Below are positions 1 through 41,778 of a stretch of 41,778 bases of DNA, piece after piece. Source of the DNA: Bacteroidales bacterium (lineage in GTDB: Bacteria; Bacteroidota; Bacteroidia; Bacteroidales; ML635J-15). A model generated the notes under the pieces. That model ran no database searches and was not told the DNA's origin. It was given only the letters and a program-made list of their open reading frames with translations. Both the position numbers and the translations under genes were made by a program. Location: positions 1-41,778 of the forward strand of contig JAQIBY010000034.1 of assembly GCA_027858835.1 (NCBI GenBank), given 5' to 3'. The stretch's first letter is position 1; each line of letters starts with the position of its first letter.

Positions 1-599
1 AATATATAGTATCCTTCACTATCTTGAAACACACCTAATTCATAAAAAATATTTGCCATTTCTAAACCATTCATCCCAGTATCATCGGGACAATAAAGAT
101 AAAACAGTCGGTCAGGTTCAATATTAGAATCTCCAATAATTATTAGATGATATTCAGCGGCTAAGCTATCTAACACATTAAAATCTTCTGCACTATTTAA
201 AACAACAAGGAAAATATTTGAAACTCCCATTAAGTCACCTATAGGAGGATCAATAAATGGTCCAATATACTTTATTGCAGTGTGATTAATTGCTTCCTCG
301 CTAATGCTGTCCTCACTTTCAATCACAGCATATTGTTTATCAAAAAAAGTTGAATCATAAATATGGTTCATGTAATCAAGAAATGCCAAGTCTTTGAAAT
401 CTACAACACTAATGTTTGGATTGTTAAGAAAACCCTCTAATTCTACTGAATTTATAATTGTTGTATCAACCTCTAAAACCTTTTTATATGGAAAATCATC
501 AACAAAGATTTGCTCTCCATTATACCAATAATAATCATCCTGCGCATAAAGCCCAGAAACAAGAAACAAAATAAATAGTGTGACAATTCCCTTTTTCAT
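1..599 (-). CDS. Secreted protein, N-terminal part (runs off left edge); resembles N-terminal region of Bacteroidota secreted subtilases
   Basis: Reading the minus strand from ATG at 599 gives 199 uninterrupted codons to the window edge. Residues 1-20 (MKKGIVTLFILFLVSGLYAQ) are a signal peptide with a hydrophobic core and an AQ cleavage site. The mature start DDYYWYNGEQIFVD and a later segment LEMANIFYELGVF resemble, from memory, the N-terminal extension that precedes the S8 peptidase domain in many Bacteroidota secreted proteases. The catalytic region lies outside the window, so the protease identity is only a suggestion. A good sigma-ABfr-type promoter lies just upstream (637-668), so this is the first gene of its transcript. 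Nothing seen indicates a pseudogene. Confidence 0.8.
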   Translation of the reverse strand, partial: MKKGIVTLFILFLVSGLYAQDDYYWYNGEQIFVDDFPYKKVLEVDTTIINSVELEGFLNNPNISVVDFKDLAFLDYMNHIYDSTFFDKQYAVIESEDSISEEAINHTAIKYIGPFIDPPIGDLMGVSNIFLVVLNSAEDFNVLDSLAAEYHLIIIGDSNIEPDRLFYLYCPDDTGMNGLEMANIFYELGVFQDSEGYYI

Positions 600-636
600 A
601 CCGTTTATTTTAATAATTTACAAACCCATCTCTCCC

Positions 637-668
637 CAAATATACCCCAAAACCAGGCAAATAACAAA
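637..668 (-). promoter_or_regulatory. Bacteroidota-type promoter for the secreted protein at 1-599
   Basis: On the minus strand TTTG (668-665) is followed after 20 bp by TATATTTG (644-637), an exact match to the TTTG-N19..21-TAnnTTTG consensus of the major Bacteroidota sigma factor. The expected start near 630 leaves a leader of about 30 nt before the ATG at 599. Confidence 0.7.
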
Positions 669-718
669 TATATTTCACACTATTTTTTAAAAATTACACA
701 AAGCCCCCCTAAATACAG

Positions 719-851
719 TTATACCGATTAAACATCAAAATGAGGCTTACTTTCACTTCGTTCAGTATGCCTGTTTTGCTGTAATTATCGGCATTAACCA
801 TTGTATTTTCAGGATTTCTTTATCAATCATCCTGAAACACAATTGGTATAA
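719..851. repeat. Short interspersed repeat with inverted ends (long copy)
   Basis: The left end TTATACCGATTAAACAT (719-735) and right end AAACACAATTGGTATAA (835-851) enclose about 99 bp. The outer ten bases, TATACCGATT and AATTGGTATA, are near-perfect inverted repeats. Both end sequences recur at 27550-27587, where they are almost adjacent, so the two sites appear to be long and short forms of one dispersed non-coding repeat. No reading frame is present. Confidence 0.6.
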
Positions 852-973
852 CAGGCAATAAAAACTGCAAAACAGCACTATTTTTAATTGTACAAAACAC
901 AATTTATGTGTACGAGAGTGTGTTTTGTTGCACTATAATTTATAATGTCGGCACAAAAGGTTTGGTAAATAGA

Positions 974-1002
974 AAAAACCGCTGCGGTGAACAGCGGTTT
1001 TT
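974..1002. terminator. Bidirectional rho-independent terminator (probably the original end of the cys-hldA operon)
   Basis: A perfect 11-bp stem, AAAAACCGCTG (974-984) with CAGCGGTTTTT (992-1002), and a 7-nt loop give T-runs on both strands. It lies about 845 bp past the hldA stop codon. It directly abuts a 19-bp copy of the hldA 3' end (1004-1022), which suggests that it once stood immediately after hldA. Confidence 0.75.
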
Positions 1003-1003
1003 A

Positions 1004-1022
1004 GGGTGTTTTTATTTTGCTT
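1004..1022. repeat. 19-bp direct repeat, distal copy of the hldA 3' end
   Basis: GGGTGTTTTTATTTTGCTT here is identical to 1839-1857, which contains the stop and last codons of hldA. The two copies bracket about 816 bp without genes. Likely a target-site or recombination duplication. Confidence 0.6.
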
Positions 1023-1250
1023 GATGTTTTGTGCACCACAATAACGCCCTGAAAAAGCATGTCTGATTATCAGTTACTTATAGTTTTCCATGTTAGTATT
1101 TGGGTGACCCATCCGCAATTTGGCAATGATTTATCCATCAGTTTAATAAAAATGAATGGTAAGGATTCAATGCCCTTTATTTATTTTAGATTAAATTTCG
1201 ATATTAAAATATGTTTGAGTGGGTAAAAGGACAAAACAATCAATTTCACC

Positions 1251-1281
1251 TTTACTTTTTTCCTTAGATGAAAAAAGTAAA
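1251..1281. repeat. Perfect 12-bp hairpin, left boundary of structured non-coding element
   Basis: TTTACTTTTTTC (1251-1262) pairs with GAAAAAAGTAAA (1270-1281) across a 7-nt loop. A related hairpin of the same polypurine/polypyrimidine type closes the other end at 1783-1806. Confidence 0.6.
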
Positions 1282-1320
1282 CAAAAAAATCAAGGCAGCA
1301 CCAATCGCCTTACCCGCTCT

Positions 1321-1392
1321 GCTGAACTGCTATAAAAGTCAAGAATGTGGACGACTAAAGCGCCATTCTTGATTTTATTAGAGCAGTTCAGC
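1321..1392. repeat. Long imperfect inverted repeat (about 28-bp arms)
   Basis: GCTGAACTGCT...TCAAGAATG (1321-1347) is mirrored by CATTCTTGA...AGCAGTTCAGC (1364-1392). The middle of the arms is imperfect and the loop is about 16 nt. It could be a folded RNA or the remains of nested transposon ends. Confidence 0.6.
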
Positions 1393-1782
1393 ATTCACTT
1401 CCAGCGCATGGCTTGTGGTCTGCCATTTCCCGCGCGCAAAGCCTTCTCTCGAAGGCTTCTATAAGCGTGATTTTGCAAATCTTGCTATCGTTTTTTATTG
1501 CCAAACTTGTTCTTTTACAATTGATTTTATATCGTAATAACCAACGTTCGTAGCTATAGACCAATTTTTTAGGTAGCCTGCCAGACACGAGCTCTGGCGC
1601 ATTACACGTCGGTGGCCGGTCAGGCGCGGATTTTTCGTTATTAATCGAGATGTGTTTGAAGTTTTTAGAGCCGCGACCCGCAGGTACGAGGAGATTCGCG
1701 GGTCACGGAAAACATATCCGATTAATAGAAAAATACGGGACAGCAGAACTTGTCCGGCTGCCGACGGAGATTTTCTTTGCAT

Positions 1783-1806
1783 ACTTTCTTTCATCGGAAA
1801 GAAAGT
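1783..1806. repeat. Perfect 10-bp hairpin, right boundary of structured non-coding element
   Basis: ACTTTCTTTC (1783-1792), loop ATCG, GAAAGAAAGT (1797-1806). It lies 41 bp past the hldA stop and could now serve as a weak 3' stabiliser for that transcript, although no T-run follows directly. Confidence 0.55.
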
Positions 1807-1838
1807 GAAGTAAAATAAAATCACCCTTTGGTGGAATG

Positions 1839-1857
1839 GGGTGTTTTTATTTTGCTT
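1839..1857. repeat. 19-bp direct repeat, copy overlapping the hldA stop codon
   Basis: Identical to 1004-1022. The hldA stop codon is at 1847-1849, so the insertion proposed for 1023-1838 would have regenerated the end of the reading frame. Confidence 0.6.
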
Positions 1858-2851
1858 TATACTTCTCCTCAAGTTCGTCCATTAACTCTTGGCAATCAAT
1901 CGGCACAACACCGGAATACTCGCAAACCAGTCCTCCCGCCATATTTGAGATAAACGCAATATCGTATAGAGAACAATCTGAGCACATACAAAGTGTTGCC
2001 GTTGCAATCACAGTATCTCCTGCACCGGAAACATCTGCAATATTTCTCACTTCTGCCTTAATATGTGTGAACTCATTTGCATCAGTAATAACAACACCGG
2101 CATCAGCCATGGTTAACAAAATCCGATCGATTTGTTTATCTTTCATTAATTTTGTTGTTAAGCCTTTTACTGCAGACAAATTATCTGTTGCAAATTCAGC
2201 TTTCATGCCCTCCTTCATCTCTTTAAAATTCGGTTTGAATAAACTCACTCCGACATAATCCATAAATTGGCGTTTTTTAGGATCAACTGCAGTAAAAATA
2301 CCGGCTTCATTGGCTTTATTTACAACATGTTTAATAATTTCCGGTGTGATAACACCTTTATCATAATCCTCAAAAATTATAGCTTCAGGAGCATATTGTT
2401 CAAGCAATTCATCGAATTTTGCTTTAAGGCGGATTTCTGTTTCCGTATCTAAGGCATTTTCATCCTCCTCATCCACACGCAAAAGATGCTGCGACTGGCT
2501 GATTATTCTTGTTTTTACACTGGTTCTCCGAAAAGGTGAGTGCAAAATCCCTTTCGTTGTCAAATCATTTTCTTCCAACAAACGCAAGAACTCAGCAGCA
2601 TAGTCATCATCTCCAACAACAGAACACATGATGGGATTTGCACCCAGAGCTTTCACATTTAATGCAACATTGGACGCTCCACCAAGTCGATTTTCTTTAT
2701 CACTAACAGACACTACAGGAATAGGAGCCTCTGGACTAATGCGGTTGACTTTTCCCCACATGTAAGAATCAATCATAACATCACCAATAATGATGATGTT
2801 TTTATCCGCAAATCGGTCGAATAAAGCTTGTATTTCTTGGCGTTCCATCAT
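1847..2851 (-). CDS. hldA: D-glycero-beta-D-manno-heptose-7-phosphate kinase (PfkB/ribokinase family)
   Basis: The 334-residue cytoplasmic protein matches domain I of HldE/RfaE, which phosphorylates heptose-7-phosphate at C1 on the route to ADP-heptose for lipopolysaccharide core. Visible motifs are GDVMIDSYMWGKVNRISPEA (23-42), the substrate/dimer region GGASNVALNVKALG (57-70) and the PfkB signature DVSGAGDT (273-280) with the catalytic Asp. The nucleotidyltransferase domain of bifunctional HldE is absent, so an adenylyltransferase (HldC type) is needed elsewhere. The gene is last in the minus-strand sulfate-activation operon, 21 bp after cysN, so it is probably co-transcribed. A heptosyltransferase-like GT9 at 25501 could use the final product. 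ATGs at 2851 and 2848 are equally possible starts. Confidence 0.88.
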   Translation of the reverse strand: MMERQEIQALFDRFADKNIIIIGDVMIDSYMWGKVNRISPEAPIPVVSVSDKENRLGGASNVALNVKALGANPIMCSVVGDDDYAAEFLRLLEENDLTTKGILHSPFRRTSVKTRIISQSQHLLRVDEEDENALDTETEIRLKAKFDELLEQYAPEAIIFEDYDKGVITPEIIKHVVNKANEAGIFTAVDPKKRQFMDYVGVSLFKPNFKEMKEGMKAEFATDNLSAVKGLTTKLMKDKQIDRILLTMADAGVVITDANEFTHIKAEVRNIADVSGAGDTVIATATLCMCSDCSLYDIAFISNMAGGLVCEYSGVVPIDCQELMDELEEKYKAK

Positions 2852-2872
2852 AAATTGGGGTTTAGAAAAACA

Positions 2873-4783
2873 TTAATCTATTGGAAAAATTTTCTGGCGA
2901 TATAAATAATTTAAAATTGTTTCCGGATTTGTTTCTCTATCCTTTGGTGAGAGTTTTAATTCCGGATTTTTCGGAGCATCATATCGTTCATCAATTCCCG
3001 GCATATCTTTGATTTCACCGGCTTCTGCTTTTTTGTATAACTCGGGTTTATTGGTTTTGCAAAACTCAAGCTCAGCATCCATATTAATAACATGAAAGCG
3101 TGACTCGCCAACCAATTCAGCAACTTGCTTGCGGATGCTGTCGTAAGGGGAAATAAACGAACAAATAACAATGTAACCCTGATCATTCAGCATGCGGGCA
3201 ACATGTGCAACACGCCGCAAGTGTTCGGCTCTGTCAGCAGGCGAATGGTCTAATTCATGACTTAATCCTGATCTTACTGTACTGCCGTCCATCAACATAA
3301 CAGTTGCACCTGCATCAAAAAGTTTCCGCTCCAATGTGTAAGCCAATTCGTTTTTGCCGGAACCATGAAGTCCAGTAATCCATAAAGTAGCAGGTTTTTG
3401 ATTAAGAAATTTTGCACGTTCCTCATCAGATATCAATGCTTGTCCGCGACTGATTTTTTGTCGATCATGCTCAGTGATTTTTGCGGGTAGATCTTTTAAA
3501 CTTAATTTGTCGATAATCATCCCTACAGCCGCTGTATTGTTTGTCACCGGATCAATCAGTACAAATGAACCAGTTTCTTTATTTTGCTTATACGGATCAA
3601 AAATCAAGGGCTTTACACTTGTCAAGACAACCCGTCCGATTTCATTCAGCGTAAATGGTGCACTTTCTTCGCGTTCAAGTGTGTTGACATTAATTTTGTA
3701 TTGAATTTTGTCAAAGCGCACTTTTGTGTTATTGTATGAATGCTTGATGTAGTAGTTCGTTGCAGGATTCATATCCTGCTCGTCCATCCATACTAACATT
3801 GCCTCAAAATGGCGTTCAACCCGTGGCATATTGTCCGGATGCACTAACATATCCCCTCTGGACACATCAATTTCATCCTCAAGTGTAATTGTAATTGCTT
3901 GCGGCGGAAATGCTTCGTCTTGCTCGCCTTGTACCCCATGAATAGATTTTACTTTACTTTCTTGACGACTGGGCAGTGCACGAACGGTATCCCCTTTTTT
4001 CACAATTCCTGATGACAGATTACTGGTAAATCCCCGAAAATCAATACTTGGTCTGTTAACGTATTGGATCGGAAAACGAAAGTCCTCAAAATTTCTATCG
4101 CTGTCGACATGAATGGTTTCTAAAAACTGCAGCATGGGCTTTCCGTTAAACCAGCTCATTTTTTCTGATTTATCAACCACATTATCGCCTTTGAGGGCAG
4201 AAATCGGAATAAAATTAATATCTGGAATATTAAGGCTGGTTACAAAGGCTTTATAATCGGCAATAATCTGATTATAACGCGCTTCGCTGTAATCAACGAG
4301 ATCCATTTTATTAATTGCAACAACGACATGTTTAATACCCAATAAACTCACAATAAATGTGTGTCTTTTGGTTTGAGTAATCACTCCATGACGCGCATCA
4401 ACAAGTAAAATTGCAAGGTTAGCAGTTGAAGCACCGGTTACCATATTTCTTGTATATTGCTCGTGTCCGGGCGTATCTGCAATAATAAATTTCCGTTTGT
4501 TAGTTGAAAAATAGCGATATGCGACATCAATGGTAATCCCTTGTTCGCGTTCAGCTTTCAATCCATCCAGAAGCAAGGCGTAATCAATATCATCACCGGC
4601 ATGTCCTACGCGCTTGCTATCACGTTCAAGTGCAGCTAATTGGTCTTCATATAATCGTTTGCTATCAAAAAGTAGTCGTCCGATAAGGGTTGATTTTCCG
4701 TCATCTACAGAACCGGCCGTTAAAATTCTTAGCAAATCTTTCTTTTCGTCCTGATTCAAAAAAGTTTTAATATCTTGTTGCAT
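2873..4783 (-). CDS. cysN: Sulfate adenylyltransferase GTPase subunit CysN fused to an APS-kinase-like domain that appears degenerate
   Basis: Residues 1-440 are the CysN GTPase, which drives APS formation with CysD. G1 is GSVDDGKST (24-32), the switch II motif DTPGHEQY (103-110) and NKMD (158-161), followed by EF-Tu-like barrels. Residues from about 462 are homologous to APS kinase (CysC), and the total of 636 residues fits the NodQ/CysNC fusion. In that domain the P-loop reads GLHGSGKN (471-478), with Asn where Ser/Thr normally binds Mg-ATP. The usual DGDN(I/V)R is DGSTVR (499-504), and the ExRDxKGLY region is CKTNKPELY. It therefore probably lacks kinase activity; an intact CysC is encoded 1 kb upstream in the same operon. 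The gene starts 30 bp after cysD and stops 21 bp before hldA. Confidence 0.93.
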
Positions 4784-4813
4784 AATTTGATGCGATTTAA
4801 AGTCAATAATTGA

Positions 4814-5722
4814 TTAAAAATATCCCTCACGTTTTTTCTGTTCCATTGAACCGTCTTGGTCAAAATCAATGACGCGTGTTGTTCTTTCGGATTGTGTCGT
4901 TGTCATCATTTCCTCAACAATTTTCTCAATCGTATCGGCTTCAGATTCAACAGCACCTGTAAGTGGGTAACATCCGAGTGTACGGAAGCGAATCATGCGC
5001 ATTTTGGCAGTTTCGGCAAGCTCCTTTGGCATGCGTTCATCATCGACCAAGACCAATGCACCGTTATATTCAACCACAGGGCGTTTTTTTGCATAATAAA
5101 GCGGAACAATTGGAATGTTTTCCAAGCGAATATACTGCCAGATATCGAGTTCTGTCCAGTTTGACAAAGGAAAAACACGAATGGATTCTCCTTTTTTCAC
5201 TTTTGTGTTATAGATATTCCAAAGTTCAGGACGCTGGTTTTTAGGATCCCATTGATGAAATTCATCACGGAAAGAAAAAATACGCTCTTTTGCTCTGGAT
5301 TTCTCCTCGTCACGACGAGCCCCACCAAATGCGGCATCGAATTTATATTTATTCAATCCGGCAAGCAATGCCTGCGTTTTCATGATATCGGTATGAACTT
5401 TCGAGCCGTGTGTAAAGGGACCGACTCCGGAGTTAAAGCCTTCCTCGTTATAATGAACAATTAAATCCCAATTATTTTCTTTGGCATAACGATCGCGAAA
5501 CTCCACCATCTCTTTAAATTTCCATTTTGAATCGATATGCATCAAAGGGAAGGGTACTTTCCCGGGTGAGAAAGCCTTTTCGGCAAGACGAACCATTACG
5601 CTGGAGTCTTTCCCAATGGAATAAAGCATAACCGGATTTTCAAATTCAGCAGCTACTTCACGCATAATGTGAATTGATTCCGCTTCTAATTGTTGTAAAT
5701 GTGTCAGTGAATATGAACTCAT
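4814..5722 (-). CDS. cysD: Sulfate adenylyltransferase catalytic subunit (ATP sulfurylase small subunit)
   Basis: This 302-residue PP-loop nucleotidyltransferase forms adenosine 5'-phosphosulfate from ATP and sulfate as a complex with CysN. The PP-loop SIGKDSS is at 35-41. Other CysD-typical blocks are [47 protein letters not shown] and [14 protein letters not shown], and the C-terminus EKKREGYF-like end (KKREGYF) is characteristic. Length matches the E. coli protein (302). The gene lies between cysC (17 bp upstream) and cysN (30 bp downstream) on the minus strand. Confidence 0.97.
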
Positions 5723-5739
5723 AATTTAATGTTTATCAA

Positions 5740-6345
5740 TTAGTACTTTAAAAAAGGAAGTACACAATCCATGGCTTGGTTTAGGCATTCCTGAACTGAA
5801 TATTTGTCAGTATCTATGACGATGTTTGGATTTTTCGGCTGTTCAAAGGGTGAATCCACACCTGTAAAGTTTTTAATTTCCCCTGCCCTGGCTTTTGCAT
5901 AAAGACCTTTCACATCACGTTTTTCGCAAACTTCGATGGGTGCGTGAACAAATATTTCAACAAAATTTTCCTCACCAATAATATCAATTGCCACCTGACG
6001 AATTTCTTCGGTTGGTGAAATAAAACTATTAATGGTAATTACACCTGAATTAATAAGCAGTTTTGAAACTTCTGCAATTCTGCGAATATTTTCTTTGCGA
6101 TCGTCTTTAGTAAATTTCAGATTGTTATTTATTCCCGAGCGGATATTATCCCCGTCAAGTACCTGTGTTAAATATCCCTGCACATGCAAGGCCTTTTCAA
6201 GATTTTTTGCAAGTGTGGTTTTTCCCGCACCGGACAAACCAGTACACCAAATCACTTTGGATCGCTGTTTTAACAGTTTCTCTTTGTCTTCTCTTTTCAG
6301 TATTTGATCAAATACCGGATAAATGTGATTGTCTTCTGAACTCAT
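5740..6345 (-). CDS. cysC: Adenylyl-sulfate kinase (APS kinase)
   Basis: CysC phosphorylates APS to PAPS, the donor for sulfotransferases and for sulfate reduction. The 201-residue protein has an intact Walker A GLSGAGKTT (36-44), DGDNIRSG (64-71), the FISP segment and EKRDVKGLYAKARAGEIK. All key residues that are altered in the C-terminal domain of the neighbouring CysN are present here, so this is probably the working kinase. It lies 43 bp after cysQ and 17 bp before cysD in the same operon. Confidence 0.96.
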   Translation of the reverse strand: MSSEDNHIYPVFDQILKREDKEKLLKQRSKVIWCTGLSGAGKTTLAKNLEKALHVQGYLTQVLDGDNIRSGINNNLKFTKDDRKENIRRIAEVSKLLINSGVITINSFISPTEEIRQVAIDIIGEENFVEIFVHAPIEVCEKRDVKGLYAKARAGEIKNFTGVDSPFEQPKNPNIVIDTDKYSVQECLNQAMDCVLPFLKY

Positions 6346-6388
6346 TGCTTTGAAATTTCATGTAAAATAAGTGAAATTACAGGAATTA

Positions 6389-7201
6389 TTAAAATTTCAT
6401 TCCTTTTGGTTTAACTAAAAACCACGGATTTCTAAGATTTTTTTTATTATATTGTAATGCTTTCCCGGTTTCCCAATTGATAATTTCTGCTCCTGCTGCA
6501 ACAGCAATGGCATGTCCTGCGGCGGTGTCCCACTCCATAGTAGGTGCAAAGCGAGGGTATAATTGTGCTTTCCCTTCGGCTATCATACATATTTTCAATG
6601 AAGATCCACGAGAAAGCATTTCAGTGTTGAAATGTTTTTCAATTTCGCTGATAAACGCAGTTGTTTCTTCACTTTTATGGGATCGACTTCCAACAATTGT
6701 CAACTTATCTTTAGCATTTTGAACTTTAATTTGTTGCGACTCCGTAAAACTCGCGAATAAATTCTCAAGATTCGTTTCCTCCGAAATAACAATTTTGTAA
6801 GCCGCCTGTTTACTGATTCCAAAATACAATTCACGACTTACCGGCACATAAATTATTCCGGCAGTTGCAATTCCTTTCTCAATTAAAGCGATATTTACGG
6901 TAAATTCGCCGTTACGCTTAATAAATTCTTTTGTTCCGTCAAGCGGATCAACCAACCAAAAGCGTTCCCAGTTTTTTCGTGTCTCAAAGGCTTTATCTTC
7001 GCTCTCCTCACTTAAAACGGGGATCTCGGTTTTTTTCAACGCATCAACAATAATGTCATGTGCTTTTTTATCTGCTTTGGTTAAGGGCGAATTATCCGAC
7101 TTTAATTCAACCTCAAAATTTTCATGATTATAAATCTGAAGGATTGCATTTCCGGCATCTACGGCAGTTTTCAGTACAGGATTAAAAAAATCTTTTGTCA
7201 T
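6389..7201 (-). CDS. cysQ: 3'(2'),5'-bisphosphate nucleotidase CysQ
   Basis: CysQ hydrolyses 3'-phosphoadenosine 5'-phosphate, the inhibitory by-product of PAPS use, to AMP. The 270-residue inositol-monophosphatase-fold protein carries the metal ligands EESED (65-69) and DPLDGTKEF (85-93), then WDTAAGHAIA near the C-terminus. Length fits the family (246-270). It follows the permease gene by 11 bp. Its presence implies real PAPS consumption, but no PAPS reductase or sulfotransferase gene is visible in this window. Confidence 0.94.
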   Translation of the reverse strand: MTKDFFNPVLKTAVDAGNAILQIYNHENFEVELKSDNSPLTKADKKAHDIIVDALKKTEIPVLSEESEDKAFETRKNWERFWLVDPLDGTKEFIKRNGEFTVNIALIEKGIATAGIIYVPVSRELYFGISKQAAYKIVISEETNLENLFASFTESQQIKVQNAKDKLTIVGSRSHKSEETTAFISEIEKHFNTEMLSRGSSLKICMIAEGKAQLYPRFAPTMEWDTAAGHAIAVAAGAEIINWETGKALQYNKKNLRNPWFLVKPKGMKF

Positions 7202-7212
7202 TATTCATTGTT

Positions 7213-8997
7213 TTAAATCAATTGATAGCTTAATGCCAATCCAAAAACGGCAGTAATCATATAAAGTATGGTGAGTGGCAAACCCACTTTCATGTAATCT
7301 TTAAATTCATAAGATCCGGCACCGTAAACCATTAAATTTGTTTGATATCCGATTGGCGTGATAAAACTTGCTGCTGCAGCAAAGGATATTAACAAAACAA
7401 AAGGTGTCGGATTAAGTCCTAAATCAACTGCAATGGTTACCGCAATTGGAAATAAGATAGCAACAGCTGCTTTATTGGTAATGTAAGCGGATAAAAGATT
7501 GGTAATTGCAAATAAGCCAAACATTAAACCGACAATTCCAAGCGGCTGCATAAATCGTATAATAAACTGAGCAATCATTTCTGCCACTCCAGATTTCATC
7601 ATAGCAGTACCAACGGCAAGCGATAATGCAATAATCGCAGCCAGATTATAATCAAGACTTTTGGGTAAGTCACGGGCTTTAACAATATTCAGCAAAGTGA
7701 TTAATACCAGCAAAACTGTTAATGCAATAAATAGGCTCACAACCCCCAGTGCCGATAAAAGAATTGCAGCAATCGTCCCGCCGATTAAGGTAATTGTTTT
7801 CCATGCGGGCAATTTTTGAAAATCACGAATTTTTGTAATGGGATAAAAATCCATTGTATCCGCAGCACGACTCTTATAATCATCACCTGTTATTAATAAA
7901 AGTACATCACCGGCTTGCAATTCAACAGCGCCGATTTTTCCGGAAATACGTTGCCCGTTACGATGTACAGCAATAATTGCGGCATCGAATTTCCCGCGAA
8001 ACCCGGCTTCTTTTATGGTTTTTCCTGCCAAAGAGGAGTTATGCGATATGACAATTTCCCGAATTTCAGTATGCTTTTTCTTTGAAAACATGCCGACTTG
8101 GGTTAATCTCAACCCGCTGTCATCCGTTAGCATGTCGGCAATGGTTTCCGTTTCACCGGCAAAGATTAAAATATCATTTTCCTGCAAAGCGGTTAACCGA
8201 CCAACTGCCGTAATTTTTTGCTCTCCGCGATATATCTCAGCAAGAAACAATCCTTTTAAATTACGCAAACCGGCTTCTTCAATGGTTTTTCCAACCAATT
8301 TTGATCCTGGTCGTAATTCTGCCTCAACAAGGTATTTTCGATGTGTATTGTTAAAATTCGTGATGACGTCTTTTTTATCAGGCAACAAATGTTTTCCGAT
8401 TAACAGCATGTAAGCTATCCCGATAATGATCATAATGCCACCAACCAATGCATAATCAAATATGTGTAATGATTCCAGATTTGGAGCAATCTTTTGATCA
8501 ATAACTAATCCGTTTACTATCAGGTTCGTTGATGTTCCAATTAGGGTCGCACATCCGCCAAGGATTGCAGCATAAGAAAGGGGAATCATGAATTTCGAAG
8601 GTGAAACGCCATGTCGTTTTGACCAAGAATGCACATATGGCATTAAAATCGCAACCAAAGGGGTATTATTCAAAAAGGCGGAAAAGCCTGAAACTAAAAC
8701 CATCATTCGCCAAAGAAAGCCATCGCTTGTTTTCGCACGAGAAAAAACTCGGTTAAAGAAATTCTCCAACACACCGGTTTTACGAATACTGTCACCAAGT
8801 AGTAACAGAAGAATAATTACGGCAATTTGATCGTTTGCAAAGCCGCTTATCATTTCTTTCGGACTCAGCAAACCAGATAAACCAAAAATGACCACAGCAA
8901 TTACAAAAGTAAAGGCAGTTCCCAGCCACTCTTTGTAAAGTGAAATCAACATAAAGACCAGAACAACAATTACTAATATGCTGTGAAATAATTCCAT
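7213..8997 (-). CDS. SLC13/DASS-type anion permease with two TrkA-C (RCK_C) domains, probable sulfate importer
   Basis: The 594-residue inner-membrane protein has hydrophobic blocks at about 1-200 and 398-594 enclosing a soluble segment. SLC13-like motifs include NNTPLVAILMP (110-120) and GTSTNLIVNG (154-163). The central segment holds two tandem RCK_C domains, about 221-295 and 311-380, each with an S/KLxGKTIxEAG pattern, as in SAC1/SLT-type sulfate permeases. As the first gene of the cysQ-cysC-cysD-cysN operon it most likely brings in sulfate; substrate specificity is inferred from context only. The ATG is six bases from the nearest -7-like box (9003-9010), so the true promoter is uncertain. 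Confidence 0.88.
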   Translation of the reverse strand: MELFHSILVIVVLVFMLISLYKEWLGTAFTFVIAVVIFGLSGLLSPKEMISGFANDQIAVIILLLLLGDSIRKTGVLENFFNRVFSRAKTSDGFLWRMMVLVSGFSAFLNNTPLVAILMPYVHSWSKRHGVSPSKFMIPLSYAAILGGCATLIGTSTNLIVNGLVIDQKIAPNLESLHIFDYALVGGIMIIIGIAYMLLIGKHLLPDKKDVITNFNNTHRKYLVEAELRPGSKLVGKTIEEAGLRNLKGLFLAEIYRGEQKITAVGRLTALQENDILIFAGETETIADMLTDDSGLRLTQVGMFSKKKHTEIREIVISHNSSLAGKTIKEAGFRGKFDAAIIAVHRNGQRISGKIGAVELQAGDVLLLITGDDYKSRAADTMDFYPITKIRDFQKLPAWKTITLIGGTIAAILLSALGVVSLFIALTVLLVLITLLNIVKARDLPKSLDYNLAAIIALSLAVGTAMMKSGVAEMIAQFIIRFMQPLGIVGLMFGLFAITNLLSAYITNKAAVAILFPIAVTIAVDLGLNPTPFVLLISFAAAASFITPIGYQTNLMVYGAGSYEFKDYMKVGLPLTILYMITAVFGLALSYQLI

Positions 8998-9133
8998 ACT
9001 TACAAAATAAACATAAATTCACGAAATTTTATTATTAAAATGGTTTTGTCTTATAAAAATAAGAATTAATACGTAGTGAATGCAAACAATTAAATTGATT
9101 TTTTTTGATATGCGATAGTAATGTATTTTTTTG

Positions 9134-9141
9134 TACATTTG
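9134..9141 (+). promoter_or_regulatory. -7 box of promoter for the T9SS-secreted protein
   Basis: TACATTTG matches the TAnnTTTG consensus and ends 23 bp before the ATG at 9165. A TTTG at 9104-9107 is 26 bp upstream, longer than the usual spacing, so only the -7 element is convincing. The 167-bp divergent gap also has to serve the sulfate operon. Confidence 0.5.
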
Positions 9142-9164
9142 GACAGAAACTAAAACGATCTACT

Positions 9165-11048
9165 ATGAAAATTTTTAACTTTTTATTGATTTTTGTGTTT
9201 GCTGCCACTACGGTATTTGCACAAACAATTTACACAGATGATTTTGAATCCTACACTGTAGGAGACGGAATCGCAGATCAGGATGCAACTGGCACCTGGA
9301 CAACCTGGTCAGAAACTCCGGGATCAGCTGAAGACCCATTAGTTACTGATGCTGCTGCAAATCTGGGGACTCAGTCAATGGTAGTTGAAGGCACAAATGA
9401 TGGTGTGCTCCTTCTTAATGACCTCACTGAAAATCGTTACCGTGTCGAGTTTTATTTAATGGTTCCCGATGGTTTTCTTGGATATTATAACATTTTGCAA
9501 GATTTTGCAGGAGGAAGCTCAGTCTGGGGAATGCAACTTTTCTTTGAAGATGGTGTTGGTACCATTGATGGAAATGGTTATGGTGCACTTACATTTGATT
9601 ACACTCCCGGAGAATGGATGAAAATTCAGCATTTTGTTGATTTGGACAACGACTGGATTGATTTTTACATTAACGGAGAACTTATTCATGCTTACCAATG
9701 GAGTAATGGAGTTGCTAATGATGGAACAGGAATAAACAAATTAGATGCATTCAATTTTTATGCATGGGATGATGGTGGAGCAGGAACCCCAAAATATTAT
9801 ATGGATGATTATATCATTGAACAGGTTGATATCCCAAACCCACCCTTAAACTTTGCCATTAACGTAATTAATGAAAACGATGTAAATATTACTTGGGATG
9901 TACCAACTGAAGGCACACCCGATTCATATTCAGTAATTCGCGATGGCGCAGAAATCGCAGTTGTTGAAACCGGAACTACTTATTTGGATGAAAATCTGTA
10001 CCCTGGTGATTATAATTATCAAGTAAAAGCGTTTTATGGCGAGGCTGTAGGTTACTCAGCATCAGCAGGAATAGAAACGGCAAATATCCCCGGGGGAAAC
10101 ATGCGTGAAATTGTTTTATATGAAATTTGGACCGGAACATGGTGTGAATTTTGTCCTACCGCTGCTGGCGCAATTAACGAAATGGCTGCTGAATATGCAG
10201 ACATCGCAATAATTGAGTATCATGGGCTGAATGGTGACATTTATGAAACACCAGCAACCGCAATTCGCCATGATTATTATGTTCCCACCTTTGATGATGG
10301 AGATGGTGCTTTTGGCTATCCTACCACAATTGTTAACGGAATGTTTGGATTTGAAGGCGCAATGCCAACTGTTGCTGAACAAAAAGCAATTTACGAATAT
10401 TATTATGATGAGTATATTGACATCCCAACAGTTTACACAATTAATCCAACGGTTGATTTAATCTCATCTAATCCATCTGTTTTTGACATTGATATTGATG
10501 TGGAAGAAACCTTCCCATATTACAATGATGAAATTAGACTTTTTGTTGCACTTACAGAAACAAACATCCCCGAAAACTGGCAGACTGAAACAGAAGTGAA
10601 TTTTGTTCTAAGAGAGATGTTACCCGATGCGAATGGTACCGTCTTAGATTTCACAGGTGGCAGTATTCAAAATGAAGCAATGCAGCTTACTTTAGATGAA
10701 AGTTACGTAAGAAGTAATTGTGAATTAGTCATCTTTGTTCAAAACATGGAGACAGCAGAAATCATGGAAGCCGGAAAAATTGACTTGGGAAGTTTTGTTG
10801 GTATTGAAAACAATGACAACCTGAAACTATCTGTTTATCCAAACCCAAGTAGTGGATTGGTAAATGTTGTTGCATCTGAACGCATTGAGTCAATTGCAAT
10901 TTACTCATTAACCGGTCAGTTAGTCTATCAAGTAAATCCTGAATCAAATAGCTACAACTTCTCAACTGAAGCGTTTGCTAATGGGATTTATAATATGAAA
11001 ATTAACACACAAAACGGCAATCAGGTAAAACAACTGATTATCCAATAA
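9165..11048 (+). CDS. Type IX-secreted multidomain protein: ConA-like lectin, fibronectin III, Omp28/thioredoxin-like, sorting domain
   Basis: The start is placed at ATG 9165, giving MKIFNFLLIFVFAATTVFAQ as a clear signal peptide; an upstream in-frame start at 9105 would bury it and precede the -7 box. Domains in order are a concanavalin-like jelly roll (about 21-222, starting IYTDDFESY), an FN3 module (about 225-308) and an Omp28-like region with a thioredoxin-type CxxC (W326-C-E-F-C-P331). About 555-627 is a type A C-terminal sorting domain (VYPNPSSGLVNV ... GIYNMKINT ... QLIIQ). The last domain means export through PorSS/T9SS and surface attachment or release. The redox motif suggests thiol-disulfide chemistry outside the cell, but substrate and partner are unknown. 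Confidence 0.88.
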   Translation: MKIFNFLLIFVFAATTVFAQTIYTDDFESYTVGDGIADQDATGTWTTWSETPGSAEDPLVTDAAANLGTQSMVVEGTNDGVLLLNDLTENRYRVEFYLMVPDGFLGYYNILQDFAGGSSVWGMQLFFEDGVGTIDGNGYGALTFDYTPGEWMKIQHFVDLDNDWIDFYINGELIHAYQWSNGVANDGTGINKLDAFNFYAWDDGGAGTPKYYMDDYIIEQVDIPNPPLNFAINVINENDVNITWDVPTEGTPDSYSVIRDGAEIAVVETGTTYLDENLYPGDYNYQVKAFYGEAVGYSASAGIETANIPGGNMREIVLYEIWTGTWCEFCPTAAGAINEMAAEYADIAIIEYHGLNGDIYETPATAIRHDYYVPTFDDGDGAFGYPTTIVNGMFGFEGAMPTVAEQKAIYEYYYDEYIDIPTVYTINPTVDLISSNPSVFDIDIDVEETFPYYNDEIRLFVALTETNIPENWQTETEVNFVLREMLPDANGTVLDFTGGSIQNEAMQLTLDESYVRSNCELVIFVQNMETAEIMEAGKIDLGSFVGIENNDNLKLSVYPNPSSGLVNVVASERIESIAIYSLTGQLVYQVNPESNSYNFSTEAFANGIYNMKINTQNGNQVKQLIIQ

Positions 11049-11072
11049 TAAATTATTAAAACACTTGTTTTT

Positions 11073-11103
11073 AAAAGCAGAGTTAAACGCTCTGCTTTTT
11101 TTT
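11073..11103 (+). terminator. Rho-independent terminator after the T9SS protein gene
   Basis: AAAAGCAGAG (11073-11082), 7-nt loop, CTCTGCTTTT (11090-11099), then a T-run to 11103. It ends 13 bp before the prmC ATG, so prmC needs its own start or read-through. Confidence 0.85.
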
Positions 11104-11116
11104 GCATTTTTGCATT

Positions 11117-11983
11117 ATGAAATTTGATGAAAAACAAACAATTCGCCAAATTAAAGAGAAAATTACAGGTCATTTAACTCCGATGTATCATCAAGCAGAA
11201 GCTCAACAAATTGCATCTTTGTTAATTGAACATATCTGTAAATTGAGCAAGGTAGAGCAAGCTTTACAGGCAATGAAGACACTTTCTGAAACAGAACACA
11301 AGGCAATTGAGAAGGCACTATTCCAACTTAAAAATGCTGTTCCGATTCAATATATCATTGGTGAAACGGAGTTTTATACACGAAAGTTTTTTGTTGCTGA
11401 AGGGGTGTTAATTCCTCGCCCGGAAACGGAGGAATTAGTTGAACATGTATTAAAAAAAATGCCTAAAAACAAAACCATAAGCATACTAGATATCGGAACG
11501 GGAAGCGGAATTATTGCAATTTCCTTAGCCCTAGAAATTCCTGATGCACAGGTTTATGCCAGTGATTTTTCAGATAAAGCCATAACACTTGCAAAACGAA
11601 ATGCAAGCGCACTAAAAGCTGATGTGAAATTTATTAAACATGATATCTTTACTGAAACTAAATCCCTACCATATAATTTGGACTGCATAGTCAGCAATCC
11701 ACCATATGTCAGAGAAAGTGAGAAAAGCCAAATGCATGATAATGTGTTAAATCACGAACCATGCACAGCACTCTTTGTTAATGACAAAGATGCGTTACTA
11801 TATTACCGGAGAATAGCAGAAGTTGCTACAACTCATTTGAAACCTGATGGGATAATTTTCTGTGAAATTAATGAAGCCCTAGCCGAACAAACAAAAAAAT
11901 GTTTTGTAAATTCAGGATTTGGCAATATTTTTGTTTATCAAGACATCAATAAAAAAGACAGAATTATTCAAATTGAACACTAA
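11117..11983 (+). CDS. prmC: Peptide chain release factor N5-glutamine methyltransferase
   Basis: PrmC/HemK methylates the Gln of the GGQ motif in release factors RF1/RF2 using S-adenosylmethionine. The 288-residue protein has a helical N-terminal release-factor-binding domain, then RPETEELV (101-108), the SAM-binding motif DIGTGSG (125-131) and the catalytic NPPY (194-197). The start at ATG 11117 is preferred because an upstream TTG at 11102 lies within the terminator T-run. No prfA is adjacent. Confidence 0.93.
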   Translation: MKFDEKQTIRQIKEKITGHLTPMYHQAEAQQIASLLIEHICKLSKVEQALQAMKTLSETEHKAIEKALFQLKNAVPIQYIIGETEFYTRKFFVAEGVLIPRPETEELVEHVLKKMPKNKTISILDIGTGSGIIAISLALEIPDAQVYASDFSDKAITLAKRNASALKADVKFIKHDIFTETKSLPYNLDCIVSNPPYVRESEKSQMHDNVLNHEPCTALFVNDKDALLYYRRIAEVATTHLKPDGIIFCEINEALAEQTKKCFVNSGFGNIFVYQDINKKDRIIQIEH

Positions 11984-11998
11984 CTAAAAAATAATATT

Positions 11999-12703
11999 AT
12001 GAAACAAATTGTAAAAATTATTTCACTCTGTGTTGTTCTGTGTGGTCTCATTATTTTATCATCATGTCAACGTGAAGATTCCATTGATGCAAATCAGGAC
12101 AGAATATACACGTATTACGAGCTGAATTATGATGCCAATGATGACGTCACAACAGCAAAAGCCATTTTTCGATTAGGTGGATCATCCTCTTCAAAATTAA
12201 AACTCAGCGAAGGCTCAAGCGTGACATTTAATGGTCAAGAATTGAGCTATAACGGGTTTTATGCCTATTACCAGAATGAGCTTCCGGGAATAGTAGAAAC
12301 CGGCACTTTTGTATTTACTGATTTAGACGGGAACAGCTTTACAAATGAAGTTAGTTTCATTGAAATTGAATTCCCCGCAGATATGCCGGATATTGAAAAA
12401 GGTACTATTTATGACATTGACTGGATTGGAAACCCGGTTGCCGAAAATGAAGTCGTCACCTTTACTATTGACGGTCCTGCAGATTCCGATAATTACACGG
12501 TAACTGCAAGCCAAATTGGAGCACAAACCATTCAACTCACAGCGGCTAAAACAAATTCATTTACTACCGGAGCTAGCATTTTAGGATTAGAAAGAAAATA
12601 TGAAACCGAAAACATTAATGCGCCAAGCGTTGGTGGGGAAATTATCACAAAATACATTGCGCCTAAAGTTGGAATGAATGTTCAAGAAGAAACTGTTCAA
12701 TAG
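11999..12703 (+). CDS. Lipoprotein of unknown function
   Basis: The 234-residue protein begins with a lipoprotein signal peptide ending in the lipobox LSSC (Cys23), followed by a short polar linker. The mature part is acidic and rich in beta-prone segments with no domain I recognise. It follows prmC by 15 bp and is followed by a strong terminator, so the two may share a transcript. A periplasmic or surface location is inferred from the lipobox alone. Confidence 0.8.
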   Translation: MKQIVKIISLCVVLCGLIILSSCQREDSIDANQDRIYTYYELNYDANDDVTTAKAIFRLGGSSSSKLKLSEGSSVTFNGQELSYNGFYAYYQNELPGIVETGTFVFTDLDGNSFTNEVSFIEIEFPADMPDIEKGTIYDIDWIGNPVAENEVVTFTIDGPADSDNYTVTASQIGAQTIQLTAAKTNSFTTGASILGLERKYETENINAPSVGGEIITKYIAPKVGMNVQEETVQ

Positions 12704-12760
12704 TTTTTTCTGACTCAAAACCACCACAATATTATTGTGGATATATCATCTATGAAAACG

Positions 12761-12790
12761 AAAGGCTGCCTTAATCCAGCAGCCTTTTTT
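12761..12790 (+). terminator. Rho-independent terminator between the lipoprotein and the convergent purF-like gene
   Basis: AAAGGCTGC (12761-12769), 9-nt loop, GCAGCCTTT (12779-12787) and a T-run. The A-run on the other arm lets it act, less strongly, for the minus-strand gene ending at 12814. A second small stem, CCACAAT...ATTGTGG, precedes it at about 12724-12740. Confidence 0.85.
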
Positions 12791-12813
12791 ACATGTTTTC
12801 ATGTATAATTATG

Positions 12814-14709
12814 CTAATACGATCGTTCGTTTCTACCCTCAACAAAATTTATAAAAGAACGATTTACCACACGATTACCGCCTGGGGTGGGATAATCACC
12901 TGTGAAATACCAATCTCCCAGATTGTCAGGACAGGCAAGATGCAGATTGTCAATTCCTTGATAAATAATTTCAACATCAGATTTCACCCAATCCGGAGTT
13001 AATAATTCAGTAATTTTTGCGGAAACTTCTTCTGCTGTAAAGGGCTTATAAATCTGTTTTACATAATTTATCATTTCTTCTTTCGGGAGATTTTCCTGTG
13101 CTTTACATTTTTTATAAACATCCTGAATAATATCCGCCTGTCCGGTTTCATTCAACAATGCAATTGCTGCCTGAAATGCAACAAAATCACCCAGTTTTGC
13201 CATGTCGATGCCATAACAATCCGGATAACGGATTTGTGGGGCTGAAGAAACAATCACAATTTTCTTTGCCTCCAGTCGGTCTAAAATACTAAGAATCGAT
13301 TGTTTCAAGGTTGTCCCACGAACAATACTATCATCAATGATTACTAGATTGTCTTTTTTTGCACGAACAGTTCCGTAGGTGATATCATAAACATGACCAA
13401 CTAAGTCATTTCTACCTTCATCCTGAGAAATAAAGGTCCGTAATTTAACATCCTTTATGGCAATTTTTTCGGCTCTTGGTTTACGATTTAGTAATTTCGC
13501 CATTTCTTCGTTGCTTAACGGTTTATCAGCTTCACGAATAATGCGAATTTTCTCCTTTGTAAGCACAGATTCCAATCCTTTAATCATTCCATAAAATGCA
13601 GTTTCTGCTGTATTAGGAATGTAGGAAAACACGGTATTGTCAAAATCATAATCTACGGACTCCAAAACTTTAGGAACAATCAACTCACCAAGTTTTTTGC
13701 GTTCTTTATAGATATCTGCATCTGAGCCGCGTGAAAAATAAATCCGCTCAAAAGAACAAGCACGTTTTTCCTGGGGAACACGAATTAAATGCTTTGTGAG
13801 TTTTGCTTCACTGTTAATGATAATCGCTGTTCCGGGATCCAATTCCAACACCTCATCGGCAGGAGCATCCATTACGGTTTGAATTACCGGACGTTCCGAT
13901 GCTGCAACCACAACTTCATCATTCTCGTAATAATATGCCGGACGAATTCCCCATGGGTCGCGCATAATGAATGCATCACCATGACCCACAATTCCGCCGA
14001 TTGCATAACCGCCGTCCCAATCTTCAGAAGCTTTTTGCAAAACCTGTTCAAGTTTGAGTTTCTGTGGAATTAAATCAGATATTTCACGATTTGTATGCCC
14101 CTGATTTTTCAAATTTCTAAAAAGCTTTTGATTCGCTTCATCCAAATGCAAACCAACCATTTCGAGCATGGTTACCGTATCGGTGTAATCTTTCGGATGC
14201 TGTCCATATTTAATGAGTTTTTGAAACAGCTCGTCCACATTCGTGAGATTAAAATTCCCTGCCATCATCAGTGAGCGGCTTTTCCAGTTATTCAGTCGCA
14301 TTACGGGATGCAGAAAATCAATTTCATTGCGTCCGAACGTAGCGTATCTTAAATGTCCCAAATAAATATCGCCGATAAAAGGAAGGGTTTCATACGCTAT
14401 TTTCGCAGTCACATGCTTATTATCTCCAATTTTATCCTCAATTCTCTGATGTATCCGGTCAAAAGCATCTTTAATCGGGGCAGATGCATTACTTCGCAAT
14501 CTGTCGATATAGCTATTTCCCGGTGGGATATTGTTTTTTATGCTGAGCACGCCTGCACCATCCTGCCCGCGATTGTGCTGCTTTTCCATAAGCAAATACA
14601 ACTTCTGCAAACCGTATGACCAGCTTCCATAAGTTTTTTCGTAATAATCTAACGGTTTTTTCAGGCGAATGAATGCAATTCCGCATTCGTGTTTTATCTG
14701 CTCACTCAT
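12814..14709 (-). CDS. PurF-family amidophosphoribosyltransferase (long Bacteroidota form)
   Basis: The N-terminal class II glutamine amidotransferase domain begins HECGIAFIR, with the nucleophile at Cys9, and continues with KQHNRGQDGAG and GHLRYATFG. A C-terminal phosphoribosyltransferase domain has the PRPP loop VIIDDSIVRGTT at about 455-466. At 631 residues it is longer than typical PurF (470-505), as in a paralogue I recall from Bacteroidota. It presumably makes phosphoribosylamine for purine synthesis, but no other pur gene is nearby, and a second canonical PurF may exist elsewhere. The first eight residues (MSEQIKHE) would need processing to free Cys9. A -7 box lies at 14727-14734. Confidence 0.87.
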   Translation of the reverse strand: MSEQIKHECGIAFIRLKKPLDYYEKTYGSWSYGLQKLYLLMEKQHNRGQDGAGVLSIKNNIPPGNSYIDRLRSNASAPIKDAFDRIHQRIEDKIGDNKHVTAKIAYETLPFIGDIYLGHLRYATFGRNEIDFLHPVMRLNNWKSRSLMMAGNFNLTNVDELFQKLIKYGQHPKDYTDTVTMLEMVGLHLDEANQKLFRNLKNQGHTNREISDLIPQKLKLEQVLQKASEDWDGGYAIGGIVGHGDAFIMRDPWGIRPAYYYENDEVVVAASERPVIQTVMDAPADEVLELDPGTAIIINSEAKLTKHLIRVPQEKRACSFERIYFSRGSDADIYKERKKLGELIVPKVLESVDYDFDNTVFSYIPNTAETAFYGMIKGLESVLTKEKIRIIREADKPLSNEEMAKLLNRKPRAEKIAIKDVKLRTFISQDEGRNDLVGHVYDITYGTVRAKKDNLVIIDDSIVRGTTLKQSILSILDRLEAKKIVIVSSAPQIRYPDCYGIDMAKLGDFVAFQAAIALLNETGQADIIQDVYKKCKAQENLPKEEMINYVKQIYKPFTAEEVSAKITELLTPDWVKSDVEIIYQGIDNLHLACPDNLGDWYFTGDYPTPGGNRVVNRSFINFVEGRNERSY

Positions 14710-14726
14710 GATAGAAAAGTTTGCAA

Positions 14727-14734
14727 CAAAGTTA
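14727..14734 (-). promoter_or_regulatory. -7 box for the purF-like gene
   Basis: TAACTTTG on the minus strand (14734-14727) matches TAnnTTTG and lies 17 bp before the ATG. No good TTTG is seen at the expected -33 position. Confidence 0.5.
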
Positions 14735-14874
14735 AAACTTTTGACCGGATTTTGTTTGTAAAAAGTAATTGCAAATTAATCATTTCATTTTTAACAAGCT
14801 CAATTCTTTGTTTTATCGCACATTAAGAAAGTTTTAAGAAAAAAGTGCTAAAAATTTAAATTTATCTTAAACAT

Positions 14875-14904
14875 TGGAAACGTTTTCCGGTTTTATTGTT
14901 TCCA
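14875..14904. promoter_or_regulatory. Candidate TetR operator upstream of the efflux regulator
   Basis: TGGAAAC (14875-14881) and GTTTCCA (14898-14904) form a perfect 7-bp inverted repeat with a 16-bp centre, overlapping the -33 element of the regulator's promoter. The position fits autorepression; binding is inferred. Confidence 0.4.
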
Positions 14905-14926
14905 AAGAAAAAAATGATTTACTTTG
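14896..14926 (+). promoter_or_regulatory. Promoter of the TetR-efflux operon
   Basis: TTG (14896-14898), a 20-bp spacer, then TTACTTTG (14919-14926), one mismatch from TAnnTTTG. Transcription would start near 14933, downstream of two earlier in-frame starts, which supports the ATG at 14944. Confidence 0.5.
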
Positions 14927-14943
14927 CCACAAAGAATAATAGA

Positions 14944-15564
14944 ATGGACGAAAAGACTATACATATCTGTCAAGAAAGCTTGAAATATTTCCTTGCGAAT
15001 GGAGTAAAAAACAGTAGCATGGATGATCTTAGCAAGCACTTAAGGATGAGTAAAAAAACACTTTATCAGTATGTTGACAACAAGGAAGATTTACTGCATA
15101 AAGTTCTGGATACCATTCGCAAATATCATAATGAATCAAATCATAATGCTTGGAAAGAAGGGAAAAATGCAATTGAAGTATTATTTAATGTAAGCCGTAA
15201 GATTTATGAATTTCAGATTAAAGTAAAAAATCCATTTCGTTTTGATTTAGAAAAATATTATCCGCAACTCTGGGGAAAATTTCAGGAGGATATGCGAAAT
15301 AAAGCCCAAAATTATTTTCGGGAAAATTTACAGCAGGGCATTTCAGAAGGTTTTTATAGAGATGATTTAGACATTGACATGACATCTACATTATACATGG
15401 CAAAAATAGACGGAGTTCATCATGACTTTGCAAAGAATCCTGAGAAATACACATACCGGCAATTATTTGAAGTGCTGTTTGAGCATCAAATCAGAGCAAT
15501 TGCAACATCTGAGGGATTATCTTTCCTTGAAAAGGAAATTGAACACCTAAAATTTATTCAATGA
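14944..15564 (+). CDS. TetR/AcrR-family transcriptional regulator of the RND efflux operon
   Basis: The 206-residue protein has an N-terminal TetR helix-turn-helix: the segment SSMDDLSKHLRMSKKTLYQYV (about 24-44) with the typical KKTLYQYVDNKEDLL block, then a variable all-helical effector domain. The start at 14944 follows from the promoter position and gives the normal TetR N-terminus. It heads an operon with a TolC-like channel, membrane-fusion protein and RND pump, so it probably represses that pump and responds to a pump substrate. It is 128 bp from the true start of the channel gene. Confidence 0.9.
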   Translation: MDEKTIHICQESLKYFLANGVKNSSMDDLSKHLRMSKKTLYQYVDNKEDLLHKVLDTIRKYHNESNHNAWKEGKNAIEVLFNVSRKIYEFQIKVKNPFRFDLEKYYPQLWGKFQEDMRNKAQNYFRENLQQGISEGFYRDDLDIDMTSTLYMAKIDGVHHDFAKNPEKYTYRQLFEVLFEHQIRAIATSEGLSFLEKEIEHLKFIQ

Positions 15565-15587
15565 ACAATAGACGGAAACATAGCGGA

Positions 15588-15619
15588 ATTTCACCGAATC
15601 AATTCCATATTTCACCGAA
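15588..15619 (+). promoter_or_regulatory. Two direct ATTTCACCGAA repeats, 21 bp apart, before the efflux channel gene
   Basis: ATTTCACCGAA occurs at 15588-15598 and 15609-15619. The 21-bp offset is two helical turns, so a protein could bind both on one DNA face. They lie in the 128-bp gap between the regulator and the outer-membrane channel gene. Confidence 0.35.
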
Positions 15620-15692
15620 AGGTTCTATCAAAGGAGTCTTATCAAGCTTAATTTTACTTCCAAAATTAGAAATTTTGAAAAACATAGCGTAT

Positions 15693-17021
15693 ATGAAACA
15701 TCTTATTAGTTTAAATCTATTAATCTTAATAAGCATTTTTCCCCTTTGGGCTCAAGAGACTGGGAATAATGAAACGAAACAATTATTCAGTTTAGATCAG
15801 GCATTGGAATATGCAAAGGAAAACAACCGAGACATACAGAATTCGCAGCTTGATATAGAATCTGCAAAAAAGAAAGTATGGGAAACCACGGCAATGGGTT
15901 TACCTCAGGCTGAAGCAGGCTTTGATTACACTCACATTTTTGATGATGCCATTGAATTACCATTTCCGGACCCTATGAATCCGGGGCAAAACTCAACAAT
16001 CGACTTTAAGCCGACATCAAATTTAACACTCAATGCAAATCAATTAATTTTTTCCGGTGAATATATTGTCGGATTAAAAACAGTCGCAATCTTCAAATCT
16101 ATAAGTGAAAAAAACCTTGTTAAAACAGAGCAAGAAACGATTGAGGCCGTGACAAATGCTTACATTATGATTTTGGTACTTAAAGAAAACCGGCAAATCC
16201 TTGAAGAAAACTTAAATACCATTGAACAAAACATTTTTGAAATGAAAGAAATGTTGAAATCCGGATTGATAGAAGACACAGATGTTGATCAATTGGAAAT
16301 ATCAAAACGTAATTTGGAAACCACATTATCAAACTTATCGCGTCAGGTTGAGCTGGGATACAAGTTGTTGAAAATTAATATGGGAATGCCATTGGACACG
16401 GAGCTCATTTTATCCCAAACCATGCAAGGAATAATGGATAAAATGATCAAAGAATCATTGCAAAACATAGAGTTTAATGCAGAACAAAACATTGATTTTC
16501 AACTACTTCAAACTCAAGAAGAAATGAAAACCATGGAATTGCGCCAACAGCAAGTTGGATATTTGCCGACAATTGCTGGGTTTTATTCGCATACTGAAAA
16601 ATTAAAAAAACCCGAGTTTGATATGACGCCTAACGATTTAATTGGAGTTAATGTCACTTTACCGCTATTTTCGAGTGGGCAACGTCATGCAAAAGTACAA
16701 CAAGCGCGCATTGAACTTGACAAACTTGACAATTCAAAATCGGCACTAAGAGATGGATTAAACATGCAATATGAGCAAGCCATCGTAAATTACAATACCG
16801 CTTTCAGCAAATACCTTAATGAATCTGAAAACACAAAATTGACAAAGAAAATTTATGATAAAACACTCATTAAATACCGTGAAGGCGTTGCATCAAGTTT
16901 AGATTTAAGTCAAGTGCAATCACAACATTTACAAGCACAAACTAACTATTACAATGCAATTCTCGAATTAATACAAGCAAAAACAAGTTTAGATAAATTA
17001 ATGACAAATCCTGAAAATTAA
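15693..17021 (+). CDS. TolC-family outer membrane efflux protein
   Basis: From ATG 15693 the 442-residue product starts with a signal peptide (MKHLISLNLLILISIFPLWAQ, cut at AQ). A longer in-frame start at 15561 would overlap the regulator stop and add 44 residues before the signal. Two OEP repeats are visible, each with long amphipathic helices (for example QALEYAKENNRDIQNSQLDI early and the region ending YREGVASSLDLSQVQ late). It would form the outer-membrane/periplasmic tunnel of the tripartite pump. The next gene begins 7 bp downstream. Confidence 0.92.
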   Translation: MKHLISLNLLILISIFPLWAQETGNNETKQLFSLDQALEYAKENNRDIQNSQLDIESAKKKVWETTAMGLPQAEAGFDYTHIFDDAIELPFPDPMNPGQNSTIDFKPTSNLTLNANQLIFSGEYIVGLKTVAIFKSISEKNLVKTEQETIEAVTNAYIMILVLKENRQILEENLNTIEQNIFEMKEMLKSGLIEDTDVDQLEISKRNLETTLSNLSRQVELGYKLLKINMGMPLDTELILSQTMQGIMDKMIKESLQNIEFNAEQNIDFQLLQTQEEMKTMELRQQQVGYLPTIAGFYSHTEKLKKPEFDMTPNDLIGVNVTLPLFSSGQRHAKVQQARIELDKLDNSKSALRDGLNMQYEQAIVNYNTAFSKYLNESENTKLTKKIYDKTLIKYREGVASSLDLSQVQSQHLQAQTNYYNAILELIQAKTSLDKLMTNPEN

Positions 17022-17028
17022 TTATAGT

Positions 17029-18162
17029 ATGAAAACGAAACACATAAGCATCATTGCATTACTTGCCATTCTTATTATGAGTTGTGGCAGTCCTGACAGT
17101 CAAAAACAAATCAGCAGACTGGAATCGAAAAAAGCAGAACTGCAGGAAAAAATTGCTAAAATTGACAAGCAAATTATTGAGCTTAAAACAGGTTTGGATG
17201 ATACTGAAAATATCAGATTGGTTCCAGTCCATGTTGAAACGGTTCAAGAAAGAAGATTCCAAAATTATTTTACAGTGCAAGGAAATGTCACTTCAGATAA
17301 CAACATTCAGGTTCCGGCAGAATACTCCGGCATTGTAAAAACCCTACATTATAACGAGGGAGATTATGTGCAAAAAGGAACTGTACTTGCAGAAATTGAC
17401 AATGCGCTTTTATTAAGGCAAAAAGCAGAGTTAGAGACAAATTTAGAGTTAGCAATAACTAGCTATGAACGTCAAAAACGACTATGGGAACAGGAAATTG
17501 GCAGCGAAATGCAATATTTGCAAGCGAAAAATCAAAAAGAAGGCCTTGAAAACCGGCTGAAAACGCTAAATCAACAATTATCACAAACAAAAATCACAGC
17601 TCCCATTAATGGTACAATTGATAAGGTTTTCATTAAAGCCGGAGAAAACATTCAAATGAGCATGCCCGCTTTTCGCATTGTTCAGCTATCCCGCCTAAAA
17701 GTTGAAGCTGAGGTTTCCGAAAAATATGTTGCTGATATTCATAAAGGGGATTCTGTTATCGTAAGTTTCTCCAGCATAGACACCGAGTTTGTAAGTGCAA
17801 TACAAGCCATTTCACAAGTCATCGACCCAGACACAAGAACTTTCACCATAGAAATAAAAGTTCCTGAAAATTTAGATTTTATAAAACCAAATATGTTAAG
17901 TCGTGTAAAAGTTTTTAACTATATCAATCCCAATGCAACAAGTATCCCTTTAAATATTATACAAAAAAACGAATTGGGAAATTTTGTTTTTGTTGTCTCT
18001 GAAGCAGAAGGAAATAAAATTGCGGAAAGACGCAGTATTGTTGTAAAACAAAACAACACAAAGCTTGCTGAAATTGAAGCAGGTCTCAAAGTTGGTGAGG
18101 TCGTTATTACTGATGGTTATCAGAACTTGTCAAACGGACAACAGATTGAAATTCTAAAATAG
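17029..18162 (+). CDS. RND efflux periplasmic adaptor (membrane fusion protein), lipoprotein
   Basis: The 377-residue protein has a lipobox signal (LIMSC, Cys19), a short coiled coil at about 25-50 (SRLESKKAELQEKIAKIDKQ), and the lipoyl/barrel-sandwich region with VPAEYSGIVKTLHYNEGDYV. An alpha-hairpin and the matching lipoyl half (ITAPINGTIDKVFIKAGE) follow, then beta-barrel and membrane-proximal domains. It links the inner-membrane pump to the TolC-like channel. It is positioned between those two genes in the operon. Confidence 0.93.
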   Translation: MKTKHISIIALLAILIMSCGSPDSQKQISRLESKKAELQEKIAKIDKQIIELKTGLDDTENIRLVPVHVETVQERRFQNYFTVQGNVTSDNNIQVPAEYSGIVKTLHYNEGDYVQKGTVLAEIDNALLLRQKAELETNLELAITSYERQKRLWEQEIGSEMQYLQAKNQKEGLENRLKTLNQQLSQTKITAPINGTIDKVFIKAGENIQMSMPAFRIVQLSRLKVEAEVSEKYVADIHKGDSVIVSFSSIDTEFVSAIQAISQVIDPDTRTFTIEIKVPENLDFIKPNMLSRVKVFNYINPNATSIPLNIIQKNELGNFVFVVSEAEGNKIAERRSIVVKQNNTKLAEIEAGLKVGEVVITDGYQNLSNGQQIEILK

Positions 18163-18212
18163 CAGCTTATTAGCTCACGCATAATGTGTCAAATGATAAA
18201 AGGCGAAAAATC

Positions 18213-21200
18213 ATGAAAAAAGAGCGAAGATTCTGGCTGTCAAATTTTGCAGTCGATAACATAAAAACAGTTTATATTTTTCTCGCATTAATTATTTTTG
18301 CAGGGATATATTCCTACACAAACACACCCAAAGAACAATTTCCGGAAGTTTCTTTTCCGTATTTCTCTGTCGTTAGTGTCTATCCGGGCACTTCCCCATC
18401 CGACATGGAAAACCTTGTTACTTATCCCATAGAGCAGCAAATTCGGAATATTGACGGAGTAAAACACGTAACCAGTAAATCATCACAAGATGTTTCAATT
18501 ATATTAATTGAATTTGAAACCTATGTTGAAGAAAACCAAGCATTAATCGACTCTCGTGATGCTGTTAGCAAAGCAAAATCAGACTTGCCTGATTTGCCCG
18601 AAGATCCGGATGTCATGCAAATGGACATGTCTCAAATACCGGTATTATATATTAATCTTTCGGGGGATATGGCTTTAGCCGAATTAAAAAGTCATGCTGA
18701 TAATTTACAAAATCAACTGGAAGGCTTGGGCACCGTTTCTCGTGTTGATATTGTCGGGGCATTAAATCGTGAAATACAAATCAATGTTGATTTGGCTAAA
18801 ATGCAAGCTGCCGAAGTCTCTTTCGATCAGATATCAAATATCATCCGCTTTGAAAACATGACAATTGCCGGTGGAAAGGTTGATATGGACAACTTTAAAC
18901 GTTCATTACGGGTTGTTGGTGAAATAAAAGATCCTCTAGAATTGGAAAATGTGATGGTAAAACCCGGTATTTACCTAAAAGACATTGCCGAAGTTAAAGA
19001 TGATTTTGAAGAAAGAAAATCATACGCCCGTTTGTCCGGTGAAGATGTTGTTACCCTGAATGTCATTAAACGTAACGGAGAAAACCTCATTGAATGTGTT
19101 GACAATGCCAATGCAGTAATTGAGGAATATCATGCACGTGCACCGCAGGCACTGAATATTACCACAACCGGTGATATGAGTAAAATGACCAGAGATTCTG
19201 TCAGTAACCTTTTCAATACAATTATTCTGGGATTCATTGTGGTGGCTTTTGTGTTGATGTTTTTCATGGGAGTTGATAATGCTGGTTTTGCTGCACTTGC
19301 CGTTCCCATTTCAATTTTGATTGCATTTATCGTTATTCCGCTAATGGATTTCACCATTAACTGGAGCTCACAGATGGCGCTGATTGTTGCTTTGGGTATT
19401 CTTGTAGATAACTCAATTGTGGTTGTTGAAAGCATTTACCGACATTACATGAATACCCCAAACCTGCCAATTGTGCCTGCATCTAAACGTGCAGTTGGTG
19501 AGGTTGCAATACCGATTCTCGCCGGGACAACCACAACATTGGCTCCTTTTGTCGTGCTTTCATTTTGGCCTGGAATTATGGGACAATTTATTCGAGAAAT
19601 GCCGATTACCTTATCAATCACTTTGGTTGCTTCGCTTTTCGTAGCCTATGTAATTAATCCGGCTTTTGCAGTAAGTTTCATGAAATACAGAAGTCATCAA
19701 AAAAAGACAAATCTTAAAAAGCGCATTTTATGGACAAGCATTGCTGTATTGGCAAGTGCCATCTTTTATGTTGCAGGATTCATGGTTCCCGGCAATTTAA
19801 TCGCTATCGGATTAATTGTTTTCTACTTTATTCAACTCATGAAACCATTGATTAAAATGTTCCAAAACAAAGTATTACCGGCACTTCAAAATTGGTATGA
19901 ACGAAGATTACAATGGGTAATGAAGAAAGGAAGACCGGCAATTGTGCTCGGTGGAGCGGTTACTTTGTTTTTTGTCACAATGATGCTTTATGGTGTATTC
20001 AAACCAGAAACAACTTTGATGCCACCAACTGACCCTTCTCAAATCTATGTTTACGTCAAAATGCCTGCCGGAACCGGTTTGGAGAAAACAAATGATGTTG
20101 TTAAGATAATTGAAACCGAAGTCGATTCAATAATGAAACCATATCAGCAAGATATTGATTTTATTAATTCCTCGGTGGCTGTCAATGCAGGAAAATCCTC
20201 TTTTGAAAATTCAGCCCCAATGTCGCATCTAGGGCGGGTAACCATTGGCTTTAAAGATTACCAATACCGAACAGGAGAACCAACTAGTATTTATCTTGAC
20301 ATCATCCGCAAAGGAATAAAACCCATCCCGGCAGCAGACATTATCGTTGAAGAACAGCAAATGGGACCACCAACCGGCTCCCCAATCAATATTGAAATAA
20401 AAGGTGATGACCTGTTCAAATTAACGCAAATTGAAGCTCAAGTCCGCCAAATCATTCAAAATTATGATGTCCGAGGGATTGAAAAACTAGACTCAGATCT
20501 AGAAAAGCATAATCCTGAAATCATCGTGAACGTAAATCGTTCCAAAGCAAACGAATTGGATGTTAATACTGCTATGATTGGGAATGCACTTCGGACTGCA
20601 ATTTACGGATCGGAAGTCTCAAATTTCCGGCAAGGTGAGGATGAATATCCCATCATGGTAAGGCTTGAAAAGGAAACTCGTGATGATATTGAAGCGCTTA
20701 TGAATATGAAAGTCGGGAAAAGTCCAAATCTGATTCCAATTTCTGCTGTAGCCGATTTAGAATATGTATCCTCTTACGGTGGAATAATCCGAAGAGATTA
20801 CAAACGAACAAATACACTAAGCTCCAACGTTTTAGAAGGCTATAATGCAATCAATATCATCCGTAAACTAGAGGCTGCTTTTGCAACTGAGCTTGAGCTT
20901 GACGAAGGTTACACTGTAGAATTTACAGGAGAGCAAGAAAACATTGAAGAAACCATGAGTTTTCTGACCTTTGCTATTTCTATCAGTATTGCCTTAATCT
21001 TTTTAATTCTGGTTTCACAGTTTAACTCTATCGGGAAACCTGGAATTGTGCTTACACAAGTTGTATTAAGCTTAATTGGCGTTTTTCTCGGCACCATGAT
21101 TTTCAACATGCCTTTCTCCTTATTCCTCAGTGGTTTGGGAATAATTGCAGTTGGTGGAATTGTGGTTAATAATGGGATTCTATTAATTGATTATACAGAC

Positions 21201-21527
21201 AACTTAAGAAAACAAGGAATGCCATTTAGACAAGCAATTGTTGAAGCAGGTAAAACACGATTAACCCCGGTATTACTTACAGCTTTTTCTACAATTCTTG
21301 GCTTATTGCCACTCGCGCTTGGTATTAACATTGATTTTATTGGTTTACTTACTGAGTTTAGTCCGAATTTTTATTGGGGTGGAGACTCCTCACAATTTTG
21401 GGGACCAATGGCTTGGACAATAATTTTCGGATTGAGCTTTGCAACACTGCTTACACTGATAGTTGTACCGGCAATGTACTATGTGGTTTACAAAAAACGA
21501 GTAATCAAAAAAGGTGAAGCATATTAA
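18213..21527 (+). CDS. RND-family efflux transporter, inner-membrane permease
   Basis: The 1104-residue pump has the RND plan: TM1 near the N-terminus, two large periplasmic loops and two TM bundles. Key features are the N-terminal porter segment VSVYPGTSPSDMENLVTYPI and TM4 GILVDNSIVVVES with a single Asp (D399) where AcrB has Asp-Asp. TM10 is VVNNGILLIDY (N986-N987) where AcrB has Lys940. The proton relay is therefore of the single-Asp type seen in other RND subfamilies rather than the AcrB type; substrates cannot be predicted. ATG 18213 is chosen over a GTG at 18186, because the normal N-terminus begins near FWLSNFAVDN. It is the last gene of the efflux operon. Confidence 0.93.
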   Translation: MKKERRFWLSNFAVDNIKTVYIFLALIIFAGIYSYTNTPKEQFPEVSFPYFSVVSVYPGTSPSDMENLVTYPIEQQIRNIDGVKHVTSKSSQDVSIILIEFETYVEENQALIDSRDAVSKAKSDLPDLPEDPDVMQMDMSQIPVLYINLSGDMALAELKSHADNLQNQLEGLGTVSRVDIVGALNREIQINVDLAKMQAAEVSFDQISNIIRFENMTIAGGKVDMDNFKRSLRVVGEIKDPLELENVMVKPGIYLKDIAEVKDDFEERKSYARLSGEDVVTLNVIKRNGENLIECVDNANAVIEEYHARAPQALNITTTGDMSKMTRDSVSNLFNTIILGFIVVAFVLMFFMGVDNAGFAALAVPISILIAFIVIPLMDFTINWSSQMALIVALGILVDNSIVVVESIYRHYMNTPNLPIVPASKRAVGEVAIPILAGTTTTLAPFVVLSFWPGIMGQFIREMPITLSITLVASLFVAYVINPAFAVSFMKYRSHQKKTNLKKRILWTSIAVLASAIFYVAGFMVPGNLIAIGLIVFYFIQLMKPLIKMFQNKVLPALQNWYERRLQWVMKKGRPAIVLGGAVTLFFVTMMLYGVFKPETTLMPPTDPSQIYVYVKMPAGTGLEKTNDVVKIIETEVDSIMKPYQQDIDFINSSVAVNAGKSSFENSAPMSHLGRVTIGFKDYQYRTGEPTSIYLDIIRKGIKPIPAADIIVEEQQMGPPTGSPINIEIKGDDLFKLTQIEAQVRQIIQNYDVRGIEKLDSDLEKHNPEIIVNVNRSKANELDVNTAMIGNALRTAIYGSEVSNFRQGEDEYPIMVRLEKETRDDIEALMNMKVGKSPNLIPISAVADLEYVSSYGGIIRRDYKRTNTLSSNVLEGYNAINIIRKLEAAFATELELDEGYTVEFTGEQENIEETMSFLTFAISISIALIFLILVSQFNSIGKPGIVLTQVVLSLIGVFLGTMIFNMPFSLFLSGLGIIAVGGIVVNNGILLIDYTDNLRKQGMPFRQAIVEAGKTRLTPVLLTAFSTILGLLPLALGINIDFIGLLTEFSPNFYWGGDSSQFWGPMAWTIIFGLSFATLLTLIVVPAMYYVVYKKRVIKKGEAY

Positions 21528-21549
21528 CGCGACAAAACATGAAATAATT

Positions 21550-21580
21550 CAATCAGTCGGATGAAAATCCCGGCTGATTG
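21550..21580 (+). terminator. Hairpin after the efflux operon, possible terminator
   Basis: CAATCAG...CTGATTG arms with an inner GG/CC pair around ATGAAAAT, followed by a short T-containing stretch (GTTTAATT) rather than a proper T-run. Termination is plausible but weak. Confidence 0.45.
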
Positions 21581-21638
21581 ACGTTTAATTATCAGTCATT
21601 TTACATCAATAAGACAAGCTAATTCTCAATGAGTTTCT

Positions 21639-21646
21639 TATCTTTG
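21639..21646 (+). promoter_or_regulatory. -7 box upstream of rsfS
   Basis: TATCTTTG matches TAnnTTTG exactly and ends 16 bp before the rsfS ATG. No clear TTTG at -33. Confidence 0.55.
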
Positions 21647-21662
21647 TAAAAAATAATAATAA

Positions 21663-22061
21663 ATGACAAATTCAAAAGATTTGACATCAAGCGAAATACT
21701 TCGCGATACAATAAATGAAGCAATTCTTGAAAAAAAGGGAGAACAAATCGTTAATCTCGATTTACGTAGTCTTTACAATTCAATTACGGACTTTTTTGTA
21801 ATCTGCCAAGCAAGTAATCCGACACAAATGGAAGCAATTGCAAATGAAATCCGTCGGAGTTGTCGCGAAAAACTGAACGAAAAAGTGTTTTCCACTGAAG
21901 GAATTAACGATGACCCGGAATGGATATTATTGGATTACTTTGACGTGGTGGTTCATGTTTTTTCCGATTCAGCAAGACAAAAATTTAAGCTTGAAGAAGT
22001 ATGGGCGGATGCAGACCGAGTAAATATTGATGATTTCGGAAAAATTAATAAAAACAATTAG
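21663..22061 (+). CDS. rsfS: Ribosomal silencing factor RsfS (Iojap/YbeB/DUF143)
   Basis: RsfS binds L14 on the 50S subunit and blocks subunit joining under nutrient limitation. The 132-residue protein has the family pattern: KKGEQIVNLDLRSL, SITDFFVICQASNPTQMEAIA and the C-terminal EWILLDYFDVVVHVF followed by ARQKFKLEEVWADA. Length matches the family. It lies upstream of ftsH on the same strand, an arrangement I recall as common in Bacteroidota, but a 175-bp gap suggests ftsH also has its own control. Confidence 0.94.
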   Translation: MTNSKDLTSSEILRDTINEAILEKKGEQIVNLDLRSLYNSITDFFVICQASNPTQMEAIANEIRRSCREKLNEKVFSTEGINDDPEWILLDYFDVVVHVFSDSARQKFKLEEVWADADRVNIDDFGKINKNN

Positions 22062-22189
22062 CTGGAATTTCAAGAAAGTAGATTAACATTTCATTAACAG
22101 CTGCCGAAGCAATAATCAGTTATCGAAGAAAAATATTTTATGTATTTTTAGCGTTTTAACAGTCTGTTTCAAAAATGATTAAAATAGTA

Positions 22190-22216
22190 TAAACCAATTG
22201 ATTATTTATTGGTTTA
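22190..22216 (+). promoter_or_regulatory. Perfect 9-bp stem-loop in the ftsH leader
   Basis: TAAACCAAT (22190-22198) pairs with ATTGGTTTA (22208-22216) around a 9-nt loop, ending 20 bp before the ftsH ATG and just before the purine-rich AAGAAGG. It has no T-run, so it looks like a leader structure affecting translation or mRNA stability rather than a terminator. Confidence 0.45.
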
Positions 22217-22236
22217 GTAGTAAGAAGGAAAACGAT

Positions 22237-24405
22237 ATGAGTGAAAATAAAAAACCGGGATTTACTAATAACTCGGGGAAAAATAAGCAGCCCAACGGAA
22301 AAAAGCCGGAAAATGGCAAACCAAAATTTAATACGTGGTGGATATTTGCTGCATTATTTGTGATTTTAATTGCAAGCGATTTGTTAAATATTGGCGGTAG
22401 CCCCCAAAAAATATCGCGGCAACGTTTTGAGAAAGAAATGCTTGCAAGCAATGATGTGGAAAGAATTGTCATTGTAAACAACGGTACGGAACGAACTGCA
22501 GAGATTTTCCTCAAATCAGAAGTGCTTAATAAATCAAAATATGAGGATGCACACACATCAAGTACAGGAACAAAACCACAATACCAATTTACAGTTGGTG
22601 ATTTGAATTTCTTTGAAGAGCGGCTGGCAGAACTTCAAAAAGACATCCCTTCAGATGAGCAAATAATAGTAATGCACGAAACCCGCCAAAACATGAGCCA
22701 AATGTTGTATTGGCTTTTGCCAATCGGATTAATTATCATACTTTGGGTATTCATGTTTCGCCGTATGAGTGGAGGACAAGGCGGGAATCAGATTTTTAAT
22801 GTCGGGAAATCAAAAGCCCAATTATTCGACAAAGAAAAAAACATAAAGACGGATTTTAAAGATGTTGCCGGACTTGAAGAAGCGAAAGTTGAAGTCATGG
22901 AAATTGTGGATTTTCTAAAACATCCAAAACGATATACCGAGCTTGGAGGTCAAATCCCAAAAGGTGCACTCTTGGTAGGCCCTCCGGGAACCGGAAAAAC
23001 ACTACTTGCTAAAGCTGTAGCAGGAGAAGCAAATGTCCCATTTTATTCAATGTCAGGTTCCGATTTCGTTGAAATGTTTGTCGGGGTAGGTGCTTCAAGG
23101 GTGCGTGATTTGTTTAAACAAGCAAAAACCAAAGCGCCTTGTATTGTTTTTATTGATGAAATTGACGCCATCGGCCGTGCCCGCGGGAAAAATCCTAACA
23201 TGGGCTCAAATGATGAACGTGAAAATACGCTGAATCAGCTTTTAACTGAGATGGACGGCTTCGGCACCAACTCGGGCGTTATTATTCTTGCAGCTACAAA
23301 CCGTGCCGACATGCTGGATAAAGCATTGATGAGAGCCGGTCGTTTTGACAGACAAATTCATGTTGAGCTACCGGATTTAAACGAACGTGAAGCCATTTTT
23401 AAAGTCCACGCAAAACCCCTGAAAATGGGCAATGATTTGGATATCACTCTATTGGCAAAACAAACCCCCGGATTCTCGGGAGCTGATATCGCAAATGTGT
23501 GTAATGAAGCGGCTTTAATTGCTGCCAGAAGTAAAAAGAAATCCGTTGATAAAGAAGATTTTCTAGCTGCCGTTGACCGGATTATCGGTGGGCTTGAGCG
23601 GAAAAATAAAATTATATCTAAACTTGAAAAACGCACAATTGCATTCCACGAAGCCGGACACGCAACCGTAAGCTGGCTGCTTGAACATGCAAATCCACTA
23701 GTGAAAGTTACCATTATCCCACGAGGAAGAGCTCTGGGTGCAGCTTGGTATCTTCCAGAGGAAAGACAAATCACAACAACCGAGCAAATGCTTGATGAAA
23801 TGTGTTCCGCTTTGGGTGGAAGAGCTTCTGAAGAACTTACTTTCAAGAAAATTTCCACAGGAGCTATGAACGATTTGGAAAAAGTTACCAAACAAGCCAT
23901 TGCAATGGTTACCTATTTTGGCATGAGTCCAAAAATAGGGAATTTATCATATTACGACTCCTCAGGTGAATCTGGATACAATTTCACGAAACCATACAGT
24001 GAAACAACTGCCGAATTGATTGACAAAGAAGTGAAAAACATTGTCGATGAACAGTATAAACGGGCAATTACTGTATTAAAAGAAAACAAAGAAGGATTGG
24101 ATAAACTTGCTGAACAACTATTGAAAAAAGAAGTAATTTTTGGTGATGATTTGGAAAAAATATTTGGTGCTAGAAAAGGCGATGAAGAAAGAGAAAAATT
24201 AATTGGTAGTAACGGAGATAAAAAAGAAAGCTCTGAAGCTGACGAAAAATCACAAGACACGCCAAACGCTGAGGTAATACCTGAAACAACACAGGAAACA
24301 GAAGCACCGAAAACAGATGTGCCGGAAACAAAAACACCAAAAACAAAGAAAGATAAATCAAGAAAAACCAAACCCTCAGACACAAAAGATGGAAAACTGG
24401 ACTAA
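22237..24405 (+). CDS. ftsH: ATP-dependent zinc metalloprotease FtsH
   Basis: FtsH is a membrane-anchored AAA+ hexameric protease that degrades misfolded membrane proteins and regulatory targets. TM1 is at about 36-52 and TM2 at about 150-171, with a periplasmic domain between. Walker A GPPGTGKT is at 248-255, Walker [12 protein letters not shown] follows, then the second region of homology [20 protein letters not shown], and the zinc site HEAGH is at 471-475. The 722 residues include a Lys/Glu/Thr/Pro-rich tail of about 70 residues, low-complexity and probably disordered. The ATG at 22237 follows AAGAAGG; an upstream in-frame ATT/ATG region at 22198 falls inside the hairpin. The last 17 bp overlap the next gene. 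Confidence 0.97.
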
Positions 24406-24604
24406 AATATTTACCAGCAACAAAGAGCATCTCATCCAAATGGCAAAACAAATGCTTGAAAATGAGGGATTTGAAACTCAGATTTTCAACCAAAAAGACT
24501 CAACTTATCTCTTTGGTTATATTTATTTGTACGTGAAAGATGAAAATGCAGCCGCTTGTAAACCCTTAATTGAGCAGTTTAAAAAGGATTTAGAAATTGA
24601 ATAA
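24389..24604 (+). CDS. DUF2007-like small protein
   Basis: The 71-residue protein starts [20 protein letters not shown] and has the DUF2007 pattern: a short beta strand, a helix (QMAKQMLENEGFETQIF), a gap, then YLFGYIYLYVKDENAAACKPL. The family is described as possible signal-transducing or proteolysis-adaptor proteins, with no firm function. The start at 24389 overlaps the end of ftsH by 17 nt in another frame and its end overlaps cdsA by 8 nt, so all three are translationally linked. Confidence 0.85.
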   Translation: MENWTKIFTSNKEHLIQMAKQMLENEGFETQIFNQKDSTYLFGYIYLYVKDENAAACKPLIEQFKKDLEIE

Positions 24605-25439
24605 ACTGATAAAACGAAGCCTGAGCGGAATTGTTTTTGTAACCATTTTACTTGTTGCAATTTTTGCCGCATGGTGGGCATGGGCACTTCTTGCCGGACT
24701 CATCAGCATAGGAATCAGTTTGGAAATTGCACAACTCTTTAAAAAAATAGGCATTCACAAGGTAAAGCCTGTGCTGCCCATTTCAACCGGATTAATCTTT
24801 CTAGGGTCTTTTTCTTTTTTTATCGGAGGTGGTTTTTACATCATCTCATTTTCAGTATGGATATTAGGACTCATGCTTCCGTTTATTCAACTTTTATGGG
24901 GTAAACAATCAATTCAAAATGCAATAGCCACTTGTATTGCCGCAATTTACATCGGATTTCCTTTCGGGATGAGTGCGCTGCTTTTATGGACAAATCAAAA
25001 CCCACCAATCAATAATCCCGAAATATTTAACAGCAATGCATTTCCATACACCCTAATCAGTCTTTTCATCCTGCTTTGGAGTTTTGACAGCTTTGCATAT
25101 CTGACAGGCAGTCTGTTTGGAAAACACAAAATTCTACCTGAAATATCACCAAAAAAATCGTGGGAAGGTTTTTTCGGAGGTCTAATACTTAGTATTGGAA
25201 TCGCATTAATTTTAATGCAGATTTGGGGCATTATGTCAATAGAAAAATGGATCGGATTAACGCTAATTATTGCCATTTTCGGAAGCATAGGCGATTTTCT
25301 GGAATCAAAAATTAAGCGAATTGCACAAGTGAAAGACAGCGGTAATTTAATCCCCGGACACGGTGGACTTTTCGACCGTTTTGATAGTTTTTTAATGATA
25401 ATCCCTTTTGCAACAGCTTATTTGCTAATTGTATCCTGA
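24597..25439 (+). CDS. cdsA: Phosphatidate cytidylyltransferase (CDP-diglyceride synthase)
   Basis: CdsA makes CDP-diacylglycerol, the precursor of all major phospholipids. The 280-residue membrane protein has about eight hydrophobic segments and the C-terminal signature KRIAQVKDSGNLIPGHGGLF followed by DRFDS. The start codon must be TTG at 24597: an in-frame TAG sits two codons upstream and no ATG or GTG occurs in the first 25 codons, while NKLIKRSLSGIVFV matches the family N-terminus. It overlaps the DUF2007 gene by 8 nt, so translation is probably coupled. Confidence 0.94.
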   Translation: MNKLIKRSLSGIVFVTILLVAIFAAWWAWALLAGLISIGISLEIAQLFKKIGIHKVKPVLPISTGLIFLGSFSFFIGGGFYIISFSVWILGLMLPFIQLLWGKQSIQNAIATCIAAIYIGFPFGMSALLLWTNQNPPINNPEIFNSNAFPYTLISLFILLWSFDSFAYLTGSLFGKHKILPEISPKKSWEGFFGGLILSIGIALILMQIWGIMSIEKWIGLTLIIAIFGSIGDFLESKIKRIAQVKDSGNLIPGHGGLFDRFDSFLMIIPFATAYLLIVS

Positions 25440-25478
25440 TAATATCATGAAAATGTCCGGCAAATATCAGCAGTTCCT

Positions 25479-25486
25479 TAACTTTG
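25479..25486 (+). promoter_or_regulatory. -7 box upstream of the GT9 gene
   Basis: TAACTTTG matches TAnnTTTG and ends 14 bp before the ATG at 25501. No clear -33 TTTG. Confidence 0.5.
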
Positions 25487-25500
25487 TCAAAAACTAGATT

Positions 25501-26484
25501 ATGCAGGTAAAATTTCTCATTATCCGTTTTAGCAGCATCGGCGACATTGTTTTAACAACGCCCGTTATCCGTGGAATTAAAGAACAAGTAGATGGTGCTG
25601 AAGTCCATTTTTTAACAAAACCTGCATATCACTCAATTCTGGAACATAACCCTTACTTGGACGGCATTCATGTCTTAAAAAAATCCATGAAAGAAACGCT
25701 TAAACCTTTGCGGGAAGAAGGTTTCGATTATGTAATTGATTTGCATCATAACCTCAGAACACGACGCCTAAAAAACCGACTTAAGGTGTTGGATTTTAGT
25801 GTAAATAAACTGAATAAGGAAAAATGGTTGATGGTTAATTTTAAAAAAGATAAATTGCCAAACAAACATATCGTTGAGCGTTATTTGGATTGTGTTTCGA
25901 TTTTTGATGTTAAGGATGACGGAAAAGGATTGGACTACTTTATCCCCGAAAAAGATAAATTTGAAATTGAAGCGCATCTAAAAACAAATTTTCTTGCATT
26001 TTCCCTTGGCGGACAGCATGAAACAAAAAAATTGCCGACGGAATCCATCCGGGAAATTGCAGAAAACATTCAGGCACCAGTAGTTTTGCTCGGTGGTTCG
26101 GAAGATGCCATAACAGGAGATGAAATTGCAAATGGACTGAATCATGTTCATAATTATTGCGGTAAATTAAATCTGAACCAATCGGCATGGATGCTGAAAA
26201 ACGCTTCACTTACTATTAGTCATGATACCGGGCTTATGCACATTGCAGCGGCTTTTCACAAACCGATTTTTTCGCTTTGGGGAAATACTATTCCAAAATT
26301 CGGCATGACTCCATATCTGGCTGATAAAGCATCAAAAATATTTGAAGTTAACGGTTTATCATGTCGCCCCTGTAGTAAAATCGGATATAAAAAATGCCCA
26401 AAAAAGCATTTTGACTGCATGAAAAAGCAAGATTTGCAGGCACTAATTTCTGAGGCAAATCAGCTGTTAAAGATTTCAGTTTAA
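25501..26484 (+). CDS. Glycosyltransferase family 9, ADP-heptose:LPS heptosyltransferase-like
   Basis: The 327-residue GT-B protein begins KFLIIRFSSIGDIVLTTPVI, the nucleotide-sugar/acceptor motif of GT9 heptosyltransferases. It has VVLLGGSEDAITGDEI at mid-length, then SHDTGLMHIAAAFHKPIFSL with GNT, the C-terminal donor-binding region. A Cys-rich end (CRPCSKIGYKKCPKKHFDC) is common in this family. It probably adds heptose to the lipid A core at the cytoplasmic face of the inner membrane. The window also encodes a heptose-7-phosphate kinase (1847-2851), supplying the same pathway. Its stop codon overlaps that of the convergent lipoprotein. Confidence 0.9.
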   Translation: MQVKFLIIRFSSIGDIVLTTPVIRGIKEQVDGAEVHFLTKPAYHSILEHNPYLDGIHVLKKSMKETLKPLREEGFDYVIDLHHNLRTRRLKNRLKVLDFSVNKLNKEKWLMVNFKKDKLPNKHIVERYLDCVSIFDVKDDGKGLDYFIPEKDKFEIEAHLKTNFLAFSLGGQHETKKLPTESIREIAENIQAPVVLLGGSEDAITGDEIANGLNHVHNYCGKLNLNQSAWMLKNASLTISHDTGLMHIAAAFHKPIFSLWGNTIPKFGMTPYLADKASKIFEVNGLSCRPCSKIGYKKCPKKHFDCMKKQDLQALISEANQLLKISV

Positions 26485-27269
26485 AAATTGTTTTGCCTAA
26501 CAGTTCCTTCATGGTATCGCGGTGGATTTTCTGAAAACCATTCAAAAACATTAAATGAAATCCCAAAATTTATGTTTAATGGAATATAACTCAGGCTTTT
26601 TGTGCTTAATAACTGAGAATAAATACATTGCACATGAAATTTTGCCATTCGATGCCCGACTCTTAAAGTGATTGCAGGTTCAATAAAAGTATAAAAATTT
26701 TGGTCGAGATTATTCAGATTTTCTGAAATCAACTCATCTTGAGTATAATTTCTCGTCACAACATCAAAAAATCCAACTCCCATAAAGCGAGTACTGAAAG
26801 CAATTTCAAAAATGTCATCACGATAGGCAATTGAAGGCTGAACAAAACTGCGCCATGAGGCAGTATGATAATTGTTTGTTCTTTCATATACATCCTTAGT
26901 ATAGATGTCATAATCAAATTGATATCCACCGTATCCGCCACCGGCATAACATTCAAAAACAGTGTTTTCACTAAAATTTTTAAAATATCCTACCCCTGCA
27001 TCAATTGAATACCTACGTGTAAAATAATCGTTTCTGGAAATACTATCAAAGCTACTTGACCATTCATTTTTATTATGATGTCCGTTCAGCATAATCCCAA
27101 AATTATTGCTTAATGCATATGCAAACTGATAATTATTATAAGATAAAGTTGAGCGAAAATCGGATTTCCCTTTTAACATCGGTACATTTTGCATAGTTGG
27201 TTTATACAAGGTCTTACAAGATGTAAGCATAACACCGAGCGCAAGAACAAATAACAGCTTAGTTTTCAT
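26481..27269 (-). CDS. Outer-membrane-associated lipoprotein, beta-rich, unknown function
   Basis: Starting at ATG 27269 (not an upstream frame start at 27308), the 262-residue product has the lipobox MLTSC (Cys18). It then contains repeated aromatic/polar beta strands such as STLSYNNYQFAYALSNNFGI, SIDAGVGYFKNF and FECYAGGGYGGYQFDYDIY. The pattern suggests a small beta-barrel or porin-like fold carrying a lipid anchor, but I do not recognise a named family. A -7 box TAATTTTG lies on the minus strand at 27292-27285. The gene is convergent with GT9, sharing four bases at the stop codons, so the two mRNAs must overlap at their 3' ends. Confidence 0.8.
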   Translation of the reverse strand: MKTKLLFVLALGVMLTSCKTLYKPTMQNVPMLKGKSDFRSTLSYNNYQFAYALSNNFGIMLNGHHNKNEWSSSFDSISRNDYFTRRYSIDAGVGYFKNFSENTVFECYAGGGYGGYQFDYDIYTKDVYERTNNYHTASWRSFVQPSIAYRDDIFEIAFSTRFMGVGFFDVVTRNYTQDELISENLNNLDQNFYTFIEPAITLRVGHRMAKFHVQCIYSQLLSTKSLSYIPLNINFGISFNVFEWFSENPPRYHEGTVRQNNF

Positions 27270-27549
27270 GATTTTGGCTTTATCCAAAATTAAGAAAAAT
27301 ATCCACATTATTAAAAAGCTATTTAACCCAAATGATTATCCGCAAAACAATATTTTTGTCACGAAATTTGCAAAAAAGCAAATTTACGCGCCAAAAACCC
27401 CATCCAAATATTCTCTTAAACACTTACTGCAATCTTCTTTGCTACAAACCCAAATTTGGGAGAATGCTTACCACTATCTTTGCACATCTGCTTCGTTACT
27501 ATATCCTTGAAATAACATGCTGTGACAGCAGACTTAGAGGCCTACAAAT

Positions 27550-27587
27550 TTATACCGATTAAACATTCTAAAACACAATTAGTATTA
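27550..27587. repeat. Short interspersed repeat with inverted ends (short copy)
   Basis: TTATACCGATTAAACAT joined through TCT to AAAACACAATTAGTATTA. Both ends match those of the long copy at 719-851, but without the roughly 99-bp centre. The ends can pair imperfectly as a hairpin. Confidence 0.6.
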
Positions 27588-27622
27588 CAAAGCTAATGGA
27601 ATGAATATTTCGGATTAATAAA

Positions 27623-27653
27623 TTTGAAACGATTAATAATTTTCGTATCTTAG
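27623..27653 (+). promoter_or_regulatory. Promoter of the alanine dehydrogenase gene
   Basis: TTTG (27623-27626), 19-bp spacer, TATCTTAG (27646-27653; one mismatch to TAnnTTTG). The ATG at 27673 is 19 bp further on. Confidence 0.6.
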
Positions 27654-27672
27654 TTTTCAAAATTATGCGATT

Positions 27673-28893
27673 ATGACTGACCCGAATGAAGCCTCACGGC
27701 AAATCCTGTCCCAATATGGTTTAAGTCCTCAGGAAGAGGTTTTGGAGGTACACCGAAAAAAAAAGAAATTCAGTATCGGGATCCCCTGTGAAACCTCCAT
27801 GCAAGAAGGTCGTATTCCTTTAGCACCACTCGCCATTGAATCCCTGATTGAAAATGGACATAAAGTACTAATTCAACGAAATGCCGGTAAACATGCACAT
27901 TTTACGAATGAAAAGTATGCACAATACGGAGCAGAAATTTGTGAAACGGCAGCAGAAATCTTTCAATGCGACATTGTCATTAAAGTAGCGCCCTTTACAG
28001 ATAAAGAACTGGAGATGATGCGGAAAAACCAAATTGTCATGTCGAATTTACATTCGGGGTCGCATACAAAATCCTATTTTACGAAACTAATCCAAAAACG
28101 CGTTGTCGCCATTGCATATGATTTACTGAAGGACGAGCAGGATTGCTATCCGATTGTCCGATCGATGAGCGAAATTGCAGGGCGCAGCTCCATTTTAATT
28201 GCCTCTGAATACCTTTCCAATGTCAATGCAGGAAAAGGAGAAATGTTAGGCGGAATGATTGGCGTATCTCCCTCAGAAATTGTTATTCTCGGTGCAGGAA
28301 CAGCCGGTGAATATGCAGCAAGAACAGCATTAGGACTCGGAGCCCAAGTACGGGTTTTTGATCGCTCCGTACACCGACTGACTCGCTTAGTAAACACATT
28401 GAATTATTCCATATCCACATCAATTTTGCAACCCCAGGTTCTTGAACGCTCACTAAAAACTGCTGATGTTATTGTTGGTGCTATGCGCTCGATAAACTCA
28501 GGCACTGCAGGCATTGTTTCTGAAGACATGGTGAAAAAAATGAAAAAGCACTCTGTCATTGTTGATATCAGCATCGACCAAGGGGGCTGTTTTGAAACCA
28601 GTAAAGCCACCAATCATGACAAACCAATCTTCACAAAACATGGTGTTATCCACTATTGCGTTCCAAATATTGCAGCACGGGTTGCCAGAACAGCAAGCTA
28701 TGCCTTAAGCAATATATTATCGCCGGTTTTGCTTGAAATGGGCGAATCAGGAAATATTACCGGATATTTAAAAAATCATCGGGGCACGCGAAACGGTGTT
28801 TATGTATATAACGGAATTTTAACCAACCAAAAAATCGGTGATCAATTTGATATGTACTCTAGAGATATTAATTTAATTATTAGTGCAATGTAA
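27673..28893 (+). CDS. ald: Alanine dehydrogenase
   Basis: This NAD-dependent enzyme interconverts L-alanine and pyruvate plus ammonia. The 406-residue protein has an N-terminal AlaDh/PNT domain (IGIPCETSMQEGRIPLAPLA with the substrate-binding Arg and Lys region), a Rossmann motif GAGTAGEYAA starting at residue 207, and the family segment SIDQGGCFETSKATNHDKP. About 35 extra N-terminal residues precede the usual start and are typical of the Bacteroidota form. It is followed at 18 bp by exonuclease III. Pyridine nucleotide transhydrogenase alpha is the only close alternative and is less likely on length and the QGG motif. Confidence 0.93.
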   Translation: MTDPNEASRQILSQYGLSPQEEVLEVHRKKKKFSIGIPCETSMQEGRIPLAPLAIESLIENGHKVLIQRNAGKHAHFTNEKYAQYGAEICETAAEIFQCDIVIKVAPFTDKELEMMRKNQIVMSNLHSGSHTKSYFTKLIQKRVVAIAYDLLKDEQDCYPIVRSMSEIAGRSSILIASEYLSNVNAGKGEMLGGMIGVSPSEIVILGAGTAGEYAARTALGLGAQVRVFDRSVHRLTRLVNTLNYSISTSILQPQVLERSLKTADVIVGAMRSINSGTAGIVSEDMVKKMKKHSVIVDISIDQGGCFETSKATNHDKPIFTKHGVIHYCVPNIAARVARTASYALSNILSPVLLEMGESGNITGYLKNHRGTRNGVYVYNGILTNQKIGDQFDMYSRDINLIISAM

Positions 28894-28911
28894 TTTTTCA
28901 GTATAACTTTT

Positions 28912-29682
28912 ATGGAACGAACAATCATCTCATACAATGTAAACGGCATACGTGCAGCTGTGCGAAAAGGATTTAACGAATGGTTTGAAGATGTGAAACC
29001 AGATGTTTTACTCATTCAGGAAACCAAAGCCTGGGAAGAAGATATTAACACCGACTTTTATGAAGCCATGGGGTATCATTGTTTCGTACATTCTGCGCAA
29101 AAAAAAGGATACAGCGGTGTTATGGCAATCTGTAAGGAAAAACCAAATCATGTGGAATATGGGATAGGTGAAACCCGCTTTGATGCTGAAGGACGATTAA
29201 TGCGTCTCGATTTTGGTGAGATAACAATTATCAATTCGTATTTCCCCTCAGGAACAACCGGCGATATACGTCAGGATTTTAAATATGAGTATCTCGATGC
29301 CGTACAGGAATACATTGATGCACTCAAACAAACACGACCTAAAATTGTCATTGCAGGCGATTTTAATATTTGTCATAAAGCAATTGATATCAGTCGTCCT
29401 GAGAAAAAGAAAAATGTTTCCGGGTTTTTACCTGCTGAGCGTGCTTGGGTCAGTGAATTTTTAGAGCGCGGTTTTATGGATGCTTTTCGTACTTTTGATC
29501 AAAGCCCTGATAAGTATTCATGGTGGTCATATCGAGCAAACGCACGTGCAAAAAATTTAGGATGGCGCATTGATTATCTTATGGTAAGCGTACCATTAAA
29601 AGATCAAATGCAAGGCGCTGGAATTCATCAAGATATAGTGCATTCCGACCATTGTCCGGTATCATTAAAAATTGATTTTTAA
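28912..29682 (+). CDS. xth: Exodeoxyribonuclease III (AP endonuclease family)
   Basis: The enzyme cleaves DNA 5' to abasic sites and removes 3' blocking groups in base excision repair. The 256-residue EEP-family protein shows the metal and catalytic residues in ISYNVNGIRAA (N9, N11), LIQETKA (E37), AGDFNICHKAIDI, RIDYLMVS and the final SDHCP (H247). Length is normal. It lies between ald (18 bp) and the flavin reductase gene (1 bp), suggesting one transcript. Confidence 0.95.
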   Translation: MERTIISYNVNGIRAAVRKGFNEWFEDVKPDVLLIQETKAWEEDINTDFYEAMGYHCFVHSAQKKGYSGVMAICKEKPNHVEYGIGETRFDAEGRLMRLDFGEITIINSYFPSGTTGDIRQDFKYEYLDAVQEYIDALKQTRPKIVIAGDFNICHKAIDISRPEKKKNVSGFLPAERAWVSEFLERGFMDAFRTFDQSPDKYSWWSYRANARAKNLGWRIDYLMVSVPLKDQMQGAGIHQDIVHSDHCPVSLKIDF

Positions 29683-29683
29683 T

Positions 29684-30280
29684 ATGGATGTAAACAAAAC
29701 AAGAGTTTCCTTTAAGCCGGGAACAATGCTTTATCCTTTGCCGGCAGTGATGGTGAGCTGCGGTGACAGTCCCGAAAAACACAATATTATCACCATTGCC
29801 TGGACAGGAATTGTTAATTCCAACCCACCGATGTGCTATATTTCAGTAAGAAAATCACGGCACTCACATGCGTTGATTAAAGAGGCGGGCGGCTTTGTTA
29901 TCAATCTAACAACCGTAAAACTTGCACATGCAACCGATTGGTGTGGTGTTCGCTCAGGGCGGGATTATGGCAAGTTTAAGGAAATGAAATTAACAGCGAT
30001 TCCTGCAGAACAGGTTAAAGCGCCCATGATTGCCGAATCACCAATGAATCTGGAATGCAAAATTCATAGCATTACCGAATTGGGCTCTCACGACATGTTT
30101 CTTGCAGAAATTGTTGCAGTCCACGGAGATCCGCATTACATGGACAATGAAAAGGGTGAGTTCTTGCTGGCAGCCTCTGAGTTACTGACATATGCACACG
30201 GGAAATACTACAGTGTCGCAAAAAAACAAGGAAAATTTGGTTACTCCGTAGAGGGAACAAAACGCAAAAAGAAAAAGTAG
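29684..30280 (+). CDS. Flavin reductase-like (flavoredoxin family) protein
   Basis: The 198-residue protein has the flavin-reductase-like split barrel that binds FMN: LYPLPAVMVSCGD, the NIITIAWTGIVNSNPPMCYI segment, then SHALIKEAGGFVINL and SPMNLECKI. Flavoredoxin-type proteins transfer electrons from reduced flavin or ferredoxin; the partner is unknown. The ATG at 29684 starts one base after the xth stop and is preferred over a frame start inside xth (29672). The C-terminus is a lysine-rich tail. It converges with the barrel gene ending at 30292. Confidence 0.88.
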   Translation: MDVNKTRVSFKPGTMLYPLPAVMVSCGDSPEKHNIITIAWTGIVNSNPPMCYISVRKSRHSHALIKEAGGFVINLTTVKLAHATDWCGVRSGRDYGKFKEMKLTAIPAEQVKAPMIAESPMNLECKIHSITELGSHDMFLAEIVAVHGDPHYMDNEKGEFLLAASELLTYAHGKYYSVAKKQGKFGYSVEGTKRKKKK

Positions 30281-30291
30281 GGCAATTTTAG

Positions 30292-31482
30292 CTAAAAACT
30301 CCATTTCCCTCTCAAAAATGCATAGGTTCCTCCCCCGCCTTCATCGGTTGGAATCTCGCTGAAAAAGCTTTGTACGGTTATATCCAACAAAAAATTATCA
30401 GAAATAGAAAATCCGCATGACGGTCCGATAAAAACAAACTGATTTTGAGGCGAATACATTCCGGAAAAACTCAAATTAATAAGCGGGGTTACCGGATAAG
30501 TAAAACTGCTAAAGAAAGTCCATCGGTTATAGGAAAGATTTTTGGCCGAAATTCGCTGCGTATAAAAGTCAGACAAATTAAAGGCTCTGCCTTTGTCAAC
30601 AGATGAGTTAAACATAATTTCCGCCTGAATCATACCGCCATTTTTAAAACTATAATCGGAACCAATACTGGCAATGAACGTTCCGCTGGTATCTGTCGGA
30701 TTATCTAAGGGATGAAAATAACTCATTTCACCTCGAAAAGCAGCATTCCATAGATTTCCTGACCATCCGGCACCCATCACAAAATCATCGCTGTTAAAAA
30801 CTCCAGCAAGTACTTGCACATCGTACTGCCATTTGTTGAACTGATAATATGCTGCTGCCGTAATATTCGTATCCCGATTAACCGCTGCGGCCACCTCTAT
30901 GCGCGATGCGAAATTCAAATAGTATTGTGCCCTAAATGCATCGCTGCCTGGCTTTTCTTCATAATCAAAATCAAAATACGAATAGGCATTAAAAATATCA
31001 TTTGGATTCCACACAAAGCTTTGTCCCCAATTAATGCGTTGTCGTCCTGCTGAAATTTCCCAATTGCCTTTTTGAAATCTCACAAATGCCCTGTCAATGC
31101 TGGTATTAAACAAATAAGAATCGCCTTTTAAAAGATTATGACTCAAATTAAAAAAACCTGCATCGTATTCCGTTTCATCAATAAAATTATAGGCTCCGGC
31201 GGTTCCGAAAAGCGCATTAAATGGTGCTTGAGAAAAAGTCACCATCTCCCCAAAATAAAACCGATTTCTTAAGGAAACTTGTGCATTCAAATATTCTGTC
31301 GGGAAATAGGCAATATCAAAACGATTATGAATCAACCCATTAGTAATCCACATACTGTCAAGCTCCTGAAAACTCACCATTTCCATATATTTCACATAAC
31401 CGTTTACGCTCAGTTTATTTTGCGCTTTTGCACTCATACTAATCAAAACGAAAAATAGTATCAAAATGTAAATCTTTTTCAT
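30292..31482 (-). CDS. Outer-membrane beta-barrel protein (DUF1302/porin-like) of the export operon
   Basis: The 396-residue protein has a signal peptide (MKKIYILILFFVLISMSAKA, then QN). Alternating beta strands run throughout and end at a C-terminal aromatic (RGKWSF), as in barrels inserted by BamA. The segment WEISAGRQRINWGQ with NPNDIFNAYSYF recalls DUF1302-like barrels found with LolA-like proteins and transporters. I infer it is the outer-membrane partner of the LolA-like protein and FtsX/ATPase genes at 33142-37725, now separated by the AAA_14 cassette. Two palindromes (31501-31557) lie just upstream, 19 bp from its ATG. Confidence 0.75.
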   Translation of the reverse strand: MKKIYILILFFVLISMSAKAQNKLSVNGYVKYMEMVSFQELDSMWITNGLIHNRFDIAYFPTEYLNAQVSLRNRFYFGEMVTFSQAPFNALFGTAGAYNFIDETEYDAGFFNLSHNLLKGDSYLFNTSIDRAFVRFQKGNWEISAGRQRINWGQSFVWNPNDIFNAYSYFDFDYEEKPGSDAFRAQYYLNFASRIEVAAAVNRDTNITAAAYYQFNKWQYDVQVLAGVFNSDDFVMGAGWSGNLWNAAFRGEMSYFHPLDNPTDTSGTFIASIGSDYSFKNGGMIQAEIMFNSSVDKGRAFNLSDFYTQRISAKNLSYNRWTFFSSFTYPVTPLINLSFSGMYSPQNQFVFIGPSCGFSISDNFLLDITVQSFFSEIPTDEGGGGTYAFLRGKWSF

Positions 31483-31500
31483 TGGTCTTATTTTATTTTC

Positions 31501-31557
31501 TTTCGACTATACTCGAATCTTTCTAATAAATTCAACTTTATTTCGATTATACTCGAA
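31501..31557. repeat. Left pair of 40-bp-spaced palindromes flanking the AAA_14 gene
   Basis: TTTCGACTATACTCGAA (31501-31517) and TTTCGATTATACTCGAA (31541-31557) are exactly 40 bp apart. They are imperfect palindromes of the same type as the right set at 32825-32921. The sequence following each left unit resembles that following the corresponding right unit, so the pair is a diverged copy of the right flank. They lie between the AAA_14 stop and the barrel gene. Confidence 0.75.
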
Positions 31558-31568
31558 GCTTTTGTTAA

Positions 31569-32792
31569 TCAAAACAAGTCTTCTTTTAATAAAAAATCTT
31601 CTATGTTCATCCAATAAATACCACGTTCATTAACAGATGGACTGCCTTTATCCAAAGAAATTACATATTTGGTAAAATGATTATCCAAGTGCTTAAAAGC
31701 CCCATATTCACGATCTAATGTTTTCTCGGAAGCCAACACAGATGTTGTTACTTGAACATAGATTTTTTTGTTATTTTGTGTTGCGATAAAATCAATTTCC
31801 TTATCCTTAATTTTTCCAATCGTAACATGATATGCCCGAGATACCAATTCAAGATAGACTATATTTTCTAATTTTCCTGAAATCGTATCCGGTGCATTTC
31901 CAATTAAAACAGTGGACAAACCAATATCTGCCATGAAATATTTTTCATAGGTTTCTAATAATCGTTTTCCAAGGATATCAAATCGTTTCGTTTTATGTAT
32001 CAACAGAGCATTCATAACATATTCTAGATATGCCAATACAGTATCAGGAGATACAACTCGTTGTTGAGATTTACTAAAATCACTGATTTTTTTTGCAGAG
32101 GTAATATTTCCACAATTTGATGCGACAAAATCTATAATATGTTTGAGCATATTGACATCCCTGATACTATTACGCATCACAATGTCTTTTAAAACCACAG
32201 TATTGACAATAGATTCCAGATATTGACGTAGCACAGTTTCATCCCAATCCAGATGATGCAAACCCGGAAAACCACCATATTTCAAAAAGTCAATAAATAC
32301 ACTATTTGATTTATCTACTGAAGCTTTTTGAGCATATATGGTTTTAAATTCGCTGAAAGTAAAAGTATAAACCGGAAACTCTATGTATCTGCCTGATAAC
32401 AGACTAGCTAGATCGGAGGATAACAAACGAGCGTTCGATCCACTTATAAAAATATCATAATTTGATTCTGCTAAAAAAGAATTGATTGCTTTTTCCCATT
32501 GTGATATCTCCTGCACTTCATCAACAAATAAATAATACGTTTGCTTATCATCACTGGATTTTTGCTTCACATATTGATATAAATCCTGATAGGTTTTTAT
32601 GCTATCAAATTTCATTAGTTCTTTATTAATTCTAATGATACGAAAATCATCAATTCCTTTTTCCAACAGCTCTTCAACAATTTGCTTTAATAAAGTACTT
32701 TTACCACTACGACGAATCCCTGTCAATACCTTAATTACAGGTTTATCAATAAATGGTCTTATGCGATTTAAATATTTTTCCCGTTTAATCAT
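31569..32792 (-). CDS. AAA_14/DUF4143 ATP-binding protein in a palindrome-flanked cassette
   Basis: The 407-residue protein begins MIKREKYLNRIRPFIDKP, with Walker A GIRRSGKS (25-32), Walker B YYLFVDEVQE, an arginine-containing SGSNARLLS, and a C-terminal DUF4143 region. That region's nuclease-like core reads KEIDFIATQNNKKIYVQV; the usual E-x-K of PD-(D/E)xK folds is QVT, so nuclease activity is doubtful. The ATG at 32792 is preferred, because a GTG at 32810 lies within the -7 box. It interrupts a transport operon and is bracketed by 40-bp-spaced palindromes. Function of this widespread family is unknown; regulatory, defence or selfish roles are all open. Confidence 0.88.
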   Translation of the reverse strand: MIKREKYLNRIRPFIDKPVIKVLTGIRRSGKSTLLKQIVEELLEKGIDDFRIIRINKELMKFDSIKTYQDLYQYVKQKSSDDKQTYYLFVDEVQEISQWEKAINSFLAESNYDIFISGSNARLLSSDLASLLSGRYIEFPVYTFTFSEFKTIYAQKASVDKSNSVFIDFLKYGGFPGLHHLDWDETVLRQYLESIVNTVVLKDIVMRNSIRDVNMLKHIIDFVASNCGNITSAKKISDFSKSQQRVVSPDTVLAYLEYVMNALLIHKTKRFDILGKRLLETYEKYFMADIGLSTVLIGNAPDTISGKLENIVYLELVSRAYHVTIGKIKDKEIDFIATQNNKKIYVQVTTSVLASEKTLDREYGAFKHLDNHFTKYVISLDKGSPSVNERGIYWMNIEDFLLKEDLF

Positions 32793-32809
32793 ATACGTTT
32801 TGTTTTTCA

Positions 32810-32817
32810 CAAAGATA
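32810..32817 (-). promoter_or_regulatory. -7 box of the AAA_14 gene promoter
   Basis: TATCTTTG on the minus strand (32817-32810) matches TAnnTTTG. The palindrome at 32825-32841 occupies the -15 to -33 region and there is no TTTG there, so a protein bound to the palindrome could repress or activate this promoter. Confidence 0.65.
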
Positions 32818-32824
32818 TATTTTA

Positions 32825-32921
32825 TTTCGATTACGGTCGAATCTTTTTATCAATCTTAGCCTTATTTCGATTATAATCGAATGTTTTGTTGTTTTTAACA
32901 AGTGTTTCACTTATCGTCGAA
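32825..32921. repeat. Right set of three 40-bp-spaced palindromes upstream of the AAA_14 gene
   Basis: TTTCGATTACGGTCGAA (32825-32841), TTTCGATTATAATCGAA (32865-32881; its 16-bp core is a perfect palindrome) and the decayed TTTCACTTATCGTCGAA (32905-32921) are each exactly 40 bp apart. Spacers after units one and two resemble those of the left flank (TCTTT...; TTTTGTT...AACAAGT). The spacing and conservation mark a tandem array with a function or a mobility history. Confidence 0.75.
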
Positions 32922-33141
32922 TGTTTTTCTGGGCAGCTTACCGTCTGCGGCTTTTAGTTGCCACTTGCTCTGCTACTGCTCCGTTCGCTTCATCAGGGGC
33001 TTCCCGTCACCATTTTCCCAAAAAACGGTAAAATGTCTCCGGGCAAAGCCATCGGTCGCCCTGTTCAGCGGGAGCAGCTTTACATCGCAAGCGTCAAGCT
33101 AAGCACCTCCGCCGGGCTGCAAAAATCCTGCTAGCACAATC
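32922..33141. other. G+C-richer non-coding island between the palindrome array and the ABC ATPase
   Basis: About 210 bp are clearly richer in G+C than the neighbours and contain no credible gene; the frame at 32902-33102 is a low-quality open frame. It directly abuts the last palindrome and ends about where the ABC ATPase gene stops, so it may be part of the inserted cassette or a separate dispersed repeat. Confidence 0.45.
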
Positions 33142-33825
33142 TTACTGCCCTTTATCCTCTTTTATTTTTCCATCCTCAATGGTAATAATACGCCTTGCTT
33201 TATTCACCACTCGCTGATCATGCGTTGAAAAAACAAAAGTGATATTTTCTTTTCGATTGAGTTCTTCCATAATACTCAGCAAATTTTCAGTTGATGCTGA
33301 ATCCAAATTGGCAGTGGGTTCATCCGCAAGAATAAATTTCGGACGTGATGCCAATGCTCGTGCTACAGCCACTCGCTGCTGCTGTCCTCCGGACATTTTC
33401 CCGGGCCGTGATTTCAATCGGTCACCGAGACCAACCGCTTCAAGCATTTCTATAGCACGTTGTTCCCGTTCTTTTTTATTCCATTTCTGCATTTGCATAA
33501 TAAATTCCACATTTTCTTTGGCGGTTAAAACAGGAATTAAATTATAAGCCTGAAACACAAATCCGATATTTTTTAATCGAAAATTAATAATCTGTTTATT
33601 GCTCAATTCACCGATATTTATCCCATCAATAATTACTTCACCTTCTGAGGGTTTATCCAATCCACCAAGCAAATTCAAGAAAGTAGTTTTCCCCGAACCG
33701 GACGGTCCGACAATCGCAGTAAATTCACCTTGTTCAATACTTAAATCAATGCCGTTAACAGCATGCACAGGAATTTCGCTTCCGTTATAAATTTTATGCA
33801 AGTTTTGGGTTTCTATAATTTTCAT
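33142..33825 (-). CDS. ABC transporter ATP-binding protein, LolD/MacB type
   Basis: The 227-residue ATPase has Walker A GPSGSGKT (40-47), the signature MSGGQQQRVAVARAL, Walker B FILADEPTANLDS and a switch His (STHDQRV). The start MKIIETQNLHKIYNGSEIPV and overall length match LolD/MacB-like subunits that serve FtsX-type permeases. It would energise the two permeases encoded immediately upstream (17-bp gap). The pump probably moves lipids or lipoproteins between the membranes rather than a small solute. Confidence 0.95.
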   Translation of the reverse strand: MKIIETQNLHKIYNGSEIPVHAVNGIDLSIEQGEFTAIVGPSGSGKTTFLNLLGGLDKPSEGEVIIDGINIGELSNKQIINFRLKNIGFVFQAYNLIPVLTAKENVEFIMQMQKWNKKEREQRAIEMLEAVGLGDRLKSRPGKMSGGQQQRVAVARALASRPKFILADEPTANLDSASTENLLSIMEELNRKENITFVFSTHDQRVVNKARRIITIEDGKIKEDKGQ

Positions 33826-33842
33826 GATATCTGATTTTAATA

Positions 33843-35066
33843 TTAATTACTACTGATAATTTCTGCCGGTTTCATTTTTCCAGCACGTATAATCGGGAAA
33901 ATTGCCGCTACCAAAGCAGTAACAATAACAAGTGCGACAATTTGCAGATAGAAATTCAAACTAATTTCAGGATAAAGCACTGCACTGAATCCAAAGGATG
34001 AAAAACCTTCAGCATACGCACTGAGATTAATCCCATTTTTAGCAGTAAGACTAACAAGTATCTGGTTTATTAGCAATCCCGCAAAAGAACCAATGAGGGT
34101 AAGGAAAATAGTTTCCCAAATAATCATTCGTCGAATTTTCCCTTGATGCATTCCGACAGCCATCAGCATACCAAGCTCTTTTTTGCGCTCTAAAATCGAC
34201 ATGAGCATGGTATTAATAATGCCAAAAGCCAAGGCAAACATAATAATGGCCACTAGATACCAAAGAAATTGCTCTGTCATCATATTCATCATACCGAGGT
34301 CTGGATTTATTGCTTTCCAGTTTTTCCCATCAATCGATTCAGGTAAAATTGCCTGTATTTCCTCACTCCGACTTGTCAGATTTTCGTTATCGGTAAAACG
34401 CAATGCAATTTCATGCGCATCGGTTGGAATAAAACCTGCAATCGACTCAAAATCGGCTCGTTTAACAAAGATATGCATATCGTCAAACATCTGATTATCT
34501 GTATGGTAAATACCTGCTACACGAAATGCGCCACCAGTCAAATCTGCATTTACATCAAGAAAAGTCAATACCGGTTTCGATCGCATTTTTAATTTTAATT
34601 TATCCGCCATGCTACTGGATAATATGACTTGATTTTTACCATCTGTTTTAAAGAAATCCCCCTCAACAATGGCATTTTCCAGTTCCGTTACGCGAATTTC
34701 ATCTTCAGGATTAATCGCCAGTAATATTGCTCCTGTATTTTGATATGGGGATGCAATGCTGCAATCAATTTTCAAACGAGAGCTTCCTGCCTCAACAAAA
34801 GGTTTTTTAAGAATTTCAGGTAAAAACGCATTTACATCAGACATATAGTTTCCGATTTCAGGGTTATCCAAAAATCCCTTTTTATGAATCTGAAAATGCG
34901 AAGACTCATTATTAATGGCTTTTTCAATGCGTTGATTTACTGCACCAACCATTACAGCCGTAGAGAATCCACCTCCGACCATTCCAAAGCAAACTGCAAT
35001 AATTACCACTAAACTTCGGGTCGGGTTTCTCCAAATATTTCGCCAAGCTATTTTTATAATTTCCAT
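33843..35066 (-). CDS. FtsX-family ABC permease (second of pair)
   Basis: The 407-residue inner-membrane protein begins EIIKIAWRNIWRNPTRSLVV, the typical LolC/E-MacB amphipathic entry to TM1. A periplasmic MacB-PCD domain of roughly 220 residues follows, then three C-terminal TM segments with ERKKELGMLMAVGM, the coupling element seen in LolE/FtsX proteins. It is paralogous to the permease just upstream (18-bp gap) and the two may form a heterodimer with the ATPase. Confidence 0.92.
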   Translation of the reverse strand: MEIIKIAWRNIWRNPTRSLVVIIAVCFGMVGGGFSTAVMVGAVNQRIEKAINNESSHFQIHKKGFLDNPEIGNYMSDVNAFLPEILKKPFVEAGSSRLKIDCSIASPYQNTGAILLAINPEDEIRVTELENAIVEGDFFKTDGKNQVILSSSMADKLKLKMRSKPVLTFLDVNADLTGGAFRVAGIYHTDNQMFDDMHIFVKRADFESIAGFIPTDAHEIALRFTDNENLTSRSEEIQAILPESIDGKNWKAINPDLGMMNMMTEQFLWYLVAIIMFALAFGIINTMLMSILERKKELGMLMAVGMHQGKIRRMIIWETIFLTLIGSFAGLLINQILVSLTAKNGINLSAYAEGFSSFGFSAVLYPEISLNFYLQIVALVIVTALVAAIFPIIRAGKMKPAEIISSN

Positions 35067-35084
35067 AATTTAATTTTTTATCGT

Positions 35085-36299
35085 TTAACGAATGGCTTTT
35101 GATACATCAATTTTAAACACTGAAAGCAAAGGATAGGTGATTGCCAAGAGTGCAATGATAATGACGACGGCTGTTTGTCCATAAAAATATCCGGGTTCCC
35201 AGGCAATCGGCATAATCGGTTCCATACCGTAAGTTTCAAAAATGGCTTCAATTTCTCCTGAAAAACGCAATGGATTCAAATGCAAATAATACATTACCGG
35301 AATTCCGGCTCCGATCGCCAAAATAACACCGACAAATACAATAAAAAGCGTTTCAATTGTCACCAAAATAGCCAGTTTTGTTTTTTGCATCCCAACCGAA
35401 ACCATAATTGCAAATTCCTTTTTTCGTTCGGCAATCATCATCAGTACCGTTCCAAAAATCCCAAAGCCAATCACAATGTATAGTATCATTAAAATAATCA
35501 TTCCACTGGCATTATCGGCTTCAATTCCTTGCATTATTTCCGGCGACATTGTTTCCCAATGCATTACTTCATAATCTTCAGGTATTATACTCCGAATTTG
35601 TGCTGTGGTTTCTTTGTAAAGTTCATTGTCTTCCAACATGACAACCCAAGCACTTAATCCACCGTTTAAACTCAGGTATTCTTGAGCAATTTCAATGTCC
35701 ATATAGCTAATTTGGCGATTAATTCGTGGATCAGGATATGAAATAATGCCAAGCACAGGATATAAACCGGCTGCCGAGTACCCATGATATCCCTGCCCAA
35801 TATAAACAGCAGTATCTCCAACTTGCAAATGAAGAAATTCCGCCAGCTTTTCGCCAAGCACAACACCGGGTTCTCCACGTTTAGGAAATCGTCCCTCGAC
35901 AAGTTTGTCTTTGATTTTTGTAAGATTATTGTCTTTTTCAGCATCAATGCCCATTATCATTGCCGGTTTCGATTTATTATCTGCAGCAATTAAAGAGCCG
36001 GCTTGCAATCTGGGTAATAAACCTACAACATTATCCTGCTTCAAAATTACAGATTTCAGACTGTCATTAACAAAAAAGCTGTTGTCAAGAATGGGGTCGT
36101 CATGATATCCGTCTTCATGAATTTGAACATATCCGCTAAAGTATTCCACAGAATTTTTGATCATGTGATCGTAAGTGCCTAATTGGAGCCCACGCATAAG
36201 AATAGCAAGGAATAAGGCAAAGAAAATAGAAGACACTGTAATCAGCGTTCGCTTTCTATTTCTCCATATGTTTCGCCAAGCGAGTTTTGTGTAGTTCAT
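35085..36299 (-). CDS. FtsX-family ABC permease (first of pair)
   Basis: The 404-residue protein has the same plan as its neighbour: YTKLAWRNIWRNRKRTLITV at the start, a periplasmic domain at about 45-260, then three TM segments with ERKKEFAIMVSVGMQKTKLA. Together with the other permease and the LolD-like ATPase it forms a LolCDE/MacB-type complex. Upstream of its ATG lies a 168-bp heptamer array (36307-36474) belonging to the four-helix-bundle cassette, which separates it from the LolA-like gene. Confidence 0.92.
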   Translation of the reverse strand: MNYTKLAWRNIWRNRKRTLITVSSIFFALFLAILMRGLQLGTYDHMIKNSVEYFSGYVQIHEDGYHDDPILDNSFFVNDSLKSVILKQDNVVGLLPRLQAGSLIAADNKSKPAMIMGIDAEKDNNLTKIKDKLVEGRFPKRGEPGVVLGEKLAEFLHLQVGDTAVYIGQGYHGYSAAGLYPVLGIISYPDPRINRQISYMDIEIAQEYLSLNGGLSAWVVMLEDNELYKETTAQIRSIIPEDYEVMHWETMSPEIMQGIEADNASGMIILMILYIVIGFGIFGTVLMMIAERKKEFAIMVSVGMQKTKLAILVTIETLFIVFVGVILAIGAGIPVMYYLHLNPLRFSGEIEAIFETYGMEPIMPIAWEPGYFYGQTAVVIIIALLAITYPLLSVFKIDVSKAIR

Positions 36300-36306
36300 A
36301 GGGTTG

Positions 36307-36474
36307 TTGTTGATTGTTAATTGTTGATTGCTAATTGTTGATTGCTGATTGTTAATTGCTAATTGTTGATTGGTGATTGTTGATTGTTGATTGCTGATTG
36401 TTGATTGCTGATTGTTGATTGGTGATTGTTGATTGTTAATTGTTAATTGCTGATTGGTAATTGGTCATTGGTAA
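36307..36474. repeat. Array of 24 consecutive heptamers TTG(T/C/G)T(G/A)A
   Basis: Exactly 24 uninterrupted 7-bp units (168 bp), all TTGnTnA variants such as TTGTTGA, TTGCTGA, TTGTTAA and TTGGTGA. The array ends in TAAACAATTGACAAT, which recurs at the far side of the four-helix-bundle gene. Seven-base units cannot preserve a frame, so it is not coding. Confidence 0.9.
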
Positions 36475-36486
36475 ACAATTGACAAT
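36472..36486. repeat. 15-bp direct repeat TAAACAATTGACAAT (copy 1)
   Basis: Overlaps the last heptamer of the array and ends just before the 3' end of the four-helix-bundle gene. An identical copy lies at 36947-36961 in the same orientation. Confidence 0.75.
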
Positions 36487-36491
36487 CCTCA

Positions 36492-36863
36492 TTAGTATTT
36501 TAGGTTCTCCTTAGTTAAACGAATTAGAACATTTATTTCCTTTAGGATATCATCAATTGATAAACTCAATTCTTTATATTGCTCTTCACTAATTAAATTT
36601 CTTCGATACGATTTATTCAGCCAATCTATACACTCAAATCCCGAACCTCTAGAATATCTATAGAAATTAATTTTGTCTTTCTTAAAATGTCGCCCCTGAC
36701 TCTCTGCAATATTCGCGGAAATTGAATCTGCTGCTCTTGTAAATTGCAATCCCAGAGATTTTTTTTCAAAGCTTTCCCATTTGGAGACAAAATTCCAAAC
36801 TGTATCTGAAAACTCTGTTGCTTTCTGATATGCCGGGATGTCTGTTAGTTCGAATATTTTCAT
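36492..36863 (-). CDS. Four-helix bundle protein (23S rRNA intervening-sequence protein family)
   Basis: The 123-residue protein has the family pattern: YQKATEFSDTVWNFVSKW, then SLGLQFTRAADSISANIAES and GRHFKKDKINFYRYSRGSGF with ECIDWL. The family was first found inside 23S rRNA intervening sequences, and free-standing copies are common and of unknown function. Here the gene sits inside a transport operon with heptamer arrays on both sides (36307-36474, 36876-36931) and a 15-bp direct repeat (36472-36486, 36947-36961). I infer that it is a mobile or selfish cassette rather than a working part of the operon. Confidence 0.92.
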   Translation of the reverse strand: MKIFELTDIPAYQKATEFSDTVWNFVSKWESFEKKSLGLQFTRAADSISANIAESQGRHFKKDKINFYRYSRGSGFECIDWLNKSYRRNLISEEQYKELSLSIDDILKEINVLIRLTKENLKY

Positions 36864-36875
36864 TTTTGTGTTTGA

Positions 36876-36931
36876 TTAATGATTGCTAATTGGTGATTGT
36901 TAATTGTTGATTGCTAATTGCTGATTGTTGA
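36876..36931. repeat. Second heptamer array, upstream of the four-helix-bundle gene
   Basis: One decayed unit (36876-36882) and seven TTGnTnA units (36883-36931), in the same orientation as the 24-unit array. They are followed by TTGTTTGTTAATCGA and then TAAACAATTGACAAT. Confidence 0.85.
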
Positions 36932-36946
36932 TTGTTTGTTAATCGA

Positions 36947-36961
36947 TAAACAATTGACAAT
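36947..36961. repeat. 15-bp direct repeat TAAACAATTGACAAT (copy 2)
   Basis: Identical and co-oriented with 36472-36486; together with the heptamer arrays it brackets the four-helix-bundle gene. Confidence 0.75.
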
Positions 36962-36983
36962 TAGCTATTCGCAATTGTCAATT
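36952..36983 (-). terminator. Perfect 11-bp inverted repeat overlapping the LolA-like gene stop
   Basis: AATTGACAATT (36952-36962) and AATTGTCAATT (36973-36983) with a 10-nt loop. The outer arm overlaps the stop codon of the LolA-like gene. It may attenuate transcription entering the cassette or be part of the cassette end; no T-run follows. Confidence 0.4.
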
Positions 36984-37725
36984 ACCTGATTCGTTTCATT
37001 TTCATTTGGCTAAAGAAATCTTCTGTCAAATCATAATCAAAATCTGCTTCCAGCATAATCATTATTGTTTTATGTCCTTCTTTATCTTCGGGAATGGTTT
37101 CAAAACGGGTCGTAATTTCTTGTCCGTCCATTGTTTTAACGTCTGTGGCGATTTCTGTTTTTACAAGGTAATCATCTTCATCAAAAAATTCTGTTTTAAA
37201 CATATGTTTTCCGTCTTTTGAAATCAAACTGACAATTTTACCCCAAACAACAGGAGCATCCGGCTTTGGTATAAATTCAATTTTCCAACATTCAAATCCT
37301 TCATGAATTTCCGTACTTAGAATTTTATGTGTGTAATCATGGACAATTGAAGCCTGATTAATCAAATCGTCATTGGTAAAGTCAGACCCCATCCATGATT
37401 GCATCATCATTGAGGGTGGGAGTTTAATCATCCGATTAATTTTTGGTTGCCAATTCCACATTTCATTGTCACGTTTCATAAAAACCTGCCCTTTCTCCTG
37501 TGCCGGTGCAGTAATATACACCATGGAATATTTCATTCCCAATGCCCAAGTTTTCATACTGATGTTGCGAGTCCACTCCGGTCGGACAATTTCCATTCTC
37601 ATTTCAATATAACTGGAGGATCCGTTAACCTTTTCATAGGCTTCGCGTACAATTTCCGTAGCATCCTGTGCTTGTAAAGTAAATCCTGCAAGACAAAGGG
37701 TTAACATAATAATTGCTTTTTTCAT
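36982..37725 (-). CDS. LolA-like outer membrane lipoprotein-sorting protein
   Basis: The 247-residue periplasmic protein has a signal peptide (MKKAIIMLTLCLAGFTLQAQ) and the LolA/LppX-like half-barrel pattern with alternating strands. Examples are ARYEM-type early strands (SSSYIEMRMEIVRPEWTRNI), KGQVFMKRDNEMWNWQPKIN and MMMQSWMGSDFTNDDLIN, resembling the LolA_like (PF17131-type) proteins that carry lipids across the periplasm. It starts 6 bp after the TetR stop. I infer it accepts a lipidic substrate from the FtsX/ATPase complex and passes it to the barrel protein at 30292. Confidence 0.88.
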   Translation of the reverse strand: MKKAIIMLTLCLAGFTLQAQDATEIVREAYEKVNGSSSYIEMRMEIVRPEWTRNISMKTWALGMKYSMVYITAPAQEKGQVFMKRDNEMWNWQPKINRMIKLPPSMMMQSWMGSDFTNDDLINQASIVHDYTHKILSTEIHEGFECWKIEFIPKPDAPVVWGKIVSLISKDGKHMFKTEFFDEDDYLVKTEIATDVKTMDGQEITTRFETIPEDKEGHKTIMIMLEADFDYDLTEDFFSQMKMKRIR

Positions 37726-37731
37726 AGTTCA

Positions 37732-38316
37732 CTATTTTTGATGACAATGATTTGAATAATATAATTTAATTTTATGCTTTAGTTTATCAATATCAAAAGA
37801 CTCAGGAGCAAACACATACTGCATCATGGTGCCCTTTAGTAAGGATGAGAAAAACACCATTTCCGTAACCGGATCTTTCGGATTTTCCTTATTAAAATAC
37901 GTGTAGAATAAACCAAAAATATCCTTTGATAAACCCGAAAGTTTTTCCTCGACAATTTCAAGCATATTTGGTTGCAACAACAAACTAAACACGAGTTTCC
38001 AAAACTTTCTGTTTTGTTGCATATTCACAAATACATCATCAATAAATTTTAAAAATTCCTCATGACTAATTTCACCATCGTGATTTGAATCAAAATCCCG
38101 GTATATTTCCTCCACCGCATTCAATACAATTTCTGAAAGCATTTGCTCTTTACTTTCAAAATAATTATATAAGTTCCCTTTTGATATTTCAACGCCTTTC
38201 GCAACTTTAGCCATGGAAACAGCCTCATATCCCTGCCGTGAAAATAAATCAAGAGAGACTTCCATTATCTTTTTGCGTGTTGCTTCTTTTTGTTTTGTTT
38301 TTAAATTTGTCTTCAT
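37732..38316 (-). CDS. TetR-family regulator containing a canonical EF-hand calcium-binding loop
   Basis: From ATG 38316 the 194-residue protein has a TetR DNA-binding domain at about 9-58 (FSRQGYEAVSMAKVAKGVEI, SKGNLYNYFESKEQML), then a helical effector domain. Residues 76-87 read DSNHDGEISHEE, followed by F: a full match to the EF-hand loop pattern (D-x-N-x-D-G-x-I-x-x-x-E) with helices on either side. This suggests Ca2+ sensing, which I do not recall for TetR proteins. An upstream frame start at 38343 would translate through the operator. An 18-bp operator and exact promoter lie directly upstream, so it is likely autoregulated and controls the export operon beginning 6 bp downstream. Confidence 0.92.
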   Translation of the reverse strand: MKTNLKTKQKEATRKKIMEVSLDLFSRQGYEAVSMAKVAKGVEISKGNLYNYFESKEQMLSEIVLNAVEEIYRDFDSNHDGEISHEEFLKFIDDVFVNMQQNRKFWKLVFSLLLQPNMLEIVEEKLSGLSKDIFGLFYTYFNKENPKDPVTEMVFFSSLLKGTMMQYVFAPESFDIDKLKHKIKLYYSNHCHQK

Positions 38317-38324
38317 AATATTTC

Positions 38325-38342
38325 TGACTGAACGGTCAGTCA
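38325..38342. promoter_or_regulatory. TetR operator
   Basis: TGACTGAACGGTCAGTCA has perfect 7-bp arms, TGACTGA and TCAGTCA, around ACGG, like many TetR/AcrR operators. It overlaps the start of the -7 box and the expected transcription start, 9 bp before the TetR ATG. Confidence 0.75.
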
Positions 38343-38373
38343 AATATACAACAACAAAAATACGATTTCCAAA
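38341..38373 (-). promoter_or_regulatory. Promoter of the TetR-export operon
   Basis: On the minus strand TTTG (38373-38370), a 21-bp spacer, then TATATTTG (38348-38341), an exact -33/-7 match. The operator overlaps its downstream edge, giving simple steric repression. Confidence 0.75.
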
Positions 38374-38489
38374 TTTTTTTCATAAAAAATTTGACAACCT
38401 AAAACACCTCTTTTGTTATTAGCTGTAATTCAGGCGATTACAAAAATGTTAAATTTTATTTAAAATAGAAATTGTCCCAGCAAACAGGT

Positions 38490-39401
38490 TTATTCTTTTG
38501 TCAATTCCCGGAAAACATCTTCCAGAGATTTGTCCTTTTGTGCCATACTGAGTACTGTTAAATTATTTTTCACGGCATATTGGAATAAACTTGCACGAAT
38601 GTCTTTACCTGCTTTTGATTGAACAAGATATTGTTGTTCTTTCAGGTTTACGGCTTTTGTTACATACTTAATTTCACGCAAAGCGGATGGTTTTACTTTT
38701 TGGTCAAATTCTACAACCACAGTTAACTCTTCATCCATTTTCATTTCTGATAACTTTGAAGCCTTATCATTTGCAACAATTTTCCCATTATTAATGATGA
38801 TAACCCTGTCACAAATTGCCTCAACCTCCTGCATCAAATGAGTTGAGAGTAAAACCGTTTTTTCTTTCCCGAGTTGTGATATCAGACTACGAATTTCAAC
38901 AATTTGGTTTGGATCAAGTCCTCCTGTAGGTTCATCTAAAATCAAAACTTTAGGATCATGCAAAATCGCCTGGGCCAAACCCACCCGCTGACGATATCCC
39001 TTAGACAAAGTTCCGATGCGCTTATGCACTTCCTTTGTCAGCCCTGTCATTTCAACAATTTCCTGTATTCTGGCTTTGCGATTTTTAATTTTATAAATTC
39101 CGGCAACATAATTCAAATACTCAAGAATAAACATATTTTCATACAAGGGATTATTCTCAGGAAGATAGCCAATCATTTCTCGGACTTTCAATGAATTTTC
39201 GCTGACATCGTATCCCTCAACCTCAACAACACCCTCCGTTGGCGGGATAAATCCGGTAATAATTTTCATCGTCGTTGATTTTCCGGCACCGTTTGGACCA
39301 ATAAACCCAACAATTTCGCCGGTTTCAATCGAAAAAGAAATATCATTAACGGCTTTTTGTTCTCCGTAAGTTTTAGTCAGTGATTTTACCTGAATTGACA
39401 T
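38490..39401 (-). CDS. gldA: Gliding-motility-type ABC transporter ATP-binding protein GldA
   Basis: The 303-residue ATPase has Walker A GPNGAGKST (about 35-43), the signature LSKGYRQRVGLAQAI, Walker B VLILDEPTGGLDPNQ and switch STHLMQEV. An additional C-terminal domain of about 80 residues follows. The YLPENNPLY segment and tail are typical of the GldA/DUF4162-like group. In Flavobacterium GldA works with GldF and GldG, but no permease is adjacent here, so a gliding role is uncertain. A -7 box lies on the minus strand at 39424-39431. Confidence 0.85.
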   Translation of the reverse strand: MSIQVKSLTKTYGEQKAVNDISFSIETGEIVGFIGPNGAGKSTTMKIITGFIPPTEGVVEVEGYDVSENSLKVREMIGYLPENNPLYENMFILEYLNYVAGIYKIKNRKARIQEIVEMTGLTKEVHKRIGTLSKGYRQRVGLAQAILHDPKVLILDEPTGGLDPNQIVEIRSLISQLGKEKTVLLSTHLMQEVEAICDRVIIINNGKIVANDKASKLSEMKMDEELTVVVEFDQKVKPSALREIKYVTKAVNLKEQQYLVQSKAGKDIRASLFQYAVKNNLTVLSMAQKDKSLEDVFRELTKE

Positions 39402-39423
39402 AAGCTGAAATTTTAAATTGTCG

Positions 39424-39431
39424 CAAAGTTA
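39424..39431 (-). promoter_or_regulatory. -7 box of the gldA promoter
   Basis: TAACTTTG on the minus strand, 22 bp before the ATG at 39401. No clear -33. Confidence 0.5.
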
Positions 39432-39451
39432 TTAATTCCATCTGAAATCTG

Positions 39452-39459
39452 TATCTTTA
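39452..39459 (+). promoter_or_regulatory. -7-like box of the ispG promoter
   Basis: TATCTTTA, one mismatch to TAnnTTTG, 22 bp before the ispG ATG in the 80-bp divergent gap with gldA. Confidence 0.4.
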
Positions 39460-39481
39460 AGCGTCAAAACTGGAACGACAT

Positions 39482-41362
39482 ATGAATCAAAGATATTGCA
39501 TTGACTTAGCAAATTACGAGCGCTTTCCCTCGCGGGTTGTCATGATTGGGGACATTCCTCTTGGCGGAGGGCATCCAATTCGACTTCAATCCATGACAAA
39601 TACCAATACCATGGATTTAAAAGCGACTGTCGCTCAATCAAAACGAATTTTTGACGCAGGGGCAGATTTTGTAAGAATTACTACTCCCGGCATTGAGGAA
39701 GCAAAATTTCTATCGGAAATTAAGAAACAGCTTCATAAGGATGGATACAAAAAACCATTAATTGCCGACGTTCATTTTAATCCGAAAGCTGCAGAAATTG
39801 CAGCAGAGATTGTTGAAAAAGTACGGATTAATCCGGGAAATTATGTAGATCCCAGAGCGAGATTTAAGCAGAAAAGCATGTTGGATAGTGAGTACAAACA
39901 AGAGTTGGAGCGAATGCACGAGCGATTGTTACCATTAATCCGAATTTGCAAAGAAAATGGGACTGCAATACGAATCGGGAGTAATTATGGAAGCCTTTCC
40001 GATCGAATTATGAATCGTTATGGAAATACTGCCGAAGGAATGGTTGAAGCTGCCATGGAGTTTTATCGAATTTTTCACGTGGAAAATTTCACCCAATTGG
40101 TCTTGTCAATGAAAGCCAGCAACCCGGCAGTTATGGTAAAGGCCTGCAGATTACTGAACGCCCGAATGATGGACGAAGGGGTAAGTTTTCCCCAACATCT
40201 TGGTGTAACAGAAGCCGGCGAGGGTGAAGACGGGCGTTTGCGATCAGCACTTGGCATTGGTGCACTACTTTCAGATGGAATCGGGGATACAATTCGCGTA
40301 TCGCTTACCGAAGCCCCGGAAAAAGAGATACCGGTAGCACAATCTATCGTAGAAACTTTTATAAACAAGCAATCCGGAGTTTATAGGATGCCAATTTACG
40401 CACCATTTTACGACGCATTTCAACAACCGGACAGAAGCAATTTACCATACGATTTAAAATATCCCATCGTTGTGGCAGATTTGCGAAAAGCAGCGCTTAT
40501 TGATACGGAAATACTAAAAGCATTAGCATACACTTACGACAAAGAAATGGAAATCTGGTTGCCAGGAAAACGCAGTCCGGAAATGCTGATTGTAACAAAA
40601 CGAAATTCGCCGATGCAACCGGTAAAAGCGCATCTCTTTTGCGAAGGGCAAGAAGGCGACAAATCGTGGTGTAAAACGGCGCTCCACAAAGCTGAGCATA
40701 TCACAGCAAAATCAAATCCAGAAGCCATTGAGTGTCAATTTGATGATTTTGACGAATATCAACTTGCTGAAATTTGCGAAAATCATAAGCCGTTATTTTT
40801 TCTCAATGCAAACTCAGAACATCCAATCGGAGAGTTAAGAGCCTTCTTACTGCGACTCGGAAAGTACCAAAGTCAATGTCCCGTATTTTTTAATCTTATT
40901 CAAAACCAAACAAACCCGATTCAACTTGCATCCAATAGTGGAGCTATTCTCATTGAAAATCAAATTGCCGGCGTTATGTTTCAAGCATCTGATAAGTCCG
41001 AAGCGAAAGCAAAAAATCAACTTGCTTGGGATATGCTACAATCGGCAGGAACTCGTCGCACTAAGGTGGAATTTATTTCTTGTCCCGGTTGCGGACGTAC
41101 TTTATTTGATTTAGAAAATACGGTTCAAAAAATAAAAGAAGCATTCGGGCATCTCGGGGAATTGAAAATTGCCGTGATGGGTTGTATCGTAAACGGTCCG
41201 GGAGAAATGCTTGATGCGGATTATGGCTACATTGGTGCAGGAAACGGGAAAGTTAGTTTGTACAAAGGACAAAATGCCGTGCTTAAAAACATCCCGGAAT
41301 CAGAAGCCGTGGAAGCGCTCACAAATCTGATGAAAAAGCATAATGACTGGAAAGAAGCCTAA
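39482..41362 (+). CDS. ispG: 4-hydroxy-3-methylbut-2-en-1-yl diphosphate synthase (long form IspG/GcpE)
   Basis: IspG reduces methylerythritol cyclodiphosphate in the MEP isoprenoid pathway. The N-terminal TIM barrel has GGGHPIRLQSMTNTNTMDL and ADVHFNP, and the C-terminal iron-sulfur domain has the cluster ligands C534 and C537 (SCPGCGRT), C568 (MGCIVNGPGE) and the fourth-ligand Glu. At 626 residues it is the three-domain plant/Bacteroidota form with an extra central domain, not the 370-residue E. coli type. Divergent to gldA; the aminopeptidase P gene follows by 39 bp. Confidence 0.96.
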   Translation: MNQRYCIDLANYERFPSRVVMIGDIPLGGGHPIRLQSMTNTNTMDLKATVAQSKRIFDAGADFVRITTPGIEEAKFLSEIKKQLHKDGYKKPLIADVHFNPKAAEIAAEIVEKVRINPGNYVDPRARFKQKSMLDSEYKQELERMHERLLPLIRICKENGTAIRIGSNYGSLSDRIMNRYGNTAEGMVEAAMEFYRIFHVENFTQLVLSMKASNPAVMVKACRLLNARMMDEGVSFPQHLGVTEAGEGEDGRLRSALGIGALLSDGIGDTIRVSLTEAPEKEIPVAQSIVETFINKQSGVYRMPIYAPFYDAFQQPDRSNLPYDLKYPIVVADLRKAALIDTEILKALAYTYDKEMEIWLPGKRSPEMLIVTKRNSPMQPVKAHLFCEGQEGDKSWCKTALHKAEHITAKSNPEAIECQFDDFDEYQLAEICENHKPLFFLNANSEHPIGELRAFLLRLGKYQSQCPVFFNLIQNQTNPIQLASNSGAILIENQIAGVMFQASDKSEAKAKNQLAWDMLQSAGTRRTKVEFISCPGCGRTLFDLENTVQKIKEAFGHLGELKIAVMGCIVNGPGEMLDADYGYIGAGNGKVSLYKGQNAVLKNIPESEAVEALTNLMKKHNDWKEA

Positions 41363-41401
41363 TCTTTACTTGAAAGAGGACAGAAAAAAAGCAAAGAATT
41401 T

Positions 41402-41778
41402 ATGAAATACAAGAAAATACCTTCAACACTTTTTATTGCTAATCGAAAAAACCTCAGTGAACGATTGCCTGATAACAGTTTATCAATTATCTGTGCAAAT
41501 ATTGAATATCCGAGAAACGGTGACCAATATTTTCAATTTCGACAAGATTCTGACTTTTTTTACCTTACCGGAATTGATTTCCCCGATGCACTTTTAGTGA
41601 TAATGAAAACAGACTCAGTAATTCATGAAATTCTTTTTACTCAAGAAACCAACGAGCACATTATGCTCTGGCACGGACCACGTCCTGACAAGGATGAAAG
41701 TCAATCTATTTCAGGCATTGAAGATGTCCGTTGGATGAATGAATTACCGGAATTTTTAAGAACAAGCGGCGACAAATT
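41402..41778 (+). CDS. Xaa-Pro aminopeptidase (aminopeptidase P), N-terminal part, cut by the window edge
   Basis: From ATG 41402, 125 codons are open to the edge. The sequence FIANRKNLSERLPDNSLSII and NGDQYFQFRQDSDFFYLTGI is the aminopeptidase P N-terminal (creatinase-like) domain, which shapes the substrate pocket of M24 metalloproteases. The catalytic metal ligands lie beyond the window. It removes N-terminal residues from X-Pro peptides, probably in the cytoplasm, as no signal peptide is visible. Confidence 0.85.
   Translation, partial: MKYKKIPSTLFIANRKNLSERLPDNSLSIICANIEYPRNGDQYFQFRQDSDFFYLTGIDFPDALLVIMKTDSVIHEILFTQETNEHIMLWHGPRPDKDESQSISGIEDVRWMNELPEFLRTSGDK

What the first reader, a model, noticed from the sequence alone, without database searches (positions are those of the whole stretch)
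31501..32921. AAA_14/DUF4143 gene bracketed by exactly 40-bp-spaced palindromes
Five related palindromes (TTTCGATTATAATCGAA type) occur as a pair after the gene (31501, 31541) and a triplet before it (32825, 32865, 32905). All steps within a group are exactly 40 bp. Spacers of the left units resemble spacers of the right units, so each flank is a diverged copy of the same two-unit array. The first right palindrome covers the -33 region of the gene's promoter. This looks like either an autoregulatory operator array duplicated during insertion, or recombination sites of a one-gene cassette. Gene function is unknown.
Basis: partly seen in the sequence, partly recalled or inferred. Interest (0 to 1): 0.82.

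Follow-up and report, generated by a model that had tools for sequence, protein, structure and literature searches.

The report
One-gene mobile element with self-read operator
The gene is one copy of a very common bacterial gene family, so far counted as a probable virus-defence gene, that appears to move through genomes as a bare one-gene unit carrying its own protein-specific palindromic control sites and duplicating tens to hundreds of bases of its target when it inserts.

Summary
The palindromes and the exact 40-bp steps are real, and not a local curiosity. Genes of this AAA_14/DUF4143 family carry 16-bp, TATA-centred palindromes upstream (46 of 116 loci; 2 of 105 neighbour genes), repeated at 40 bp (27 of 116 vs 1 of 105) and often 8 bp from the promoter -7 box. 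Palindrome sequence co-varies with the protein, most with its middle lid/winged-helix region, least with its nuclease domain, so the protein probably reads its own operator. The gene is also a mobile one-gene unit (about 80-190 bp upstream plus the gene, ending near the stop codon). Filled and empty sites were found in a 99-species genus, at hsdR, in a phage and, for the window, in a permease-ABC-porin operon (8 empty of 15 loci). Flanking copies of host DNA measure 43, 80 and 118 bp at three compared sites. No transposase domain was found. Palindromes on both sides are exceptional (2 of 82); the window's left pair is best read as a relic operator. PADLOC calls the family PDC-S01, reported as the fourth commonest prokaryotic 'defence', validation pending for most such candidates. 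Who catalyses insertion is inferred, not shown.

The parts
31569..32792 (-). AAA+ ATPase (AAA_14) / winged-helix / PD-(D/E)XK-like (DUF4143) gene; the ORF listing gives a GTG start at 32810, ATG at 32792 is likelier
   Evidence: Pfam AAA_14 E 9.4e-31, DUF4143 E 3.8e-15; PADLOC PDC-S01 E 1.9e-144; structure model
32810..32817 (-). -7 promoter box TATCTTTG of the gene
   Evidence: sequence; 8-bp gap to the palindrome is the family mode, 21 cases among 73 palindromes
32825..32841 (.). right palindrome 1, over the -33 region
32865..32881 (.). right palindrome 2, perfect
32905..32921 (.). right palindrome 3, degenerate
32818..32906 (.). right copy of the 89-bp direct repeat (operator array)
31494..31582 (.). 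left copy of the 89-bp direct repeat, 75% identical; best read as relic or captured operator before the porin gene
31541..31557 (.). left palindrome 2
31501..31517 (.). left palindrome 1
30292..31482 (-). outer-membrane porin-like gene, next gene of the interrupted operon
   Evidence: no Pfam family at E 0.001, 'porin' is my label
33142..33825 (-). ABC ATPase, gene before the insertion in the conserved permease-ABC-porin operon
33843..36299 (-). two FtsX/MacB-type permease genes of the same operon

Best explanation
The window gene is one copy of a large family of one-gene mobile elements. SHOWN by comparison: a unit made of about 80-190 bp of upstream DNA plus the AAA_14/DUF4143 gene, ending 0-13 bp after the stop codon in the cases compared, is present or absent at otherwise matching sites, recurs in unrelated contexts, and in a minority of loci is flanked by long direct copies of the target DNA. 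SHOWN statistically: the upstream DNA carries 16-bp TATA-centred palindromes at 40-bp steps around the promoter (common layout palindrome - 8 bp - TAnnTTTG - 8 bp - palindrome), and their sequence tracks the protein's middle region. INFERRED: dimers of the encoded protein bind the palindromes through the lid/winged-helix region, cover the promoter and repress it, so the element limits its own expression. INFERRED, weaker: the same protein, with its AAA+ ATPase and PD-(D/E)XK-like fold, makes widely staggered nicks in the target and inserts a copy of its own gene; fill-in gives the long target duplication. In the window the unit interrupts a permease-ABC ATPase-porin operon. The pair of palindromes on the porin side is most likely an operator left by an earlier or tandem copy (or an operator-containing target duplication): in relative G507 the gene is absent but a decayed array still stands before the porin gene.
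For: Empty/filled pair: L111 (G421) against L156 (G426), both flanks collinear (89% and 87%), 1.3-kb insertion = 81 bp + gene + 10 bp, with an 80-bp 98%-identical target duplication whose sequence stands once in the empty site; the inserted unit has two TTTAAAGTATATTTAAA palindromes flanking TATATTTG (40-bp step counted by eye). hsdR 5' end: filled L117, L423, L425; no similarity to the unit in the held 1.5 kb before hsdR in L422, L424, L426, L427, L429-L432, whose homology to the right side starts at the same query base; 43-bp duplication. Phage terminase: L302 against L341, 118-bp repeat of the terminase 3' end. Window site: porin directly after ABC in 8 of 15 loci examined; gene inserted in the window and in G508. 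Same unit in different contexts: L147/L153 share only 188 bp + gene within the held DNA; Acinetobacter plasmids L335/L451 share, around the gene, only -109 bp to the stop codon. Flanking repeats 24 of 110 vs 5 of 105 neighbour genes, P 2e-4. Palindromes 46 of 116 vs 2 of 105; 40-bp step 27 of 116 vs 1 of 105; named genomes of many phyla 33 of 84, step 17 of 84. Co-variation r 0.27, 0 of 2000 permutations; neighbouring DNA r 0.06, 84 of 2000; middle region 0.37, AAA 0.21, nuclease 0.10. E315, D340, Q353 invariant in 31 of 31 and 40 of 40. G507 relic array 0 of 500 shuffles.
Against: No insertion event or activity was observed. The canonical PD-(D/E)XK lysine is absent (Q353-V-A/C/T), so catalysis is uncertain. 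Flanking repeats are absent from most loci: 4 of 46 in the dense genus, 9 of 79 in named genomes, 4 of 54 in virus contigs, 0 of 5 plasmid loci; many copies are old or vertically inherited (the L137-L144 group). Several repeats counted are low-complexity or dispersed (L100, L065, L091, L050, L057). The hsdR comparison is one-sided: the left neighbours seen differ. In L111 the stretch between left flank and duplication is about 107 bp against about 36 bp in L156, unexplained. By my threshold 70 of 116 loci have no TATA palindrome, and only 7 of 59 virus loci do. Single-residue ranking of the co-variation is mixed: first G183, second A127 of the AAA domain. Window insertion boundaries cannot be set to the base because the operon relatives are too diverged at DNA level.
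Confidence: 0.72

Rival explanations
1. Ordinary single-gene phage-defence system (PADLOC PDC-S01) with an autoregulated promoter, gained and lost like other defence genes by general recombination; it is mobile only passively.
For: PDC-S01 profile match E 1.9e-144; PDC-S01 is described as a defence candidate, abundant in archaea and bacteria (PMC12988326, passages); copies lie beside WYL-DUF1819-DUF1788 genes, which I recall as BREX genes (L451), and beside hsdR; ATPase-nuclease architecture fits.
Against: Passive exchange does not predict unit boundaries at the gene's own operator and stop codon in unrelated contexts or target duplications that stand once in the empty site. [quoted passage not shown] Insertion next to defence operons is also what an element that lands everywhere would show. 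The two ideas are compatible.
Confidence: 0.3
2. The unit is a non-autonomous cassette moved in trans by an unrelated transposase, integrase or by replication errors; the AAA protein only regulates itself.
For: No recognisable transposase domain in the gene; catalytic lysine missing; target duplications vary in length (43, 80, 118 bp), which I know from no transposase.
Against: The gene is the only cargo in the units compared, and no common end sequence was seen by eye in them; inverted similarity of the two flanks at score 25 or more in 2 of 110 loci, though short inverted ends would escape that test.
Confidence: 0.25
3. Window-specific: the left array is a functional operator by which the element's protein also controls the porin gene, rather than a relic.
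For: Two good palindromes at 40 bp, within about 20-75 bp of the porin start codon; an array-like stretch before the porin is also seen in G507.
Against: I see no -7 box after the left array (sequence); the G507 copy is decayed and no family gene stands beside it; empty relatives G506 and G517 have nothing similar; downstream palindromes occur in only 2 of 82 loci.
Confidence: 0.25

Closest known systems
PDC-S01, candidate single-gene defence system of PADLOC (AAA_14 + DUF4143)
   Same: The window protein is a member by profile (E 1.9e-144); described in print as ATPase fused to a PD-(D/E)XK domain (passage).
   Different: Treated only as a defence candidate in the passages I read; the 40-bp operator, its co-variation with the protein and insertion with long target duplications were not in those passages.
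Archaeal Walker-type ATPases 2QEN (Pyrococcus abyssi) and 2FNA (Sulfolobus)
   Same: Best structural matches of the model, residues 3-304 and 3-303: Z 18.2 and 18.1, rmsd 3.3 and 3.7, 269 and 274 residues; 2FNA Foldseek E 2.8e-8.
   Different: The match covers AAA + winged helix, not the DUF4143 nuclease end; function of these proteins unknown to me.
REP-associated tyrosine transposases (REPtrons/RAYT; recalled)
   Same: One-gene element linked to palindromes that match its own protein.
   Different: No HUH/Y1 transposase domain here; palindromes sit at the promoter side in nearly all loci (2 of 82 have one downstream too).
Tn7-like transposons with AAA+ TnsC and PD-(D/E)XK TnsA (recalled)
   Same: Combines an AAA+ ATPase with a PD-(D/E)XK fold in DNA insertion.
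   Different: Single polypeptide, no DDE TnsB, target duplications of 43-118 bp at the compared sites instead of 5 bp (recalled).

Membership tests
AAA_14/DUF4143 family (PDC-S01) | AAA_14 then DUF4143 domain above curated cut-offs | tested here: met
   106.9 bits vs 27 and 56.4 bits vs 28.1; PDC-S01 479.5 bits
Phage-defence system | Protection against phage | not testable with these tools
   no experiment; literature passage says validation pending for most PDCs
Mobile genetic element | Present/absent at matching sites with defined ends | tested here: met
   L111/L156, L302/L341, window operon (ends not to the base)
Mobile genetic element | Same unit at different sites | tested here: met
   L147/L153, L335 against L451 and L453
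Classical insertion sequence (DDE) | Transposase domain | tested here: not met
   only AAA-type and DUF4143 Pfam matches; no transposase in NCBIfam
Classical insertion sequence (DDE) | Terminal inverted repeats | tested here: inconclusive
   inverted similarity of 300-bp flanks at score 25 in 2 of 110 loci, 1 of 105 controls; shorter ends not tested
Classical insertion sequence (DDE) | Short target duplication of fixed length | tested here: not met
   80 bp, 43 bp, 118 bp
REPtron/RAYT | HUH Y1 transposase | tested here: not met
   not among Pfam matches
REPtron/RAYT | Palindromes on both sides of the gene | tested here: not met
   similar palindrome downstream in 2 of 82 loci with one upstream; the window itself is one of the 2
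Autoregulated operator | Operator overlaps own promoter at fixed phase | tested here: met
   8-bp gap to TAnnTTTG in 21 cases among 73 palindromes, next commonest gap (17 bp) 4
Autoregulated operator | Protein binds the site | not testable with these tools
   indirect: co-variation, strongest with the middle region
PD-(D/E)XK nuclease | Conserved E, D, (D/E)xK catalytic residues | tested here: inconclusive
   E315, D340 and Q353 invariant in 31/31 and 40/40, lysine of the motif missing
STAND/NLR ATPases | NB-ARC-like module with repeats | tested here: inconclusive
   Z 13-17 to NLR and apoptosome ATPase modules, below the archaeal ATPases

The most novel reading that the evidence does not exclude
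A new class of autonomous transposable element: a single AAA+/winged-helix/PD-(D/E)XK protein that recognises palindromes in its own promoter, represses itself through them, and copies its bare gene into new sites by widely staggered nicking, leaving target duplications of tens to hundreds of bases; with tens of thousands of copies now counted as defence genes (9,986 in archaea and 29,494 in bacteria in one survey, passage).
Probability: 0.4. Interest if true: 0.95.

Novelty: categorically new. Interest (0 to 1): 0.86.

Why it matters
PDC-S01 genes are reported as the fourth most common 'defence' of prokaryotes (PMC12988326, passages) and as the most frequent individual locus in rumen genomes (PMC13356809, passages). 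If they are one-gene mobile elements, their abundance, their embedding in other operons and their copy number (up to 19 matches per genome in one genus, candidates capped) need another reading. A one-gene element without a known transposase, with self-matching operators and long target duplications, would be a new way of moving DNA. The 40-bp operator gives a direct and cheap handle: predict each protein's site from its upstream DNA and test binding.

Tried and rejected
Palindromes as recombination sites of the cassette: rejected, 2 of 82 loci have a similar palindrome downstream. The G420 pair of identical copies as recent movement: rejected, 6,908 bp identical on two contigs. The L137-L144 group as empty/filled pair: rejected, tandem paralogous permeases and a vertically inherited gene. 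Orthologue of the window site in the same-genus genome G001: uninformative, no porin in the held DNA. Empty sites for L055 and L098: none, in each group only 1 of 3 genomes holds the flanking gene. Acinetobacter plasmids: no clear flanking repeat within 1.3 kb of L335 or L336. First genome contigs and viral scans with the window protein alone: nothing confirmed; repeated with alignment A1. Literature (10 searches): DUF4143 in 1 paper, PF13635 in 0, AAA_14 with palindrome and mobile 0, BrickBuilt repeats of P. gingivalis (listing only, not followed), long target duplication (15 of 21 listed, no relevant title), PDC-S01 3 papers (two read in passages, one seen as listing), AAA_14 + ATPase 8 papers, titles off topic, archaeal ATPase + target duplication 1, off topic, one-gene mobile combination 0, guilt-by-embedding 4 (listing; one of them is PMC12988326). 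The original paper behind the PDC names was not seen in these listings and not read. NCBIfam gave no family above cut-off; the sequence search of solved structures gave 4 weak matches, none a DUF4143 protein by name.

Absence from fold lists: I see no transposase in the 50 rows; MuB (8xvc, Z 12.7) is there, as one AAA+ among many.

Full report
OBSERVATION. The five palindromic units and the 40-bp steps are as described. Four match the motif with at most three mismatches and none of 100 shuffles reaches the seven strand-matches. The fifth (32905) is degenerate. Both flanks align over 89 bp at 75%; score 41 against a maximum of 25 in 500 shuffles. The gene encodes AAA_14 plus DUF4143 and matches PADLOC PDC-S01 at E 1.9e-144.

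THE GENE FAMILY. The own genome has 7 DUF4143 genes. At five of them (C84, C85, C115, C11, window) direct repeats of 77 bp or more lie on both sides; those at C115 and C11 also recur elsewhere on the contig, so they may be dispersed repeats; C82 has an array on one side only, and at C121 I found none at the gene. In C85 the repeat includes the 3' end of rpiB, with the intact gene on the other side. Relatives of the window protein occur in 283 of 393 genomes of the order and in 94 of 99 species of one genus, with 0 to 19 matches per genome (candidates scored per genome were capped, so counts are lower bounds).

PALINDROMES AND PROMOTER. From 125 gene loci (120 distinct), 116 had enough upstream DNA. 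A 16-mer with at least 14 of 16 symmetric positions and TATA centre lies within 150 bp upstream in 46 of 116 (shuffled mean 1.6, maximum 5) but in 2 of 105 neighbouring genes. A partner at 40 bp is found in 27 of 116, at 39 bp in 8, at 80 bp in 8, other lags 0-3; controls 1 of 105 at 40 bp. The gap to a TAnnTTTG box is 8 bp in 21 cases among 73 palindromes, next commonest 17 bp with 4. Fisher P values are 3e-13 and 9e-8. In 84 named-genome loci from many phyla (Bacteroidota included) 33 have the palindrome and 17 the 40-bp step (any centre); in 59 virus loci 7 and 2. The control genes come from the same loci, so they are not a fully independent sample. The common layout is palindrome, 8 bp, TAnnTTTG, 8 bp, palindrome (examples).

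PROTEIN AND PALINDROME CHANGE TOGETHER. Among 85 loci, pairs at 60-80% protein identity (139 pairs) share 13.5 of 16 palindrome bases but 5.2 of 16 bases of adjacent DNA. For pairs below 60% identity the correlation is 0.27 (0 of 2000 permutations reach it) for the palindrome and 0.06 (84 of 2000) for the adjacent DNA. By region: residues 201-300 0.37, AAA domain 0.21, nuclease 0.10; in 500 bootstraps the middle region was not above AAA in a fraction 0.002; 20-residue windows are highest at 196-215 (0.41) and again 0.32 at 236-260; the ranking of single residues is mixed, with A127 of the AAA domain second. The AlphaFold model (mean pLDDT 86.9, pTM 0.89) has helices and a helix-helix-helix-strand unit in the middle region that I read as lid plus winged helix. 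Best structural relatives are archaeal Walker ATPases 2QEN and 2FNA, Z about 18. This supports recognition of the operator by the encoded protein itself; it does not prove binding.

MOBILITY. (a) L111 (G421) and L156 (G426): both flanks collinear, 1.3 kb extra in L111, an 80-bp target sequence (a terminator-like stretch between convergent genes) twice in L111 at 98% and once in L156. G422 has the unit at the same site and G428 an internally deleted remnant. (b) hsdR 5' end: G446, G420 and G417 filled; in L422, L424, L426, L427, L429-L432 no similarity to the unit in the held DNA, and homology starts at the same query base; L428 starts 60 bases later and L434 192 bases later. The filled copy L117 has a 43-bp orphan start of hsdR before the unit. 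Left neighbours differ among the species inspected, so this comparison is one-sided. (c) Phage: L302 carries the unit after the large terminase gene with a 118-bp copy of its 3' end; 3.3 kb including a second ATPase gene is absent from L341. One of 80 related terminase loci (L377) also has a family gene there. (d) Units without shared flanks: L147/L153 share only 188 bp plus the gene; around the gene, Acinetobacter plasmids L335 and L451 or L453 share only -109 bp to the stop codon; 55 of the 60 listed rows (188 records in all) begin at that same left base. (e) Flanking repeats at score 25 or more: 24 of 110 loci against 5 of 105 control genes (three of these five are on own-genome contigs near family genes); 20 of 64 in the order-wide sample but 4 of 46 in the dense genus; 9 of 79 named, 4 of 54 virus, 0 of 5 plasmid loci. 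Where I could name them the repeats are host pieces: histidine kinase, rpiB, glycosyltransferase and terminase 3' ends, ssb 3' side, creD and hsdR 5' ends, a whole 74-codon gene, groES leader, part of a tRNA-Arg gene. Some counted repeats are dispersed or low-complexity (L100, L065, L091, L050, L057).

THE WINDOW SITE. The operon permease-ABC ATPase-porin is uninterrupted in G006, G491, G304 and G498 and in the same family in G506, G507, G517 and G527: 8 of 15 loci examined (5 of the 7 loci and the 10 loci). The gene is present in the window and, 62% identical and with two palindromes 40 bp apart, in G508, where a Bro-N gene also intervenes. G514 has only the Bro-N-like gene there. In G526 two palindromes 40 bp apart follow the ABC gene and the contig ends. 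G001, G516 and one contig end (L457) are uninformative. In G507 the intergenic DNA aligns with the window's right array in register (score 33, 0 of 500 shuffles), while G506, G517, G006 and G491 do not. So an array can stand there without the gene, and the window's left pair is most simply such a relic next to a later or tandem copy; recombination between the two direct copies would produce the G507 state.

MECHANISM. Shown: presence/absence of a gene-sized unit, its ends, target duplications, operator architecture, co-variation. Inferred: repression by own protein; insertion by own ATPase-nuclease with wide staggered nicks. E315, D340 and Q353 are invariant in both alignments but the motif lysine is not present, which leaves catalysis open.

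KNOWN OR NEW. Two papers read in passages (PMC12988326, PMC13356809) treat PDC-S01 as an abundant defence candidate; [quoted passage not shown] My ten literature searches listed nothing on mobility or operators of this family in the held library, which lacks most subscription journals and preprints.

Noticed in passing
L012 (own genome C84) 2491-2567 and 3726-3802: Another DUF4143 gene is bracketed by 77-bp direct repeats (81%), each made of two roughly 30-bp palindromes; both flanks abut the gene, as in the window but with unrelated palindromes.
   Followed up: partly
L471 844-1680; L476 before the porin: A Bro-N domain gene sits at the same ABC-porin site in G508, and a similar one in G514: the spot takes up different inserts.
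   Followed up: partly
L302 5551-7002: A second, distantly related ATPase gene lies directly after the inserted unit in the phage, also absent from L341.
   Followed up: no
L148 (G395 C48) 2721-12408 (reverse complement coordinates): Three family genes alternate with secreted repeat-protein genes, and the DNA before gene 1 is 95% like that before gene 2: looks like tandem cassette growth next to surface-protein genes.
   Followed up: partly
G452:C11 72012-72040 and 74223: A 29-bp perfect copy of the hsdR start region lies 2.2 kb upstream of hsdR, suggesting another insertion at the same place.
   Followed up: no
L451 4948-7177: In Acinetobacter plasmids the unit stands before WYL, DUF1819 and DUF1788 genes (recalled as BREX-type), a case of 'embedding' that mobility would explain.
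   Followed up: partly
L340 flanks: Exact 25-bp repeat on both sides of the family gene on the Lachnospira eligens plasmid (U -177..-152, D 56..81).
   Followed up: no
window 36492-36863: A 23S rRNA intervening-sequence protein gene (PF05635) within the window.
   Followed up: no
window 32930-33130: G+C-rich stretch between ABC gene and array; a similar-looking stretch follows the ABC gene in G001 (L031 1-785), probably a dispersed repeat (by eye).
   Followed up: no
G420:C27 and G420:C41 (L135, L136): 6,908 bp identical on two contigs in opposite orientation: assembly duplicate or recent segmental duplication.
   Followed up: no
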